64,000 nucleotides of DNA from positions 1 to 64,000 of the forward strand of contig JAGWRO010000037.1 of the NCBI GenBank assembly GCA_028876495.1. Direction: 5' to 3'. This stretch comes from Bacteroidota bacterium (GTDB taxonomy: Bacteria > Bacteroidota > Bacteroidia > Chitinophagales > Chitinophagaceae). The notes under the pieces are model-generated. The model had not been told where the DNA came from and ran no database searches. It saw only the letters and a list, made by a program, of their open reading frames with translations. Positions 1-64,000 of this stretch are shown here, piece by piece. The position numbers were made by a program, and so were the translations under genes. Position 1 is the first letter of the stretch. Every line of letters begins with the position of its first letter.

Positions 1-160
1 ATATTAAATTTGGGATAAGGAAAAAAAAATCTTGCGAAGGGGAAAGGTTTAAAAATCCTTTTGAATCTTTCTCTTTCAAAAGAAATTAGAAAAAGGAACT
101 ACCATATTAACTCTCTCACCGGACTTTAGGTACATAGGAACCCCATGTTGGCAGCATACC
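1..160. other. AT-rich flank, no gene seen
   Basis: AT-rich sequence left of the first gene. I see no convincing reading frame, terminator or inverted-repeat boundary of the kind found between the next three genes, so the left end of that unit is not defined here. Confidence 0.4.
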
Positions 161-913
161 CTATTGTGTCGTGTCTTTAGCCGCCTTAATATTTTTTGGT
201 TTCTGTAAACTATTAGTGTCAACTGAAATATTTTTGTACTTGCTAACTGTTTTATTTACGCTGTCTATTTTGTTTTCAACAGATTTAAGTCCACTTGATA
301 ATGTGTCAATTTGCTCTTGCTTGATTTTTGTACCTCCCGTAAACTTAGGAAGTAGGTTAAAAAAAGTGTTTACGAGCAAAGCAATTGTCGTTACGCTTAG
401 TGCAAGAATTGAAACTAAAAACTGTCTTTGAAACCTTTGTTCGTCTCTTGCAATAAACTTACGTTCACAAAATCGTTTGAACTCTTCTGTCGCAATCATT
501 TCTCTGTCACAATAATTAACTAACAAATCGGAAATGTTTTTGTCTGTAAACTGGCTTGTTACAGAAGGAAGGTTGCCTACGCAACCACCAAATTTTGAGT
601 GATTAGATGGTTGTGTTGCTCTTTGTATTGTCAATATATAACCTTCTTTCTCAAGTAAGTTTATAAGGTTTACAGTTGTTAAGATGAAAAATGAAATTTC
701 ATTTATCCTATCAATTATATCCTGGCTTTCTTCAAATGTTAGGTCTGTACTTCTTACAGTGAATTCAAGGAAAACATTTTGAGGATTTTTGGTTATGTCA
801 ATACAGATGCCTCTAAGTTTATGGTCTATTATATTGCCAAGAAAATTATTATTGCCACTGCCTTTTAAAATTCGTACACATAATTCTTGTTCGTCATTAC
901 TAAGTATTCTCAT
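161..913 (-). CDS. Hypothetical protein with one membrane segment and C-terminal coiled coil
   Basis: A 250-aa protein that I do not recognise. The first ~160 residues look soluble. A single hydrophobic segment lies at about residues 165-188 (FLVSILALSVTTIALLVNTF), followed by a polar tail of about 60 residues with heptad-like spacing (IDTLSSGLKSVENKIDSVNK) that could form a coiled coil. There is no signal peptide, so the protein is probably anchored by the internal segment. It is the first of three consecutive minus-strand genes that stand alone between long inverted-repeat spacers, an arrangement expected of mobile gene cassettes. The start is the ATG at 913. No function can be given. Confidence 0.7.
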   Translation of the reverse strand: MRILSNDEQELCVRILKGSGNNNFLGNIIDHKLRGICIDITKNPQNVFLEFTVRSTDLTFEESQDIIDRINEISFFILTTVNLINLLEKEGYILTIQRATQPSNHSKFGGCVGNLPSVTSQFTDKNISDLLVNYCDREMIATEEFKRFCERKFIARDEQRFQRQFLVSILALSVTTIALLVNTFFNLLPKFTGGTKIKQEQIDTLSSGLKSVENKIDSVNKTVSKYKNISVDTNSLQKPKNIKAAKDTTQ

Positions 914-953
914 AAAAGGTTTCTGATTTATTTTGGTGTGTCATACAGGGTTG

Positions 954-1051
954 CTGCTAAAGTTTTTGGCGCTTGGCGAAGAAGCGGATTTCGAAGCACT
1001 ATACTTTCTGCAAGCACTGAACCCGCTTTTTTGCAAAACGCCTGTTAGCAG
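954..1051 (-). repeat. attC-like inverted repeat, site I
   Basis: The spacer between two minus-strand genes has complementary ends: CTGCTAA at 954-960 pairs with TTAGCAG at 1045-1051, and GGCG at 968-971 pairs with CGCC at 1039-1042. A 38-bp core at 964-1001 is identical to 2127-2164 in the next spacer. Size, imperfect dyad symmetry and position just after a gene's stop codon resemble integron attC sites, but the outer boxes do not fit the canonical RYYYAAC/GTTRRRY pattern, so this is attC-like only. Confidence 0.55.
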
Positions 1052-1059
1052 TAGTGGCT

Positions 1060-2043
1060 TTATTTCTCGTCCGTTTCATTGTCAAATAGTTCGTGCAATT
1101 TTTGTTGTAAAAGTTTCTTGTCAGGTAGTTGCGTTTTATATTCTGAAACCATGGTCGGGGAAAGGCTTCTGCTTAAAGCATATTCAACTACTTCACTGTC
1201 TTTGTCCTTGCAGAGTAAAACTCCAATGCTCGGATTTTCATTTGGCTTTCTTACGTCTCTGTCCAAAGCTTCTAGATAAAAGTTAAGCTGTCCCAAATGG
1301 TCGGGTTTAAACTTGTCTGCTTTAAGTTCAAACACCACTAAGCATTGAAGTCCACGGTGGTAGAATAACAAGTCAATATAAAAGTCACTGTTACCAACTT
1401 GCAGTTTATACTCTTCTCCGATGAACAAGAAGTCCTTGCCGAGTTCAAGAATGAAGTTTTTCATTTGTCTTACAAGTCCACGCTGCAAGTCGCTCTCACT
1501 ATGTGGCTCAGGTAAATTCAGAAACTCAAATACATATCTGTCTTTAAAAGTATTTGTCAGGTCGTGATTACTTTCTCTCAACGCTGTGGAGAGTTTTGAG
1601 TTTCCAATCATTGTCCGCTCGAAAAGGCTCGCAGAAATTTGTCGCTCAAGTTCTCTGAAACTAAAATTCTCCTGTTTAGCGAGGTTCAAATAAAACTCCC
1701 TCTCTTCAACAGTCTTGCACCTTGAAAATATTGCCAAATTGTGCGACCAACTAATTTCTCTCAACAGTGTCGAGAGTTTTGAAAAGTCCTTGTAATTCTC
1801 GTAAAACTGCTTCATTCTCCAAATATTTTTGTCGGAGAAGCCTTTTATTTCTGGTTCTTGTGTCTTTATGAAATTGGCTAATTCTGTTACCACAGAGTCA
1901 CCCCATTCTGATTGTTCAATTTTCTTGCTAATATGTTCTCCGATATTCCAATAGAGGTTTATTAGTTCAGCGTTTACGGCTTTTATTGCATTAGTCCGAG
2001 ATTGTTTTATAAGCTGAATTATGTCCGTAAAGCGGTTGTCCAT
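1060..2043 (-). CDS. DUF1016/YhcG-type protein with PDDEXK nuclease domain
   Basis: A 327-aa protein with the two-part layout of the YhcG/DUF1016 family. A helical N-terminal region (about residues 10-150) contains the family-typical stretch around LINLYWNIGEHISKKI. The C-terminal PDDEXK nuclease fold (about 165-310) shows the catalytic pattern D224 (SDFYIDLLFYH) and E239-x-K241 (VVFELKADKF). The family is predicted to act on DNA, and it often sits in restriction, defence or mobile contexts; its precise substrate is unknown. The gene stands alone between attC-like sites I and II, consistent with a mobile cassette carrying a defence-related nuclease. Length is normal for the family, and the catalytic residues appear intact. 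Start is ATG at 2043. Confidence 0.88.
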   Translation of the reverse strand: MDNRFTDIIQLIKQSRTNAIKAVNAELINLYWNIGEHISKKIEQSEWGDSVVTELANFIKTQEPEIKGFSDKNIWRMKQFYENYKDFSKLSTLLREISWSHNLAIFSRCKTVEEREFYLNLAKQENFSFRELERQISASLFERTMIGNSKLSTALRESNHDLTNTFKDRYVFEFLNLPEPHSESDLQRGLVRQMKNFILELGKDFLFIGEEYKLQVGNSDFYIDLLFYHRGLQCLVVFELKADKFKPDHLGQLNFYLEALDRDVRKPNENPSIGVLLCKDKDSEVVEYALSRSLSPTMVSEYKTQLPDKKLLQQKLHELFDNETDEK

Positions 2044-2116
2044 TATTTATTTCTATATCCTACAAATTTATGTTTTTTCAGTCGTGTTTCTTTTTTGGAA
2101 ACAGTTTTCTGCCATT

Positions 2117-2273
2117 ACTGCTAACGTTTTGGCGCTTGGCGAAGAAGCGGATTTCGAAGCACTAAACAGTCAACCCAGCACAAACTTTGACAAAAGCACG
2201 ACTTGTCCCGCCCAAGCGGGAAAGCTTGATTTAAGAACTGAACCGCCACTTTTGGGTAGGTGCTGTTAGCGGT
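2117..2273 (-). repeat. attC-like inverted repeat, site II
   Basis: The ends ACTGCTAAC (2117-2125) and GTTAGCGGT (2265-2273) pair over nine positions with one G-T wobble. The element is 157 bp and includes the 38-bp core shared with site I (2127-2164). It also has matching sequence near its other end (ACTGAACC then a short T run), so sites I and II are homologous along much of their length. It ends five bases before the stop codon of the next gene. Confidence 0.55.
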
Positions 2274-2277
2274 AGGT

Positions 2278-2694
2278 TTATTCTGTCGGTGCATAAATCA
2301 TCGCCAACATAAATGGAATTACTATTATAATCGAAATTAGTAATGCTTTCCAAATCTTTTTGTATTCGTAATTTTCATTAGGGAAATATTTTTTAAAGAA
2401 ATATTCTGTTAGAATTGCTCCCCATCCCATATTTAATAAATATGTCAATGAACTTGTCTTCTTCTCCATACTGTTCACTATGAGTATTGTCAGAACTGTG
2501 AATACTATTGAAGTCAGCAAGACAATATTCGCTTCTTTTTTCCTGTTGTCATCAATTAAGTTTTGTCGTAATAATACTCCACCAAAAATTGGGGCGAAAA
2601 ATATTGAAAACCCCAAAATAGCTTTTTTTGAATAAATCTTATGAGCATTGTTTTGGTTCGATTCTGTCATTGCTAAATTATTTTCTTCTGTCAT
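2278..2694 (-). CDS. Small multi-pass membrane protein
   Basis: A 138-aa protein with a polar N-terminus of about 20 residues and about four hydrophobic segments, near residues 27-43, 57-75, 83-100 and 117-134 (the last containing LLISIIIVIPFMLAMIY). It has no recognisable catalytic motif and I cannot name its family. It is alone between attC-like sites II and III, so it probably arrived as a cassette. Start is ATG at 2694; a second in-frame methionine at residue 9 is also possible. Confidence 0.7.
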   Translation of the reverse strand: MTEENNLAMTESNQNNAHKIYSKKAILGFSIFFAPIFGGVLLRQNLIDDNRKKEANIVLLTSIVFTVLTILIVNSMEKKTSSLTYLLNMGWGAILTEYFFKKYFPNENYEYKKIWKALLISIIIVIPFMLAMIYAPTE

Positions 2695-2738
2695 GTATCT
2701 GGTTTAAAATGTTTGATTAATGTTGTTCTTTTAACTTA

Positions 2739-2840
2739 CCGCTAACACAAAGAAAAGTATCCGAAAAGCCCCGTTAAAAAGCCCTGCTTTAAAAATGAGT
2801 TTGCAGGGGCTTTGCGGTATACTTTTGCGTTGACCGATGT
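2739..2840 (-). repeat. attC-like long hairpin, site III
   Basis: A 102-bp spacer that can fold into a nested hairpin. AAAAGTATCCG (2753-2763) faces CGGTATACTTTT (2815-2826) with one bulge, and AAGCCCTGC (2779-2787) faces GCAGGGGCTT (2803-2812). The outer CCGCTAAC (2739-2746) has a degraded partner around 2830-2837. It differs in sequence from sites I and II but has the same layout and outer box, so it may be a third, diverged recombination site or a strong bidirectional terminator. Confidence 0.45.
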
Positions 2841-3102
2841 TGCCGTAATATTTGCTATTGGGGACAAAGTATCAACGGGTTCTTTTCTTTATGATTGTTT
2901 TTAAAATTAAATTTCGATCTTCAAAACATTTTTTTCTCATTGCTCAATCGTTTCAGATGTCTTGATGATTTAAAAGTAGCTATTATATTTTTCATTCAAT
3001 AATTTTTACACCCCTTTTTTGATTTAGTGCTATAACACTGCCTTTATCCCCATAAAAGGATTGCTATTTTTTTCCTGATAAAATGAACGATTCCAATACC
3101 TG
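2841..3102. other. Left flank of the IS91-like element
   Basis: Noncoding AT-rich sequence between site III and the 3' end of the transposase gene. An IS91 terminus should lie here, but I could not fix it; no convincing gene is present. Confidence 0.35.
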
Positions 3103-4287
3103 CTATCCATCGTCAGCCTGTTGGCGCAGAAGTTCTTTCTGTTTCCACGGATAAAATATTTGCACCAGCCTTAGCGTCTTGTTTTTACAACAGGGGCATT
3201 CATCCATATCGATTCCAAACTGCTCACGCAGTCGGATCTGTAAAGTGATTTTTATTAATCCTTTGTGCAGTGGTAATTTCATTTTTCCAAGCACTTCATT
3301 GATGCGCTGATGACGATTCCGGTTTGCCAGGTAGCCGTAGGTTCTTATTTTGGTAAATCGTTCCGGTAAAATGTGTTGCTCAAAACGCTGGATAAATTCA
3401 CTGGCAGAAAGTGTCATTTGCTTTTGTTTGCCACTATCAGCGTAATCCTTATAATCAAAAGTTACAGTGCCCTCATCATTAATGCTGCTTATTCTATGAT
3501 TACTGATCGCTACTTTATGCGTGTATCTTCCAAGGTATTCTATTACTGCATGAGGGCCACCAAACGGCGCTTTGGCATACACTACCCAGTCTTTTTGATA
3601 AAGCAAATTAAAGAGCTTTTTACCATCTGTATTTTTGGGCAAGGTTACTTCTCCTTTTGTAACCATCTGCTCCAGGGCCTGTAAAAACTTTGCCCTGTAA
3701 ACGATACTCATCGCTTTTACCGGAAACAAAAAAAGCCATGTATTTTTCTTTGCCTCTTTCCATGTATTATCGCCTGTAATGCCACCACCGCTTACGATGC
3801 AGTGCACATGTGGATGGAAACTGAGTTGTTGCCCCCAGGTGTGTAGCACGCTGATAATGCCAGACGTAGCACCGAGGTATTTTGCATCTTTAGCAAAGGT
3901 GAGCAGCGTAGCCGCAGAAGCATCAAACAATAATTTATACAAAAGCTTGCGATGTCCCATCACAACACTGTTCAACTCATGAGGCAATGTAAAGACCACG
4001 TGATAATATTTTACCGGTAGCAGTTCCTGTCTTCTCGCTTCTATCCATTCCTGCTTTTTTACAGCACCGCAGTTGGGGCAGTGCCGATCCCTGCAACTGT
4101 GGTACTGATATTTTACATGGCTGCATTGCTCATTGCTGCATTGATACACATGATAGCCTAATGCGGAGGTGCGGCATGTTTTTATTCGTTGTAACACCTT
4201 TTGTACATGAAGATTTTTATTTGCCGGCAGCACATGTTTTTGCAGCAACTGTTGAACGGTTGCATGTGGTGCTGTATAAGATAACAT
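3103..4287 (-). CDS. IS91-family transposase
   Basis: A 394-aa HUH-type rolling-circle transposase. The N-terminal zinc-binding domain shows C50, C55, C65, C70 and C73 (in CSNEQCSHVKY and CRDRHCPNCG). The metal-binding HUH motif is HPHVH at residues 158-162, followed by SGGG. The catalytic tyrosine region is the family-typical EYLGRYTHKVAISN. Length is that of an intact family member, with no frameshift. It is the second gene of a two-gene minus-strand unit and starts six bases after the recombinase stop, so translation is probably coupled. Confidence 0.95.
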   Translation of the reverse strand: MLSYTAPHATVQQLLQKHVLPANKNLHVQKVLQRIKTCRTSALGYHVYQCSNEQCSHVKYQYHSCRDRHCPNCGAVKKQEWIEARRQELLPVKYYHVVFTLPHELNSVVMGHRKLLYKLLFDASAATLLTFAKDAKYLGATSGIISVLHTWGQQLSFHPHVHCIVSGGGITGDNTWKEAKKNTWLFLFPVKAMSIVYRAKFLQALEQMVTKGEVTLPKNTDGKKLFNLLYQKDWVVYAKAPFGGPHAVIEYLGRYTHKVAISNHRISSINDEGTVTFDYKDYADSGKQKQMTLSASEFIQRFEQHILPERFTKIRTYGYLANRNRHQRINEVLGKMKLPLHKGLIKITLQIRLREQFGIDMDECPCCKNKTLRLVQIFYPWKQKELLRQQADDG

Positions 4288-4293
4288 GAAGCA

Positions 4294-5160
4294 TCATTTT
4301 AAATTTTGTTTAATGATGTTGTTATCTTTTGCCAGTAGCAATGCATCATAAGGATTAAATATCCCCTCAGTGCGTTTTGAAGTGAGATGCATGTACTTCA
4401 TGGTCGTTTGTAAACTACTGTGTCCAAGTAGTTCTTTTATAGTGTGCAGGTCTGTTCCGTTATCAAGCAGATGCGTTGCAAAGCTATGACGTATGGTATG
4501 GATGGTGTAGTTCTTACTTTCAAGCCCCACTTTCAATAACGCTTTTTGCATGATGTGCTGTATGCTGCGCACACTGTACTTTTTACCGGGCTTTGATCCA
4601 TTGAAAAGATATTCTTTGGGTTTGTAAATAAGATAGTAGGCCCTTAGCTCCATAAGTACCTGCTGCGACATGATAGTGTACCGATCTTTAGAACCCTTAC
4701 CCTGCACTATTTTGATACGCATGTTTTTGGAGTCAATATCTGCTATCCTGCAATTAGCTATCTCACTTACACGCATACCGGAACTATATAACAACATCAG
4801 GATCGTACGATGCTTTAGGTTTGAGACACCGTCAATAACCTCCATAATTTCTTCAGGCAACATCACCGGCGGAAGTTTATTTTCCGGTCTGGGATAAATA
4901 ACGGTCGGGATTACATAAGGACGCTTTGCCACATGTCGCATAAAAAAAGAAATACTTTGTGCCGCCATCCGGCATTTTACCCGGCTGCATTCAAGTGTTT
5001 TAGCCAGGTAAAGCAAATACTGTGTAATCATCGCCTCAGTAAAATCCAGAGGATCTGCATCAGGATAATAAACAAAAAAGAAACGGAGTTCTGCCAGGTA
5101 ATGACGAATGGTGAGCGGGCTGTAGTGGCCAAGAGATAAATACTCATTAGCTTTTTCCAA
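4294..5160 (-). CDS. Tyrosine recombinase of the IS91-like element
   Basis: A 288-aa XerC/D-like tyrosine recombinase with an N-terminal SAM-like core-binding domain (about 1-90) and a C-terminal catalytic domain. Visible catalytic residues are R in SSGMRVSEIA, the H-x-x-R pair in HTIRHSFATHLLDNGTDLH, H in LLGHSSLQTT and the nucleophile Y in MKYMHL. In Bacteroidota such genes commonly precede IS91 transposases and are thought to travel with them; their exact role is not established. The listed start is a TTG. The frame stays open upstream to about 5220 with protein-like sequence (KKKSLSPQAVAALEKANEYL), so the true protein may be up to 20 residues longer and start at a non-ATG codon. Confidence 0.92.
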   Translation of the reverse strand: MEKANEYLSLGHYSPLTIRHYLAELRFFFVYYPDADPLDFTEAMITQYLLYLAKTLECSRVKCRMAAQSISFFMRHVAKRPYVIPTVIYPRPENKLPPVMLPEEIMEVIDGVSNLKHRTILMLLYSSGMRVSEIANCRIADIDSKNMRIKIVQGKGSKDRYTIMSQQVLMELRAYYLIYKPKEYLFNGSKPGKKYSVRSIQHIMQKALLKVGLESKNYTIHTIRHSFATHLLDNGTDLHTIKELLGHSSLQTTMKYMHLTSKRTEGIFNPYDALLLAKDNNIIKQNLK

Positions 5161-5259
5161 TGCCGCAACAGCTTGCGGACTTAGTGATTTTTTTTTCCAT
5201 GACTTAATAGTTTTTATGATTAAAAAATAAAACTACAAGTTAGGAAAGAATCCAAACTC

Positions 5260-5277
5260 ATCGCCTCTATAGGCGAT
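5260..5277. repeat. Perfect hairpin, candidate IS91-like terminus
   Basis: ATCGCCT (5260-5266) and AGGCGAT (5271-5277) form a 7-bp stem around the loop CTAT. It lies about 100 bp upstream of the recombinase gene and next to a GTTC tetranucleotide (5282-5285). A role as rolling-circle start or end site is inferred. Confidence 0.45.
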
Positions 5278-5372
5278 GTTGGTTCAACTCATAAATATAC
5301 GAAAGTTTTTAACCTATCCAACTTGCGTATATTTTTTTAAAAAATTAATTATTACGCCGTTATAAAAATAAA

Positions 5373-5392
5373 CGAAAGTTTTTGAACTTTCG
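5373..5392. repeat. Short perfect hairpin between mobile genes
   Basis: CGAAAGTT (5373-5380), loop TTTG, AACTTTCG (5385-5392). The left arm's sequence CGAAAGTTTTT also occurs near 5295. It lacks a U-tract on either strand that would make it a clear terminator; function unknown. Confidence 0.3.
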
Positions 5393-5452
5393 CAAATACA
5401 ATTTAATTGATTTGTACCTCGCTCACAAATTTGTGCTTATTTTAATAATAGG

Positions 5453-5842
5453 TTATTCATAAATTCTAAGTTGCCCCTCTTTATTTGCAATTTTTTTTAG
5501 GACGGTTTTTAGGTTTTCAAACATTTTATCTTTTGCATGTATCGTAATTTCAAATATTTCATTATTGTAGGTTATTAAAATCTTTTTTCTATATACGTCT
5601 ATGGTAAAATCCTTTAACGCTCCGGCTTTATCAAAATCAAGCGTTTCAAAATAATAATAGTCTTCTTCAAATTCATCCTCGCCATAAGATCTTTGGAGTA
5701 AAATGTATGGTTTCATTGATGCCAATATTTTCTGAACAGAGCTTTTAATATATAGGTCATATTTTTCTTTTTCCTCGCTAAACTCAATAGTGCAACCAAG
5801 TTCATCATCAGATATTGATATTTCTTTGCAATCCAGTTTCAT
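5453..5842 (-). CDS. Hypothetical acidic protein
   Basis: A 129-aa soluble protein rich in Asp/Glu and aromatic residues (EDEFEEDYYYFETLDFD) with alternating beta-like stretches in the C-terminal half. There is no signal peptide or membrane segment and no motif that I recognise. It lies between two recombinase genes and is probably cargo of one of them. Small acidic proteins in such places are sometimes immunity or anti-restriction proteins, but nothing in this sequence proves that. Start is ATG at 5842. Confidence 0.65.
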   Translation of the reverse strand: MKLDCKEISISDDELGCTIEFSEEKEKYDLYIKSSVQKILASMKPYILLQRSYGEDEFEEDYYYFETLDFDKAGALKDFTIDVYRKKILITYNNEIFEITIHAKDKMFENLKTVLKKIANKEGQLRIYE

Positions 5843-5879
5843 TAGTTTTTGTGAAATTATGGCAGCTGAATTTATTACA

Positions 5880-7100
5880 TTATTCCAAATTTAAATTATC
5901 CAACGGGCTTACCACCTGCAGCATATCCCGGTTGGTTACATGCAGATAGCGGAGTGTTGTTTTAATATCATTGTGCCCCAGTAACTTCATAATCATGGTT
6001 ACATCTGTTCCCTTATCAAGCAAATGTGTGGCAAAGCTATGGCGTAAAGCATGTACACTTCCCGGCTTAAGAATACCTGCTTTTTGTTTTGCGGCATTTA
6101 AAACAAGTTGCAAACTTCGGGTGCTATAGGGTTCACCGGCATTTTGGCCGCTAAATAAATAGCCCTTAGGTAATGGTTTATAAGTATTCCAATATTCCCG
6201 CAACATTACTAAGAGTACAGGGCTCAAAGTAACCATGCGGTCTTTTTTGCCTTTAGCATTCTCAATTAAAATACACATACGCTTACTATCTATGTTGGCG
6301 GTTTTAATAGCAACTACTTCACTTACCCGTAATCCACCGCTGTAAGCCAGCATCAACATAACTTTATGTTTTAAATTAGAGGTAGCTTTTAATATGGCTA
6401 CAATCTCATCCTGGTTAAAAAACCTGGGTAATTGCAGCGGTTTCTTCGGCCTCGGTATTTCCCAAAAAAACTTTTCTTTTCCCAAAACTTGTTCGTAGTA
6501 AAATTTCAACGCATTGATTCTGCTATGCAAAGTAGCTTCCGATAAATGCAGCGTATTAAAACAATATTGTAAATAATCTTTCAGCCTGGGAACGCTAAAA
6601 CTGTCGGCTGGCTTATCTTTTATCGTTTGTAAAAACTGGCGGAACTCGTTGTCGTAGGTGCGAATGGTGCTTTTGCTATACGATTTTAAAACCAGGTGCC
6701 GGTTAAATTGTTGTAATGCGTCTCTGTTTTCTTTACTTAATGTATGAGGATAATTAACGAAACCTGAAGACTTTGAAAGCGCTACTTTATCTTTTTTTAT
6801 TTCTGTTTTTACAACAGCTTTAATTGGTGATGATGAAAATTGAACCAGGTTATTTTTTTTCTTTTCTAACAAAAATTTTTTTAATTCGGCTATTTCTAAC
6901 TCCGCCTTATTTTCTAATGCAGATTTTAAATGTAAATAATTTTCTCCGGTGCAGGGTACATACCAGCAACTGTTGCTTTTGCTCCATCTCGCCCCCGCCG
7001 CTTTTTGTATCAACGATTGTATCAACCCATTTTTCTCAAAATAAATCCCGATGCATTTCTGCCCCCGGTGATATAATGGTTTTAAAATAATACTTTGCAT
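5880..7100 (-). CDS. Tyrosine recombinase with extra N-terminal domain
   Basis: A 406-aa site-specific recombinase. The C-terminal two-thirds is a complete core-binding plus catalytic region: R in SGGLRVSEVVAIK, HALRHSFATHLLDKG, H in LLGHNDIKTTLR and Y in RYLHV. The N-terminal ~90 residues form an additional module ending in GARWSKSNSCWYVPC, which resembles the small HARP-like fold (typically ...GARWxxxxxxWxVP). A lysine-rich linker at about residues 80-120 joins them. It lacks the extra helix insertion that defines integron IntI, so it should not be called an integron integrase. It may drive mobility of the surrounding accessory region. Confidence 0.92.
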   Translation of the reverse strand: MQSIILKPLYHRGQKCIGIYFEKNGLIQSLIQKAAGARWSKSNSCWYVPCTGENYLHLKSALENKAELEIAELKKFLLEKKKNNLVQFSSSPIKAVVKTEIKKDKVALSKSSGFVNYPHTLSKENRDALQQFNRHLVLKSYSKSTIRTYDNEFRQFLQTIKDKPADSFSVPRLKDYLQYCFNTLHLSEATLHSRINALKFYYEQVLGKEKFFWEIPRPKKPLQLPRFFNQDEIVAILKATSNLKHKVMLMLAYSGGLRVSEVVAIKTANIDSKRMCILIENAKGKKDRMVTLSPVLLVMLREYWNTYKPLPKGYLFSGQNAGEPYSTRSLQLVLNAAKQKAGILKPGSVHALRHSFATHLLDKGTDVTMIMKLLGHNDIKTTLRYLHVTNRDMLQVVSPLDNLNLE

Positions 7101-7141
7101 TTAGTTTACTTTTAAGCGTATCCAGCATCCAGCATCCAGCA

Positions 7142-7498
7142 TCAAGTATCCTGCACTTCAGCCTTCCCCTTTTTATCCAACAAAACCACCTGCTCCGCCA
7201 CTACCTCTGTTACATACTTCTTTTGCCCGTCTTTATCTTCATACTGCCGGTTGCGCAGTTTTCCTTCAATATACAGCAGACTTCCTTTATGAACATATTC
7301 ATTTACTAGTGAAGCAATCCCGCGCCAGGCTATCACAGTATGCCAATCGGTGCGCGATTGCAATTCGCCGTTTTTGAGCCGGTAGGTTTCAGTTGTTGCA
7401 ATCATTAGTTTGGCCACGGGCGTGCCATCCTGCAGTGTTTTATATTCCGTTTCTTTGCCGGAATTACCCACAAGGATTACTTTGTTGATTCCTCTCAT
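7142..7498 (-). CDS. ssb: Single-stranded DNA-binding protein
   Basis: A 118-aa OB-fold protein: INKVILVGNSGKETEYK at the start, the TDWHTVIAWRGIA core, and GSLLYIEGKLRNRQY near residue 85. The family binds ssDNA during replication, repair and recombination. I place the start at the ATG at 7498 rather than the upstream GTG at 7504, because MRGINKVILVGN matches the family N-terminus. It is short and lacks the long acidic tail (DDDIPF-type tip) of housekeeping SSB, ending instead in GKAEVQDT. That fits an accessory, mobile-element-borne SSB. The neighbouring recombinase and the tandem-repeat array upstream support a mobile-element setting. Confidence 0.92.
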   Translation of the reverse strand: MRGINKVILVGNSGKETEYKTLQDGTPVAKLMIATTETYRLKNGELQSRTDWHTVIAWRGIASLVNEYVHKGSLLYIEGKLRNRQYEDKDGQKKYVTEVVAEQVVLLDKKGKAEVQDT

Positions 7499-7504
7499 AA
7501 GCAC

Positions 7505-7802
7505 TTGTTTTTAAATTTTTATTCAATGGAAAATGCAGTTTTTATTTTTTGGCAGGCAGAGGGCTTTGCCTATCTGAATTACAGTTAGTAATGGCCAACA
7601 CACAAGCACCCGGTAATGGCAAAATAAATTTGATATGGAAAGTTAGGGTTTTTGGATGAAAATTTACACTCTCTATTTTTTTAATAAAAAGGATTTTATC
7701 TTCTGATACGGATCAGATCGGTTTTAACCTTCCTTCTTTAAACTGACATCAGTTTTTTGGAACAAGGCCGGGGAGAAAAAAGCCTCTCTGACAAACCATA
7801 TA
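7505..7802. other. Intergenic DNA upstream of ssb
   Basis: AT-rich noncoding sequence between the ssb start and the 22-bp repeat array. It should hold the ssb promoter on the minus strand, but no clear -33/-7 pair is visible. Confidence 0.35.
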
Positions 7803-8016
7803 ATGGCCATCGTAATGCCTTACTATGGCCATTATAGTACCTTAGTATGACCATCATAGTACCTTAGTATGACCTTCATAATACCTTACTATGGTCATCA
7901 TAGTACCTTATGATTACCTTCATAGTAACTTAGTATGACCATCATAATACCTTACTATGGCCTTTATAATACCTTATTATGATCTTCATACAGCTATATC
8001 ATGGCCATTTTACACC
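7803..8016. repeat. 22-bp imperfect tandem repeat array, about 9.5 units
   Basis: Units run head to tail with consensus ATGRCCATCATARTACCTTA plus a 2-base ending. Starts are 7803, 7825, 7847, 7869, 7891, 7910, 7935, 7957, 7979 and 8001. Nearly all units are exactly 22 bp; the fifth is 19 and the sixth 25, so the overall register is kept. The period is not a multiple of three and no reading frame crosses it, so it is not coding. Some units contain the palindrome ATGGCCAT. Length, period and nearness to ssb recall replication iterons, but no Rep gene is seen in the window. Confidence 0.8.
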
Positions 8017-8298
8017 CTGTTTTTTGCAATTTCTTGTGTTTTATGCCGACGAAAAAGCCCGCGTAATGCCTCTTTTCGGCTGAAAAGTGTGGATAACTTT
8101 ATTTTTCAAAAGCCTGTTTAAAAAAATATTTTAAAAAACCAATGCGCTGGAACGCCCTGTTTACAGGCTTTTATCGTCGCAACGAAAACCTGCTGATTTT
8201 TATTATACCCCAATAATGGGGTTGGCGGCTATGGCTGAATGTTTCAATTTAGCCTTCTCATCAAAAAAAATGAGGCCTGAAAATTAAATTCAATCAAA
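8017..8298. other. Leader region upstream of the fibronectin-III gene
   Basis: Noncoding. It contains a small hairpin, ACCCC (8207-8211) and GGGGT (8218-8222), about 75 bp before the next start codon. I see no clear promoter. Confidence 0.35.
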
Positions 8299-8922
8299 AT
8301 GAAAAAGTTTATCCGAAGAGTTGTGAAAACCTTCAAAATATTAAGTGACGCAAATATTTTAACATTTGCTCAAAACGTTACCGCCAGCATGGCTGCCGCC
8401 GTAGCGTCATTCCCAACCCCTGTGCCATCCCTCGAGAGTATTAATACCGAGCTGGCCAATTATGCTAACTTGTTGCAAACATCGGCCAGCAGGGATAAGG
8501 TGCAGGTGCAATTAAAAAACATCAGCAAGTTTACGCTAACACAGATGCTGAGCCAGCTCGCAGATTATGTGAACACTACCAGCACAGACTCTGCTATACT
8601 TGCCAGCTCAGGTTTTGAGCTTAACAAGCTGCCACAACCTATTACGATCACGGCACCCGAAAACCCAACCCTGTACGATGGTAGTGGCAGTGGCCAGATG
8701 GTACTTAAGTTTAAAGCCGTAAAGGGTGCATCAAGCTACGTGTTTCAATACACATCAGATGCCACTATGGAGGAGAACAGTTGGATAAGCAATCCCGCTA
8801 CTACCACCTCCTACACTTTTACAGGACTTACCAAAGGCACTACTTATTACTGCCGTGCCCTGGCCGTAGGGGCCAACCAGCAGGTTACTACCAGTATTGT
8901 CTTAAACCGTATTTCACAATAA
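8299..8922 (+). CDS. Fibronectin type III domain protein, function unknown
   Basis: A 207-aa protein. Residues about 1-110 are helical and Ala/Ser/Leu-rich. Residues about 115-205 form a fibronectin type III-like beta-sandwich, shown by ITAPENPTLYDGSGSGQMVL, the SYVFQYTSDATM strand and the typical TTTSYTFTGLTKGTTYYCRA segment. No signal peptide is evident. Such proteins are frequent in Bacteroidota as uncharacterised surface or adhesion-like proteins, but without a secretion signal its location is uncertain. It is isolated, with the 22-bp array upstream and a convergent regulator downstream. Confidence 0.8.
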   Translation: MKKFIRRVVKTFKILSDANILTFAQNVTASMAAAVASFPTPVPSLESINTELANYANLLQTSASRDKVQVQLKNISKFTLTQMLSQLADYVNTTSTDSAILASSGFELNKLPQPITITAPENPTLYDGSGSGQMVLKFKAVKGASSYVFQYTSDATMEENSWISNPATTTSYTFTGLTKGTTYYCRALAVGANQQVTTSIVLNRISQ

Positions 8923-8970
8923 TTATTCACCAGGCCTCTTTTTTTGCATTCAGCATTTAGCATTCAGAAT

Positions 8971-9588
8971 TTAGCAATTAATCATCTTCTCCAACCCGGC
9001 CACACTCCTGAACCCCGTATTACTCTTCAGCTTTTTGCGGTAGCTTTTTACGGTACTTTCTTTTAACCCGGTAGCCATCGCTATTTCTTTATTACTATAG
9101 CCCATCCAAATGCAATAAAGCATCTTCAACCAGGTATCATCCAGGTTTTTTGCAAAAGAGTTTGCCTCGTTCAGGCTGTCGCGTAGTATTTGGGTCTGGC
9201 TGCAATAACATTCCCTGCCTTTTACCGCCTGCTTTACTGCATATACATATTCGGCCGGCGAAGCATCCCATGCAATGTATCCCGCGCGCGAGGCGCGCAT
9301 CATCGCGGGTAATTTATCTGCATTATGGTGGGGCCACGATATTACCACTTTTGTTTTGCCACATTGGGTTAGCAGTTTTTGCCATGAAGCCATATCGCTC
9401 ATGCCCTTAAGTTCCAGCCCCGCAAGCACTACATCAGGCTCCAGTTCCTTTATTTTTGCAAACAGTCCTTCAGCTGTATCTACCTTTGCCAATATGCTAA
9501 TGCCGGCACATGACTGTAATATTTTTTGAAGAATGGCCCTGAAGATATGATGGTTATGGGCGATGATGAGCGTGATGTGTGTAACCAT
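8971..9588 (-). CDS. LuxR/NarL-family regulator with degenerate receiver domain
   Basis: A 205-aa protein with an N-terminal receiver-like domain (about 1-120) and a C-terminal LuxR helix-turn-helix (about 145-205, including MGYSNKEIAMATGLKESTVKSYRKKL). The receiver lacks the usual phosphorylation residues. The acidic pair after the first strand is H11-N12 (IIAHNHH), and the phosphoacceptor position in PDVVLAGLEL is G57 instead of Asp. It therefore probably acts without aspartyl phosphorylation. No histidine kinase gene is adjacent. It converges with the fibronectin-III gene and its target is unknown. Confidence 0.88.
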   Translation of the reverse strand: MVTHITLIIAHNHHIFRAILQKILQSCAGISILAKVDTAEGLFAKIKELEPDVVLAGLELKGMSDMASWQKLLTQCGKTKVVISWPHHNADKLPAMMRASRAGYIAWDASPAEYVYAVKQAVKGRECYCSQTQILRDSLNEANSFAKNLDDTWLKMLYCIWMGYSNKEIAMATGLKESTVKSYRKKLKSNTGFRSVAGLEKMINC

Positions 9589-9811
9589 AAACTGTCAGTT
9601 TGGTAGTATAAATATATAGTAATATTATATATCTACAAAAAAAATATAAGAAACAACCTCTTGCTACCCCTACAAGGCAAACCTATAAGGTTTTCGAAAC
9701 CTTATGGGTATTTCCGAAATAAGATTAAAATGATGCGAAACGCGGGAAAAGCGAAAGGAAAAGGTGGAGATGCTGCAGGAAGATGCCGGAGGTTTTGGTT
9801 GTTAAGCTTGC

Positions 9812-9838
9812 AGGGTTGCCAACCTTTTGAAGGTTGTT
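9812..9838. repeat. REP palindrome copy 1 (imperfect)
   Basis: Begins AGGGTTGCCAACCTTTT and continues with a diverged second arm (AAGGTTGTTTAGCCT). Confidence 0.7.
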
Positions 9839-9845
9839 TAGCCTG

Positions 9846-9880
9846 AAGGGTTGCCAACCTTTTAAAGGTTGGCAACCCTT
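9846..9880. repeat. REP palindrome copy 2 (perfect)
   Basis: The arms AAGGGTTGCCAACCTTT (9846-9862) and AAAGGTTGGCAACCCTT (9864-9880) are exact reverse complements around one central base. Confidence 0.85.
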
Positions 9881-9891
9881 TGACCGACTCG

Positions 9892-9909
9892 AAAGGTTGG
9901 CAACCCTTT
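9892..9909. repeat. REP half-copy 3
   Basis: AAAGGTTGGCAACCCTTT, one arm only, immediately right of the perfect copy. Confidence 0.7.
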
Positions 9910-10298
9910 GGCTGGCAATCCTAATCCTCAATTGCTATTTCACAATTATAATAGGTAGCTGCATATTCTTTATGTGATTTTATGCATACTTCGAAACTAC
10001 CAAACCATTTTATTACTTCATCCCTTAAAAGTAAAGTAGGTTGGTTAGATATAATGCTATGCCATGAACTCCATTTATAAGAAGTAAAATCTTTTACTAA
10101 CCCATGTTTAGCCGCGTTTGAATGTATATAAATAAGCCCCATACTAAATTGGGTATCATTTTCAATCTTTACCCTTTTAAACGGTTTGTAAAAAAGGTTG
10201 CCATGCCTGTGGTGTAGTTTATTAAAAGCTAACGCATATGATTGAAAAAAGCGTTTAAAAGTTTGTTCTATTAACTCGCTGAAAGTGATTGTGTTCTC

Positions 10299-10316
10299 AG
10301 GGTTGCCAACCTTCGG
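10299..10316. repeat. REP half-copy 4 inside the RAYT gene
   Basis: AGGGTTGCCAACCTTCGG, one arm, located within the RAYT frame. Confidence 0.75.
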
Positions 10317-10331
10317 CAACTTCGAAGTGAC

Positions 10332-10364
10332 AGGGTTGCCAACCTTTCAAAGGTTGGCAACCCT
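10332..10364. repeat. REP palindrome copy 5, inside the RAYT gene
   Basis: The arms AGGGTTGCCAACCTTT (10332-10347) and AAAGGTTGGCAACCCT (10349-10364) are perfect complements around a single C at 10348. On the minus strand the centre reads TGA in the RAYT frame. Confidence 0.85.
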
Positions 10365-10694
10365 TAAGGCCAGGAACTTCCTTTCAGAAATTGTTAATGA
10401 TTCTTTTAGTTTACTCTGCAGATAAGCAATTATTAATTGCTCTGATTTTATTTTAATTAAGAAGTAGAAATGATTGGGCAACAAATTCCAGCAGTAAGTA
10501 TCAGCAAAAGGAGCAATTATTTCTTTGTACCGCTTTAAAAAGAAAAGCCTGTTTTCATCTGTTAAAAATAATTTTTCTTTATTGTTTGTCCGGTTATAAA
10601 TATGAAATATTTCACCTTCTTCAAAATCCGCAATATATTTTTCTGGTATTGGCATATAGCTAAGATATAATTCTTTTTGGAGGGTTGAGGTTTC

Positions 10695-10709
10695 AGGGTT
10701 GCCAACCCT
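10695..10709. repeat. REP-related short palindrome copy 6
   Basis: AGGGTTGCCAACCCT, 7-bp arms around one base, about 40 bp upstream of the RAYT start. Confidence 0.65.
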
Positions 10710-10740
10710 AATTAAAACCCTAATTAAACCCTAATTAAAG
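10706..10740. repeat. Triplicated CCCTAATTAAA
   Basis: Three direct copies of CCCTAATTAAA start at 10706, 10718 and 10729, overlapping the end of REP copy 6. The rest of the gap up to 10870 shows no gene. Confidence 0.6.
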
Positions 10741-10870
10741 CAGTGGTTCGAGACACACCGACCCTGGGCGGGGGATCATGTGAACGTGGCTTGTCATAAT
10801 GCACCAACCATAAATCTCCAGATATTCCCGCTAACTTATTATCTTCGGCATAAATCCATATATAAGTTAA

Positions 10871-12145
10871 ATGAAAAAATTATTTGGTGCATCCTGCATG
10901 TTGCTTGCGATAGTTTGCTTTGTGAATTTTTCTTCATGCAAAAGCAATAATAAAACAACTGAAAAGAAAAGCGTTTCGCTTCCAAAAGCCGATCTGAAGT
11001 TGCCTGAAGGTTTTTCTGCAACGATCATAGCCGACTCGCTCGGGCCGTTAAGGCACATGGCCATTACCAATAACGGGGATATATATGCGAAATTAAGTTC
11101 GCTCAAAGATGGCAATGGCATTTACTTTTTAAGCGATACGGATCACAATGGTACTATTGATACAAAAACAGGTTTTGGCAATTATCCCGGCACCGGTATC
11201 AGGATAAAAAACGGCTATCTCTATTCGGCTTCTAACTCTGCAGTGTACCGGTATAAACTGAATGAAAAGGGAGAAGTTGACACTTCAGCCAAGCCGGAAG
11301 AAATAGTACAGGGGCTGGTGGATAAAGGAATCGATAATTCAAAATCAATCGCTCTCGACGATCAGGATAATTTGTACGTAACTGTTGGTTCTTATAATGA
11401 TGCCTGCAGGCAGGAAGGTTCGGGCAAAGGCATCCCCGGTTGCCCTATTTTAGATTCGGCAGGAGGAATCTGGCAGTTTAAAGCTGATAAATTGAATCAA
11501 AGTTATGGCGATGCCATTCATTATGCAAAGGGTATAAAAAATGCAGTGGGTATTGATTGGAACAACAATACCTTGTTTGCCACACAACATGGCCGTGGTT
11601 CATTTGATGATAAGTTTCCGCAATATTATACCGCCAAACAAAGTTCTGAATTACCGGCTGAGACTTTATATGAACTTCATAAAGGCTCAGATGCCGGCTG
11701 GCCTTTTGTATATTATGACCAGTTTCAGAAAAAGCTGATACTGGCGCCTGAATATGGAGGCGATGGCAAAAAAACATCAGACAAAAAATACCAGGATCCC
11801 ATTGTTGCTTTTCCGGCACACATGGCCCCTGACGACTTATTATTTTATACAGGCTCTATGTTTCCTGAAAGATACAAGAACGGCGCCTTCATTGCATTTC
11901 ATAGTAAATCTCCTGAAACTAAAAAAGGATACCTGGTTGCATTTGTGCCTTTTAAAAATGGCAAGCCTTCGGGTAATTGGGAAATTTTTGCTGATAATTT
12001 TGCAGGTATAGATTTAACGAAACCGGGAGGCGATCTTCAATATCGCCCTGTGGGTTTAGCGCAAGGCCCTGATGGTTCTTTATATGTTGCAGATGATTTG
12101 AAGGGAGCAATTTTCAGAATTACTTATTCAGGAGAAAAGAAATAA
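10871..12145 (+). CDS. PQQ-dependent sugar dehydrogenase-like lipoprotein
   Basis: A 424-aa protein with a lipoprotein signal peptide (lipobox ending in C at about residue 23, FVNFSSCKS) and a six-bladed beta-propeller of the sorbosone/glucose dehydrogenase (GSDH) type. Family-like stretches are LPEGFSATIIADSLGPLRHMA, IKNAVGIDWNNNTLFATQHGRG, GSDAGWPFVYYD and YRPVGLAQGPDGSLYVADD, with repeated GxLYxxxD blade motifs. Members oxidise sugars or aldoses in the periplasm with PQQ, though many homologues are uncharacterised and may be lyases or binding proteins. It is monocistronic. The start is the ATG at 10871. Confidence 0.85.
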   Translation: MKKLFGASCMLLAIVCFVNFSSCKSNNKTTEKKSVSLPKADLKLPEGFSATIIADSLGPLRHMAITNNGDIYAKLSSLKDGNGIYFLSDTDHNGTIDTKTGFGNYPGTGIRIKNGYLYSASNSAVYRYKLNEKGEVDTSAKPEEIVQGLVDKGIDNSKSIALDDQDNLYVTVGSYNDACRQEGSGKGIPGCPILDSAGGIWQFKADKLNQSYGDAIHYAKGIKNAVGIDWNNNTLFATQHGRGSFDDKFPQYYTAKQSSELPAETLYELHKGSDAGWPFVYYDQFQKKLILAPEYGGDGKKTSDKKYQDPIVAFPAHMAPDDLLFYTGSMFPERYKNGAFIAFHSKSPETKKGYLVAFVPFKNGKPSGNWEIFADNFAGIDLTKPGGDLQYRPVGLAQGPDGSLYVADDLKGAIFRITYSGEKK

Positions 12146-12225
12146 TTTTTATCCGTTCGCAGAAAAAAGGGTATGAATTTTATAAAAATAATTGGCAAGT
12201 TCATCTTCCTGTCGAATGCCCGGCG

Positions 12226-12615
12226 CTATGCTGAAATTTCCAGGTAATTTCCTTCGGGATCCAGGACAACACTTTCATAATATCCGTCGCCTGTGGTTCT
12301 TGGTTCACTAAAAATTATAAAGCTATCTGCTCTTAGCCGTTCGGTAAGTTCATTTACTTTTTCTTTTCCACCTACTGAAATTGAAAAATGAGCAAGCCCT
12401 TTTGATAAACCTCTTTGTATGGCAGTAGCGGTTATCGAAGGTTTGTGCATAAGTTCCAACCGGGTCTTATCTTCCCCAAAATAAATAAAATAAGAAGTGT
12501 ATTGCTTGTTGTCATTCGTATATCTTTCCCCCGAAGTAGTGTCGAAATATTTTAAATAAAAGGCTCTCATGGTTTCCAGGTCGTCAACCCAAATAGCAAG
12601 ATGATCTATTTTCAT
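12226..12615 (-). CDS. VOC family protein (glyoxalase-like)
   Basis: A 129-aa single-domain vicinal-oxygen-chelate protein. It has the MKIDHLAIWVDDLETMRAFY opening, a metal-ligand Glu in TRLELMHKP, HFSISVGGKEKVNEL in the second half and the family end GYYESVVLDPEGNYLEI. The fold provides a metal site for glyoxalase, dioxygenase or antibiotic-binding functions. Which of these applies cannot be read from the sequence. It lies tail-to-head before another VOC gene with about 50 bp between them, so the two may share a transcript. Confidence 0.9.
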   Translation of the reverse strand: MKIDHLAIWVDDLETMRAFYLKYFDTTSGERYTNDNKQYTSYFIYFGEDKTRLELMHKPSITATAIQRGLSKGLAHFSISVGGKEKVNELTERLRADSFIIFSEPRTTGDGYYESVVLDPEGNYLEISA

Positions 12616-12666
12616 TGTAAAAATTCTATTGCTGCACGTTGGATAATTTTATTTCTTTTTATACCC

Positions 12667-13092
12667 TTATGCATTTTTTAGTGCTTCAATATCAAATTTT
12701 TTCATTTTCAAAAAAGCCTGCATAACGCGTTGCCCGTTTTCGGGATTTGACATTAGCTCCCCTAATATAGCGGGCACAACCTGCCACGACAATCCGAACT
12801 TGTCTTTACACCAGCCACATTGGCCTTCAGCGCCTCCATCGGCAATTAGTTTGTACCAATAATGGTCAATTTCCTCCTGGTCTTTACAGGGAATAACAAA
12901 AGAAACGGCTTCGTTAAATTTGAACATATCGCCACCGTTTAAGCCCATAAAATATTGCCCGTTAAGTTCAAAGTTTACTACCATTCCTGAGTCGTTGATT
13001 ATTTTTGAATCAGGAAAAATGGAGCAGTAGAAATCTGCTGCGGCCCTGGCATTACCGTCAAACCATAAGCAAGGATACATTGACTTTGTCAT
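12667..13092 (-). CDS. PhnB-like VOC family protein
   Basis: A 141-aa protein of the PhnB/3-demethylubiquinone-methyltransferase-like VOC subgroup. Signs are MYPCLWFDGNARAAADFYCSIF at the start, FKFNEAVSFVIPCKDQEEIDHYW in the middle and the hallmark GAEGQCGWCKDKFGLSWQVVP near residue 95, then EALKNA at the end. Catalytic role is unknown for most members. It precedes the second VOC gene on the same strand. Confidence 0.9.
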   Translation of the reverse strand: MTKSMYPCLWFDGNARAAADFYCSIFPDSKIINDSGMVVNFELNGQYFMGLNGGDMFKFNEAVSFVIPCKDQEEIDHYWYKLIADGGAEGQCGWCKDKFGLSWQVVPAILGELMSNPENGQRVMQAFLKMKKFDIEALKNA

Positions 13093-13297
13093 TTGTTTTG
13101 TTTTAGTGTGTAATAATACAAATCTAAATTGTCTTTTTAATAATGACCGTGTTTGAAAGCGACAATAAGAGAGCAGATTGCGTCAAATTTTACTCACCTG
13201 GCCTTTCTTATTTCTTTTGCAGCATAGCTTTGTGAGAGCATTCAAGAGCATCAAAAGACAAAAATAATTAGTAGCTTAACAGCCTTAAACTTCAGAA

Positions 13298-13687
13298 ATG
13301 AAAAAAATAATTTTAAAGCTTTCACTATTAGTAACCTTGGTTGTATTGGTTAAAAACATTGCAGTTGCACAAACAGATAATGCTTCCAAACCTTTCAGGC
13401 ATATAGTTATTATCACCTTTAAACCGGGCGCTTCACCTGATAGTATTAAAGCACTCGACCATGTTTACCAGGATCTTGCCAAAAGCCCGTTCGTTAAAGA
13501 TTTTGAATGGGGTGTGAATGTTTCGGCGAGAGATCCAAACACGCTTAAACATGTTTATAATACAACATTTGCATCCGAAGAAGATATGAAAAGTTATGCT
13601 AAGATTCCTGAATATAAAAGGCTCTTTCAACTTTCACTTCCTATTGCCGACGATGTAACTGTTGCTGACTATACGATCAACAAGTAA
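13298..13687 (+). CDS. Dabb (stress-responsive A/B barrel) domain protein, exported
   Basis: A 129-aa protein with a Sec signal peptide (about residues 1-24, ending VAQT). It is followed by a dimeric alpha/beta-barrel Dabb domain: FRHIVIITFKPGASPDSI, then FEWGVNVSARDP and a Y-x-K-x-P-EY motif in YAKIPEYKRLF. The fold occurs in stress-responsive proteins and small-molecule enzymes. The exported form is common in Bacteroidota, and its substrate is unknown. Confidence 0.88.
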   Translation: MKKIILKLSLLVTLVVLVKNIAVAQTDNASKPFRHIVIITFKPGASPDSIKALDHVYQDLAKSPFVKDFEWGVNVSARDPNTLKHVYNTTFASEEDMKSYAKIPEYKRLFQLSLPIADDVTVADYTINK

Positions 13688-13785
13688 TTGTTTTTCGGAG
13701 TTGACAAAAAATTTTCTGCTTAGGGTGCGATCCTGATTTCTTCAATATAAATTCTCACGTATCTTCATTTTTTATTTTACCTGAA

Positions 13786-14577
13786 ATGAAAATTGCATTA
13801 GCCTCGCCCCCGTTTCCAAAATCTATTGAAGATGGTTTGTATCAAATTGAAAAATTAGTTAAGCAGGCAAAACAGCAAAATGCAGAAATTATTTGCTTCC
13901 CCGAATCGTATCTTCCCGGCTACCCTGCTGAAGAATTTACTGTTGAAAAATCGACACCCGAAAATATGCAGGCAGCACTGGATAAAGTATGTGCCATAGC
14001 AGCAGCGAATGCCATTGCCATTATAATACCTATGGATTGGTTTATTGCCGATGGGATATTAAATGTAGCCTTTGTTATTTCGCAAACAGGCGAAGTATTG
14101 GGGTATCAAACAAAAAATCAATTAGACCCAACCGAAGACAATACGTGGATTCCCGGAACTGAAAGAAATATTTTCGAAGTAAATAGTGTAAAGCTGGGTA
14201 TTACTATTTGCCATGAAGGATTCCGTTACCCTGAATCGGTAAGATGGGCAGCAATCAACGATGCAAAAATTGTGTTTCATCCGCAATGCACGGCCAGCAA
14301 CAAAAATGGCCCGCAACTGAGTGAATGGGGCAGCAAAGACAATCCCTATTATGAAAAAGCGATGATGATGAGGGCAATGGAAAACACTATTTATTTTGCA
14401 AGCGTAAATTATGCAATGCGTTTCCAGGAATCTGCCACTTCGTTAATAGCGCCGGATGGAAAATGCGTGGTGTATCAAACTTACGGCGAGGAAGGAATTA
14501 TTGTTGCAGATATAGACACTTCGATCGCTTCGGGTTTGTTGGCAAAAAGATTCAAACCCGGTTTGTATAGAAATTAA
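13786..14577 (+). CDS. Carbon-nitrogen hydrolase (nitrilase superfamily)
   Basis: A 263-aa cytoplasmic hydrolase with the full Glu-Lys-Cys triad: E40 in CFPESYLPGYP, K110 in GYQTKNQLDP and C142 in GITICHEGFRYPE. Enzymes of this family cleave or form non-peptide C-N bonds in amides, nitriles or carbamoyl compounds. The sequence alone does not decide the substrate, but length and triad spacing fit aliphatic amidase-like members. It is monocistronic and lacks a signal peptide. Confidence 0.92.
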   Translation: MKIALASPPFPKSIEDGLYQIEKLVKQAKQQNAEIICFPESYLPGYPAEEFTVEKSTPENMQAALDKVCAIAAANAIAIIIPMDWFIADGILNVAFVISQTGEVLGYQTKNQLDPTEDNTWIPGTERNIFEVNSVKLGITICHEGFRYPESVRWAAINDAKIVFHPQCTASNKNGPQLSEWGSKDNPYYEKAMMMRAMENTIYFASVNYAMRFQESATSLIAPDGKCVVYQTYGEEGIIVADIDTSIASGLLAKRFKPGLYRN

Positions 14578-14676
14578 ATAACAGGATTTTAATTATATAT
14601 TTGTTTACAATCTCTGCAACAAAACGTGGCAGGCCCGGGAAACACCTTTTATAAACCTTAAATTAACTGCATTAAA

Positions 14677-15594
14677 ATGAGAACACTTTCCCAATTAGTA
14701 ATTGCATTTTTATTTACATCATCTGGTTATTCACAAAAAGTAACCCTTGGTTTACATTTGAAAAAAGGTGAAACTTATTACCAGGTTCAAAATTCGAAGA
14801 CGACTATTGTAGAAACAGTGAATGGGCAGGACATCAGTATTAAAATGAGTGTTGAGGGAAAAACGTCTTTCCAGGTAAAAGATATCGTGAATGAGAATTA
14901 CCAGATGGAGGTGGTTTTTAAAAGTCTGCAGATGGAAATGGAAACCCCTCAAAAAACAGTTCAATTCAGTTCTGATAAAAATGATACGACTGATATATTT
15001 TCAACCTTACTTTCAGAAATGACCAATAAACCTTTTACTATCACCCTTACAAAAAAAGGAAAAGTTGAAGAAGTGCATGGGCTGGATAATATATTTGGTC
15101 ATCTGTTGGATAAGTATCCTCAATTGTCGCAGGAACAAAAACAACAAATTAAAGATCAGTTGATGAAAGCGTACGGTGAAAAAGCAATGAAAGGAAGCAT
15201 AGAAATGATTACTTCAATATTTCCGGATAACCCTGTTAAAAAAGGTGATCAATGGCAAATTAGTACTCAGCTTGAAGCCGGTTTCCCCATAAGTGTTCAG
15301 TCGACCTACGAATATGATGGAAGTACCGATTCTGCCTTCCAACTTCATGGTGTTGGTAAAATGCAAACCGCGGATAAAGATGCTTATATCGAATCAAACG
15401 GGATGCCTTTAAAATATGATTTATCAGGCACTCTAACCTCAGATATTGAAATCGATAAAACCAGCGGTTGGATTTTCAATGCAACGATTACCCAGAATAT
15501 GAAAGGGAATGCAGAAGTAAAAGACAATCCTAAAGTTCCCGGTGGCATGATGATTCCAATGACCATTGAAACAATCTCTTCAGTTAAGAAGTAA
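14677..15594 (+). CDS. Exported DUF6263-like protein
   Basis: A 305-aa protein with an N-terminal signal peptide (about 1-19, SSGYSQK). The mature part begins LGLHLKKGETYYQVQNSKT, with alternating beta strands and a late PVKKGDQWQISTQLEAGFP segment. This matches the pattern of a Bacteroidota-specific periplasmic family (DUF6263-type), whose function is unknown. No catalytic motif is visible. Confidence 0.75.
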   Translation: MRTLSQLVIAFLFTSSGYSQKVTLGLHLKKGETYYQVQNSKTTIVETVNGQDISIKMSVEGKTSFQVKDIVNENYQMEVVFKSLQMEMETPQKTVQFSSDKNDTTDIFSTLLSEMTNKPFTITLTKKGKVEEVHGLDNIFGHLLDKYPQLSQEQKQQIKDQLMKAYGEKAMKGSIEMITSIFPDNPVKKGDQWQISTQLEAGFPISVQSTYEYDGSTDSAFQLHGVGKMQTADKDAYIESNGMPLKYDLSGTLTSDIEIDKTSGWIFNATITQNMKGNAEVKDNPKVPGGMMIPMTIETISSVKK

Positions 15595-16081
15595 CCGATG
15601 GGTGCTTTACCCGGTCGAAATTTCTTTATAAGGTATTCTTGCATTTTACATGTAAAGGTATCCGGTTGTTTTACCCGGCAAAACCTCACTTTACGCACGT
15701 TAAATAAACGAGCGGACAATAAACAAACAAAAATCAACAATTGTTATGCGCAAGGATTCTTTGCCCTGTTTTTTGTAGAATAAATCCCTCAAAACTTCAG
15801 TTTTAATAAAAGATTTTATACTTACTTTTTGTTGGCACAGGGCTTGATATTTCATTAACGTAAAGGCAACAACAACTCAACATAAAAGAGCATCAAATAT
15901 GGAGAAGCATTGAGCATAAAAATAATGGATGATGATGTTTGAGAAGGCCCCTGATGGTGCTAAAGAAGAAGATGAAACTTGTTTCTGATTAAGAGGATTG
16001 TGAAGAAAACGAAACTGATGAAATTGAATGGTAAGATCCCGTTTGATCATTTTAAAAAAACCGGTACAGCATCTTCTTTGA
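15595..16081. other. Intergenic DNA with no supported gene
   Basis: About 490 bp without a frame I would call a gene. Short ATG frames near 15898 and 15925 stop after a few codons. The region just left of the terminator at 16082 could produce a small RNA, but only the terminator supports that. Confidence 0.35.
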
Positions 16082-16117
16082 AACCATAGAAATTATTGAC
16101 ATTTCTATGGTTTTTTC
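16082..16117 (+). terminator. Rho-independent terminator
   Basis: A perfect 12-bp stem (AACCATAGAAAT, 16082-16093; ATTTCTATGGTT, 16101-16112) with a 7-nt loop is followed by a T-rich tract. It lies about 490 bp beyond the nearest upstream gene, so it may end an unrecognised small transcript. Confidence 0.8.
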
Positions 16118-16329
16118 TTTTTAGATAATAGATATAAAATGGTGCTTTTTAATGAACCTTGCGTCATAAACCTCCACTCCCATTTTAATTAGTGATATAT
16201 ACTTTATTAACACATCAGTGGAAATACTAAAGAGAGATCACAGATTTCAATGGCTTTTTGAAATCGAATTCTTTGCGCGTTTATCTTAATGAAAGTAATA
16301 CAGTGAACGATTTATTTATAAAATAAATT

Positions 16330-16363
16330 TTTGATTTATAAATTAAAAGAGTGCGTAACTTTA
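16330..16363 (+). promoter_or_regulatory. Possible Bacteroidota-type promoter
   Basis: TTTG at 16330-16333 and TAACTTTA at 16356-16363 are 22 bp apart, close to the TTTG/TAnnTTTG pattern. The downstream gene starts at 16387. Confidence 0.4.
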
Positions 16364-16386
16364 GATAATCATTAAAAAACTAAACT

Positions 16387-17103
16387 ATGCAACGTATTAA
16401 AATTGGCCTGATGGCTGTTTTGACTATTATGAGTATTTCTTTTGTTTATGCACAAAATGCTGATGAGATCATCAACCATTATGTTGATGCTATTGGCGGA
16501 AAAGATAATCTTAGCAAGGTTAACACGGTTTCTATGGAAGCTTCATCACAGGTGATGGGAAATGATAATCCTGTAGTGGTAGATATTATTAATGGAAAGG
16601 GTTATAAAAGCGTAACGGATTTTAACGGGCAACAATTTGTAAGAGCTTATACCGATAAAGGCGGCTGGACTATCAATCCTTTTGCCGGCGGCAGTGATCC
16701 TGTTGCATTATCTCCTGAAGAATACAAATCGGTGAAAGAAGATATGTATATAGGCGGCGCTTTGTACGAATATGCAGTTAATCATACTGGCACTGCAACG
16801 CTGGAAGGCACTGATGGCGGCGCTTACAAAATAAAATATACTTCTCCGGATAGTATTGAATCTACCTATTACATTGATACTGCTTCTTACCTTCTCACCA
16901 AAATGATGAGGCAGGGACAAATGCAGGGGCAGTCTGTAGACGTTACTACCACTCTGTCTGATTACCAAAAAACACCTGAAGGCATTTCAATTCCTTACAC
17001 GACCAATGTTGACTTTGGTGGTAATTTTTCAATGAGCACTACCATTAAAAAGGTTGAGATCAACAAAACCATCGATCCATCTATTTTTGAAATGCCAAAA
17101 TAA
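16387..17103 (+). CDS. Periplasmic LolA-like protein
   Basis: A 238-aa protein with a signal peptide ending near residue 22 (FVYAQN). The mature part begins with ADEIINHYVDAIGGKDNLSKV, a common opening of Bacteroidota outer-membrane lipoprotein-sorting (LolA/LolB-fold) proteins. A beta-rich body follows, with TYYIDTASYLLTKM and a closing KKVEINKTIDPSIFEMPK, which is typical of the family end. It may bind lipid or lipoprotein; the exact ligand is unknown. It has its own terminator downstream. Confidence 0.8.
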   Translation: MQRIKIGLMAVLTIMSISFVYAQNADEIINHYVDAIGGKDNLSKVNTVSMEASSQVMGNDNPVVVDIINGKGYKSVTDFNGQQFVRAYTDKGGWTINPFAGGSDPVALSPEEYKSVKEDMYIGGALYEYAVNHTGTATLEGTDGGAYKIKYTSPDSIESTYYIDTASYLLTKMMRQGQMQGQSVDVTTTLSDYQKTPEGISIPYTTNVDFGGNFSMSTTIKKVEINKTIDPSIFEMPK

Positions 17104-17151
17104 ACCTGGATAATAAATACCAGAGTTAAAACTGCTTCAACAAAATTCTTT

Positions 17152-17187
17152 AAACCACAAAGACGCAATAGTTCTTCGTGGTTTTTT
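17152..17187 (+). terminator. Rho-independent terminator
   Basis: AAACCAC (17152-17158) pairs with GTGGTTT (17178-17184), with further internal pairing and a T-run, about 50 bp after the LolA-like gene. Confidence 0.7.
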
Positions 17188-17476
17188 ATTTTGGGGCAGT
17201 AAAGCAACAAATCATGCTGATTTTTATTCTGCTCTTTCTGTAAAAAATAATAAAGATTATCGAAAAAATATTTTACCCCATTTTAATTTATTGTTATGAA
17301 ATCATTATGATTATATCAATTTTTTCTAAACTTATGGTATAGCTCGCCTTTCGAAGCAAATTTGTATCAGGTGTGAATTTGCAATCGTATTTATTGTATA
17401 ATCCACACTAATGCGTGAAGTGCTTTCAGGCATTTTCGTAAGCAACTTCATTATTTAATCTTACTAATTATTCATC
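17188..17476. other. Intergenic region upstream of the two-component operon
   Basis: AT-rich noncoding DNA that should carry the promoter of the response-regulator gene. No clear motif pair was identified. Confidence 0.35.
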
Positions 17477-18181
17477 ATGCGATTATTAATAATTGAAGAT
17501 GAAATGGAATTGTCAAAAAGTATTTGTGCTTACATGGAGAAAAATAATTTTATCTGTGAGGCTTCTTATGATTTTCCTGATGCGATTCAAAAAATTGAAG
17601 AAAAAAATTACGAATGCATCCTGCTGGATATAAACCTGCCAAAAGGTAATGGGCTACATCTTTTGAAGGAATTGAAAGAGCTTGGCAAATCGGATGGTGT
17701 GCTTATTATCTCTGCTAAAAATTCTTTGAATGATAAAATAGAAGGGTTGAACCTTGGAGCCGATGATTATCTCACAAAGCCGTTCCACTTACCCGAACTT
17801 TCTGCACGCGTTGCTTCTATTTTACGCAGAAAATATTTTGCAGGACAAAACCGCGTTGTAATGGATGAGTTCACTATCGAAATCCAGGACAAAATAGTGC
17901 ATGGAAAAAACGGAATCATTGATCTAACGAGAAAAGAATACGAGTTGCTCTTATATTTTACTGCGAATAAAAATAAGGTGGTTACCAGGGAAGCGATCGT
18001 TGAACATTTGTGGGGCGATCATATCGACATGAATGACAATTACGATTTTATTTATACCCACATAAAAAATCTTCGAAAAAAACTAATCCAAAATGGTTGC
18101 CGGGATTACATCAAAGCTGTATATGGTATGGGATATAAATTTAGCACAGATCCGGAGGATCAAAGTACAAGCAAAACATGA
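17477..18181 (+). CDS. OmpR-family response regulator
   Basis: A 234-aa DNA-binding regulator. The receiver domain (1-115) has the acidic pair E7/D8, phosphoacceptor D51 (CILLDINLP), the Ser/Ala switch at 79-80 and K101 (YLTKPF). The winged-helix domain (about 130-228) includes DLTRKEYELLLYFTANKNKVVTREAIVEHLW and ends RKKLIQNGCRDYIKAVYGMGYKF. Its stop codon overlaps the start of the kinase gene by four bases, so the two are translationally coupled. Likely targets are the TonB receptor and phosphoesterase genes downstream, inferred from position only. Confidence 0.95.
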   Translation: MRLLIIEDEMELSKSICAYMEKNNFICEASYDFPDAIQKIEEKNYECILLDINLPKGNGLHLLKELKELGKSDGVLIISAKNSLNDKIEGLNLGADDYLTKPFHLPELSARVASILRRKYFAGQNRVVMDEFTIEIQDKIVHGKNGIIDLTRKEYELLLYFTANKNKVVTREAIVEHLWGDHIDMNDNYDFIYTHIKNLRKKLIQNGCRDYIKAVYGMGYKFSTDPEDQSTSKT

Positions 18182-19431
18182 AACTGCTAACCAAATATTC
18201 CCTGGTTAATCTTATCATAATGGTGGCTATTTTTATAGTCTCCAGCCTGCTTTTATACAAGTTCTCCCAGCTAATTCTTATTCGTGAAATGAATGCTGAC
18301 CTCACCGGTGTACAAAAAAAAGTGCAGGAATATGTGAAGCAACACAACGCCTTTCCCGTAGGGTTTCCTTTGGATGAGGAAGAGGTTAGTTATGTATCAA
18401 CAGGTAGCCATGAAATAACACGCACAAGTGAACTTACTCGAATGTTTAGCCAAAGGGAAAATAAAATGCACAATTTTATGAAGCTTGATTTTCCACTTTG
18501 GTTTAATAAAAATTGGTATAAGATAACCATTGCCAAACCCATTGAAGGAATGCATCATCTTTCAAGGGCGCTGATCACTATATCCATCTCAACCCTTTTG
18601 CTTATTATTTTGATTTGGATTTTACTCAACAGTATTTTATTAAAAAGGCTTTGGAGCCCTTTTTACGAATCCATGGATATTATGCGCAATTTTAAACTCG
18701 GTGAAACAGGTTCGCTTGTTTTCCCAAAAACTTCAACGAATGAATTTTCATTTATGAATGGCAACCTCCTGCTTGCCACCGAAAAGGCCAAACAGGATTA
18801 TCTTTTACTAAAGGAGTTTACAGAAAATGCTTCGCATGAAATGCAAACTCCATTATCTATCATCAGGTCGAAACTCGATATGATGATACAGGAAGAAGAA
18901 CTTTCGCAAAAGCAGAGTGAACTGGCTAAAGAAGCGTATTCCTCCATAAAAAAATTATCAGGATTAAATAAATCTCTGCTTCTTTTGGCCAAAATAGAAA
19001 ACCAGCAATTCGACAATAAAGAGAAGATGAATCTTACAAAAAAAGTCGAAGAAAAAATTGAGCAGTTCCGTGAACTTTGGCAAGGCAGTAACATAATTAT
19101 TACATCTGTTTTACATGAAAGCACTTGTTTTATTAACCCTGAATTACTGGATATTCTACTCAATAATTTATTCAGTAATGCCAGTAATCATAATATTCCC
19201 GGAGGTTTCATCAATATTAATCTTGCTAAGAATAAATTAATGGTTAGTAACAGCGGCTCACCTACCCCGTTAGATGAAACAAAATTATTTACCCGTTTTT
19301 ATAAAACGCCGGTTAACAGTAATCGAAACGGTTTGGGGCTTTCTATCATTAAGCAAATTGCCAAAGCTTCTGGCATTGATGCAGTCTATCAATACACCGA
19401 AAATACCCATTCATTTATCGTGAGTTTTTAG
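18178..19431 (+). CDS. Sensor histidine kinase
   Basis: A 417-aa membrane kinase. Two transmembrane segments (about 8-30 and 127-152) enclose a periplasmic loop of about 95 residues with no recognised sensor fold. The phosphoacceptor His is in FTENASHEMQTPLSIIRSKL (near residue 220). The ATPase domain retains an N-box (LLNNLFSNASNHN) and a G2-like end (RNGLGLSIIKQIAKASG). The G1 motif is shortened to VSNSGSP, so ATP-lid details are unusual, but the domain looks functional. It is the partner of the overlapping OmpR-type regulator. Confidence 0.93.
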   Translation: MKLLTKYSLVNLIIMVAIFIVSSLLLYKFSQLILIREMNADLTGVQKKVQEYVKQHNAFPVGFPLDEEEVSYVSTGSHEITRTSELTRMFSQRENKMHNFMKLDFPLWFNKNWYKITIAKPIEGMHHLSRALITISISTLLLIILIWILLNSILLKRLWSPFYESMDIMRNFKLGETGSLVFPKTSTNEFSFMNGNLLLATEKAKQDYLLLKEFTENASHEMQTPLSIIRSKLDMMIQEEELSQKQSELAKEAYSSIKKLSGLNKSLLLLAKIENQQFDNKEKMNLTKKVEEKIEQFRELWQGSNIIITSVLHESTCFINPELLDILLNNLFSNASNHNIPGGFININLAKNKLMVSNSGSPTPLDETKLFTRFYKTPVNSNRNGLGLSIIKQIAKASGIDAVYQYTENTHSFIVSF

Positions 19432-19572
19432 CAATTCTGTTTTTTTTCTGAAGTTATTATTACCATTCAATTAAGAAAACATCATCATTAGGTTAATTCC
19501 TTTTTCAGGGAAAATATTCATGGTTCGACACTATAAGTTTGCACCTCATTACCACACCAAATGATAAAATAA

Positions 19573-22374
19573 ATGAGTGCAACTAAAAAGTCGGAAAAAA
19601 ATAATATAGCCCCTAAACTGCGGATTTTCTTCATTACTTTTTCACTTACGCTCATTTTTTTAACAGTCATAGTGGCCTCATCTTTTTCGCAGGTAATAAA
19701 AGGAAAAGTGACCGACATGCAAAACGGCGAACCTTTGGTTGATGCAACGGTAACTTTAAAAAGCACTTCTAAAAAATACAATACCAATAGTGGCCTGGAT
19801 GGTTCTTTTGTATTTAAAAACATTGAAGCCGGAACTTACACAGAGATCGTTCAATATGTGGGTTATGATGATGAGCAGGTAAAAGCAGAAGCAAAAAAGG
19901 GCATTACTGTTCGCAACGATATCCGGTTAAAAGTGCACGCCGATAAATTGAATGCAGTTATTGTAAATGCCAACATGAATAAGGGTTCGGACATCAGCGC
20001 GAGACGTATCGAAAGAATATCTTCCAATTTATTGAACATTATTTCTGCCAGGGCTATAGAGAATTCTCCGGATATTACAGTAGGCAATGTATTACAGAGA
20101 GCTGCGGGTGTTTCGCTGGTAAAGAACAGTTCGGGTGATGGAGAAAATGCGATCATCCGTGGCATGGCAGACCGGTATAATTATACAACCATCAATGGTG
20201 TAAAAATCCCCAGTCCTGATGACAAGACGCGTTCCATTCCCCTGGATATATTCCCCGCTGATCTTTTGCAAAGATTAGAAGTGGTAAAATCACTTACGCC
20301 ATCTATGGAAGGCGATGCAATTGGAGGCGTTACCAATATGGTGCTAAAAGAAGCTCCAGAACATTTGACTTACTCCCTCAATGGTTCCTTAGGTTATAAC
20401 AACTTTTTTAACAAAAATGCCTTTACTACTTTTAATCATAGTGGTGCACCATGGAAAACACCCTATGAAATTCACGGCTCAGGTTATGCACCACAGCCTT
20501 CGGATTTTAATGTTAAGTACCTGGAGTATAAAACAATAAAATACCCGGTTAACGGATTTATAAACGGCAGTATCGGAGACAGGATAACAAAAAACTTCGG
20601 ATTTCTGGCGGCAGTTAGTTACCAGCATATTTATAAAGGAAGTTCATCTTTGTTTTATCCCCCGAGTGGGCAGCCACAACCAATACCTGCAGACAATACT
20701 CCTGTATTTGGACCACTTGAATACCGCACTTATAACAACCTTGAAAACAGGTTGGGTTCCCACCTGCTACTGAACTATAATTTTAATGAGCATAACAAGA
20801 TCAGTTTTTATACAGCCTTTTTTCAATTGGACAGGATAGAGCACAGGAACCTTCAGCAGGGATTGTCGCAATATTTACATTTATCAGGTCAGGATTATGT
20901 ATATGATCGTTCTCTTTTTCAGAGACAGATCATCTGGAGCAATAACCTACAGGGAAAGCACCAGATCACAGATAAACTATCAGCAGATTGGTCGCTTGTA
21001 TATTCGAAGGCCCAAAGCAAGACTCCTGTATGGATTGACCAGCAATATTCGGATATCGTAAGTTATAATAATGGCACACACCAGGTTACTTCGGAGCAAA
21101 AGAATTTACAGGATTTTCCATTCAATTTCACCCACTCAAATGAAATAGACCACTCCGGCTATCTGAATGGACATTACCAGTTGACAGACGCACTCAAGCT
21201 TTCACTTGGCGGAATGTACCGGCATAAAACGCGTGACAATGTTTATGAATCGTATCAATTGTATGCAGGTAACCAGCCCTTTACCACGATTCAAAATGCT
21301 AGTTTTCCAAGGTTAGTGAGAGTGGATACAACAGATGGGTTAACGTACACATCTATAGAAAACATATTTGCCTACTATGGTGAATTGAACTGGAAATATA
21401 AAAAATGGGAAATGCTTGGCGGGTTGCGTGTAGAGAATACCCAGCACAGTTATGTTTCTGAACTTTCAATTTATTTGCCGGGCAAAACAGGAAGTTATAA
21501 TTATACTGATTATCTACCCAGTATAAATGTTAAGTATAAACTGAATGCCAAAAATGATATCAGGGCATCTTATTTCAGTGGTATCAGCCGGCCTAATTAT
21601 TTTGAATATATTCCTGTCAACTTCTCCGGTGATTATTTCGATCAGAGAGGAAATCCCGCCATCAAGCATGTACAGTCTAATAATTTAGACCTGAGATATG
21701 AACACTATTTTGGTGCAGAAGATTATTTTATGGCGGGCACTTTCTATAAACACATTATTAATCCAATAGAATTAGCCTTCCAGACACAAACGACCAGTCA
21801 ATTTGTTTTGGAGCCTGAAAATTTTGGCAATGCCACCAATTATGGAGCAGAACTGGTATTCACCAAGCATTTTAGAAATTTTGGTATAAGAGGAAACTAT
21901 TCCTATACCAAATCATCGATTACTACTTCAAAGTTGGTTTATACCAAAGACAATAACGGCAATTATGTAATATACAACTCTACTCAAACCCGGCCATTAC
22001 AGGGCCAATCAGATCATATAGGCAATCTTTCCCTGCTTTATAAAAGTATAAAAAAGGGTATTGAGGCCGAAGTAAGCTGGGTATATACAGGCCAGCGTAT
22101 TGAAATTGTATCTCCTTTTAAAAACCTCGATTATTGGCAAAAAGCCACTTCGCAGATAGACTTTTCTCTCAATGTGAAAGCTTCCAAAAGAATAACCCTT
22201 TTTGCCAAAGTAACTAATTTGACCAATAATCCACTTGTTCTTGAGCTGCATACTACAGCAAACGGATATTATTTCAATAATATCCATTACCCTGATCAGA
22301 CGGACAAAAACAACATCATCGTAAGGCACGACAATTTCAACCAGACTTTCTTTGTCGGGTTCAGATTTAAATAA
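19573..22374 (+). CDS. TonB-dependent outer-membrane receptor
   Basis: A 933-aa receptor. After a long signal/anchor region (to about residue 38, ASSFSQ) comes a carboxypeptidase-regulatory-like domain (VIKGKVTDMQNGEPLVDATV to about 125). The plug domain follows (about 150-270, with NVLQRAAGVSLVKNSSGDGEN, IIRGMADRYN and GVTNMVLKEAP), then a beta-barrel ending in FNQTFFVGFRFK with the terminal aromatic. It transports a substrate across the outer membrane using TonB energy; it is not obviously SusC, since no SusD gene follows. It sits directly after a two-component system and before a lipoprotein and two phosphoesterases. That suggests a regulated scavenging locus. Confidence 0.93.
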   Translation: MSATKKSEKNNIAPKLRIFFITFSLTLIFLTVIVASSFSQVIKGKVTDMQNGEPLVDATVTLKSTSKKYNTNSGLDGSFVFKNIEAGTYTEIVQYVGYDDEQVKAEAKKGITVRNDIRLKVHADKLNAVIVNANMNKGSDISARRIERISSNLLNIISARAIENSPDITVGNVLQRAAGVSLVKNSSGDGENAIIRGMADRYNYTTINGVKIPSPDDKTRSIPLDIFPADLLQRLEVVKSLTPSMEGDAIGGVTNMVLKEAPEHLTYSLNGSLGYNNFFNKNAFTTFNHSGAPWKTPYEIHGSGYAPQPSDFNVKYLEYKTIKYPVNGFINGSIGDRITKNFGFLAAVSYQHIYKGSSSLFYPPSGQPQPIPADNTPVFGPLEYRTYNNLENRLGSHLLLNYNFNEHNKISFYTAFFQLDRIEHRNLQQGLSQYLHLSGQDYVYDRSLFQRQIIWSNNLQGKHQITDKLSADWSLVYSKAQSKTPVWIDQQYSDIVSYNNGTHQVTSEQKNLQDFPFNFTHSNEIDHSGYLNGHYQLTDALKLSLGGMYRHKTRDNVYESYQLYAGNQPFTTIQNASFPRLVRVDTTDGLTYTSIENIFAYYGELNWKYKKWEMLGGLRVENTQHSYVSELSIYLPGKTGSYNYTDYLPSINVKYKLNAKNDIRASYFSGISRPNYFEYIPVNFSGDYFDQRGNPAIKHVQSNNLDLRYEHYFGAEDYFMAGTFYKHIINPIELAFQTQTTSQFVLEPENFGNATNYGAELVFTKHFRNFGIRGNYSYTKSSITTSKLVYTKDNNGNYVIYNSTQTRPLQGQSDHIGNLSLLYKSIKKGIEAEVSWVYTGQRIEIVSPFKNLDYWQKATSQIDFSLNVKASKRITLFAKVTNLTNNPLVLELHTTANGYYFNNIHYPDQTDKNNIIVRHDNFNQTFFVGFRFK

Positions 22375-22406
22375 AAATTTTATTATAAAAACGAAAATCA
22401 AAAAAA

Positions 22407-23879
22407 ATGAAACAATCAAAAAAAAGAAGCCTGAAAATTGTTCTAACGAGCTTCTCACTTTTACTTTTGGCAAGCATAGTTATGTTTTCCTGCAAAAAAA
22501 CCAGCACCACTGTGCAAGCTCCTTATGTGCCGGGAGGGGTGACAGTTCAGCCGGGGAATATTAATGGCTCTATTAAGGGAACCATGGAAAGCAACCAAAC
22601 TTATAATGTTACAGGCGATGTGATCATCAATGCAGGAGATTCATTGATCATTCAACCGGGAGCAAAAATTATTTTCCAGGGAGCTTATAATTTCTTTGTC
22701 AAAGGAAACCTTTTTTCTTTGGGAAGTTCTTCCGCCCCGGTAATTTTTACTTTTAACAACGCCCAAAAGATCGACAATCCCGGTGAACCTGAGGCTTCCG
22801 ATCCTGCTTATGTTGGCTTATGGGGTGGCCTATGGGCTGATACTTCGTGCCAGAATTTGGTAATCAAATGGACACATATCGATTTTGGAGGAGCGCCAAT
22901 TTCAGCAGCCCAGCCTCCTATCGCGGGCGCTTCCACAGGCGATTCGTACAATATTTTTTTCCAAAACCCTAATGGCAATTTCATTTTAGAAGATTCATGG
23001 TTATATGGCGGGACAGACGATGCTATTCGTTTGAAATCCGGCCATTTTTCAGTAATGAGAAATACGTTTGAGAAAGGCGGTGGAACAGGCGGCGACCTGA
23101 TGAATGTAAAAGGTGGTGGTGTTGGTGATTGCGCTTATAACCTGTATGTAGGTTGTGCTTGTAATGGCCCTAAAGCATCAGATAAAGGTCAACCCGGAAG
23201 CCAGCAAACCAATTGTAATTTCTACAACAACACAGTTGTCAATTCAGGTTACCGCATGGTTGAATTAGGCCGTGGTGGCTCCATTAACTACGAAGAAGGT
23301 GCAAAAGGGATGGCTTACAACAACCTGATCGTAAATTGTCGCTTTGGTTTGCGTATTGTGGGTGCTACACAATCTTACCTGGGAAATTCTTTAGTAGTTG
23401 CTGATACAGCTCACATCAAATATGGTAATACCTTTAATTACAGCGATTCAACAGCAGGCGTTAACCAATTCTATCCTGTGACCCCTGATACTTCAGCAGT
23501 TGGTGCGGGAGGCGTGCCTACTTCAGGTTTGTGGACAAGGCCACAATCTACTGATATACCAAACATGGTAGCCCTCATGCCTTCAAACTATTATCCTGGC
23601 GCACCTTATGAAAGTTCTGCAGTAGACGCACTCGCCGGACAGAACAATCCGATGTTCGTGAACTTCCCATTACCGGAAGCCGCAACCCCTGCTTCAATTG
23701 CTTACGCTTCAGGTTATGACTTCCATTTGCAAAGTGGATCACCTGCAATTGGTAAAGGTTATACCGGTTTTCAACCTATCGCTTCTGTTCCACAAGGTGG
23801 CCAATACGGAGCGAATATTACTGCTCCCGGTGCTGACATTGGCGCTTACCAAAGCAACGGAACGGGTAATCAACACTAA
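22407..23879 (+). CDS. Surface lipoprotein, likely right-handed beta-helix
   Basis: A 490-aa lipoprotein (signal ending in VMFSCKKTS, C at about residue 29). The body has repeated short strands and turns typical of parallel beta-helix proteins (VIINAGDSLIIQPGAKIIF, NIFFQNPNGNFILEDSWLYGG, then RLKSGHFSVMRNTFEKGG), with many Asn/Gly turns. Such folds often bind or process polysaccharides, but no catalytic residues can be assigned. It starts 32 bp after the TonB receptor stop, so both are likely one transcript, and it is followed by a strong terminator. It may be the surface ligand-binding partner of the receptor. Confidence 0.75.
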   Translation: MKQSKKRSLKIVLTSFSLLLLASIVMFSCKKTSTTVQAPYVPGGVTVQPGNINGSIKGTMESNQTYNVTGDVIINAGDSLIIQPGAKIIFQGAYNFFVKGNLFSLGSSSAPVIFTFNNAQKIDNPGEPEASDPAYVGLWGGLWADTSCQNLVIKWTHIDFGGAPISAAQPPIAGASTGDSYNIFFQNPNGNFILEDSWLYGGTDDAIRLKSGHFSVMRNTFEKGGGTGGDLMNVKGGGVGDCAYNLYVGCACNGPKASDKGQPGSQQTNCNFYNNTVVNSGYRMVELGRGGSINYEEGAKGMAYNNLIVNCRFGLRIVGATQSYLGNSLVVADTAHIKYGNTFNYSDSTAGVNQFYPVTPDTSAVGAGGVPTSGLWTRPQSTDIPNMVALMPSNYYPGAPYESSAVDALAGQNNPMFVNFPLPEAATPASIAYASGYDFHLQSGSPAIGKGYTGFQPIASVPQGGQYGANITAPGADIGAYQSNGTGNQH

Positions 23880-23909
23880 TTCATTTTAAAAAATAATTAA
23901 TCTCTTTTT

Positions 23910-23942
23910 AAACGGCCCGCTATAACACGCGGGCCGTTTTTA
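23910..23942 (+). terminator. Strong Rho-independent terminator
   Basis: The 11-bp stem AAACGGCCCGC (23910-23920) and GCGGGCCGTTT (23929-23939) has an 8-nt loop and a T-run. It separates the receptor/lipoprotein pair from the phosphoesterase genes. Confidence 0.9.
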
Positions 23943-23954
23943 AAATTACATTTC

Positions 23955-25103
23955 ATGAGATATTCATCTTTTTTTTTCTTGTTCCTTCTTTTGAACTTAA
24001 ATAGTAAGGCCCAAAGTACCAATCAGAAAAATATTCTGCAGTTTGTTTTTACTTCAGATGCACACTATGGGATTAAAAGGAAAACTTTTAGAAACGATAC
24101 CGCCGTAGACGGGCATACAGTGAATGCAGCAATGATAAAGGAAATGAATACCCTACCGGGGATTCAATTACCGGTAGACGGCGGTGTTAGTGCAGGTAAA
24201 CTTGCAGGCCCGGTTGATTATGTAATTGAAGGCGGAGATATTGCCAACAGGATGGAGATTCCTGATCAAAGCGATGCGAAATCGTGGAGGCAATTTTGTT
24301 CAGATTATATGAATGGATTAACGCTTACCGATCATTATGGAAAAAAAACCAGGCTTTTAATAGTTCCCGGAAATCATGATATTACCAATGCAATTGGCTT
24401 TTACAAACCAATGAAGCCGAAGGTGGATCCGACCTCGATGGTGGCGATTTATAACCTGATGATGAAACCTGCCAAAATGCTGACGACGAAAAATTACGAC
24501 TATAAGAAAGACAAGATCAATTACTCTAAAAACATTGACGGTATTCATTTTATGTTTATAACGCTTTGGCCTGATTCTTCGGAAAGGATATGGATGGAAA
24601 AAGATCTGAAATCTGTTTCTCCGAAAACGCCTGTCATCCTTTTCACTCATGATCAACCCGAATGTGAAGCGAAGCATTTTACCAACCCGGATAAGGCGCG
24701 TGGCATAAATGCAAATGATAGATTTGAGGACCTCGTGGATGAAGTGTACAAGGACGGAACAAAAGCAGTTGCAGGTAAGACGGACATAGAACAACGTGGT
24801 TGGGCAAGTTTCTTAAAAATGCACCCTAACATAAAAGCCTATTTCCACGGCAACGAAAACTTCAATGAATATTATGTGTACAAAGGGCCCGATAATGATG
24901 TAGCGCTTAATACTTTCCGGGTTGATTCTCCCATGAAAGGAGACTCTTCGAGAGCCGATGAAACAAAACTTTCCTTCCAGGTAATAACAATTGACACAAA
25001 AACATTCAATATGACGGTTAGAGATTGTTTATGGAATACCAATCCTGAGCATCCGGAAAAGAGTATCCGCTGGGGTGAAAGTAAGACCATAAAACTAAGG
25101 TAA
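23955..25103 (+). CDS. Exported calcineurin-like metallophosphoesterase
   Basis: A 382-aa protein with a signal peptide (about 1-20). Metal-binding motifs appear in order: FTSDAHYG (DxH), VIEGGDIANR (GD), LIVPGNHDI (GNHD), FTHDQPE (H) and AYFHGNENFNEYY in place of the usual GHxH. The family hydrolyses phosphomonoesters or diesters with a dinuclear metal centre in the periplasm. The start lies just 13 bp past the upstream terminator, so expression probably depends on readthrough or a promoter embedded in the hairpin region. The neighbouring endonuclease/phosphatase-family lipoprotein suggests joint use of phosphate esters. Confidence 0.92.
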   Translation: MRYSSFFFLFLLLNLNSKAQSTNQKNILQFVFTSDAHYGIKRKTFRNDTAVDGHTVNAAMIKEMNTLPGIQLPVDGGVSAGKLAGPVDYVIEGGDIANRMEIPDQSDAKSWRQFCSDYMNGLTLTDHYGKKTRLLIVPGNHDITNAIGFYKPMKPKVDPTSMVAIYNLMMKPAKMLTTKNYDYKKDKINYSKNIDGIHFMFITLWPDSSERIWMEKDLKSVSPKTPVILFTHDQPECEAKHFTNPDKARGINANDRFEDLVDEVYKDGTKAVAGKTDIEQRGWASFLKMHPNIKAYFHGNENFNEYYVYKGPDNDVALNTFRVDSPMKGDSSRADETKLSFQVITIDTKTFNMTVRDCLWNTNPEHPEKSIRWGESKTIKLR

Positions 25104-25152
25104 ACCTCACCGGTTACTTTAGGTTGGCCATTCAAATTAAAAATCCTGATAA

Positions 25153-26286
25153 ATGAAGATTGTAAAAGTTTTTCTTCTTTTTCTTCTTGGTTCACTACTT
25201 TTTTCCTGTTTAAAAAAAGATGCCCGTACCAATAATGTTGACTCAACTCCATTAACGGGTACAATAGAGAAATCGGATACACTTAGAGTGATGGCCTATA
25301 ATGTGCTCAACTATGGTGATTTGTGCCAGGGCAGTACCACTTCGCTGGATGGTTATTTCCGGACGATCATTCAATATACCCAACCTGATTTAATGAGCTG
25401 TGAAAAGATGACTGCATTTCCTCCATTGGGCGGCTCAGGGGGCAATCTTGCAGATGAAATTTTAGCGAATGTGCTCAATTTTGTAAATCCTGATAAATAT
25501 AATTACGCCGCTCCTACCAATGCATCCGGCTCGGGTACACTTTCTGTGTTGTTTTATAACCAACAGAAATTAACTTATGTGAGTACAGAGGATCTTCTTT
25601 CACTGGTTACCGATTTCGATCTTTATAAATTTTATTATAACGACATTAATTTATCTATCACTAAGGATACCACTTTTTTATATGCAGTGGTCTGTCATAC
25701 AAAATCCGGTTCTGCCAGCCTCGAACGGGATTTCCAGGATTCGACAGTTATGGCTTCACTCAGGTCAAAATTTGAACATTTTCCTAATTTGATTGTAATG
25801 GGCGATTTTAATACCAGGGGTTCTTTTGAACATGGTTATCAATCTCTCATTAGTTCCAAAGACAGCAATACGACAATCAGTGATCCGCCTTATTATCCTG
25901 ATGAAACGTTGAAGTATCCAGGTAATTGGAGTATTTCGCCTTCATATGTGGTGCCTTTTTTAACCACTTCTACCCGGTCGCTTCCTTACGACCCTAATGC
26001 ATGTGGCGCGAGTGGTGGAGGAAAAGGTTGGTATGATCATATTTTTATTTCTAATTGGTTGATCAACGGAAGTAACTATATCAAATATATCCCGCATTCA
26101 TATCAATCAGTAGGCAATGATGGAGCCCGGACCGGCGTAAGTATCAACAGCAATGTTCCTTCGGTAAATACTTCGGCACCTGCCAAGGTACTTGATGCCC
26201 TTTATCACTTTTCAGATAAATATACGGTAATGATCAGGTTCGAAGTAAAAGCCAACAGAAATGCAGTAAGTCCTGTAGATCCCTGA
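25153..26286 (+). CDS. Endonuclease/exonuclease/phosphatase-family lipoprotein
   Basis: A 377-aa lipoprotein (LLFSCLKKD, Cys at about 19) with an EEP fold. Family signatures are LRVMAYNVLNYG (metal-site Asn), VVCHTKSG, VMGDFNTRG (catalytic Asp/Asn) and GWYDHIFIS (Asp-His pair near residue 295). The family cleaves phosphodiesters in DNA, RNA, lipids or inositol phosphates. An anchored, exported form points to extracellular substrates. It follows the metallophosphoesterase by about 50 bp on the same strand, consistent with a two-enzyme unit. Confidence 0.9.
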   Translation: MKIVKVFLLFLLGSLLFSCLKKDARTNNVDSTPLTGTIEKSDTLRVMAYNVLNYGDLCQGSTTSLDGYFRTIIQYTQPDLMSCEKMTAFPPLGGSGGNLADEILANVLNFVNPDKYNYAAPTNASGSGTLSVLFYNQQKLTYVSTEDLLSLVTDFDLYKFYYNDINLSITKDTTFLYAVVCHTKSGSASLERDFQDSTVMASLRSKFEHFPNLIVMGDFNTRGSFEHGYQSLISSKDSNTTISDPPYYPDETLKYPGNWSISPSYVVPFLTTSTRSLPYDPNACGASGGGKGWYDHIFISNWLINGSNYIKYIPHSYQSVGNDGARTGVSINSNVPSVNTSAPAKVLDALYHFSDKYTVMIRFEVKANRNAVSPVDP

Positions 26287-26410
26287 AAGATTAAGAGATA
26301 CGCCCACCCAATCTTTGTTTGTCAATTGATGATATATGAAAACTTAACATTGGATATCAAAAACGTATATTAAGTTTGTATACACTTTTTCAAAATTAAA
26401 ATCAAAGGCT

Positions 26411-26635
26411 GTGGAAGCAAATACCCAATCTAAAAAGGACATACAAAATTATATTAAACAAGAATTGGCTTCAATTCTCATTAATTTAAATCCTGCAATT
26501 GATAAAAGGGATTTAAAAAAAAGCATTAAGAAAGCCAGCAAGGTTTTGTACCGTGGTTCTACCAAAAAAAGAAAAAACATTGAACCGGTTGAAGTGATAA
26601 GTACCACTGAGGTTATAACTACAATTACTGATTAA
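26411..26635 (+). CDS. Small basic hypothetical protein (GTG start)
   Basis: A 74-aa protein starting at a GTG. It is lysine-rich in the middle (RDLKKSIKKASKVLYRG, STKKRKNIEP) with a Thr-rich tail, so it could bind nucleic acid, but it has no recognised domain. No membrane segment is present. It converges with the oxidoreductase gene. Confidence 0.6.
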   Translation: MEANTQSKKDIQNYIKQELASILINLNPAIDKRDLKKSIKKASKVLYRGSTKKRKNIEPVEVISTTEVITTITD

Positions 26636-26702
26636 TTTAAAAATCAAATTGTTATAAAAAAGTAAACTTATAGCCTGCAATAAACTGCTATTTGGTGTTA
26701 AT

Positions 26703-27749
26703 TTAAATTTCAATCACCTTTTGCAACTTATTGCTTTCGAAAGCTGTTTGAATGATTTTAATAACATTCTCCCCTTCTTCTGCACTTACACGAACTGGTT
26801 GGTTATTACGAATCGCATCATAAATACCTTTATAATAATCTCCATAATTTCCTTGTTCACTGGTGATATATTCTTTCACAATTTTGCCATCTATTTCTGT
26901 GTGTAACAATCCCTTTTCACTTTCAGGTTCCCTTCCCCAATCTTTTCCTCCGGGAATATTACCCGCTTGCAGCATCGTTTCCTGCACATCAGTTTTAACC
27001 TTGATGAAGGAACCCTTTGTGCCGTGTAAGATATAGCCGGGCAAAGCTTCACGTACCAAATAACTCGATTTTAGGCGAACCCGTAATTTTGGATAATACA
27101 ATAAAACCTCAAAATAATCATCCACTTTTGAGAGAGGCCTTACGATGCGTATATCAGCAAAAACTTTTTCAGGTATTCCAAACAATTGCAATGCCTGATC
27201 AATAAGATGAGAACCTAAATTATATAAAACTCCTGCTCCGGGGCCTGGTGTTTCTTTATGTTTTTCGGGGCTTAATTCTTCCCTGTACCTGTCGTAGTGA
27301 ATTTCAACTTCCACCAGGTCGCCCAACAGTTTTTGATTGAGTACTTTTTTTATGGTTTTGTAATCACTGTCATAGCGCCGGTTTTGGTAAACTGAAAGTA
27401 TTTTGTTTTGTTTTTTTGCAAACGCTATTAATTCTTTCGCTTCATTCACATTAACCGTAAAAGGTTTTTCAACAATCACATGTTTGCCTGCTTCCAGTGC
27501 TTTTTTTGCATACTCGTAATGTGTAAAATTGGGAGTATTTACAATCACCAATTCTATCAATTCATCCGCCAGCATTTTTTCAAGGGAACGATAGGTTTTC
27601 ACTTCCTGAAACTTTTCCTGTGCTAGATTTTTTGTTCTTTCCCAAACTGCATAAAAATTAAAATCAGGGTTAACGCTCAAAAAGGGAGAATGAAATACCA
27701 CGCCGCTCATACCGAATGAACACAAGGCTGTATTAATAGGTGTTGTCAT
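26703..27749 (-). CDS. Gfo/Idh/MocA-family oxidoreductase
   Basis: A 348-aa NAD(P)-dependent oxidoreductase. The N-terminal Rossmann domain (1-120) has a divergent glycine motif (CSFGMSGVVFHSPFL) and the family's EKP motif (HVIVEKPFTVNVNEA). The C-terminal domain (about 130-340) contains GPGAGVLYNLGSHLIDQAL, where the catalytic His is expected. Members reduce or oxidise sugars, inositols or related carbonyl compounds; the specific substrate cannot be deduced. It is monocistronic or co-transcribed with the following minus-strand gene upstream. Confidence 0.93.
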   Translation of the reverse strand: MTTPINTALCSFGMSGVVFHSPFLSVNPDFNFYAVWERTKNLAQEKFQEVKTYRSLEKMLADELIELVIVNTPNFTHYEYAKKALEAGKHVIVEKPFTVNVNEAKELIAFAKKQNKILSVYQNRRYDSDYKTIKKVLNQKLLGDLVEVEIHYDRYREELSPEKHKETPGPGAGVLYNLGSHLIDQALQLFGIPEKVFADIRIVRPLSKVDDYFEVLLYYPKLRVRLKSSYLVREALPGYILHGTKGSFIKVKTDVQETMLQAGNIPGGKDWGREPESEKGLLHTEIDGKIVKEYITSEQGNYGDYYKGIYDAIRNNQPVRVSAEEGENVIKIIQTAFESNKLQKVIEI

Positions 27750-27809
27750 AATGTTATTTATACGAAAAATTTAAAATCATGAAAATTTGTTCATTTACTG
27801 TCTTTTAAA

Positions 27810-28352
27810 TTAATCTCCACTACCCTTCTCCCCTACAAACCATTTTTCTTTGTCTTTGAATAAAACATTAAACGTAGTCAATGTTCCATAAATTCGGGTA
27901 ATGTATTGTTGAAGATTTACTTTGTCCTCATCGCTCAATAATTTATGTGCGTTAATTTGCTGTTCCATCACCCTCAGCCTGTCGCGCAACATTACAATTT
28001 TATGAAAGAAAATATCTATAGGAACTTCCTTTGCCTTTTGTGTTTTATCTGCCGGTTGCAACAACATGGTTCCTCCTTTCCATCGATCGCCTAAAGGAAC
28101 AATTTCTGAAGCATCACTCCAAAGTCTTAAAATTTTAAGCAAAGATTTTTCAACATCGCTGGTGGTTTCCAGTTCAACGGTTACATTTTCAGGAATGATT
28201 TCTTCCAGTTTATCATCATTTTTATCTATCTCTTTTATACCGTCGCTGATAAAAGAAATAAGATAGGTTGCCAAACGAACACCAACGATCACTCCCGGTC
28301 CGTATTGCGGATGCTGAAGCCTGGTGCCGATTCCAAGGGTTAATTGATCCAT
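27810..28352 (-). CDS. Hypothetical protein with N-terminal Tudor-like barrel
   Basis: A 180-aa soluble protein. The first ~55 residues (GTRLQHPQYGPGVIVGVR) resemble the small Tudor-like barrel found at the C-terminus of UvrD/PcrA helicases and in CarD-type proteins, often a protein- or RNA-polymerase-binding module. The rest is mainly helical (about 95-170, including HKIVMLRDRLRVMEQQINAHKL). This is a conserved type of protein in Bacteroidota, but its function is not known to me. Confidence 0.72.
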   Translation of the reverse strand: MDQLTLGIGTRLQHPQYGPGVIVGVRLATYLISFISDGIKEIDKNDDKLEEIIPENVTVELETTSDVEKSLLKILRLWSDASEIVPLGDRWKGGTMLLQPADKTQKAKEVPIDIFFHKIVMLRDRLRVMEQQINAHKLLSDEDKVNLQQYITRIYGTLTTFNVLFKDKEKWFVGEKGSGD

Positions 28353-28815
28353 ATAATAGATAGTATTTTAATTAGAAGTCGTAAAACTAAAACAAGAAAA
28401 TCAATTGAGACTTCGTTTTCAATTTTCTTTTTTTTTCAATTCAGTCGTACCTTATAAATTGCAGGAAGTTTCGGCGTTTCTTCTAAATCTTTGGCTAATG
28501 ATTAAAAATCTCTTCATAGCTTATAGATACGTAAATTTATACTAAGCGCAGGATTGTTTCATATATTCCTGACTGGCTGAGAAAAAAAGGCAATAAAAAT
28601 CAGGTTTGGCTGTTTTATGATAAAATAAAAATGTTAATTATTAGTTTGTTTACTGCAAAAAGCCAACCTTTTTTTCAATAAATGCGATTTTTATGATAAG
28701 GTTTTTAAGGTTGCGTCAAAATACTGTGATAGTACGTGATAACAAATTGTAAAAATTGATGCCATTATTTTATTTATTGCGTACTTTGTTAATTAAAAAA
28801 TTGAAAACTATATAA
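28353..28815. other. Intergenic region upstream of the S41 peptidase gene
   Basis: About 460 bp, AT-rich, without a supported gene. It holds one copy of the recurrent TTTGTTTACTG motif at 28641-28655. Confidence 0.4.
28641..28655 (+). repeat. Recurrent intergenic motif, copy a
   Basis: TTAGTTTGTTTACTG, 160 bp before the S41 peptidase start. Confidence 0.45.
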
Positions 28816-30369
28816 ATGAAAACTATAACTGTAAAAAATCTATTCGTATTCCTTTTTGTTGCTGTTTTGGGTTCGATGGTTTCTTCATGTAAAAAAACCA
28901 GTAATCCTACGACATCGCTGCAACCTGTTACAACAACAGCCCTGTCTGATGCTGATTCTTTAAAATACCTTATGTACAGAACCATGCAGGTCAGTTTTGT
29001 AGACGGTGGAAGAGATTCTACTTATAATCTTCCTACTTACTATTGGTATTCAAATGTTCCTTCTCTCGATCCCTTAAGCTCTAGTTATGATTCAGCCGAT
29101 GTTCTGCTGAAACAAATGAAAACTTATGCTATCAATCCCGGCACCGGAAAGCCTTTTGATAAATACAGCTTCCTGGATCATGGCCAGGTTTCCGGAGAAA
29201 TTCAACAAGGTGTTGCCGGTGATATTGGAATGCAGGTAACTTATGCTTATGATCCCAATAATAATATTCTGCTCTATGTTTTGTTTACTGATCCAAATTC
29301 TCCAGCAGGGCAGGCAGGAGTAACACGTGGTTGGCAGATCACTGCTATTAATGGCGATACTAATATTTCTTACGACGGAAGCAACGGGCCTAATGTAAAC
29401 AGAGTTATCAATGCGGTTTACTACGATCCTTCCGCTTCATTTACATTTAAAAAACCTGATGGATCTTCATTTACTACAACTTTGGCAAAGACGGTTTATA
29501 ATATAGATCCTGTATTGTTCGATTCAGTTTATACAGTGGGATCTAAAAAGGTAGGATACTTTGTATTTAATTCTTTCGCCGCTGTTGATAACAGCAATGG
29601 CCCAACACTTACCCGCCAGGAACTTTCAAATGTATTCAACAAATTTCAGTCGGCAGGAATTTCTGATTTGATCGTAGACTTAAGGTACAACGGTGGTGGC
29701 TCAGTAGGAACAGCAGAATTTCTTGATAGCCTTATTGCTCCGGCTTCTGTTACCGGTAAAGAAATGTATCATTATTTATACAATGATAAATTAACCGCAA
29801 TGGAAAGCCAGGTAGGGTTACAGGATAAAGTACTGTTTAGTGGTGGCGGAAGTTTGAATCTTGATCATGTATTTTTTATTGGCAGTTCGCATACCGCATC
29901 AGCCAGTGAATTGACTATTAACAATCTGAAACCATATATGGATGTAAAATTAGTAGGTGACACCACTTATGGTAAACCGGTTGGTTTCTTTAGTTTCCAT
30001 CTTACCGATTATCCAAACGGAGGTACTACGGAAAACTTTCTTGCAGATCTTTATGCGATCAATTTTGAAACAAGAAACGCCAACAACCAGGGTGGCTATT
30101 TTACTGGTATGATCCCTGATGCACCGGCTGTAGATTATGTTGATTTGCCATGGGGAAGCCCCAATGATGACAACCTGTCTAAGATATTTAATTACATCTC
30201 TACCGGTACTTACGGCCGTCTTTCTGTAGCAGAAAGAATGGCACAAAACAAATCATTGCGTTTGGCAATTCCTGCAACTATACATCCCCTAAGGTTTAAT
30301 GGTATGGTCGATTACAAGCTTAGTAATTCTTTCGATGCAGCTATAAAGAAATTAAGAAAAGGGAACTAA
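28816..30369 (+). CDS. S41-family (C-terminal processing) peptidase, lipoprotein
   Basis: A 517-aa lipoprotein (VSSCKKTSN, Cys at about 25). A PDZ domain is visible around LFTDPNSPAGQAGVTRGWQI, and the tail-specific protease core around SDLIVDLRYNGGGSVGTAEF. The catalytic Ser lies in SHTASASELTINNL and the Lys in DTTYGKPVGF, arranged as a Ser-Lys dyad. Family members trim protein C-termini in the periplasm; this anchored variant is typical of Bacteroidota. A terminator follows. Confidence 0.93.
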   Translation: MKTITVKNLFVFLFVAVLGSMVSSCKKTSNPTTSLQPVTTTALSDADSLKYLMYRTMQVSFVDGGRDSTYNLPTYYWYSNVPSLDPLSSSYDSADVLLKQMKTYAINPGTGKPFDKYSFLDHGQVSGEIQQGVAGDIGMQVTYAYDPNNNILLYVLFTDPNSPAGQAGVTRGWQITAINGDTNISYDGSNGPNVNRVINAVYYDPSASFTFKKPDGSSFTTTLAKTVYNIDPVLFDSVYTVGSKKVGYFVFNSFAAVDNSNGPTLTRQELSNVFNKFQSAGISDLIVDLRYNGGGSVGTAEFLDSLIAPASVTGKEMYHYLYNDKLTAMESQVGLQDKVLFSGGGSLNLDHVFFIGSSHTASASELTINNLKPYMDVKLVGDTTYGKPVGFFSFHLTDYPNGGTTENFLADLYAINFETRNANNQGGYFTGMIPDAPAVDYVDLPWGSPNDDNLSKIFNYISTGTYGRLSVAERMAQNKSLRLAIPATIHPLRFNGMVDYKLSNSFDAAIKKLRKGN

Positions 30370-30396
30370 AAAATTAAGGGAGAAGCCTATAATATT

Positions 30397-30443
30397 CCTC
30401 TCAAATCTTTCGGTTTAATCCGGTGATTTGAGGGGATTTTTTT
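30397..30443 (+). terminator. Rho-independent terminator
   Basis: CCTCTCAAATC (30397-30407) pairs with GATTTGAGGGG (30425-30435) with one wobble, followed by seven T. Confidence 0.8.
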
Positions 30444-30534
30444 GTTTCTACCTGCAGATGCCCAAAAATATTTACTTTTAAAAATAGAATATTCGTAACT
30501 TGATTATCCTTCTTTCATCGAAAAATTATTTTAT

Positions 30535-31431
30535 ATGCATCGCCGGATTTTTTTTCAGAAATCAATGCTTACTTTAGGAGCACTATCATTAGGAAAGCAA
30601 AAAATATTACGTGCAATGCGGGTAGATCCCTGGAAAATAACGATGCTTACCAACGAGATTGGAATTTTTACCGAAAAGGGCGGTACCATTGCGTTTCATT
30701 TTTCAAAAGATGGAATTACCGTAATAGATGCCCAATTTCCGGATACCGCGCCTCACCTTATTGCTGAATTGAAAAAAAGAAAAGACGAGCCTTTTCGCCT
30801 GCTGATTAATACCCATCATCATGGCGATCACACTTCAGGTAATATCGCTTTTAAAGGTGTTACAGATCGTGTTTTAGCTCATGAAAATTCTTTGACTAAC
30901 CAAAAAAGAGTGGCCATCGCGAATAAGAATGAAGACAAGCAATATTATCCCAACCAAACTTTTAGTAAGGAATGGAACGAAGATATCGGAAAAGAAAAAG
31001 TAGGTTTATATTATTATGGAGCGGCTCACACCAATGGTGATGCCGTTATTCATTTCAAACATGCCAATATTGTGCATGTTGGCGATCTTGTATTTAATCG
31101 CCGGCATCCGTTTGTTGACAGAAGTGCAGGCGCTAACATGCAAAGCTGGATAAAGGTTTTGGATGCTACACTGAAAAAATTTGATAAGAAAACAATTTTT
31201 GTCTGCGGGCACTCAGGGGAAAACTATGATGTCAAAGGATCAAAAGATATGCTTCTATCTTTCCAGGATTATTTGGGAAATGTTTTGAAATTGGTAGATC
31301 GGGAAATAAAAGCAGGCAAATCAAAAGATGAAATTTTAAAGGCTACAGAAATTCCTGGTTCGCCAGAATGGAAAGGAGACGGAATTGAAAGGCCGCTAAC
31401 TGCCGCCTACGAGGAAATTACTAACGCCTGA
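30535..31431 (+). CDS. MBL-fold metallo-hydrolase
   Basis: A 298-aa metallo-beta-lactamase-fold enzyme. The zinc motif HxHxDH is present as NTHHHGDHTSGN, with further ligands in AHTNGDAVIHF, HVGDLVF and CGHSGEN. An N-terminal stretch with paired arginines (MHRRIFFQKSMLTLGALSLG) could act as an export signal, but there is no clear cleavage site. Such proteins hydrolyse diverse substrates (lactones, thioesters, sulfates, occasionally beta-lactams). Substrate here is unknown. Confidence 0.9.
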   Translation: MHRRIFFQKSMLTLGALSLGKQKILRAMRVDPWKITMLTNEIGIFTEKGGTIAFHFSKDGITVIDAQFPDTAPHLIAELKKRKDEPFRLLINTHHHGDHTSGNIAFKGVTDRVLAHENSLTNQKRVAIANKNEDKQYYPNQTFSKEWNEDIGKEKVGLYYYGAAHTNGDAVIHFKHANIVHVGDLVFNRRHPFVDRSAGANMQSWIKVLDATLKKFDKKTIFVCGHSGENYDVKGSKDMLLSFQDYLGNVLKLVDREIKAGKSKDEILKATEIPGSPEWKGDGIERPLTAAYEEITNA

Positions 31432-31453
31432 TTTCTAATTCAAAATCTTAACC

Positions 31454-32677
31454 CTACGAGTTTTGACTAATGATCGTATAGCCTCTTGATGGTTTTTTGA
31501 TCACCCTTCTTCCTATCGTTAACACGGTAAAACTAATCATCGCACATGCACACATAACGGCTGACATTGGTAATGCGGTTCCATTATTTAAAATGCTTAC
31601 CAAAGCTGTTGAAATGGCGCCTATCCCCAATTGTATTGCTCCCATTAATGCGGAAGCTGTTCCTGCATTTTTTGAAAAGGGAGCTAAAGACAGAGCAGAA
31701 GTATTGGGAAATGCAAATCCCTGTGTACTGAGAAAAATCCAAATTAAAAATATCGTGGAATATAAACCGAGAAAATGAAAGGAGTTTCCTAAAACCAAAG
31801 AAATACCGGCAAGGCATTGGCAGAATAAGGTAACCCTGATAATTTGTTCACTGCTGTATTTTCTTAGTAAAATGGTATTTACCTGGCTTGCAGAAATAAG
31901 TCCCATTGCGACGAAGGCAAATATCCATCCGTATTGTTTTTCACTTACATGATACAACTCCATAAAAACAAAAGGCGACCCCGCGATGTAAGCATACAAC
32001 CCTGATGAAGCAATAGCTCCGGCAAAGGCATACGTGTAAAACTGGGGAACTTTAGCCACTTCTATATAACCTGATATAATAGGTTTTGGTTTCAGGGAAA
32101 GTCCATATTCCGGCTCCCTGCCTGCCGGTAATTTAAAATAAACCAACAAAAGTGTAGAGCCTGCAATAAAAGCAAGAACATAAAAGATAGATTGCCACCC
32201 AAATAAGGCTGTCATATATCCGCCCACCGTTGGTGCAATAATTGGCGACACAGCAAGTACCAACATCAGTAAAGAAAAGATTTTTGCATTTTCCTCAACA
32301 GGAAAAATATCCCTCACCAAAGCCCTGGAAGCAACCAATCCGGCACAGGAACCTAAGGCTTGTAAAAACCTAAAACCGATTAGCATATTTGCAGTGGGAG
32401 CAAAAGCGCAGGCTATAGAAGTAATGAAATAAACAAACAAACCGATCTCTAATGGTTTTTTTCTTCCATATTTATCAAGCAAAGGTCCGTAGATCAGTTG
32501 CCCAACCGAAATGCCAATGAAAAAACTGGTAATAGAAAGTGTAATGTGTGCTACGGTTGTGTGCAGGTCTTTTGCAATATCCGGAAACCCGGGCAGGTAC
32601 ATATCAATTGAAAAGGCGCCCATTGCAGAGAGCAATCCTAAAGTAAATATGGTAAAAAATCTTTTTTTCCTTTTCAT
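31454..32677 (-). CDS. Bcr/CflA-type multidrug MFS exporter
   Basis: A 407-aa, 12-segment major facilitator transporter of the Bcr/CflA drug-resistance subgroup. Signatures are GAFSIDMYLPGFPDIAKDL in segment 1, GQLIYGPLLDKYGRKKPLEI (motif A) in loop 2-3, and RFLQALGSCAGLVASRALVRDIF in segments 4-5. It is expected to export small hydrophobic compounds by proton antiport. It is divergent from the helicase gene, and the ~157-bp gap between them holds the promoters of both. Confidence 0.95.
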   Translation of the reverse strand: MKRKKRFFTIFTLGLLSAMGAFSIDMYLPGFPDIAKDLHTTVAHITLSITSFFIGISVGQLIYGPLLDKYGRKKPLEIGLFVYFITSIACAFAPTANMLIGFRFLQALGSCAGLVASRALVRDIFPVEENAKIFSLLMLVLAVSPIIAPTVGGYMTALFGWQSIFYVLAFIAGSTLLLVYFKLPAGREPEYGLSLKPKPIISGYIEVAKVPQFYTYAFAGAIASSGLYAYIAGSPFVFMELYHVSEKQYGWIFAFVAMGLISASQVNTILLRKYSSEQIIRVTLFCQCLAGISLVLGNSFHFLGLYSTIFLIWIFLSTQGFAFPNTSALSLAPFSKNAGTASALMGAIQLGIGAISTALVSILNNGTALPMSAVMCACAMISFTVLTIGRRVIKKPSRGYTIISQNS

Positions 32678-32775
32678 AATGACTGACGAAGGTAATTCTA
32701 TATAATAATTTTTTATAGAACAACCCCCTTTTCAGACTCTCTCCTTCTTTTAAGAAATGAAAGAAGAAATCACTG

Positions 32776-32793
32776 TTATTTGTTGTTTTACTG
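32776..32793 (+). repeat. Recurrent intergenic motif, copy b
   Basis: TTATTTGTTGTTTTACTG, 29 bp before the -7 box of the helicase gene. Confidence 0.55.
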
Positions 32794-32822
32794 CCACTTT
32801 ATAAAACCAATAACGCTTTCGT

Positions 32823-32830
32823 TACTTTTG
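32823..32830 (+). promoter_or_regulatory. -7 box TACTTTTG, leaderless-type start
   Basis: A perfect TAnnTTTG box ending four bases before the helicase ATG. Transcription from it would begin at or next to the start codon. Confidence 0.6.
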
Positions 32831-32834
32831 CGCC

Positions 32835-34160
32835 ATGAAAAAGAAAAAGTATTCCCTGGAAAATATTCTTACCAATTTAAAGATAGAGTCGTTGAACGAA
32901 ATGCAGGAGGAGGCAATAAAGACGAATAAAAAAAAGGAAGATTTTATCTTGCTTTCTGCAACAGGTTCAGGAAAAACCCTGGCCTATCTTTTACCGGTTT
33001 TAGAAAACCTTGAGGAAGACAATAAAAATACGCAGGCGCTTATTGTTGTTCCTTCGCGCGAACTGGCTATGCAGATTGAGCAGGTTTTTAAAACCATGGG
33101 AACAGGCAAAAAAATTACTTCAACTTATGGCGGCCATAAAAGAGAGATTGAAGAAAATAATCTTATTCAGCCCCCGGCAGTAATTGTGGGCACGCCGGGC
33201 AGGTTGGGCGATCATATCCGACGTGGAAATATTACGGTAGATGCAATTAAAACTTTAGTGCTTGATGAATTTGACAAATCACTTGAATTGGGCTTTTTAG
33301 AAGAAATGAAATTCATTATAGACTCACTTAAAAATGTTCGGCAAAAGATTCTTACTTCCGCCACTGATGCGGTAGATATTCCTGATTTTATTAAATTGAA
33401 CCATCCTGAAAGAATCAATTTTCTGATTCCGGGGCAGGAGAAAGAAGGCCTTGCGATCAAGTCGGTTTTTTCACCTGACAAAGACAAATCTGAAATTCTT
33501 TTTCGGCTATTATGTTTCCTTGGAAACCGATCCACGATTGTATTTTGCAACCACCGTGACGCGGTAGAACGAACAAGTAAACTTCTTTCTGAAAAAGGAA
33601 TTTATAATGAATTTTATCATGGCGGAATGGAACAGCAACAGAGGGACAGTGCTTTGTCAAAGTTCCGGAACGGAACAACCAATGTGTTGATAACAACGGA
33701 TCTGGCTTCGCGCGGCCTTGATATTGCCAACATCCGTTATATCATCCATTACCATTTGCCGCATACAGCAGATGCTTTTACCCATCGAAACGGACGAACT
33801 GCGAGAATGGAAGCCAGCGGAACGGCAATTTTAATTTTAAATGAAGAAGAGAATTTGCCTGCATATATTGAAGAAGAAGTAGAGCAGATTGAACTTCCTG
33901 AAAAATATGATTTACCTGAAAAACCAAAGTGGGCAACACTTTTCATTGCCGCGGGCAAAAAAGACAAAGTGAATAAGGTAGACATCGTTGGGTTTTTGAC
34001 AAACAAAGGAGAACTAAAAAAAGAAGACATAGGGCTGATTGAAGTGAAAGATTTTTTCTCTTTCGTTGCGATTAGAAAAATCAAAATGAATCATTTGCTT
34101 CACCTGATAAAAAATGAAAAGATCAAGAATAAAAAGGTGAAAATGGAAGTGGCGAAGTGA
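32835..34160 (+). CDS. DEAD-box-family RNA helicase with variant motifs
   Basis: A 441-aa helicase. RecA domain 1 carries ATGSGKT (motif I), PSRELAMQ (Ia), VGTPGR (Ib) and motif II as DEFD (LVLDEFDKS) rather than DEAD, then LTSAT (III). RecA domain 2 has TTDLASRGLDI and motif VI as HRNGRTAR instead of the usual HRxGRxGR. A lysine-rich C-terminal tail (about 370-441) probably aids RNA binding. It is expected in RNA unwinding, ribosome assembly or cold adaptation. The altered motifs set it apart from standard RhlE/DeaD types. Confidence 0.93.
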   Translation: MKKKKYSLENILTNLKIESLNEMQEEAIKTNKKKEDFILLSATGSGKTLAYLLPVLENLEEDNKNTQALIVVPSRELAMQIEQVFKTMGTGKKITSTYGGHKREIEENNLIQPPAVIVGTPGRLGDHIRRGNITVDAIKTLVLDEFDKSLELGFLEEMKFIIDSLKNVRQKILTSATDAVDIPDFIKLNHPERINFLIPGQEKEGLAIKSVFSPDKDKSEILFRLLCFLGNRSTIVFCNHRDAVERTSKLLSEKGIYNEFYHGGMEQQQRDSALSKFRNGTTNVLITTDLASRGLDIANIRYIIHYHLPHTADAFTHRNGRTARMEASGTAILILNEEENLPAYIEEEVEQIELPEKYDLPEKPKWATLFIAAGKKDKVNKVDIVGFLTNKGELKKEDIGLIEVKDFFSFVAIRKIKMNHLLHLIKNEKIKNKKVKMEVAK

Positions 34161-34387
34161 TAAAAAAAGTTTTATTTTTTTTAACTTCTCTCCTGAATAT
34201 TTAGCAACCCTAAAAATTTTTATTTATCAAAAGTATGTATTACTTTTATTTCCTCTGATATCCCAAACTAGCGAATTTCCAGACTAAAATCCTGTTCTCT
34301 ACAAGACGACTGATTGTTCATCATCCTCTGATCAATTAATAGAAGTATTTTTAAAATTTTTCAATCAGAAGTGAATTTGTTTTGCGT

Positions 34388-34981
34388 ATGAAATTTATTT
34401 TTACATTTTTATTTTTACTACTATTTTTTTGCCCAAACACCAGGGCGCAGAATGTTCCTGATTATGTTCCTTTTAGAAGTATGAACCCTGCACAATTGAG
34501 CGCTTACAGGCAATCAATCTGGGATACTTTGCCAGCCGCTGTAGGCTGGGTAAATGATTTTGAAGATCTGTTTACACCACCACAGGAGCATTATCTTGAA
34601 AAAATTCTGGAACATTTTGAAAAAGCAACAAGCATTGAAATAAGTATTGTCACTGTAGATTCAAATATGGTGGCTGAAGATAAGTTTGACGATTTTAGTT
34701 ATCGCTTAATGAAGATTTGGGGAATTGGGAAAATTACCAAAAGCAACGGAATCGTAATCTGTATTTGCAAAGATTACAGAAGGATATGTGTAACTACCGA
34801 TTTTGGAATTGATAAATACATAAATGAAAGTGATAAAAGCAGGATGATCAATAGAGAATTCGTTCCTTATTTTGCAAAGAATGATTATTATGATGGTATT
34901 TACCACGGACTAAATGCAATGCTTTCAAAAATCAATAAGCGATGGGCCAAAAGTGATGATGCCGCCTTTTTGACAAAATAA
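34388..34981 (+). CDS. Exported TPM-domain protein
   Basis: A 197-aa protein with a signal peptide (MKFIFTFLFLLLFFCPNTRAQN) followed by one TPM domain (about 45-190; GWVNDFEDLFTPPQEHYLEK, VVTVDS, GIVICICKDYRRICVTTDFGI). The family is linked to periplasmic roles such as photosystem repair or envelope stress in other organisms, and some members have phosphatase activity. I use the ATG at 34388 rather than the in-frame TTG at 34382, because the signal peptide begins there. There is no C-terminal membrane segment, unlike many TPM proteins. Confidence 0.88.
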   Translation: MKFIFTFLFLLLFFCPNTRAQNVPDYVPFRSMNPAQLSAYRQSIWDTLPAAVGWVNDFEDLFTPPQEHYLEKILEHFEKATSIEISIVTVDSNMVAEDKFDDFSYRLMKIWGIGKITKSNGIVICICKDYRRICVTTDFGIDKYINESDKSRMINREFVPYFAKNDYYDGIYHGLNAMLSKINKRWAKSDDAAFLTK

Positions 34982-35014
34982 AAAACCGCTTAATTTCTTT
35001 GTTTGCTGCTTCTT

Positions 35015-35866
35015 TTAATCAAGATGAAAAGTTTGCTTCATTGCGTTTAATACGCCAGGGGTGGACCATTGACCAGCAACGATCATTCTTCTGATTGTGT
35101 AAAGAGGTTGTGTGGAATCCCTTTTTGTAGCTAAACTAAACGCCATTTTATAACCGGCCTTCTTTAATTCGGGGAAAGCCGCCCTGTTCCATAAGCCAAA
35201 TGGATAAGCGAAATAATCGGCAGATTTTCCGATGATCCCTTCCACTTTTCCTTTAGGCTGAACCAATTGTTTTTCCCAATCTTCTCCCTGGTATTTGGTA
35301 ACCATATGATGATCCCATGTATGAGCTTCTACCGCATTCCCTGCATCAGATAATTCTTTTAATTGCTCTTCAGTCATATAATGAGGCCGGTTAATCGAAA
35401 CAGTCATAATAAAAAAAACACCTTTAAACCCATATTTTTTCATCTCAGGATAAGCGATGGTAAATTGATCTTCATCTGTATCATCAAAACTGAGGATCAC
35501 AGGTTTCGCAGGCAGAGTTGCGCCATGAACCAAATAGTTATAAAGTTGGTCAGGTAATATCGTTTCATACCCATCGTCTTTTAAGGCTTTCATTTGCTCT
35601 GCAAAATGAGCGGGTGTAACAGAATAAGTTTTTGTCATCGGGCCATCACTGGGTTTTATATCCTTTATATGGTGATAACACAAAACAGGGACTTCTTTTT
35701 TAGCAAGGATAGCTGCTGCATCAGCAACAGGAGAACTGTCTTGTGAAGGTTGCTCCGTCTTTTCAGCATTTTTTGTAAGAGCAGTCTTTTCAGTTCCTGA
35801 AGTTGCAGAATGGCAAGCGCCTAATAAAAAGGCACATATAGCGGTAAAGACAAAGTTGGTTTTCAT
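35015..35866 (-). CDS. Polysaccharide deacetylase, lipoprotein
   Basis: A 283-aa lipoprotein (LLGACHSATSG, Cys about 18) with a NodB-type deacetylase domain (about 55-280). Visible motifs are the catalytic Asp pair in ILSFDDTDED, the zinc-site histidines in EAHTWDHH and the ending YFAYPFG. A YHHI motif near the start (LCYHHIKDIKP) is typical of the PgaB-like subgroup. It acts on N-acetylated polysaccharide or peptidoglycan outside the cytoplasmic membrane. Fifteen bases separate it from the upstream lipoprotein gene, so the two form an operon. Confidence 0.93.
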   Translation of the reverse strand: MKTNFVFTAICAFLLGACHSATSGTEKTALTKNAEKTEQPSQDSSPVADAAAILAKKEVPVLCYHHIKDIKPSDGPMTKTYSVTPAHFAEQMKALKDDGYETILPDQLYNYLVHGATLPAKPVILSFDDTDEDQFTIAYPEMKKYGFKGVFFIMTVSINRPHYMTEEQLKELSDAGNAVEAHTWDHHMVTKYQGEDWEKQLVQPKGKVEGIIGKSADYFAYPFGLWNRAAFPELKKAGYKMAFSLATKRDSTQPLYTIRRMIVAGQWSTPGVLNAMKQTFHLD

Positions 35867-35881
35867 AAAAGGGAATGGAAA

Positions 35882-36919
35882 TTATTGGTATTGAATATAA
35901 ATAGGTTTTGGAATAAACTTTAATAATTCCTGTGGTGTGTAAAGATGGTTGCCTTTTTTAGTATCGTTTTTATAGAACAATTTGAATCCTGTAAACTCCA
36001 CGGGTTCAGCATATATATATCTTAAATACGTAGAGCGTTTTAAAGTTTTATCGCCCCAGCCATCCATATCCATTACAACTTGTACTTCGGGTACCTTTTT
36101 GATCAGTTTGTAATTGGTTATCATTCCCTGTGTGAAACGGTGTAAAATCAAAATCTTGGGAGGAAGGTTGTATTTCTTTACATACGAAGCCAGATAGTCA
36201 ATAGCCGTATTGATATCGTCCGCATTAAAAGTTCCGATTTTTGTACCCGGCACATGGCCGTCTTTCATAGAAAATTCAGGATCAATACCTAAATGTACCT
36301 GGGGTAATTTTAAATATTTTTCCAATGGTGGCACTTCGTCTCTTACAGTACTCATTCCTACCTGTATGTCTAAAAATACAAGGCCGTTAATCTCATTCGC
36401 CCAGTTTATGATCGTATCCATTTGGCTGGAAGGCATGCGCAACCTATGTTTGCCGTCTTTTCCCGCATAACCTTGTGCAGTTACTGCAATATAATGTAAG
36501 GCTGGAATTACGGGAATAGAAGAATCGGCAGCCTGCCAGTTATGGACTTCCTGTTTCAACTTTTTCAGCATTTCGTTTTTAGGCAGCTCCCCAAGAATGC
36601 CCATTTTTTTTGAATAGAGATTTCCATAAAATGCTACAATTCTGTGAAAAGGCAGAACCGCTCCCGGTAAAGGATAAGGAGCCCTGGCTGGCCATTTTCC
36701 GGTTGTGTCATGATTGGCAAGATTATTCATCAGCTTATTGTATAAAGCTGTGTCTATAGGTTTTTTCTCATAAACTTTTCCTTTTTCAACTGCCTGTTCT
36801 TTCGTTACTGAATCCTTTAAAGCGTGATCAGTAGCAGACTGCCCGGTATTGCAACCAGTATTTATAAAAAGGAGTATAGAAACAAGCGGCACGATAGCCG
36901 TGAATTTTTTGGGGTTCAT
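35882..36919 (-). CDS. Lipoprotein of unknown function paired with the deacetylase
   Basis: A 345-aa lipoprotein starting at the ATG at 36919 (MNPKKFTAIVPLVSILLFINTGCNTG, Cys about 23). A longer TTG-started frame at 36946 is less likely, because the signal peptide fits the ATG. The mature part looks like a TIM-barrel: IPVIPALHYIAV, GLVFLDIQVGMS, VHLGIDPEFSMKDG, KILILHRFTQGM, VQVVMDMDGWG and IYIQYQ. These resemble successive barrel strands with acidic residues at their ends, so a glycosidase-like or ligand-binding role is possible, but no family can be named. It is the first gene of the deacetylase operon. Confidence 0.7.
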   Translation of the reverse strand: MNPKKFTAIVPLVSILLFINTGCNTGQSATDHALKDSVTKEQAVEKGKVYEKKPIDTALYNKLMNNLANHDTTGKWPARAPYPLPGAVLPFHRIVAFYGNLYSKKMGILGELPKNEMLKKLKQEVHNWQAADSSIPVIPALHYIAVTAQGYAGKDGKHRLRMPSSQMDTIINWANEINGLVFLDIQVGMSTVRDEVPPLEKYLKLPQVHLGIDPEFSMKDGHVPGTKIGTFNADDINTAIDYLASYVKKYNLPPKILILHRFTQGMITNYKLIKKVPEVQVVMDMDGWGDKTLKRSTYLRYIYAEPVEFTGFKLFYKNDTKKGNHLYTPQELLKFIPKPIYIQYQ

Positions 36920-37030
36920 AAGGTGCGAAGGTATTTTAATTTTCAAATCAAGCGTACGGAATTCTGTAAATTATTTATAAAAAAAACGCCTGTAGTTTTC
37001 ATTTATTTTCTATCACTAAAAATAAGATGT

Positions 37031-37459
37031 TCAGGAGTGAATATAATCATGCAAATGGTTAATGGTTTGTTGCTGGAACATAATAGTTTCAGTAACCACA
37101 TCACTGATAGAAATAATGCCGGCAAGTTCATTGTCTTTGAAAACAGGGAGATAACGGATGTTATTTTTTGTAAGTAGTTCCATACAATATTCGATAGAAT
37201 CACCGGGTTTTAAAAGCGGAAAATCAGTCATCATAATTTCACTTACTTTAGTATCAGTTGAATTTTTGCCTTTCAGAATTACTTTGCGGGAATAATCTCT
37301 TTCGGTAATAATTCCACGGAATTTTCCATTTTCCATTACCACTACAGAACCGATATTATTTTCAGCCATTACTTTCAAGGCATCAAGCACACAGGTATCG
37401 GGCAAAACTGAGATGGCTTTGTTTCCTTTGCGTGAAAGGATGTCGCTGATTTTACTCAT
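37031..37459 (-). CDS. CBS-pair regulatory domain protein
   Basis: A 142-aa protein consisting of two CBS motifs (about 8-65 and 75-135), with the family motif GSVVVMENGKFRGIITERDYSRKV in the first and a YLPVFKDNELAGIISISDVV core in the second. Such stand-alone pairs bind adenine nucleotides (ATP, AMP, SAM) and regulate partner enzymes or channels. It is monocistronic, and its partner is unknown. Confidence 0.93.
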   Translation of the reverse strand: MSKISDILSRKGNKAISVLPDTCVLDALKVMAENNIGSVVVMENGKFRGIITERDYSRKVILKGKNSTDTKVSEIMMTDFPLLKPGDSIEYCMELLTKNNIRYLPVFKDNELAGIISISDVVTETIMFQQQTINHLHDYIHS

Positions 37460-37582
37460 AATGTTGAAATTTAGAAAAGTAAATTACGAAAAAAAAAACT
37501 ATAAATATCACAGATTTTAAAAATGTGGAAATTTTGAAGATTTATTGAATTTTCATTAACTGCCATAAAAGTGGCATTTCAT

Positions 37583-37590
37583 TATATTTG
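37583..37590 (+). promoter_or_regulatory. -7 box TATATTTG, leaderless-type start
   Basis: A perfect TAnnTTTG box ending four bases before the ATG at 37595. It supports that start over the upstream GTG at 37571, which would lie outside the transcript. Confidence 0.6.
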
Positions 37591-37594
37591 CCGG

Positions 37595-38452
37595 ATGAAT
37601 TTTACCGAAAAACAAAAGGTTCATGTAGCTATTTTAGATTTGTATGAAGGCTTTGAAAATCAGGGTATGCGCGGCTTACGTGAAATTATAAAGCATTTTG
37701 CAGAAACGAATGGCCTCGATTTGGTAACCCGCGAATTTAATGTGCGGCAAAAAAATGAATTACCCGATACTTCATGGGATATTTATATTAGCACCGGAGG
37801 CCCCGGAAGTCCTTTGGAAAGTGAAGGGCTTGAATGGGACACCCTTTACTTCAATTGGTTAAAAAAAATGGAAAGCTGGAATAATGATCCGGCCAATCAT
37901 CAGAAGAAATATGTGTTTTTTATTTGCCATTCATTTCAGCTTGCCTGCAGGTATTTCCGTGTAGCAGAAATTACCAAACGCAAATCCACTGCTTTTGGTG
38001 TTTTCCCAGTTCACCTGTTACATGCAGGAGAAAAGGAACCTGTTTTTTCAGAAATGCCCGATCCGTTTTATGCAGTTGATAGTCGCGATTACCAGGTGGT
38101 GCAACCTAATAAACACTACCTGAAAGAAGCTGGATCGCAAATTTTATGTATTGAAAAAGAAAGGCCTCATGTTCCCTATGAAAGAGCAGTGATGGGAATC
38201 CGGTTTAATGATTATTTTATCGGTACCCAATTTCATCCGGAGGCAGACGCTATAGGAATGACCCTTCATTTACAATCAGAAGAAAAAAAGAAAACTGTAA
38301 TTGAAAATTATGGACTGGCAAAATGGGAATCAATGATCGAAAGGTTAAACGACCCCGATAAAATTGTTTGGACGCATGATCACATACTTCCTAACTTTTT
38401 AAAGATTGCCACGGATCAATTACTGGTCGACAGCGGCCATGTATCAATATAG
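37595..38452 (+). CDS. Class I glutamine amidotransferase-like protein
   Basis: A 285-aa protein with a complete GATase1 triad: C111 (FFICHSFQLACRYF), H214 and E216 (GTQFHPEAD). The oxyanion region is TGGPGSPLES. Such enzymes release ammonia from glutamine for a synthetase partner. It lacks an attached synthetase domain, so it probably works with the next gene, an ATP-grasp-like protein 42 bp downstream on the same strand. The partner's product is unknown. Confidence 0.9.
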   Translation: MNFTEKQKVHVAILDLYEGFENQGMRGLREIIKHFAETNGLDLVTREFNVRQKNELPDTSWDIYISTGGPGSPLESEGLEWDTLYFNWLKKMESWNNDPANHQKKYVFFICHSFQLACRYFRVAEITKRKSTAFGVFPVHLLHAGEKEPVFSEMPDPFYAVDSRDYQVVQPNKHYLKEAGSQILCIEKERPHVPYERAVMGIRFNDYFIGTQFHPEADAIGMTLHLQSEEKKKTVIENYGLAKWESMIERLNDPDKIVWTHDHILPNFLKIATDQLLVDSGHVSI

Positions 38453-38494
38453 TAAAAGAACATTTTTTGAAAATTTCAATTCTAATTCAACCTA

Positions 38495-39688
38495 ATGATT
38501 CCCGGGATACGAGATCAATTCAATAACAATTTTTCAGAAGAAAAGTATCAACTTTTTTTAACAGACTTAAACAGCAAACATCCCGGCGCTATTGACTTTC
38601 GGGTGGCTGAAACTCCGATTTTTATTCCTAAAGATTTTACCCAAAAAGTCCTTGAGGCTTGCGAATCTATTGTAGATGTAATTACCAAACCCGGCTTTAA
38701 AGAATTGACCAATCGCGCTATTCCCAAAAATGAAAATGTTCCCAATGAAAATGATCATACCGATTTTATAGCTTTTGATTTTGGTATTTGTGAAAATGAG
38801 AATGGAGAACCCGAACCTCAATTGGTAGAAATGCAGGGCTTTCCTACCCTGTTTGGTTTCCAGGCTTACTATCCTAAAATATTGGAAAAACATTTTGATA
38901 TTCCTCAAAATTTTTCAAGTTATATAAATGGTTACAACGAACATTCTTATCTGAAACTTTTGCGGGAAATCATTTTAAACGGCCATGATCCTGAAAACGT
39001 AATTCTTCTTGAAATAAAACCACATCAACAAAAGACAAGAATCGATTTTTATTGCACACAGGATTATTTACATATACCAATCGTTTGTCTCACCGAACTT
39101 ATACAGGAAGGTAAAAAATTGTTTTACAAAAAAGAAGACAAAAAAATAGAAATAAAGAGAATTTATAACCGTATTATTTTTGACGAATTATCACAGGTGA
39201 AGGATTCTTTAGGTGAAGTAGTTGATATTACACAACTATTGGATGTAGAATGGGCGCCGCATCCCAACTGGTTTTACCGTATCAGCAAGTTTACGCTTCC
39301 GCTGATAAAACATCGGTATGTTCCACAAACTTTTTTTCTCAATGAACTGAAAGAGATTCCTTCTGATCTTGAAAATTATGTACTGAAACCCTTATTTTCT
39401 TTTGCCGGCCAGGGTGTAATCATAGATCTTGATAAGAAAGATATTGACGAAATAAAAGATCCCGAAAACTGGATCCTTCAACGAAAAGTAAAATACGCAG
39501 ATATTATAAAAACGCCCGATGTGCCTGCTAAGGCCGAAATAAGAATTTTTTATTTCTGGGAAAAAGGAAAGCAGCGGCCGGTTGCAGTAAGTAATCTTGC
39601 AAGATTAAGTAAAGGCAAAATGATTGGTGTAAGATATAATAAGGATAAAGATTGGGTTGGCGGAAGTGTAGCTTATTTTGAAAAATGA
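38495..39688 (+). CDS. ATP-grasp-like ligase candidate
   Basis: A 397-aa protein. Its C-terminal part resembles an ATP-grasp fold, with the nucleotide-loop pattern YVLKPLFSFAGQGVIIDL (about residues 290-310), then NWILQRKVKY and AEIRIFYFW. The N-terminal ~200 residues include FDFGICENENGEPEPQLVEM, which has the acidic look of a substrate site. By analogy with glutathionylspermidine synthetase-type ligases, it would join a carboxylate to an amine using ATP, here perhaps with ammonia from the preceding GATase. The assignment rests on the motif and pairing, so the reaction is hypothetical. Confidence 0.65.
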   Translation: MIPGIRDQFNNNFSEEKYQLFLTDLNSKHPGAIDFRVAETPIFIPKDFTQKVLEACESIVDVITKPGFKELTNRAIPKNENVPNENDHTDFIAFDFGICENENGEPEPQLVEMQGFPTLFGFQAYYPKILEKHFDIPQNFSSYINGYNEHSYLKLLREIILNGHDPENVILLEIKPHQQKTRIDFYCTQDYLHIPIVCLTELIQEGKKLFYKKEDKKIEIKRIYNRIIFDELSQVKDSLGEVVDITQLLDVEWAPHPNWFYRISKFTLPLIKHRYVPQTFFLNELKEIPSDLENYVLKPLFSFAGQGVIIDLDKKDIDEIKDPENWILQRKVKYADIIKTPDVPAKAEIRIFYFWEKGKQRPVAVSNLARLSKGKMIGVRYNKDKDWVGGSVAYFEK

Positions 39689-39696
39689 AATCTTAA

Positions 39697-39714
39697 TTAT
39701 TTGTTGGTTTACTG
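39697..39714 (+). repeat. Recurrent intergenic motif, copy c
   Basis: TTATTTGTTGGTTTACTG, followed 31 bp later by TACTTTG (39746-39752); the GT2 start is at 39770. Confidence 0.55.
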
Positions 39715-39769
39715 TCACAAATCCTCTATTTCGTCTCAATAACTTTACTTTGCAAAAATTTTCAGATTA

Positions 39770-40513
39770 ATGTATAACGGAAAAAAAGTTGTTGTAGTTC
39801 TTCCTGCTTATAACGCCGCGTTGACAATGGAAAAAACAATTGCCGAAATTCCTATGGATATTGTAGATGAATTGGTTCTTGTGGACGATAATAGTACCGA
39901 TAATTCAATTGAAGTTGCCCAAAATTTAGGAATAAAACATATAGTAAGGCACACAAAAAACCGTGGTTATGGAGGCAATCAAAAAAGTTGCTACGACAAA
40001 GCACTGGAGCTAAACGCTGATATTATTATTATGCTTCACCCGGATTACCAATATACTCCAAAGCTCTTGCTGGCAATGATCTCGGTAATTGGAAACGATG
40101 TTTATAAAGTAGTTTTTGGCAGCCGCATTCTGGGCAAAGGCGCATTGAAAGGTGGAATGCCTTTGTATAAATATTTTGCCAACAGGATGCTCACTTTATT
40201 TCAAAATTTAATGATGAATCAAAAGCTTTCTGAATATCATACCGGCTATCGTGCTTATCATGCTGAGGTTCTTAGAAAAATTAACTATCAACAAAATTCT
40301 GATGACTTTATTTTTGATAATGAAATGGTAGCGCAAATTTTTTACAATGGTTTTGAAATTGCAGAGATCACCTGCCCTACCAAATATTTTGAAGAAGCGT
40401 CTTCCATCAATTTAAGTAGAAGTATTACTTATGGATTGGGTGTTTTAAAAGTTTCTGTTCTTTATTTTCTTACCAAGCTTAAAATATATAAATGGAAATT
40501 GCTAACGAAATAA
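39770..40513 (+). CDS. Glycosyltransferase family 2 (polyprenyl-phosphate type)
   Basis: A 247-aa GT-A enzyme: VVVLPAYNAALTMEKTI, the UDP-binding LVDDNSTDNS and the acidic HPDYQY site, then QKLSEYHTGYRAYHAEVL, typical of dolichol/undecaprenyl-phosphate glycosyltransferases. It has no C-terminal membrane anchor. Its last 22 bases overlap the start of the GT39 gene, so the two are co-translated. The likely job is to make a lipid-linked sugar donor that the GT39 enzyme then uses. Confidence 0.93.
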   Translation: MYNGKKVVVVLPAYNAALTMEKTIAEIPMDIVDELVLVDDNSTDNSIEVAQNLGIKHIVRHTKNRGYGGNQKSCYDKALELNADIIIMLHPDYQYTPKLLLAMISVIGNDVYKVVFGSRILGKGALKGGMPLYKYFANRMLTLFQNLMMNQKLSEYHTGYRAYHAEVLRKINYQQNSDDFIFDNEMVAQIFYNGFEIAEITCPTKYFEEASSINLSRSITYGLGVLKVSVLYFLTKLKIYKWKLLTK

Positions 40514-42210
40514 ATAAAAAGCAAAGCAATCTTTACCTTACTATAATTATTTTATCAGGCATTTTTTTCTTTATTCCTTTCCTGGGAAGAGTTCATCTTT
40601 TTGATTGGGACGAAATCAATTTTGCTGAGTCTGCTCGCGAAATGATTGTTACAGGAAATTATCACCGCGTTCAAATTAATTTTCAACCTTTCTGGGAAAA
40701 ACCGCCTTTCTTTTTTTGGCTTCAGGTGGGTGCAATGAAACTATTTGGCGTGAATGAATTTGCTGCCAGATTCCCGAATGCCGTTTTTGGTGTAATTACT
40801 TTGGTTACCTTTTTTATGATCGGGAAAAAATATAAATCACCGCGCTTTGGTTTTATCTGGGCGATAAGTTACCTCGGTACTTTTCTGCCTCATTTGTATT
40901 TCAAATCAGGGATTATTGATCCGATTTTCAACTATTTTATTTTTCTAGGAATCTATTTTATGTACAAAGATATTTCGGGAGAAATATTTAAGAACAAATA
41001 TGTATATCCTTCGCTGGCAGGGTTTTTCATTGGGTTGGCTACCTTAACCAAAGGGCCGGTGGGTTTGCTCATTTTCTTTCTCACTTTCTTGGTTTATTTT
41101 ATTTATAGCCGGTTTAAAAATTTCCCGGGGATTAAAAAGATTCTTCTCTTTATTTTCTTTTTTACGATCATTTGTTTGCTGTGGTTCGGACAGGAAATTA
41201 TTGATAACGGCTTTTGGTTTTTAAAAGAATTTCTGGCTTACCAGGCCGATCTTTTTTTGCATCCGGTTGCAAGTCATGGCGAACCCTGGTATTATCATTT
41301 TGTAGTCGTGTTTATCGGTTGCTTTCCGATTTCAATTATCGGGCTTCCGATTTTATTTGGTAAAAATGCAGGTTGGTTGAGAAACCAGCCGCGGCAGAGC
41401 GCAGTGGGCGGTGTCCCCACCGCCCATAATCAAGTACGAGGAGATTTTTTAAGATTAATGAAAATTCTTTTCTGGACCGTAATGATTTTGTTTAGCATTA
41501 CCACTACCAAGATTGTTCATTACTCTTCGCTTACTTACATGCCTTTGGCGTTTATGGCTACCTGTTATCTTGACTGGTTACTAGTAAACCAACAAAAAAT
41601 GAAGATTTCTCTTTTGGTTTTAATTGCTTTCATGGGTTTCGTTTTTTCATTTTTGTTGGCAGCGCTTCCCTACGTAGCCAATCATCATGAACTGATATTG
41701 CCTTATTTAAAAGATCCATTTGCAAAAGCAAGCTTAAATGTAAGCGTTCACTGGAGCGGTTATGAGAGCTTTATAGGTATTTTTTATTTCCTTTTAGTAC
41801 TGGCTGCTGTTATTCTTTTTTATAAAAAGAAAAATACGATTGCTATTCTTTTTCTTTTCTATTCAACTGCAGTTTGTCTCTTTATTTACTTGTTGGCTGT
41901 AGTCCCTAAAATTGAAAAATATTCGCAAGGCCCCGCAATTGATTTTTACCAAACTTTACAGGGAAAAGACTTGTACGTATGGCCGATCGGGTTTAAAAGT
42001 TACGCCCAATATTTTTATGCAAAAAAAACAGCTACGCCAGTTTATGGAGAGGGCGATGAACCTTTTTTACTGAAAGGAGATATAAAAAAACCAGCCTATT
42101 TTGTGGTAAAAGTTACCAACACCGGTTTCGACAGCACCTGCAATAATTGTACTTTAATTGAGCAGAAAGGCGGTTTTAAATTTTATAAAAGAGAACCGGT
42201 CGGGCAATAA
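40492..42210 (+). CDS. GT39/ArnT-like membrane glycosyltransferase
   Basis: A 572-aa protein with about 11-12 membrane segments, and the acidic catalytic loop after segment 1 (FDWDEINFAESAREMIVTGN). Family members transfer sugar from polyprenyl phosphate to lipid A or protein on the periplasmic side. At residues ~300-312 a GC-rich, low-complexity stretch (SAVGGVPTAHNQ) is encoded by a 22-bp palindrome, inserted in frame between two membrane segments. It begins inside the GT2 gene and is read in another frame. The C-terminal ~90 residues form a soluble domain. Confidence 0.92.
   Translation: MEIANEINKKQSNLYLTIIILSGIFFFIPFLGRVHLFDWDEINFAESAREMIVTGNYHRVQINFQPFWEKPPFFFWLQVGAMKLFGVNEFAARFPNAVFGVITLVTFFMIGKKYKSPRFGFIWAISYLGTFLPHLYFKSGIIDPIFNYFIFLGIYFMYKDISGEIFKNKYVYPSLAGFFIGLATLTKGPVGLLIFFLTFLVYFIYSRFKNFPGIKKILLFIFFFTIICLLWFGQEIIDNGFWFLKEFLAYQADLFLHPVASHGEPWYYHFVVVFIGCFPISIIGLPILFGKNAGWLRNQPRQSAVGGVPTAHNQVRGDFLRLMKILFWTVMILFSITTTKIVHYSSLTYMPLAFMATCYLDWLLVNQQKMKISLLVLIAFMGFVFSFLLAALPYVANHHELILPYLKDPFAKASLNVSVHWSGYESFIGIFYFLLVLAAVILFYKKKNTIAILFLFYSTAVCLFIYLLAVVPKIEKYSQGPAIDFYQTLQGKDLYVWPIGFKSYAQYFYAKKTATPVYGEGDEPFLLKGDIKKPAYFVVKVTNTGFDSTCNNCTLIEQKGGFKFYKREPVGQ
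41405..41426. repeat. GC-rich palindrome inside the GT39 gene
   Basis: TGGGCGGTG (41405-41413), loop TCCC, CACCGCCCA (41418-41426): a perfect 9-bp stem in an AT-rich gene, encoded in frame in a predicted loop. Confidence 0.7.
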
Positions 42211-42289
42211 AACAATTGATCTTTTTATTGAATGATAAACCTTGCATTTGTTTATTTTACTATAAAATTAATGGTTGGCAAAAGATGAA

Positions 42290-42297
42290 TAGTTTTG
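42290..42297 (+). promoter_or_regulatory. -7 box TAGTTTTG
   Basis: Fits TAnnTTTG, 67 bp before the GDSL gene; no good -33 partner is seen. Confidence 0.35.
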
Positions 42298-42364
42298 TTT
42301 CTCATTTTTATAGCAAATACCTACCTGCTTTCAGTTACATTTTCGAGCAATATAAATACATGCA

Positions 42365-43189
42365 ATGAAAAAAATTTTTCTCCTGGTTGCTGTTGGATTA
42401 ACAGCATACGCCTTCACTCCTAAAAAAATTACGTGGGTGGCCATTGGCGATTCCATTACTTATCTTAACGAACATACAGATGAAACAGGCAATAGAGTTA
42501 CAAAGGGATATATGACGCGTGTAACAGAAAAATTGCCTTATGTACATTATATTAACCAGGGCCATAATGGCTGGACTTCAGGCGGCATTGCCAAAGAAAT
42601 AGAAAATCTTGGGATTGTAAAGGCAGATGTGTATTCTGTTTTTTTGGGGACTAACGATTGGTGGCAAGGCAGGCCTGTAGGCGTTTTTGACGATTATAAA
42701 AATAACACCGGCAACAACACCGTATACGGCTCTTTCCGTATTATCATTAATAAACTGGTTAGCCTTAATAAAGAGGCAAAAATTATTCTTATCACACCTA
42801 TGCAGCGGGTTGATTTTGTATATATCAACGATATGAAAAATAATGCATGGGGATCTTATAAAGAAAAAGACGGCCAGTCATTAGCGGCATTTGCCACAGC
42901 CATCAAAACTATCGCTGCTTATGAACATTTTAAGGTAATAGATCTTTATAATCAGAAGGGCATGGGCTTACAACAATTAGTAAAATACAAAAGACTGAAA
43001 GATCCCCAAACCGGCAACTATAAAAATTATCCTTATCCTTCATTTATCAATATTCCTTTCAATCCGTCAACAGACGAATATCCTTATCCACCAGAAGCAA
43101 TGGATGTTACTTTTGATGGCCTCCATCCATCTAATAAAGGCTTTGAGATGATTGCAGATTTATTAGTTAAGATTATGAAGAAGTATTGA
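42365..43189 (+). CDS. SGNH/GDSL-family hydrolase
   Basis: A 274-aa protein with a short signal peptide (LLVAVGLTAYAF). SGNH blocks are visible: Ser in VAIGDSITYL (block I), Gly in NQGHNGWTSGG (II), Asn in FLGTNDWW (III) and the Asp-x-x-His pair in TFDGLHPSNKG (V). It is an exported esterase or lipase, possibly deacetylating surface polysaccharide. Its substrate is unknown. Confidence 0.93.
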   Translation: MKKIFLLVAVGLTAYAFTPKKITWVAIGDSITYLNEHTDETGNRVTKGYMTRVTEKLPYVHYINQGHNGWTSGGIAKEIENLGIVKADVYSVFLGTNDWWQGRPVGVFDDYKNNTGNNTVYGSFRIIINKLVSLNKEAKIILITPMQRVDFVYINDMKNNAWGSYKEKDGQSLAAFATAIKTIAAYEHFKVIDLYNQKGMGLQQLVKYKRLKDPQTGNYKNYPYPSFINIPFNPSTDEYPYPPEAMDVTFDGLHPSNKGFEMIADLLVKIMKKY

Positions 43190-43382
43190 AATGAAAGATC
43201 CTGTAATAGAATAAATTAAGTAAATAGGTTTCATTTCTATTTCTCTTCAATTCGAGCATCACAACAGGTAAATTTCCATCTTCATTTTTCCTGGTGAAAA
43301 GTTTAAAGTCTCTTTCAGAGAAGTTTGCAGGAAAAGCACCACCTACCCCGGTTTCTTATTTCAGAAAAAATAAAAATTTCAA

Positions 43383-43400
43383 TTATTTATTGCTTTACTA
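43383..43400 (+). repeat. Recurrent intergenic motif, copy d (diverged)
   Basis: TTATTTATTGCTTTACTA, lying beside the stop codon of the minus-strand sucC gene and not upstream of any plus-strand gene. Confidence 0.35.
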
Positions 43401-43403
43401 TAA

Positions 43404-44615
43404 CTACGCCACTGCTTTATTCACCAAATTAGCAGCTTCGCTCAATAAAATGGCAGATTCTACTTTCAAGCCGCTTTTATCAATAAGGTCTTTAGCAACT
43501 TCTGCATTGGTTCCCTGCAGGCGTACGATGATAGGAATATCAATATTGCCAATAGACTGATAAGCGTCTATAACACCCTGCGCTACCCTATCGCAACGAA
43601 CGATACCGCCAAAAATATTAATGAGGATTGCTTTTACTTTCGGATCTTTTAAAATGATACGAAAACCGGCTTCCACCGTTTGTGCATTCGCGGTTCCGCC
43701 TACATCCAAGAAATTAGCAGGTTCGCCACCACTCAATTTGATCATATCCATCGTTGCCATTGCAAGTCCGGCACCATTTACCATGCAACCAACATTTCCA
43801 TCTAGTTTTACAAAATTTAAATTGAATTTCGCCGCTTCTACTTCTGTCGGATCTTCTTCGCTTACATCGCGCAAGGCAGCGATATCAGGATGACGCATCA
43901 GCGCATTATCATCAATATTCATTTTGCAATCCACCGCAATTACTTTTCCATCGCTGGTTTTGAACATGGGATTTATTTCCAACATGCTGCAATCCAACCC
44001 GACAAAAGCATTGTATAAGTTGGTTACAAATTTTACACAATTCTTAAAAGAAGATCCGCTTAACCCAAGGTTAAAAGCTATTTTTCTTGCCTGGAAAGGC
44101 TGCACACCTCCTCCGGGATGAATCCATTCTTTAAATATTTTTTCCGGAGTATCATGAGCTACATCTTCAATATTTACGCCACCTTCGGTGCTGTACATGA
44201 TTACATTTTTACCTTTCGAGCGATCCATTAAGATGGACAAATAAAATTCTTTTACCGGTTCTACCCCATCATAATATACATCCTGTGCTACCAAAATTTT
44301 GTTTACCACTTTTCCTGCTTCACCAGTTTGAACAGTTACCAAAGTTCCACCCAAAATATTTTGAGCAATCGTTTTTACATCGTCCAGGTTTTTGGCAACT
44401 GCAACACCTTTTTGTTCCGTTCCGCGTATTTTTCCTTTTCCGCGCCCACCTGCATGTATCTGCGCTTTAATCACCGCAAACTTGCTACCATACTGGCTGT
44501 TAATAAAACGGTAGGCATCTTCTGCTTCTGAAACCGTGTTGCATGCTATTCCTTCCTGAACAGGAACATTGTATTTCTTCAATAATTCTTTGGCCTGGTA
44601 CTCATGTAAATTCAT
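43404..44615 (-). CDS. sucC: Succinate-CoA ligase (ADP-forming) beta subunit
   Basis: A 403-aa TCA-cycle enzyme subunit that makes succinate, ATP and CoA from succinyl-CoA with the alpha subunit. The ATP-grasp domain contains KAQIHAGGRGKGK and the metal/nucleotide site around MLEINPMF. The C-terminal CoA-ligase domain has GGTANAQTVEAGFRI and NIFGGIVRCD. I choose the ATG at 44615 (MNLHEYQAKELLKKYNVPV), the conserved family start; longer frames running upstream are spurious. sucD is not adjacent, although the subunits are often encoded together. Confidence 0.97.
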   Translation of the reverse strand: MNLHEYQAKELLKKYNVPVQEGIACNTVSEAEDAYRFINSQYGSKFAVIKAQIHAGGRGKGKIRGTEQKGVAVAKNLDDVKTIAQNILGGTLVTVQTGEAGKVVNKILVAQDVYYDGVEPVKEFYLSILMDRSKGKNVIMYSTEGGVNIEDVAHDTPEKIFKEWIHPGGGVQPFQARKIAFNLGLSGSSFKNCVKFVTNLYNAFVGLDCSMLEINPMFKTSDGKVIAVDCKMNIDDNALMRHPDIAALRDVSEEDPTEVEAAKFNLNFVKLDGNVGCMVNGAGLAMATMDMIKLSGGEPANFLDVGGTANAQTVEAGFRIILKDPKVKAILINIFGGIVRCDRVAQGVIDAYQSIGNIDIPIIVRLQGTNAEVAKDLIDKSGLKVESAILLSEAANLVNKAVA

Positions 44616-44660
44616 AGAAAAAAATTTTCGCGAAGATAGCCTCAAAAAATTAAATTGGAT

Positions 44661-44668
44661 TAACTTTC
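44661..44668 (+). promoter_or_regulatory. -7-like box TAACTTTC next to a start codon
   Basis: Matches TAnnTTTG at all but the last base, five bases before the ATG at 44674. Confidence 0.4.
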
Positions 44669-44673
44669 GCTCC

Positions 44674-45513
44674 ATGAAACGACTTGGTTTTTTTTTTATT
44701 TCTTCATTTTTCCTCTTTTCGTGTAACAGTTCAAAGCATCTTATTTTACCTGGAAGAAGCAAGGCTGCTATTACCGGAGATGAATTTTATAAAAGTGTTT
44801 TTGCGGTGAGCCGTGTTGAAAGAGAAGCTTCTGCAAAAAATGAAATCCTGCAGGGAAATATTCCTGCATTTTTAAGAAAAATGGTAAAAATTAAAACATC
44901 CATCACAACAAACGGAGGCAAAGTTATTCACGCCTATTATTTTGTACTTCCAGATTATTTGTCCATTGGTTCCAGTAAAGATTTTTCAAGAATTCCGCTT
45001 ACGCCTATGACTGCGCAACCAATTGCCGACAGCCTGCATTGTTTTTTACCAACAAGGAAGATGGTTAATGATATTTATAATGCTGCAAAAGTAAAATTAG
45101 AACCCGTTCCCATGTATGCTTTCCGCGATAGCGCAGTTACCATGTATCAACATAATCTTATAATTGAAGGTCAAAGAAAATTACGAAAAGGTTTAATTGC
45201 AGGAATAAAAAAGGATGTGGTAATAACTGGCATGCTTACACGCAGTTCAAAACCAAACAGGGTGGCAATTTATGGCTGGCAAAAATCAGATGGCAAACCA
45301 ATTCAACCTTTATACACAGGCCATGTAAACTGGTATGTTGACTACAGCCATGGAATAAGATTGATTTATAGAACTATTTATGTAAACAAAAAACCGATGG
45401 ATTATATAGCTGTTTTGAAAGATCCTGTTTTAAAAAGACTTTTATGTGATGAGGAATATTGCGATTGTTACAGGTATGAAACAACTGATACCGGAAATAA
45501 AAATGTTCATTAA
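44674..45513 (+). CDS. Conserved hypothetical lipoprotein
   Basis: A 279-aa lipoprotein, starting at the ATG at 44674 (MKRLGFFFISSFFLFSCNSS). The longer frame from 44569 runs through the divergent sucC start region and is not credible. It is conserved-looking (ITGDEFYKSVFAVSRVEREAS, VNWYVDYSHGIRLIYRTIYVN), including a cysteine-rich tail (CDEEYCDCYRYE). I cannot assign a family or function. Its last four bases overlap the end of the convergent histidine kinase gene. Confidence 0.75.
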   Translation: MKRLGFFFISSFFLFSCNSSKHLILPGRSKAAITGDEFYKSVFAVSRVEREASAKNEILQGNIPAFLRKMVKIKTSITTNGGKVIHAYYFVLPDYLSIGSSKDFSRIPLTPMTAQPIADSLHCFLPTRKMVNDIYNAAKVKLEPVPMYAFRDSAVTMYQHNLIIEGQRKLRKGLIAGIKKDVVITGMLTRSSKPNRVAIYGWQKSDGKPIQPLYTGHVNWYVDYSHGIRLIYRTIYVNKKPMDYIAVLKDPVLKRLLCDEEYCDCYRYETTDTGNKNVH

Positions 45514-46850
45514 AATTGCAACGTAAAAGCCGTTCCTTCGCCGGGAACAGAATGCACATTAATATTGCCTTTATGAAGCATCATAATTTGCTTGCATAAA
45601 CTTAATCCTATCCCGCTTCCTGTTTTTTTGGTGCTGAAAAAAGGAATAAAAATATTTTCCAAAACATCTTTGGGAATGCCACTGCCGTTATCTGCAACTT
45701 TTATAAAAACTTTATTGTTGTTGTTTAATGCTGCTGATAAAACGATCATTGCACCATCCTTATCTTTTAGAGCCTCTTTTGCGTTTATCACCAAATTGAT
45801 CAATACCTGTTCAATAAGGCTTGGATCTACTTCTACTGCCAGGTTTGGATCTTTCAACACAATATCCATCTCAATATTTTTTTGCTCAAGCGTGGGCTCC
45901 ATCAATTGATACAGATTTTCAAAAAGGTCACGTACATAAACTTTTTTCAAATTTGGTTTGGTGATCTTATTGAAATTCCGATAGGTTTCAGCAAATTTTA
46001 ATAACCCTTCACTGCGCCTTTTAATGGTTTCTATCCCAATTTCAAGGTCGTGAACGGCACCATTACTGTCGTCAAGATGAGCGATTGAATTTTGAAGACG
46101 GTTTTTTAAGGTATCCGACAATGAAGAGATTGGTGCAACAGAATTCATGATCTCATGAGTCATTACGCTCAGCAGTTTCTGCCAGGCTTTCGATTCAGTT
46201 TCTTCTAATGCTTCATTAATATTTTGGAAAGCGATCAGCATAAATTTTTCTCCTTCAGTCTGAAAAGCCGTTCCGGAAAGTAAAATTTTAAAAGACCTGT
46301 TGTCAAGATGAACAATCGCAATTTTACTTTCAGCAGGCTTTAATGAAATTACTTCATCATACAATTCTTTGTCCCTGTTCTGTAATGAATGGATGGTTTT
46401 TAAATAAGGAAGATTCAACATTTTTTTAAGTGATTCATTCATCCAGATTATCTCCCCGGTTTCCACATTGAACGACATTATTCCTGTATCTACCAATTCC
46501 AATATTTTCTGTAAATACTGAAAGGAAGTTTCCTTTTCTTTCGAAATTTCTTTGAAAGTGTTGGTGATCTGGTTAAATCCTTCCCGCAAAGAACGTAACT
46601 CAAGAGGTGCTTTCTTTACACTAAAATGCCTTGAAAAGTCACGATAACGGATGGATTCAACAAATTGTTCCAGTTCCTTTTGCCCTTTAAAGTGGTATCG
46701 GTAAAACTCAATTAATTGATAAAGGATAACGGGTGTCAGCAAAACCAGATAATTATAATTTTTGCTGACCAATAAATAAGAGGCAACTGTCAATGCTACA
46801 AACAACAGCAGTATCCTTATAAATATTTTAAACTCAATTCGCTTGAACAT
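45510..46850 (-). CDS. NtrB-type sensor histidine kinase
   Basis: A 446-aa membrane kinase. Two adjacent transmembrane segments (about 8-24 and 29-48) leave almost no periplasmic domain, so it probably senses a signal in the membrane or cytoplasm. A PAS-like region (about 105-215) is followed by the phosphoacceptor His in SVMTHEIMNSVAPISSLS. The ATPase domain has LINLVINAKEAL, DNGSGIPKDV and FFSTKKTGSGIGLSLCKQIM. It lies 35 bp after the NtrC-like gene on the same strand. It is the natural partner of that regulator and the likely control point of the transporter locus across the divergent promoter region. Confidence 0.93.
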   Translation of the reverse strand: MFKRIEFKIFIRILLLFVALTVASYLLVSKNYNYLVLLTPVILYQLIEFYRYHFKGQKELEQFVESIRYRDFSRHFSVKKAPLELRSLREGFNQITNTFKEISKEKETSFQYLQKILELVDTGIMSFNVETGEIIWMNESLKKMLNLPYLKTIHSLQNRDKELYDEVISLKPAESKIAIVHLDNRSFKILLSGTAFQTEGEKFMLIAFQNINEALEETESKAWQKLLSVMTHEIMNSVAPISSLSDTLKNRLQNSIAHLDDSNGAVHDLEIGIETIKRRSEGLLKFAETYRNFNKITKPNLKKVYVRDLFENLYQLMEPTLEQKNIEMDIVLKDPNLAVEVDPSLIEQVLINLVINAKEALKDKDGAMIVLSAALNNNNKVFIKVADNGSGIPKDVLENIFIPFFSTKKTGSGIGLSLCKQIMMLHKGNINVHSVPGEGTAFTLQF

Positions 46851-46885
46851 GTTGTTGGATTTTTTTGCCCAAAAAGCCGCTATTT

Positions 46886-48241
46886 TTATATATCATATTT
46901 GCTAAGCCTTCTGTACAAAGCAGTTCTTGTAAGTCCCAGTTCCCTGGCGGCTTTGCTGATGTTTCCATTATGCTTCTCAATTACCTTCAAAATCGTATTT
47001 TTTTCAACTGCGTTTAAATTCAAATCTTTGGGCTCTTCTTCTTTTTGAGGAACAGATTCAATAGGAGAAAAAAGAAGATCATCGGCAGAAAGTGTTTCGC
47101 CTTCCGACATAATCATTGCTCTTTCCATAGTATATTGAAGTTCGCGCACATTGCCCGGAAAATGGTATTGTTTCAGTTTTACGATCGCTTTTGCATCAAA
47201 TTCCAACTGCGGTTTCAGATATTTTTTTGCGTACATATTGGCAAAATGTTTCGCAAGCAATATTATATCTTCTCCCCTGTTTCGTAAAGGAGGAACCATT
47301 ATCTCAACGGTGTTAATGCGATAAATCAAATCTTTTCTGAAGCGGTTTTCATTTGCCAACTCGGTGAGAGGCAGGTTGGTAGCACAAATCAGTCGAATAT
47401 CAATGTTCACAGGAATGTTGCTTCCCAGCCGGGTAACTTGCCTGTTTTGCAAAACACTTAATAATTTTGATTGTTGTTGTAAAGTGATATTACCAATTTC
47501 ATCCAAAAATAAAGTGCCGCCATTAGCCGCTTCAAAACGCCCTTCCCTGTCTTCTGCAGCACCAGTAAAGGCTCCTTTTTTATGACCGAATAATTCGCTC
47601 TCAAAAAGTGATTCAGTCAATGCGCCTACATCCACTTTTATAAAAGGTTTTTTAGCCCGAAGCGAATTTTGATGTATCGCTTTTGCAATCAGATCTTTTC
47701 CTGTTCCGTTTTCTCCAAGCACAAGAATGTTTGCATCGGTTGGGGCTATTTTTTCAATTTTAAAAAAGATATCTTTCATCGCTTCCGAATTACCAAGCAG
47801 TTCTTTTCCAATAACAGAAGAATCGCTGGTTATTCGTTCATCAGCCGGCTTTCCTTTGGCTTTCAAAGTTTTTTTGATGCAGTCAATTAATTTTTCATTG
47901 TGCCATGGCTTTACCATAAAATCGGCTGCGCTTTCTTTTAAAGAACGAACCGCCAGGTCAATATCGCCGTAGGCGGTAATCATTATTACATCTGCATTTG
48001 AGCCAAATTCACGAATCTTTTTCAACCAGAAAAGCCCTTCATTTCCGGTATTGATTGAGCTGTTAAAATTCATATCAAGTAAAATGAGATCAACCGGATA
48101 TTTTGCCAAAAGAATCCTGATGTTTTCAGGATTCTTTTCGGTAATTACTTCTTTTACTTCTGTCTTTAACAACAACTTTACTGCTGTTAAAACATCAGTA
48201 TCATCATCTATAATCAATATCGTCGCATTTTTTACATTCAT
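46886..48241 (-). CDS. NtrC-family sigma-54-dependent response regulator
   Basis: A 451-aa activator. The receiver (1-125) has D13/D14 and phosphoacceptor D56 (LILLDMNF), with a short insertion after it (NSSINTGNEG). The AAA+ domain (about 145-375) carries Walker A LGENGTGKD, the sigma-54-contacting loop GAFTGA and Walker B GTLFLDEIGN. A Fis-type helix-turn-helix ends the protein (NISKAARELGLTRTALYRRL). The intact GAFTGA loop means it should activate sigma-54 promoters. Two matching promoter modules with tandem 22-bp sites lie in the facing region (48429-48527) and before the adaptor gene (49080-49177). Confidence 0.95.
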   Translation of the reverse strand: MNVKNATILIIDDDTDVLTAVKLLLKTEVKEVITEKNPENIRILLAKYPVDLILLDMNFNSSINTGNEGLFWLKKIREFGSNADVIMITAYGDIDLAVRSLKESAADFMVKPWHNEKLIDCIKKTLKAKGKPADERITSDSSVIGKELLGNSEAMKDIFFKIEKIAPTDANILVLGENGTGKDLIAKAIHQNSLRAKKPFIKVDVGALTESLFESELFGHKKGAFTGAAEDREGRFEAANGGTLFLDEIGNITLQQQSKLLSVLQNRQVTRLGSNIPVNIDIRLICATNLPLTELANENRFRKDLIYRINTVEIMVPPLRNRGEDIILLAKHFANMYAKKYLKPQLEFDAKAIVKLKQYHFPGNVRELQYTMERAMIMSEGETLSADDLLFSPIESVPQKEEEPKDLNLNAVEKNTILKVIEKHNGNISKAARELGLTRTALYRRLSKYDI

Positions 48242-48286
48242 GATACCATCATCTTTTTATGAGAAAATCTTAAACAGAAATCTTCA

Positions 48287-48304
48287 CTATTTGTTTGTTT
48301 ACTG
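48287..48304 (+). repeat. Recurrent intergenic motif, copy e
   Basis: CTATTTGTTTGTTTACTG, about 45 bp upstream of the NtrC-like start (opposite strand). Confidence 0.5.
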
Positions 48305-48428
48305 TAACCGGGTTATTCGATTTATACGTCAAATAAAAATTAATAACGACCAGTTAGCATTTGCAAGATTAGCAATTTAAAAATATTTTCTCACGAAATG
48401 GTTTAAATATTTTCAAAAGTGTGGCTCA

Positions 48429-48472
48429 CTGTTTCAAAAGCGGATAACGACTGTATCGTAAGCGTACACTGC
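48429..48472 (+). promoter_or_regulatory. Tandem 22-bp upstream sites, module A
   Basis: Two direct repeats of a CTGTWTC..AA.CG..AAC pattern, at 48429-48450 and 48451-48472. The second starts 70 bp before the -24-like element and lies about 95 bp before the inferred transcription start, the usual range for sigma-54 activator sites. Confidence 0.6.
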
Positions 48473-48496
48473 CTTTCAAACTCAATTTTAAATACT

Positions 48497-48540
48497 ACTG
48501 AAAAACAATTAGTTATGTTTTGGCACGCGTTTGACAATTA
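48497..48540 (+). promoter_or_regulatory. Sigma-54-like promoter, module A
   Basis: ACTGAAAAACAAT at 48497-48509, then TGGCACG at 48521-48527 followed by TTTGAC. The -24 half is perfect (TGGCACG). The -12 half (TTGAC) deviates from TTGC. The first 62-aa gene starts at 48639. Confidence 0.55.
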
Positions 48541-48638
48541 CATAAACAGAAAACAAAAGTGGTTTTCAAAATAATGTAACAAAAAATATTTGAGAACCGT
48601 ATTAAAAAAATAAATACAAACTTTTAAAAATTAAAATC

Positions 48639-48827
48639 ATGAAACTTCAATCAAACAATTTGTTGGAAAATCTAACAAGACAGGAATTAAAATTACTTAC
48701 TACAGAAGTAAAAGAAACCGTTAACAAAAATTTTAAAAAAGAAAGAAAAAGAGTTTTTAGTGCAGCAGATTTCTGGAACATCCAACGCCAAAGAAAAAAT
48801 CTTTACACAAAAAGATTTGCTTTTTAA
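48639..48827 (+). CDS. 62-aa basic protein, paralogue 1
   Basis: A 62-aa protein (MKLQSNNLLENLTRQELKLL...) with a helical N-terminus, a Lys-rich middle (NKNFKKERKRVFSAADFWN) and a basic end (RQRKNLYTKRFAF). It has no signal or membrane segment and no known family that I can name. Its closest relative is the next gene, which matches it at most positions over its full length. The sigma-54-like module A lies ~100 bp upstream, so it is expected to be induced with the transporter operon. Confidence 0.75.
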   Translation: MKLQSNNLLENLTRQELKLLTTEVKETVNKNFKKERKRVFSAADFWNIQRQRKNLYTKRFAF

Positions 48828-48861
48828 AAACTCAATTTATAAACCATTAAAAATTTTAGCC

Positions 48862-49050
48862 ATGAAACTCGAATCAAATAATCTGCTGAAAAATCTTACC
48901 GTAAGTGAATTAAAATTTCTTACAGCAGAAGTAAAAGAAACAGTAGCCAAAGAATTTAAAAAAGAAAGAAAAAGGATTTTTGGCATTGCTGATTTATGGA
49001 ACATTCAACGTCGTAGAAAAAATATTTTGATAAAGAGAATGATATTCTAA
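48862..49050 (+). CDS. 62-aa basic protein, paralogue 2
   Basis: A 62-aa protein (MKLESNNLLKNLTVSELKFL...) aligned end to end with paralogue 1, sharing SNNLL.NLT..ELK.LT.EVKETV and FKKERKR.F. I take the ATG at 48862, not the longer frame from 48760, because the paralogue alignment starts there. The intervening 34 bp holds no promoter-like signal, so both are probably co-transcribed. The conservation after duplication argues for a real function, perhaps a small regulator or chaperone for the adjacent transporter. Confidence 0.75.
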   Translation: MKLESNNLLKNLTVSELKFLTAEVKETVAKEFKKERKRIFGIADLWNIQRRRKNILIKRMIF

Positions 49051-49079
49051 AAGTGCGTGGCTTTTTTGAAGTAAAACCC

Positions 49080-49123
49080 TTGTATCAAAAATGAACGACA
49101 ACTGTATCAAAAACGAACACTAC
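49080..49123 (+). promoter_or_regulatory. Tandem 22-bp upstream sites, module B
   Basis: TTGTATCAAAAATGAACGAC... (49080-49101) and CTGTATCAAAAACGAACAC... (49102-49123) form a clear 22-bp direct repeat. The second site starts 69 bp before the -24-like element, versus 70 bp in module A. Confidence 0.65.
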
Positions 49124-49146
49124 CCGAAAATTTACTTTTCTAACTT

Positions 49147-49190
49147 ACTGAAAAACAATAACATAAATAATGGCATACCGTTTATGTTAT
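49147..49190 (+). promoter_or_regulatory. Sigma-54-like promoter, module B
   Basis: ACTGAAAAACAAT at 49147-49159 and TGGCATA at 49171-49177, at the same 24-bp offset as in module A. A CGTTT follows (49179-49183), also as in module A. The -12 half is weak. The HlyD-type gene starts at 49255. Confidence 0.5.
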
Positions 49191-49254
49191 TTATTAAATA
49201 AAAAAAATTAAAACCGAACTATAGGTTTTTTCTCATCGGCAATAAAAAAAAATT

Positions 49255-50511
49255 ATGGACAGAGTTATTGAAAAAAAGAAATGGTCAAGAAAAAGGATCC
49301 TTACGATCGCCGGAATAGTTGCTGTGGTCGCTTTGATAGCTGCAAGTTACTATTACACTTCAGGAAAACGCAAACTTAATGTTGATACTGACAGGATTAC
49401 AATAAGTGAAGTTAAGAATGGAACCTTCCAGGAATTTATTCCGGTAAATGGTGTGGTGCTTCCGCTTACTACTATTTACTTAGATGCGGTAGAGGGCGGC
49501 CGGGTTGAAGAAAGATACGTGGATGATGGAACGATGATGAAAAAAGGCCAGCCAATATTAAGATTGTCAAACACAGATTTACAACTTGGACTTGTAACCC
49601 AAAAAACAAATGTGTATAATTTGCTCACCCAGATGCAGATTTCAAAAAATGCTGCTGAACAAAATACGGTGAGTAAACTTAACCAGATGACCGACGTGGA
49701 AAGTGCTTTGAAAGAAGCGGAACGTGTATATAACTTAGATAAATATTTATACGACAAAAAGGCAATCGGCTCCCAGGAATACCAGAAAGCAAAAAACGAT
49801 TATAATTACTATTTGCAAAAACAAAAACTTTCTGAACAAATTTTAAAACAGGATTCTGTGTCTACGGATCAACAGTTGAAACAGGCCAGGCAATTGTTTG
49901 AAGGTTCACAGGATGCGTTGAATGTAATGCAGCAAAAAGTTGGTGACCTTATCGTTCGCGCTCCAATTGATGGCCAGCTTACTTCACTTGATGCTGAAGT
50001 AGGCCAAACAAAAAATAAAGGAGACCAACTTGGTCAAATTGATGTGCTTAGTGGTTTTAAAGTTCGTGTAGATATTGACGAGCACTATATCTCCAGAATA
50101 TTCATCGGGTTGAAAGGCAACTTCGATTTTAATAATAAAACCTACAACCTTGAAATTAAGAAAGTATATACACAGGTTACCAACGGCCGCTTCCAGGTAG
50201 ACATGGAATTTGTGGGTGATGCTCCTGAAGGAATTCGCAGAGGGCAAACTTTACAGATCAGGTTGGCATTAAGTGACGAAACAAAGGCTTTACTCTTGCC
50301 CAAAGGTGGTTTTTATCAGCAAACCGGTGGTAACTGGATCTTTAAAGTAAGCAGCGACGGCAAAACTGCCTACAAAACAGATATTCAACTTGGCCGTCAA
50401 AACCCGGATTACTATGAAGTATTGCAAGGTTTAAAACCCGGCGATAAAGTAATCACCAGCAGCTACGACAATTACGGCGACATGCAGGAGTTGGTATTGA
50501 AGAATCCGTAG
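49255..50511 (+). CDS. HlyD/MFP-family periplasmic adaptor protein
   Basis: A 418-aa adaptor of the membrane-fusion protein family. A single N-terminal anchor lies at about residues 14-32 (KRILTIAGIVAVVALIAAS). The lipoyl/barrel-sandwich hybrid (VRAPIDGQLTSLDAEVGQ and a GGRVEERYVDDGTMMKKGQPIL half) flanks a coiled-coil hairpin (about 120-210, including ALKEAERVYNLDKYLYDKK). A beta-barrel follows (about 260-340). It bridges inner-membrane and outer-membrane parts of a tripartite efflux system. The ATPase gene, with a small gene between, follows on the same strand. No TolC-type outer-membrane gene is present in the window. Confidence 0.93.
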   Translation: MDRVIEKKKWSRKRILTIAGIVAVVALIAASYYYTSGKRKLNVDTDRITISEVKNGTFQEFIPVNGVVLPLTTIYLDAVEGGRVEERYVDDGTMMKKGQPILRLSNTDLQLGLVTQKTNVYNLLTQMQISKNAAEQNTVSKLNQMTDVESALKEAERVYNLDKYLYDKKAIGSQEYQKAKNDYNYYLQKQKLSEQILKQDSVSTDQQLKQARQLFEGSQDALNVMQQKVGDLIVRAPIDGQLTSLDAEVGQTKNKGDQLGQIDVLSGFKVRVDIDEHYISRIFIGLKGNFDFNNKTYNLEIKKVYTQVTNGRFQVDMEFVGDAPEGIRRGQTLQIRLALSDETKALLLPKGGFYQQTGGNWIFKVSSDGKTAYKTDIQLGRQNPDYYEVLQGLKPGDKVITSSYDNYGDMQELVLKNP

Positions 50512-50553
50512 CTATAAAATTGAAATAAAAACAGAATCTATAAATCGATAATT

Positions 50554-50751
50554 ATGAAAATAATATTTCAAAAAAGATTCTTCGTCATTTTCCTGTTGTG
50601 CCTGTATTTTATTTTAGTAAAGTGCAACGTAAAAGCTAAATCAGTTTGTGAAAATGAAAAACAAAGCATCCAGACAGAAAAAAATGTAAATCCCGTGGAA
50701 AAAGCTTCTTCTGATGTATTTCCATCGAGGGATCTGATCATAAAAATTTAA
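50554..50751 (+). CDS. Small membrane or exported protein in the efflux operon
   Basis: A 65-aa protein with a hydrophobic N-terminus (FFVIFLLCLYFILVKC) and a polar, Lys/Glu-rich remainder (EKQSIQTEKNVNPVEKAS). The Cys after the hydrophobic core lacks a good lipobox because Lys precedes it. It is probably a signal-anchored small protein. No family is known to me. It sits between the adaptor and ATPase genes, with short gaps on both sides. Confidence 0.55.
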   Translation: MKIIFQKRFFVIFLLCLYFILVKCNVKAKSVCENEKQSIQTEKNVNPVEKASSDVFPSRDLIIKI

Positions 50752-50784
50752 AAGAAAATTAACTTAAAAATTAAACCAAGAATA

Positions 50785-51462
50785 ATGATAAAAATTACAG
50801 ACCTCGAAAAAATCTACCGCACTGAAGAAGTAGAAACCGTTGCTTTGAATAAGCTTTCATTTGCTGTAAGAGATGGTGAATTTGTTGCCGTGATGGGCCC
50901 GTCAGGATGTGGAAAATCAACCTTATTAAACATCCTGGGGTTATTGGATGATCCGGACAGTGGAAGTTTTTTATTCAATGACATTGAAGTGGCTCATTTT
51001 AATGAGAGAAAAAGAGCTGATTTACGCAAACGCAATATTGGCTTTGTTTTCCAGAGTTTTAATCTTATTGATGAACTAACTGTTTTTGAAAACGTGGAGT
51101 TGCCGCTGATCTATCTTGGCGTTAAAGCCGATGAAAGAAAAAAACGGGTTGAGGAAGTACTGGAAAAAGTGCAGATCATGCACAGGAGAAACCATTATCC
51201 GCAACAATTATCAGGCGGACAACAACAACGTGTGGCAGTTGCCCGGGCAGTAGTGAATAAACCAAAACTGATCCTGGCGGATGAGCCTACCGGAAACCTC
51301 GATTCATCTAATGGTAATGAAGTGATGCAATTGCTAATGGAACTGAATGAACAGGGAACCACCATTATTATGGTTACGCACAGTGAGCATGATGCAAGCT
51401 ACAGTCACCGCATTATACGCATGCTTGACGGACAAACAGTTACTGAAAATATTTTGGTGTAA
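50785..51462 (+). CDS. MacB/LolD-type ABC transporter ATPase
   Basis: A 225-aa ATP-binding subunit: Walker A GPSGCGKST, Q-loop FVFQSFNL, signature LSGGQQQR, Walker B LILADEPTGNLDS and H-loop VTHSEH. The family powers mechanotransmission-type exporters rather than classical substrate pumps. It is the only ATPase seen among one adaptor and five permeases, and it lies immediately before the first permease. This implies that it serves several or all of them. Confidence 0.95.
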   Translation: MIKITDLEKIYRTEEVETVALNKLSFAVRDGEFVAVMGPSGCGKSTLLNILGLLDDPDSGSFLFNDIEVAHFNERKRADLRKRNIGFVFQSFNLIDELTVFENVELPLIYLGVKADERKKRVEEVLEKVQIMHRRNHYPQQLSGGQQQRVAVARAVVNKPKLILADEPTGNLDSSNGNEVMQLLMELNEQGTTIIMVTHSEHDASYSHRIIRMLDGQTVTENILV

Positions 51463-51520
51463 TAATGTGCTGATAAGCCAATCATCTGATATGCTAAAGA
51501 AAATAATAAAAAATTGAGCA

Positions 51521-51536
51521 GATTGTTTGTTTACTG
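51521..51536 (+). repeat. Recurrent intergenic motif, copy f
   Basis: GATTGTTTGTTTACTG, 64 bp before the first permease start, followed by TAACGGTAA near 51553. Confidence 0.55.
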
Positions 51537-51600
51537 TTGAAACAGTAATAATAACGGTAAGGATGAAACGAAATTGACAACAACGAAGTAAGAAAAAACC

Positions 51601-53958
51601 ATGTTTAAAAATTATATAAAAACGACGTTCAGAAATCTTTGGAAAAACAAAGGATTTACATTCCTTAATATTTTCGGATTGGCGATCGGAATCGCGTGTG
51701 CCGCACTTATTTTTCTCTGGGTTGAAAATGAAGTAAACTACAATGATTATTTCAGTAACAAAGATAATCTCTACAAGATCAAAGACAAACAAACTTACGA
51801 TGGCAATACGTTTACATTTGATGCAACCCCCGGCCTGCTGGCGCAAAGTATCAAGGCTGAGATACCCGGCATAAAAAATACAGCCCGGGCTACCTGGGGC
51901 AACCAATCATTATTTACACTTAATGATAAAAATATTTTTGAGAATGGCCTGTATGTGGATTCTTCATTTTTATCCATGTTTCAACTTAGGTTTATAAGAG
52001 GAAATGCGCCAAGTGCTTTTGACCAATTGCATTCAATTATTATCAGTAAAAAAATGGCTGATAAATTTTTTGGATCTGACGACGTTATTGGTAAGACATT
52101 GAAAGTTGACAATAAACAGGATTACGTGGTGAATGGTGTTTTTGAAGACCTTCCGGAAAATGTTTCTTTTAAATTCGACTGGCTTTCTCCTTTTGATAAT
52201 TTTTTAGAAAACAATCAATGGCTGAAACAATGGGGAAACAATGGTATACCCACCTATGTACAAACAGAGCCAAATGCAAATATTGCATCAATCAATAAAA
52301 AACTTCACAACTATTTAGCGACAAAGGGACCTAATCTCAATGCAAAATTTTCAATTTATCCAATGACCCGGTGGCGTATGTATGATAGTTTTGAAAATGG
52401 CAAGGAAGTTCCGGGCAGAATTAAATACGTTAACCTTTTCACACTAATTGCCTGGATCATTCTATTGATAGCATGTATCAATTTCATGAATCTTTCTACA
52501 GCCCGCTCTGAACAAAGAGCGAGAGAGGTGGGTGTTAGAAAAGTTTTGGGGGCAGGAAAAGGAAAATTAATCGGGCAATTTATTGGTGAAGCCCTGGTGA
52601 TGGCACTACTTTCAGCTTCTTTAGCAGTTGTAATTATTTATGCTTCATTACCGGCTTTCAATTCTCTTGTTGAAAAACAATTGGCTCTTAATATTGCTGA
52701 CCCGGTTCATATTTTCGGATTGCTCGCCATCGCTTTGGTTTGTGGTTTGATAGCAGGAAGCTATCCTGCTTTTTATCTTTCATCCTTCAACCCTGTAACT
52801 GTATTGAAGGGATTGAAAATAAAAGCCAGTGGCAGCGCAGGTTTCATCAGGAAAGGATTGGTGGTAATTCAATTTTCAATTTCAATTATTTTAATTATCA
52901 GCACCGTTCTTATCTATCAACAAATCAATCATGTTAAAACGCGTGATCTTGGATATAACAAAGAAAATTTGATCTACCTGCAATTGCAGGGAAAAATGAA
53001 ACAACATTTTAATGCCATAAAAAACGATTTGCTTGCAACAGGTGTGGTTAAAAATGCGACATTAAGTAACAACCGGGTATTAAGTTTAGGAAGTAATACC
53101 GGTGATTTTAGCTGGCCCGGCAAAGACCCGCAGAAACAAGTATTAGTCACAGTTGAAGGAGTAAGTCCGGAATATGTTTCAACCATGGGAATGCATATAA
53201 AAGCGGGCAGGGATTTTTATACTGATACAAAAATTGACAGTGGCAATGTGATCATTAACGAAACCATGGCAAAGCTTTTAAACAAGAAAGATATTATAGG
53301 CACCGTCATTACAGGACAAGGCCAAAACTTTACCGTCACAGGGGTTATAAATGATTTTATCTATAATGATATGTACAGCCCAAGTGCTCCGTTGATATTG
53401 TTTTCTGACACTTCAAATAATAGCGTTTTAACCATTCGGTTAAAGCCAACTTCTGATTTAACCGCATCTATTTCGAAAATTGGAAATGTTTTAAAATCTA
53501 ACAATCCCGGGTTCCCTTTTGAATACAAATTTGTGGATGAACAGTTTGACCAGTTATTTAAAACTGAAACCTTAATCGGCACGTTAGCAAGCGTTTTTGC
53601 TATACTCGCCATCTTCATTTCATGTTTAGGCTTGTTTGGATTAGCTGCTTACACAGCAGAAAGAAGGACAAAAGAAATTGGCATAAGAAAAGTATTGGGT
53701 GCGAGCGCACGAAGCCTTGCCGGATTATTAAGTATGGACTTTTTAAAGCTTGTGGCTGTTTCCTGCATCATTGCGTTTCCACTGGCATGGTGGATGATGT
53801 ATAACTGGCTTCAAAGTTATGCCTACAGGATAAAAATAAACTGGGCGATTTTTCTTTTTGCAGGCTTAGTTGCATTGCTAATCGCTTTGATCACCGTTAG
53901 CTTCCAGGCAATAAAAGCTGCCATGGCCAACCCTGTTGAAAGTTTGAGGAGTGAGTAA
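51601..53958 (+). CDS. FtsX/MacB-like ABC permease 1
   Basis: A 785-aa MacB-type permease. An N-terminal membrane segment (about 20-42) precedes a periplasmic MacB_PCD domain (about 50-275). Three membrane segments then lie near residues 285-405 (ILLIACINFMNLSTARSEQRAREVGVRKVLGA), with a second periplasmic domain and a second FtsX core at about 660-780 (CLGLFGLAAYTAERRTKEIGIRKVLGAS). The double-FtsX layout is the form common in Bacteroidota. It ends with the conserved VSFQAIKAAMANPVESLRSE. Confidence 0.94.
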   Translation: MFKNYIKTTFRNLWKNKGFTFLNIFGLAIGIACAALIFLWVENEVNYNDYFSNKDNLYKIKDKQTYDGNTFTFDATPGLLAQSIKAEIPGIKNTARATWGNQSLFTLNDKNIFENGLYVDSSFLSMFQLRFIRGNAPSAFDQLHSIIISKKMADKFFGSDDVIGKTLKVDNKQDYVVNGVFEDLPENVSFKFDWLSPFDNFLENNQWLKQWGNNGIPTYVQTEPNANIASINKKLHNYLATKGPNLNAKFSIYPMTRWRMYDSFENGKEVPGRIKYVNLFTLIAWIILLIACINFMNLSTARSEQRAREVGVRKVLGAGKGKLIGQFIGEALVMALLSASLAVVIIYASLPAFNSLVEKQLALNIADPVHIFGLLAIALVCGLIAGSYPAFYLSSFNPVTVLKGLKIKASGSAGFIRKGLVVIQFSISIILIISTVLIYQQINHVKTRDLGYNKENLIYLQLQGKMKQHFNAIKNDLLATGVVKNATLSNNRVLSLGSNTGDFSWPGKDPQKQVLVTVEGVSPEYVSTMGMHIKAGRDFYTDTKIDSGNVIINETMAKLLNKKDIIGTVITGQGQNFTVTGVINDFIYNDMYSPSAPLILFSDTSNNSVLTIRLKPTSDLTASISKIGNVLKSNNPGFPFEYKFVDEQFDQLFKTETLIGTLASVFAILAIFISCLGLFGLAAYTAERRTKEIGIRKVLGASARSLAGLLSMDFLKLVAVSCIIAFPLAWWMMYNWLQSYAYRIKINWAIFLFAGLVALLIALITVSFQAIKAAMANPVESLRSE

Positions 53959-53959
53959 C
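53899..53959 (+). repeat. 61-bp identity shared with 56404-56464
   Basis: The last 60 coding bases plus stop and one more base of permease 1 are identical to those of permease 2. The similarity continues into both intergenic spacers, including TTAGCTAATAGG. Confidence 0.85.
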
Positions 53960-54000
53960 TCAATTAGCTAATAGGCTAATGGAGAAAACAGGAATTTTAA

Positions 54001-54018
54001 ATATTTGTTGTTTTACTT
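54001..54018 (+). repeat. Recurrent intergenic motif, copy g
   Basis: ATATTTGTTGTTTTACTT, with TTTAACGGTAAT downstream; about 48 bp before the chosen permease 2 start. Confidence 0.55.
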
Positions 54019-54066
54019 GCTAAACAGGTTTTTTTAACGGTAATGTTTATTCGAAAAAAATTCATC

Positions 54067-56463
54067 ATGTTAAAACTAAATTTCGTGCTTAAAAATTATT
54101 TTAAAACCGCCTGTAGGAGTCTATTTAAAAATAAATTTTATTCAGCCATAAACATTAGCGGATTGGCTGTTGGTTTGGCAACCGGCATCCTGTTATTGCT
54201 TTGGGTGCAGAATGAATTGAGCTACGATAAGTTCAATAAAGATTATCAAAATATTTTCAGACTGAGCTCACATTTTAATTCTGATGGTGAAGAACAAGTA
54301 TGGCCCGTGGAGCCGGGTCCTCTGGCAGTTTTCGCGAAAACAATGCCTGAAGTTAAGGCTCTGGTAAGAACACAAAACGAATTTGACCAGGTTCTTTCAA
54401 ATAAAGATAGAACTAAAATATTTGACGGAAATAAAGTGGCAATTGTTGATAGCGGATTTTTTGAGCTTTTTAGTTTTAAATTACTTTACGGGAGCAAAAA
54501 GAGTTTATTTCCAAATGCCAATTCTGTAGTCCTCACTCAATCCACCGCCCAAAAACTTTTTGGCGATGAAGAGGCAATTGGAAAAACGGTGACTTTTGAT
54601 AAAAACAATTTTACAGTGACTGGAGTATTGGAGGATTTTCCTGAAAATTCCTCTTTACAATATGATGCCATTTTTCCAATGGCATTTTATGCAAAGCAAT
54701 TTACAGAGAAAGGCGGTAAAGGCGACTGGAAAACGATTGATGAAGACATGGGCAATTTTAGTTTTGCCACTTATGTAAAATTACAGCCCAATGCAAATCC
54801 TGAAAAAACTGGTCAACAATTTTCTGCAGATTATAAAAAAGCAAGAGACGTAGACAGTAATGTTTCTTTTCAATTGCAAAACCTTGGAGATATTCATTTA
54901 ATAAACGCTGACGGAAATAATTCGGCTTTGAGAATGGTCCGGATTTTTATGCTGGTAGTAATTTTATTGCTGGCTATTGCCAGTATCAATTATGTAAATC
55001 TTTCAACGGCCCGTTCCTTAATCCGTGCAAAAGAAGTAAGTATCCGAAAAATTATCGGCGCAAAAAAGCAGCAATTATTTTTCCAGTTTATTACCGAAAC
55101 TTTCCTTTTGTTTTGTTTTGCGGCAGTGTTCGCCATCGTTTTAATATCCCTGATGATTCCTTTATATAATGGCATTTCGGGCAAAACTTTATCCTTCAGC
55201 CTGGCAGATCCAAATGTACTGAAAGCTGCTTCTGTGGCTATTTTTGGAACCTTGGTCGCTTCAAGTATTTATCCTGCCATCTTATTATCTTCTTTTAAAC
55301 CGATTGAAGCCCTAAAGGGAAAAATTTCATCAGGCATTGGTACTGCCGCCCTGAGAAAGGGGTTGGTCATTTTTCAATTTTCCATATCCGTTATCTTATT
55401 GGTGGGTACCATCATCATGAGTAAACAAATGAGTTTTATTAAGGATAAAGATTTGGGATATGATAAAAGTTATGTTTTTTCCGTACCGCTGACTCAGGAA
55501 GTAGTAGACCACATCGATGCGGTAAAAAATGAGTTGAAAAAAAATCCGTCGATATTAAATGTTGCGGCATCTGATGCTTACAATTTTTCAAATACCGGCA
55601 GTGCAACCGGTGATATTAGTTGGCCGGGAAAACCGGAAAATGAAAAAATGATGATAGCCCAGGTTTCTGCTGATATGGATTTTATCCCGGCAATGAAAAT
55701 AAAATTTATCGAAGGTGGAAATTTTGAAGGAACGCCGGCGGACAGTGCCCATTATATATTAAATGAGACGGCGGTAAAAAGAATGAATTTGAAACCACCT
55801 TATGTCGGCCAACAAATTTCATTTCACGAAAAAAAAGGAACCATTATAGGCGTGGTGAGAGATTTTAATTTTCAATCATTAAAAGAAAAAATTGCACCAT
55901 TAATATTTTACAATTACATGGCCAATAAGAATATTCTATATGTTCGTACAACTGGCCAGGGTGCCAGGCAGGCCATCATTTCGGTAAAAAATCAATATAC
56001 CAAATATGCTGCAGATTCTCCTTTTAGTTACACTTTTTTAGATAAAGCTTTTGAAGCGCAATACAAATCCGATCAGCGTTCAGGGATTTTATTTAGAGTT
56101 TTTGCCGGTATTGCCATATTTATTTCATGCCTTGGTTTATTTGGTCTTGCAACCTATACCGCGCAGGTAAAAATTAAAGAAATAGGTATCAGGAAAGTGT
56201 TAGGCGCCAGTGTTACCGGTATTGTACAATTAATAAGTAAAGACTTTTTAAAATTAGTAATCATCGCAATAATTATAGCCATGCCCGTTGCCTGGTGGGC
56301 AATGAGCAAATGGCTGGAAGGCTTTGCATATCGCATTCATATAAGTTGGTGGGTATTTGCATTAGCGGGTCTTATTGCAATTATGATTGCATTGTTTACA
56401 GTAAGCTTCCAGGCAATAAAAGCTGCCATGGCCAACCCTGTTGAAAGTTTGAGGAGTGAGTAA
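54067..56463 (+). CDS. FtsX/MacB-like ABC permease 2
   Basis: A permease of the same architecture as the first. The ATG at 54067 is used (798 aa). An upstream ATG at 54043 and a GTG at 54085 are alternatives; the GTG gives an N-terminus (VLKNYFKTACRSL) that aligns with the other permeases, which begin M/V-F/Y-KNY. N-terminal segment INISGLAVGLATGILLLLWVQNELSYDKF is nearly the same as in the fifth permease, so those two form a subfamily. The second FtsX core is at the C-terminus, and the ending is the shared MANPVESLRSE. Confidence 0.93.
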   Translation: MLKLNFVLKNYFKTACRSLFKNKFYSAINISGLAVGLATGILLLLWVQNELSYDKFNKDYQNIFRLSSHFNSDGEEQVWPVEPGPLAVFAKTMPEVKALVRTQNEFDQVLSNKDRTKIFDGNKVAIVDSGFFELFSFKLLYGSKKSLFPNANSVVLTQSTAQKLFGDEEAIGKTVTFDKNNFTVTGVLEDFPENSSLQYDAIFPMAFYAKQFTEKGGKGDWKTIDEDMGNFSFATYVKLQPNANPEKTGQQFSADYKKARDVDSNVSFQLQNLGDIHLINADGNNSALRMVRIFMLVVILLLAIASINYVNLSTARSLIRAKEVSIRKIIGAKKQQLFFQFITETFLLFCFAAVFAIVLISLMIPLYNGISGKTLSFSLADPNVLKAASVAIFGTLVASSIYPAILLSSFKPIEALKGKISSGIGTAALRKGLVIFQFSISVILLVGTIIMSKQMSFIKDKDLGYDKSYVFSVPLTQEVVDHIDAVKNELKKNPSILNVAASDAYNFSNTGSATGDISWPGKPENEKMMIAQVSADMDFIPAMKIKFIEGGNFEGTPADSAHYILNETAVKRMNLKPPYVGQQISFHEKKGTIIGVVRDFNFQSLKEKIAPLIFYNYMANKNILYVRTTGQGARQAIISVKNQYTKYAADSPFSYTFLDKAFEAQYKSDQRSGILFRVFAGIAIFISCLGLFGLATYTAQVKIKEIGIRKVLGASVTGIVQLISKDFLKLVIIAIIIAMPVAWWAMSKWLEGFAYRIHISWWVFALAGLIAIMIALFTVSFQAIKAAMANPVESLRSE

Positions 56464-56464
56464 C
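56404..56464 (+). repeat. 61-bp identity shared with 53899-53959
   Basis: Second copy of the identical tail, indicating recent duplication or gene conversion between permeases 1 and 2. Confidence 0.85.
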
Positions 56465-56505
56465 CTAATTAGCTAATAGGCAAATGAAGAAAACAGGAAT
56501 CTTCA

Positions 56506-56523
56506 ATATTTGTAGGGTTACTG
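56506..56523 (+). repeat. Recurrent intergenic motif, copy h
   Basis: ATATTTGTAGGGTTACTG, then TTTTAACGATAAT; 54 bp before the permease 3 start. Confidence 0.55.
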
Positions 56524-56577
56524 GTTAAAGATTCAGTTTTAACGATAATACATAGACGACGCTTAATAATAAAAATT

Positions 56578-59010
56578 ATGTTCAAGAACTATTTAAAAAC
56601 AGCATGGCGAAGCATTCTAAACAGTAAAGTTTATAGTGTATTAAATATAGTGGGGCTTGCTATTGGCCTTTCATGTTTTTTATTGATCTCATTATATGTA
56701 ATGGATGAATTGAGTTATGACCGGTTTTATCCTAACTCAGAAAGAATTTATCGTATCAATTCTGATATACGTTTTGGGGGTGCTGACATGCGCATGCCGG
56801 TTACAAGCGATATGATGGGCGAATTGTTGAAAAAAGATTATCCACAGGTAGAACAATATACCCGCATTTATACTTTCAATGGGGATAAACTGATACGCAA
56901 GGGAAATGACTATATTGATGAATCCAAAGTTGCCCATGTAGATTCTACTTTTTTCGATGTGTTTCAGATTCCTGTTATCGCCGGAGATACGCGGAACGCC
57001 CTGGATGAACCAAACACAGTAGTGCTCACCGCATCTACAGCAAAAAAATATTTCGGCACCACAGATGTTGTAGGAAAAACGATAGAAGTTAAAGATGAAA
57101 AAAATCCATCTTTTAAAATAACTGCTGTAATAAAGGATTTTCCCGAGAATTCTCACTTCCGTTTTGACTTCCTTTTTTCAATGAAAAACGTGGACTACCA
57201 ATGGGGGCAGTTGACCAGTCATAATTTTTATACTTACCTGCTTTTGATGAAAGGAACCGATTACAAAGCATTTGATAAAAATTTTACAACCTACATCGAT
57301 AAATATGTGTTGCCACAGGCGAAACAATACATGAATATCAACAGTATGGCCGAATTTGAAAAGGCAGGTAATAAACTGAAATATTCATTAATTCCGCTTA
57401 CCGATATTCATTTGCATTCCGACAGGCAATTTGAACTGAGCCCGAGCGGCAATATTCAATATGTATATATTTTTTCGGCTGTGGCGTTATTCATCTTGTT
57501 GATCGCGTGTATAAACTTTATGAACCTCACCACCGCCCGCTCTGCAAATCGTGCCAAAGAAGTAGGTATACGAAAAGTATTGGGAACAGAAAAAAAATAT
57601 CTGATTTTTCAATTTTTAACCGAGTCAATCTTAATGACGCTGTTGTCTCTTACCATTGCTGTGATAGCGGTATATTTTGTTTTGCCGTTATTCAACAATG
57701 TGGCCAACAAGCAAATGGCTTTATCAAGTCTTTTTTCACCCCGTATTTTACCGGTGCTTATTACCTTGCCGGTGCTGGTAGGTTTAATTGCCGGTAGTTA
57801 TCCTGCTTTTTATCTTTCATCTTTCAGGCCTATCGAAGTTTTAAAAGGGAAGTTGAAACTGGGCAGCAAAAGTGGGGGCCTGCGTAGCATATTGGTGGTG
57901 TTTCAATTTGCAACTTCTATTATTTTAATCATCGGAACTATCGTTGTGTATAAACAACTTCATTATATCCAAACAAAAGATTTGGGATATAATAAAAATC
58001 ATGTACTGGTAATAGATGGAACCGGAGCTTTGGGCAATAACGTGCAAGCTTTTAAAAACGAAGTAGTAAATATGCCGGGTGTTGTAAGTGGAACCTTAAG
58101 CGCGTTTTTGCCGGTTGCTAATTCGTCACGAAATGATAATACCTGGTCGAAAGATGCAGTCATGAACCCCGCTAACTCGCTTGATATGCAGAATTGGAGA
58201 GTAGATTATGATTATATCAAAACTATGGGAATGCAGGTGGTAAAGGGCAGAAATTTCTCCAGGGACTATGCTACCGATTCCACGGCAGTTATTATTAATG
58301 AAACTACGGCAAAGATACTTGGATATAAAGATCCTATCGGAAAACAGATTTACACTACTGCACAGAAAAGAGATAGTATGATTGCTTACACAATAATCGG
58401 TGTCGTGAAAAATTTCAATTTTGAAACACTGCATCGTACCGTTGGACCACTTGCACTCCGGTTAAGCAACAGCCCATATACCGCTTCATTTAAAATAAAT
58501 ACGGGTAATGTTGGCGCATTGATTTCACAAATAAAAAGTAAATGGATAACAATGGCACAGGGGATTCCATTCAGCTATCGTTTTCTTGATGACTCTTTTA
58601 ATGAAATGTACCGTGCCGAACAACGTGCAGGTACTATCGCATTGATATTTTCTGTGCTGGCCATTTTTATAGCAAGTCTTGGTTTGTTTGGACTGGCAAC
58701 ATTCATAGCACAACAACGTAAAAAAGAAATTGGTATAAGAAAAGTATTAGGCGCAAGCGTGCAGGGAATTGTACAGATGCTTTCAAAAGATTTTTTAAAA
58801 CTTGTTACTGTAGCGTTTGTGATAGCTGTGCCGGTTGCATGGTATGGGATGAGTATTTGGTTACATGATTTCGCATACCGGATAAATATTAGTTGGTGGA
58901 TTTTTATTGCAGCAGGTGTAGCCGCATTTTTAATTGCCTTGATTACGGTGAGTTTCCAGGCAATAAGAGCAGCAATGGCCAACCCGGTTGATAGTCTGAG
59001 AATTGAGTAA
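56578..59010 (+). CDS. FtsX/MacB-like ABC permease 3
   Basis: An 810-aa permease starting MFKNYLKTAWRSIL. Its architecture is as for the first permease, with the first FtsX core around LFILLIACINFMNLTTARSANRAKEVGIRKVLGTEKKYL, and the second core near residues 690-805 ending MANPVDSLRIE. The periplasmic domains differ clearly in sequence from its neighbours, suggesting different ligands. Its stop is followed by the TTAGCTAAT-type spacer and two motif copies, then by a reversed toxin/antitoxin pair. Confidence 0.94.
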   Translation: MFKNYLKTAWRSILNSKVYSVLNIVGLAIGLSCFLLISLYVMDELSYDRFYPNSERIYRINSDIRFGGADMRMPVTSDMMGELLKKDYPQVEQYTRIYTFNGDKLIRKGNDYIDESKVAHVDSTFFDVFQIPVIAGDTRNALDEPNTVVLTASTAKKYFGTTDVVGKTIEVKDEKNPSFKITAVIKDFPENSHFRFDFLFSMKNVDYQWGQLTSHNFYTYLLLMKGTDYKAFDKNFTTYIDKYVLPQAKQYMNINSMAEFEKAGNKLKYSLIPLTDIHLHSDRQFELSPSGNIQYVYIFSAVALFILLIACINFMNLTTARSANRAKEVGIRKVLGTEKKYLIFQFLTESILMTLLSLTIAVIAVYFVLPLFNNVANKQMALSSLFSPRILPVLITLPVLVGLIAGSYPAFYLSSFRPIEVLKGKLKLGSKSGGLRSILVVFQFATSIILIIGTIVVYKQLHYIQTKDLGYNKNHVLVIDGTGALGNNVQAFKNEVVNMPGVVSGTLSAFLPVANSSRNDNTWSKDAVMNPANSLDMQNWRVDYDYIKTMGMQVVKGRNFSRDYATDSTAVIINETTAKILGYKDPIGKQIYTTAQKRDSMIAYTIIGVVKNFNFETLHRTVGPLALRLSNSPYTASFKINTGNVGALISQIKSKWITMAQGIPFSYRFLDDSFNEMYRAEQRAGTIALIFSVLAIFIASLGLFGLATFIAQQRKKEIGIRKVLGASVQGIVQMLSKDFLKLVTVAFVIAVPVAWYGMSIWLHDFAYRINISWWIFIAAGVAAFLIALITVSFQAIRAAMANPVDSLRIE

Positions 59011-59063
59011 TTAGCTAATGTGCTGATTAGCCAATTTGCTGATGAAGAAAATAAGAAAGGTTA

Positions 59064-59081
59064 CTATTTGTTGATTTACTG
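59064..59081 (+). repeat. Recurrent intergenic motif, copy i
   Basis: CTATTTGTTGATTTACTG between permease 3 and the toxin gene; it could have been displaced from permease 4 by insertion of the TA pair. Confidence 0.55.
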
Positions 59082-59135
59082 GTAAAGGTAAAATTGAGCG
59101 AGTGGGCTTGGGTGAGGTGTGAAAAAGAAAACCCC

Positions 59136-59153
59136 ATAATTGTTGCTTTACTG
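59136..59153 (+). repeat. Recurrent intergenic motif, copy j
   Basis: ATAATTGTTGCTTTACTG, 72 bp after copy i. Confidence 0.5.
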
Positions 59154-59174
59154 TAAAGATGTTCTGAAATAAAA

Positions 59175-59585
59175 TCAAAAATTATTCAAAAAATCAACCT
59201 CGTTTAAAATGGGAATATTACGAAACGGGTTTAGAATAAGCAAGTCCTTATCACCGTTGATAATGCATGAAGCATTGGCTGCGATAGCTAATTCCAGGAA
59301 TTTATTGTCTTTGGGATCACGGCAGGCTGTAATAACTTCAGAAGGAAAAAATTGTTCAATACTACTTTCAAGTTCGTTTAATAATTCTAATCTTTCTTCA
59401 TGGGAAACAAAATATCTATCAAATTTTTTGCGAAATATCACTTCTTTAAATTCATTAAGGATTTCATTCGAAAAAGCGATTTCTCCTAATAACACCGCCT
59501 TTCTTACCGCTTTTTTTTTAGTTGAATCAACCAACAGTGAAGCGCTGATTAAATTGTTTGTATCAAAAACAAAATATTTAATCAT
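59175..59585 (-). CDS. PIN-domain toxin (COG1569-type)
   Basis: A 136-aa PIN-fold ribonuclease-type toxin. Acidic active-site residues are visible in VFDTNNLISA (D8), ACRDPKDNKFLELA and IINGDKDLL. Such toxins cleave RNA when freed from their antitoxin. Its start overlaps the antitoxin stop by eight bases, the usual coupled arrangement. The pair is on the opposite strand to the permeases and interrupts their order. Confidence 0.9.
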   Translation of the reverse strand: MIKYFVFDTNNLISASLLVDSTKKKAVRKAVLLGEIAFSNEILNEFKEVIFRKKFDRYFVSHEERLELLNELESSIEQFFPSEVITACRDPKDNKFLELAIAANASCIINGDKDLLILNPFRNIPILNEVDFLNNF

Positions 59586-59808
59586 TGTCTTTCAGAATAT
59601 CATTAAGAGCCTCTTCTGTAAGACCGCGTTGCTTCATTTTCTCACCAATTTCATCGAGATAAGCCAGGAAATTTTCTTTTCTTGTGTCATTCAAAATCTT
59701 GCTGATACTTTCGGAAATCTTTTCAGAAACTTCTTTTCTGAATTTGGCAGGTGCAAGGCTCCATTTTTTGCCTGTCGCTTCATCTACTTCAATTACTATC
59801 CGTTCCAT
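59578..59808 (-). CDS. Cognate antitoxin candidate
   Basis: A 76-aa acidic, helical protein (MERIVIEVDEATGKKWSLAP...LTEEALNDILKDND) preceding the PIN toxin and overlapping its start. Its position, size and acidic C-terminus match an antitoxin. The N-terminal beta stretch could be a small DNA-binding or dimerisation module, but no named family is evident. Confidence 0.78.
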   Translation of the reverse strand: MERIVIEVDEATGKKWSLAPAKFRKEVSEKISESISKILNDTRKENFLAYLDEIGEKMKQRGLTEEALNDILKDND

Positions 59809-59868
59809 AATTTTTCTTTTTTGTCTTACTCAAAAATACAAAATAATGCATCTTTAAAATAAATAGCG

Positions 59869-62328
59869 ATGTTTAAAAATTATTTCAAAACCGCATTCAG
59901 AAGTTTGACCCGTAACAGAAGTTACGTCGTTATCAACATTGCCGGGCTGGCCATTGGTATTGCCGTTTGTATGATGATCTTTATCATTATACAATTTCAA
60001 ACAAGCTTCGATAATTTTCATCCAAAGAAAGATCGCATCTATCGTGTATTAACTCAATCTCATCATGCAGATGTAGTAAATATTACTTACGCAAAAAATG
60101 TTCCTTTTCCAATGCCCACTGCATTGAAAACCGCTTTTCCTCAATTGGAACAAATAGCCCCGGTTTATGCAAGCCACAATGATGAGTTACAGGTTCTTGA
60201 TGATAATGGAACGCCCGTAAAAAAATTTAAAGAACCAAGCGGTGTATTTTATACATCGCCTTCATTCTTTAAAATGTTCAATTTTCCTTTGCTGGCGGGT
60301 TCTTATGAATCATTAAAAGATCCGAACAATGTATTGCTTACGAAAGAGATTGCCCAAAAATATTTTGGTGACTGGAAAATAGCATTAGGTAAAACCATTA
60401 AAATAAAAGGATATTATAGCATGGGGGCAGGATTGTTTCAGTTTCCGGCAACAGCGCTAAAAGTTTCAGGCATTCTCGCAACCATACCCGCAAATACAGA
60501 CTTTCAATTGAAATTGGTTGTTGCTTACGGAACAGATTTTACCGGTGATGCGCAATACGGATTTCAAGAACCCGGGTGGAATCAATCAGCACCTGATTTT
60601 GGTTGTTATGTTTTATTACCGCCAAATATTTCTGTGGACAACTTCAATCAACAATTAAGTGCATATGCAAGAAAGGTAGAATCTGAAGATAATAAGGATA
60701 ACTATATTTTACAACCATTAAGTGCAGTGCATTACGATGCAGAAGCAGGAAATTACAGCAACAAAACAATCAGTCACGAACTGATCAATGTATTGTGGCT
60801 GATTGCAGCATTCATACTGTTGATTGCCTGCGTAAACTTTATCAACCTCTCCACTGCACAGGCTGTTAACCGTGCAAAGGAAGTTGGCGTTAGAAAAGTT
60901 TTGGGAAGTAATAAATCTCAATTGCAGATCCAGTTTATGGTTGAGACTTTTTTGATAGTTACCATTGCGGTAATACTTGCAGCAGGCATTACCATTCTTG
61001 CATTGCCTTATGTAAATCAACTCCTGGAGCTTTCGCTTTCATCCAACATACTAACCAATCCTTCAGTTATTTTGTTTCTTTTGGCTGTAACTATTGTTGT
61101 AACAGCACTCGCCGGTTTTTATCCTTCAATTGTTTTATCGCGGTTCAATCCTGTTAATGCTTTAAAGAGTAAAATCACAGCAAATACAGCAAAGGGAATT
61201 TCATTAAGAAGAGGATTGGTAGTGTTTCAATTCATCATTGCACAGGCACTCATCATTGGAACACTCATCATCGTAAAGCAGATGGATTATTTTATGAACC
61301 GACCACTGGGCTTCGATAAAGATGCCATCGTAAATGTACCCTTCCGCCCGGACAGTACGGGCGTAAAACTGACAGATTATTTAAAGCAGCAGTTATTGTC
61401 AAACGGGGTGCAGGCAGTAAGCTTCAATTCTAACACCCCGGCTGAAGATGATAATAATATGTTTAGCTCCTTCAAATTTGACCACGCATTAAAGGATGAA
61501 GATTTCCAGGCGATTGTCAAATTCGCTGACGATGACTATGTGCCAACTTACAAATTACAACTGGTAGCCGGAAGAAATTTGCAACCTTCGGGTTGGACAA
61601 AAGAATTTTTGGTGAATGAATCATTCGTAAAAAGTTTAGGACTTAAAAAATCGGAAGATATATTGAACAAAGAAGTAAGTATAATGGGTGGGCTGATAAA
61701 ATGTCCTGTTGTGGGTGTATTGAAGGATTTTAATGACAGGTCTTTGCGCCAGAACCTGGCGCCATTGCTTATTGCCACCAATAGTACCATGTATCGCGAG
61801 GCTTCAATAAAACTTTCAACCACAAACATGGCTTCTGCGATGCAGTCAATCAAAAAAATATGGGAGCAAACATTTCCGAACTCTGTTTATCAATACAGGT
61901 TTTTGGATGATAAAATTGCAAGTTTCTATAAACAGGAAAATCAACTTTCGCAGTTGTATAAAATTTTTGCAGTCATCTCGATATTCCTTAGCTGTCTTGG
62001 ATTGTATGGTTTGGCTTCATTCATGGCGGTGCAGCGAATAAAAGAGGTGGGTATTCGTAAAGTATTGGGTGCTACTGCAGGTAACATCGTTTATTTATTC
62101 ACAAAAGAGTTCGTCATTCTTATTTCAATTGCATTTTTAATTGCCACACCTCTTGCATGGTATTTCATGAATAAATGGTTGCAGAATTATGTTTATCGTA
62201 TCGATATCAGTTGGTGGATTTTTGTGATTGGAGGAGCGGCTTCTGTTCTCATCGCCCTTATAACGGTTAGCTTCCAGGCCATAAAAGCAGCGATAGCCAA
62301 TCCTGTGGAGAGTTTGCGAACGGAATAA
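59869..62328 (+). CDS. FtsX/MacB-like ABC permease 4
   Basis: An 819-aa permease starting MFKNYFKTAFRSLTRN. The first FtsX core is around residues 310-420 (AFILLIACVNFINLSTAQAVNRAKEVGVRKVLGS) and the second near 700-815 (LGLYGLASFMAVQRIKEVGIRKVLGATAGN), ending IANPVESLRTE. It is the most diverged of the full-length copies in the periplasmic domains. Its immediate 5' flank is taken by the antitoxin gene, so its promoter must lie in the 60-bp gap or it may be read from another promoter. Confidence 0.94.
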   Translation: MFKNYFKTAFRSLTRNRSYVVINIAGLAIGIAVCMMIFIIIQFQTSFDNFHPKKDRIYRVLTQSHHADVVNITYAKNVPFPMPTALKTAFPQLEQIAPVYASHNDELQVLDDNGTPVKKFKEPSGVFYTSPSFFKMFNFPLLAGSYESLKDPNNVLLTKEIAQKYFGDWKIALGKTIKIKGYYSMGAGLFQFPATALKVSGILATIPANTDFQLKLVVAYGTDFTGDAQYGFQEPGWNQSAPDFGCYVLLPPNISVDNFNQQLSAYARKVESEDNKDNYILQPLSAVHYDAEAGNYSNKTISHELINVLWLIAAFILLIACVNFINLSTAQAVNRAKEVGVRKVLGSNKSQLQIQFMVETFLIVTIAVILAAGITILALPYVNQLLELSLSSNILTNPSVILFLLAVTIVVTALAGFYPSIVLSRFNPVNALKSKITANTAKGISLRRGLVVFQFIIAQALIIGTLIIVKQMDYFMNRPLGFDKDAIVNVPFRPDSTGVKLTDYLKQQLLSNGVQAVSFNSNTPAEDDNNMFSSFKFDHALKDEDFQAIVKFADDDYVPTYKLQLVAGRNLQPSGWTKEFLVNESFVKSLGLKKSEDILNKEVSIMGGLIKCPVVGVLKDFNDRSLRQNLAPLLIATNSTMYREASIKLSTTNMASAMQSIKKIWEQTFPNSVYQYRFLDDKIASFYKQENQLSQLYKIFAVISIFLSCLGLYGLASFMAVQRIKEVGIRKVLGATAGNIVYLFTKEFVILISIAFLIATPLAWYFMNKWLQNYVYRIDISWWIFVIGGAASVLIALITVSFQAIKAAIANPVESLRTE

Positions 62329-62393
62329 TTAGCTAATTAGCTGATTAGCTGATTTGCCAATGTGATAATGTTATTTGAAAATAAAAAGTGAGG

Positions 62394-62411
62394 CTATTTG
62401 TTGGGTTACTA
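62394..62411 (+). repeat. Recurrent intergenic motif, copy k
   Basis: CTATTTGTTGGGTTACTA, about 90 bp before permease 5, preceded by the TTAGCTAATTAGCTGATTAG spacer. Confidence 0.5.
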
Positions 62412-62500
62412 ACTATCATAGATAAACGAAAATGTGTCAGATAATGAGTACTGAATTAAGAAACGCATGACTCATAATTCTAAACTATAAACTATAAAAA

Positions 62501-64000
62501 GTGTATAAAAATTATTTCAAACCCGCGTGGCGAAATTTAAAAGCCAATAAATTCTATAGTATTCTTAATATTAGTGGCCTGGCTGTGGGCCTGGCAACGG
62601 GAATTATGTTATTGCTTTGGGTACAGAATGAATTTAGTTATGATAAGTTTAATAAACAGTATAAGCATATTTACCAGGTAAACTCACACATTACTTTAAA
62701 TGGTAAACCTTTGCCCTGGCGGGGAGCACCCGCACCATTATCTACGATGGCAAAAAATATTCCGGGGGTAATTTCTGTTCTAAGAATAGTAAGTGATAAT
62801 GAAAACCCAACGTTGTCTGATAAGGTATTGTCCAATATTACTTCTACAAAAATCTTTGACAATAACAATATTGTTTATGCAGACAGCAATTTTCTAAACT
62901 TCTTCGATTACAAATTACTGCATGGTACTCGTAATGCTTTTTTGCCCAATGCCCACTCGGTGGCAATTACACAATCAACAGCCAAAAAATTATTTGATAC
63001 AGATGATGCCATTGGGAAAGTTGTCCGGTTTGATAAAAATAATTTTACGGTAACCGCCGTATTGCAAGACTTTCCTAATAATTCTTCCTTACATTACGAT
63101 GCTATCTTTCCGATAGATTATTATGCCCAACAGTTCACGGCTAATGGTGGCAATCGTGCTTACAAGACAATCGATGAAGACGTGATTGATTATAGTTTTA
63201 GAACATTTCTTCTGATAAACCCAAATGGCAACGCTTCAAATATCGAAAAAAAACTCACCTGGTTATTTAATGCAGGAAAAGGTGAAACTCCAACAACTTT
63301 TCGACTACAGAATTTAGGAGACCTTCATCTTACTGGAATTGATGGCAATAATTCTGCTTTGCAAATGGTAAAAATAATGGCCCTTGTTGCGATATTAATA
63401 TTAATTATTGCAAGCATTAATTATGTAAATCTTTCTACGGCGCGTTCTATAATCCGATTAAAAGAAGTAAGTATTAAAAAAATTATCGGCGCAAAAAGAG
63501 CACAATTGTTTCTGCAATTCGTAAGTGAAACCTTATTGACTTTTGTGTTGGCATTTGCCATTGCTACAGCATTAATCATTTTACTGAAGCCTATATATGA
63601 TAAAATCACAGGAGAACAATTATCTTTTTCTTTGTTCAATTTTTCTTCTTTAAAAATGGTGCTTATTGCACTTTTTGGAACCTTACTTATTTCAAGTATT
63701 TATCCTGCATTGTTACTGTCGTCTTTTAAACCTTTGGGAGTAATTCGTGACAAAAGTTTTCTGGGAATTAAAACATCTTCATTTAGAAAAACATTAGTCG
63801 TACTGCAATTTGCCATTTCATTTATTTTATTAGTAGGCACCATTGTAATGGCAAAACAGATGGCATATATAAGAAACAAGGATTTAGGCTACGATAAAAG
63901 CTATGTATTTACAGTTTCTTTTCCTGGAGATGTAGTAAAATATTCGGAAGCAATTGAGACAGAATTATCAAAACAATCATCCGTATCAAATGTTGCATTC
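62501..64000 (+). CDS. FtsX/MacB-like ABC permease 5, GTG start, cut by window end
   Basis: An open frame from GTG at 62501 to the window end (500 codons, no stop). It reads VYKNYFKPAWRNLKANKFYS and continues SGLAVGLATGIMLLLWVQNEFSYDKFNK, closely matching permease 2. The periplasmic domain and first FtsX core are present (LIIASINYVNLSTARSIIRLKEVSIKKIIGAKRAQL). The GTG start is inferred from alignment with the other permeases; an ATG-only search would miss this gene. Confidence 0.9.
   Translation, partial: MYKNYFKPAWRNLKANKFYSILNISGLAVGLATGIMLLLWVQNEFSYDKFNKQYKHIYQVNSHITLNGKPLPWRGAPAPLSTMAKNIPGVISVLRIVSDNENPTLSDKVLSNITSTKIFDNNNIVYADSNFLNFFDYKLLHGTRNAFLPNAHSVAITQSTAKKLFDTDDAIGKVVRFDKNNFTVTAVLQDFPNNSSLHYDAIFPIDYYAQQFTANGGNRAYKTIDEDVIDYSFRTFLLINPNGNASNIEKKLTWLFNAGKGETPTTFRLQNLGDLHLTGIDGNNSALQMVKIMALVAILILIIASINYVNLSTARSIIRLKEVSIKKIIGAKRAQLFLQFVSETLLTFVLAFAIATALIILLKPIYDKITGEQLSFSLFNFSSLKMVLIALFGTLLISSIYPALLLSSFKPLGVIRDKSFLGIKTSSFRKTLVVLQFAISFILLVGTIVMAKQMAYIRNKDLGYDKSYVFTVSFPGDVVKYSEAIETELSKQSSVSNVAF

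Follow-up and report, generated by a model that had tools for sequence, protein, structure and literature searches.

A predicted sigma-54 control module with short -24/-12 spacing upstream of MacA/MacB-type exporter genes in Bacteroidota

Do two similar upstream regions beside an NtrC-type response regulator act as sigma-54 promoters, and which genes would they serve? The question is raised by a locus in a Bacteroidota bacterium of the Chitinophagaceae (GCA_028876495.1; 4.70 Mb in 99 contigs), within a stretch of 64,000 nt (contig JAGWRO010000037.1, positions 1-64,000, forward strand) that is referred to here as the window. An initial annotation had described two modules of common layout, each with a pair of repeats, a shared box and a sigma-54-like promoter, and had proposed that kinase, activator, small proteins and exporter form a closed regulon. 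We argue below that the module is probably the element through which RpoN (sigma-54) controls a regulon of Bacteroidota that comprises MacA/MacB-type ABC exporters, operating in the way proposed toward the end of this account.

The features of the locus are collected in Table 1. The kinase and regulator genes occupy the minus strand (45510-48241) and are divergent from the plus-strand genes for the 62-aa proteins and the exporter. The regulator has the composition of the NtrC family, with a receiver, an AAA+ domain carrying Walker A and GAFTGA, and a Fis-type HTH; the presence of GAFTGA in this divergent regulator had been claimed before and was confirmed. By reading, the kinase appears to have two N-terminal hydrophobic stretches with a very short loop between them and no large periplasmic domain was seen, and in the hydropathy profile the hydrophobic windows begin only at residues 4-13. 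The exporter combines an HlyD-type adaptor, an ABC ATPase and permeases with MacB_PCD and FtsX domains, as in MacAB-type/ADOP exporters, with the NCBIfam ADOP match below cut-off. The darobactin exporter DarBCD supplied the top NCBIfam matches of the adaptor (DarC) and ATPase (DarD) and the second match for the permeases (DarB), at scores below the curated cut-offs (ATPase 300 vs 375, adaptor 177 vs 450, permease 146 vs 700 bits). Within the permease array, a PIN_3-domain gene and an upstream 76-aa partner (59175-59808, minus strand) likely form a toxin-antitoxin pair.

Table 1. Genes and predicted control elements of the locus, in window positions.
Feature	Position	Strand	Basis
Sensor histidine kinase, 446 aa	45510..46850	-	Pfam HATPase_c 5.8e-22
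NtrC-type response regulator: receiver, Sigma54_activat, Fis-type HTH	46886..48241	-	Pfam; GAFTGA at residue 223
Putative activator site 1a, TGTTTCAAAAGCGGATA	48430..48446	+	2 mismatches to TGTATCNNNANCGNACA; fits 218-site motif of relatives
Putative activator site 1b, TGTATCGTAAGCGTACA	48452..48468	+	0 mismatches to TGTATCNNNANCGNACA
Box 1, ACTGAAAAACAAT, core of IHF-like palindrome	48497..48509	.	TG-N5-CA at 48499-48507
Predicted promoter 1, -24 element TGGCAC	48521..48526	+	matches relatives' promoters
Predicted promoter 1, -12 element TTG, short spacing	48531..48533	+	positions 11-13 from T of TGGCA; register from 96 promoters
Small protein 1, 62 aa	48639..48827	+	no Pfam/NCBIfam match; homologues in 50/147 genomes
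Small protein 2, 62 aa, 71% identical to small protein 1	48862..49050	+	no Pfam/NCBIfam match
Putative activator site 2a, TGTATCAAAAATGAACG	49081..49097	+	2 mismatches to TGTATCNNNANCGNACA
Putative activator site 2b, TGTATCAAAAACGAACA	49103..49119	+	0 mismatches to TGTATCNNNANCGNACA
Box 2, ACTGAAAAACAAT	49147..49159	.	TG-N5-CA at 49149-49157; TAA-N4 precedes YTG
Predicted promoter 2, -24 element TGGCAT	49171..49176	+	matches relatives' promoters
Predicted promoter 2, -12 element TTT, short spacing	49181..49183	+	register from 96 promoters
MacA-like periplasmic adaptor	49255..50511	+	HlyD_3 1.3e-11; NCBIfam RND_mfp over cut-off, DarC below
65-aa possible small secreted/membrane peptide	50554..50751	+	ORF; weak sub-cut-off family matches
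ABC ATPase (LolD/MacB/DarD-like)	50785..51462	+	ABC_tran 1.9e-37
MacB/FtsX-type permease 1	51601..53958	+	Pfam MacB_PCD, FtsX
MacB/FtsX-type permease 2	54043..56463	+	ORF; likeness by reading
MacB/FtsX-type permease 3	56578..59010	+	Pfam MacB_PCD, FtsX
MacB/FtsX-type permease 4, after opposite-strand PIN-domain pair; operon membership uncertain	59869..62328	+	ORF
MacB/FtsX-type permease 5, continues past window end	62501..64000	+	ORF

The layout described in the initial annotation was borne out when its coordinates were re-checked. Pairs of 22-bp repeats start at 48429/48451 and 49080/49102, the box ACTGAAAAACAAT follows the second repeat start by 46 and 45 bp (48497 and 49147), TGGCA stands 24 bp past each box (48521 and 49171), and CGTTT lies 77 bp past the second repeat start in both modules (48528 and 49179); one module precedes the 62-aa gene pair and the other the adaptor/ATPase/permease operon. 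The repeat copies are identical at 14/22 and 16/22 positions within the two pairs and, between the second copies of both modules, at 17/22. The box has exactly two copies in the whole window. In simulations with 135-bp regions matched in composition, 6 of 20,000 pairs had a 13-mer in common at the same offset (within 2). In the whole genome, the box followed after 11 bp by TGGCA was found without mismatch only at the two window sites, and with up to three mismatches at 17 sites, compared with 8 in a backward control. The decisive evidence for the module is its conservation in relatives.

Of 144 genomes of the family (two draws, treated as one identical set), 71 have the regulator (E <= 1e-110) and 69 the adaptor (E <= 1e-80), and the two genes are usually divergent neighbours. 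Among the best 80 of 586 matches, the regulator's nearest named relatives were mostly Chitinophagaceae (Niastella, Ferruginibacter, Flavihumibacter and Sediminibacterium), followed by Mucilaginibacter, Pedobacter, Pontibacter, Rufibacter and others. Regulator-MacA intergenic regions were collected from both sources. Seventy family genomes with a full-length regulator match, entered by hand, yielded 60 regions; in the remainder the adaptor was not on the same contig (five genomes) or was distant (one, G034), or the intergenic was too long (four). A partial match (G076), second regulator copies in G060, G065 and G016, and the adaptor fragments of G038 and G095 were excluded. The named loci (best 80 of 586) had an adaptor within 4 kb in 58 cases and none so close in 22. 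The resulting 118 regions reduced to 113 unique ones on removal of identical sequences only, so that near-identical ones were kept and the two sources overlap; 226 simulated sequences of at most 700 bases per region served as controls.

Tandem sites of the form TGTATC-N5-CGNACA were present in 109 of the 113 intergenics and in 1 of the 226 simulated sequences. Their starts are 22 bp apart in 86 regions, 21 bp in 21 and 23 bp in 2, and over the 218 copies the motif reads TGTATC-(A/G)-A-A-A-(G/C)-CG-N-ACA. In 106 of the 109, a -24-like box (TGGCA, TGGTA or CGGCA) follows the second site, 55-85 bp from its start, with 105 of 111 boxes at 68-71 bp. The search of related genomes for the module, which the initial annotation had named as a check, thus found it widely present. 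A second conserved block occurs near the regulator's start in relatives' intergenics (e.g., G051, G137 and G086), reading TATACCATAA-TACAAAG-TGGCAA-TAATTTTTTA, and is perhaps the regulator's own promoter.

The tandem sites also track the regulator itself. An exact pattern, TGTATC-N5-CGNACA-N5-TGT, gave 68 matches in the 144 family genomes compared with 1 in the backward control, and it was present in 48 of the 71 genomes with the regulator and in none of the 73 without it (Fisher p 6e-21), which strengthens the earlier suggestion that the adjacent NtrC-type protein is the likely activator. The genome containing the window has no match to this exact pattern because one copy of each pair is degenerate. 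In a sample of the phylum, the pattern was found in 12 of 296 genomes (25 matches, 1 in the backward control). Of the 25 matches 19 were read, and the module stood before MacB or MacA genes in five genomes of two other families (G215; G241, G264, G354 and G400), so that the same architecture recurs in other Bacteroidota families; the matches in G180, G389, G417, G167 and G394, and one of two read in G241, had no module and were taken as chance.

The genome encodes one RpoN (PF04552, 1.0e-52) with ARRTVAKYRE, which we take to be the RpoN box, and together with GAFTGA in the regulator this upholds the sigma-54 reading. Both window promoters have the -24 element TGGCAY, as do those of nearly all relatives. 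A profile was built from 96 unique promoter sequences, picked for having [TC]GG[CT]A at a suitable distance from the activator sites; GG and A5 are each at 100%, -24 letters that were therefore partly selected, and the -12 letters, which were not, read T11 78%, T12 99%, G13 41% and G14 3%. TTGC began at position 11 (the short register) in 15/96 and at position 12, the canonical distance (GG-N10-GC), in 0/96, and TTG[AC] stood at the short register in 28/96 and at the canonical register in 0/96. Irrespective of the fourth base, TTG occurred at position 11 in 36/96, at 8 in 11 and at 13 in 9; because the -12 element is degenerate, its register rests on T12 and on the minority of promoters with a clear TTG. 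GG-N9-G was found in 35 of 118 MacA-side regions, and all five modules of the window's genome have, by reading, TT at positions 11-12. The canonical consensus, as printed in the available text of PMC9765219, is TGGCACG-N4-TTGC(T/A) with TTGC at position 12; since it is at 11 here, the -12 element lies one base nearer to the -24. The initial annotation had judged the -24 halves right, which holds for both promoters (TGGCAC and TGGCAT), and the -12 halves weak, an appearance explained by this displacement, and its idea of a lineage variant gains support from the 96 promoters. Individual modules of relatives deviate, with -24 elements AGGCA (L358) and CGGCA (L381), no TT at positions 11-12 (L369), or a gap from palindrome to -24 that is longer by about one helical turn (L365 and L366).

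It is quite unlikely that these are promoters of canonical spacing in which the -12 half has merely decayed, so that the short spacing would be an effect of base composition. The region is indeed degenerate and T-rich, with TT at positions 12-13 in 39/96 and TTG at 13 in the nine promoters already mentioned, but TTGC and TTG[AC] cluster at the short register and are both absent from the canonical one, and position 14, where a canonical promoter has G, is hardly ever G. Very improbable, in our judgment, is that the promoters are read by the primary sigma factor, with the NtrC-type regulator as an ordinary activator. The -7 element of the Bacteroidota primary sigma factor is TAnnTTTG, and some promoters read TGGCATATxTTTG, holding a run of this kind, with TA at positions 6-7 in 22/96. 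However, TGGCA[CT] is nearly invariant and yet foreign to that -7 consensus, the regulator retains GAFTGA, the genome retains rpoN, and the tandem sites lie at enhancer distance.

The short spacing could also come from RpoN itself in those lineages that have the regulator, in which case all their sigma-54 promoters would be short; this is possible, though we do not favor it. The canonical pattern TTTGGCAY-N5-TTGCW gave 117 matches in the 144 family genomes compared with 54 in the backward control, and none in the genome under study. An excess over this control was seen in the 73 genomes without the regulator (84 vs 24) and was absent from the 71 that have it (33 vs 30), as such a property would predict, but the search pattern is strict, the counts are small and both groups belong to one family. 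Promoters of another activator, beside kdp genes, also lean weakly toward canonical spacing, with GG-N10-GC in 9/70 and GG-N9-GC in 5/70, a weak count given 2-5 for other spacings and about 1 in shuffles; kdpA was recognized by pattern in 10 of the first 30 of these loci, and a motif search there returned a small coding gene rather than a promoter. Canonical sites were clustered in three genomes, all without the regulator (G097, 12; G140, 11; G089, 8). In 16 stretches read around such sites, five sites lay 12-44 bp before an ORF, of which four or five were lipoprotein-like by reading, and 6 of the 16 overlapped a predicted ORF of at least 80 aa; the five G140 copies share a common upstream sequence and are thus not independent. 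Given the excess in genomes without the regulator and the few sites before lipoprotein-like genes, the family's RpoN is probably able to read canonical spacing, if not necessarily both spacings within one genome.

A separate regulon is possible at L444, L446, L447 and L451 (in G097 and G089), where canonical sigma-54-like sites stand 12-44 bp ahead of small genes that look lipoprotein-like. In G140, a repeated stretch, often near contig ends, contains a canonical TTTGGCAYGATTTTTGCW site (L436-L440). Seven loci (L257, L258, L265, L271, L273, L275 and L279) have an NtrC-type regulator adjoining genes that read as kdp-like potassium-transport genes, with a CTTTC/GAAAG hairpin directly after the regulator gene.

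Between the activator sites and the promoter lies a palindrome. A dyad YTG-N5-CA with a 13- or 14-bp gap to TGGCAY was present in 84 of the 113 intergenics and in 1 of the 226 simulated sequences, flanked by TAA four bases upstream (T 80%, A 95%, A 92%) and by a TTA-like run downstream. The box ACTGAAAAACAAT was accordingly rejected as a unique local element and appears to be one form of the palindrome TAA-N4-YTG-N5-CA, which resembles an IHF-type bending site on both strands. When compared with WATCAANNNNTTR, which we take to be the IHF consensus, the palindrome fitted with at most one mismatch on either strand in 40 of 83 cases and in 43 of 415 shuffles, and 38 of the 40 lie at four fixed places over both strands. 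The palindromes of the window's genome are imperfect, with 1-2 mismatches to the consensus by eye, and copy 1 is without a clean TAA arm. A genome-wide scan for palindrome plus TGGCA gave 108 matches compared with 21 for a poor backward control and is too noisy for naming targets. We take the palindrome as the likely site of a homodimeric IHF/HU-family protein, and the cognate protein could be another one. A role as operator of a further transcription factor, a second input rather than a bending site, appears somewhat doubtful: the dyad is clean and its near-fixed 13/14-bp distance to the -24 is tighter than a plain bend needs, but the two arms each match the IHF consensus and do so in register, and sigma-54 systems commonly place IHF between enhancer and promoter.

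The regulon predicted from these elements extends beyond the locus. In the window's genome TGTATCNNNANCGNACA occurs perfectly at five sites, all within modules; at up to two mismatches it occurs at 265 sites compared with 201 in the control, hardly above it, and only perfect sites were therefore used. The three modules outside the window each have a second weaker site, the palindrome core and a -24 element (TGGCTT on C99). One precedes genes for an ABC ATPase and for an outer-membrane efflux protein (C58:47658; Pfam ABC_tran and OEP), and two precede genes that read as MacB-type permeases (C26:25471 and C99:160562). In relatives, further modules stand before MacB-type permeases (L358, L369, L381, L384, L387 and L398), before an exported protein of about 150 aa (L365 and L366) and before an exported repeat-rich protein with no Pfam match (L377). 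Of 30 exact-tandem-site loci of the family 12 were read, and among these L373 and L376 had no module and were taken as chance. The earlier idea of a closed local regulon, in which kinase and regulator would serve only the small proteins and the exporter beside them, is scarcely tenable as a result. Both window modules do face genes of their own locus, but the modules on C26, C58 and C99, before exporter genes, contradict closure at the sequence level, and some relatives have several exact sites per genome. Short peptides with a hydrophobic N-terminus, between promoter and adaptor, begin the exporter operon in a few genomes (G007, G107, L209/L375; cf. window 50554-50751), and some of them end like LNA(I/V)TV(R/K)LM, as a possible exported signal or regulator.

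The membership of the small proteins, also part of the earlier proposal, was not upheld beyond occasional cases. Their homologues occur in 50 of 147 family genomes and adjoin the adaptor operon in only 2 of 40 regions (G034 and G134), and none of the 26 homologue upstream regions that were read had the module (the same-order loci L073 and L088 are not among the 26). TGGCA was present in 4 of these 26 and a loose partial site in 4. As core regulon members the small proteins were thus dropped. They may be envelope-stress accessories that the regulon captured in this genus. In 8 of the 26 loci (L062, L064, L065, L071, L076, L077, L079 and L082) the homologue lies directly before two genes, one PadR-like and one large and PspC-like; for one of these pairs Pfam confirmed the identities, PadR and PspC with Toast-rack.

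We propose that the membrane kinase would sense envelope or peptide stress and phosphorylate the NtrC-type regulator, which would bind the tandem sites, located between about 79 and 117 bp ahead of the start. At the palindrome, centered about 45 bp upstream, the DNA would be bent by an IHF/HU-family protein, and the AAA+ domain of the regulator would open RNA polymerase-sigma-54 held at TGGCAY-N4-TT(G/T). The likely effect of a distance of 9 rather than 10 bp from GG to the -12 G is a weak closed complex that stays silent until activation. One regulator would act in trans on five or more promoters of this kind in the genome, and exporters would be made at several loci. On balance, and with modest confidence, we favor a sigma-54 regulon of several Bacteroidota families that unites one activator with MacB-type exporters, a -24/-12 pair one base closer and a palindromic bending site, either as a promoter class of its own or through an RpoN with shifted spacing.

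Several known systems resemble parts of this arrangement. BceRS-BceAB are peptide sensing and detoxification modules of Firmicutes, and they too have a kinase with almost no extracellular loop adjoining an FtsX-type ABC exporter. However, the regulator here is of the NtrC, sigma-54 type rather than the OmpR type, and the exporter has a MacA adaptor and several permeases of about 800 aa. PspF-pspA, an envelope stress system, likewise places a divergent sigma-54 activator beside an envelope-stress operon, whereas here a receiver-domain regulator is accompanied by a kinase and the target is an exporter; among the ORFs inspected, no pspA was seen. Sigma-54 promoters of the nifH/glnA/pspA type share tandem upstream sites for the activator, putative in the present case, an IHF-like site between these and the promoter, a TGGCAY -24, a GAFTGA activator and one RpoN, but their IHF site is one-sided whereas the bending-type site here is palindromic. 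They also differ in the distance from GG to the -12 G, which is 10 by the consensus in the available text of PMC9765219 and 9 here.

A 2025 survey (PMC12316311) predicted that COG0577 antimicrobial-peptide permeases of Bacteroidia are under sigma-54 control, and that prediction, as far as its available text goes, shares target class, sigma factor and phylum with the present regulon. The same text names enriched gene groups and quotes TGGCACN5-7TTGCT, and mentions neither an activator or its sites nor a bending site or a short spacer. Our analysis would add to it a candidate activator and its motif, the module, the bending-type palindrome, the fixed geometry, a predicted trans-acting set and the one-base-shorter spacer. 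Searches of the open-access literature, with a limited range of phrasings, returned no printed report of the short spacer, nor of the activator, motif, palindrome, geometry or trans-acting set.

Since sigma-54 promoter prediction assumes a fixed spacing, it would overlook a regulon whose spacer is shorter or rate its promoters as weak, as the initial annotation did with the -12 halves here. If the short spacing is functional, it tests the rigidity of -24/-12 recognition by RpoN. For an exporter regulon of Bacteroidota, a phylum whose sigma-54 network is little covered in the literature found, the analysis yields a candidate activator with its putative binding motif and a list of predicted targets. 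From these sequences, a soil-type bacterium appears to switch on several sets of peptide-exporter genes through one conserved module.
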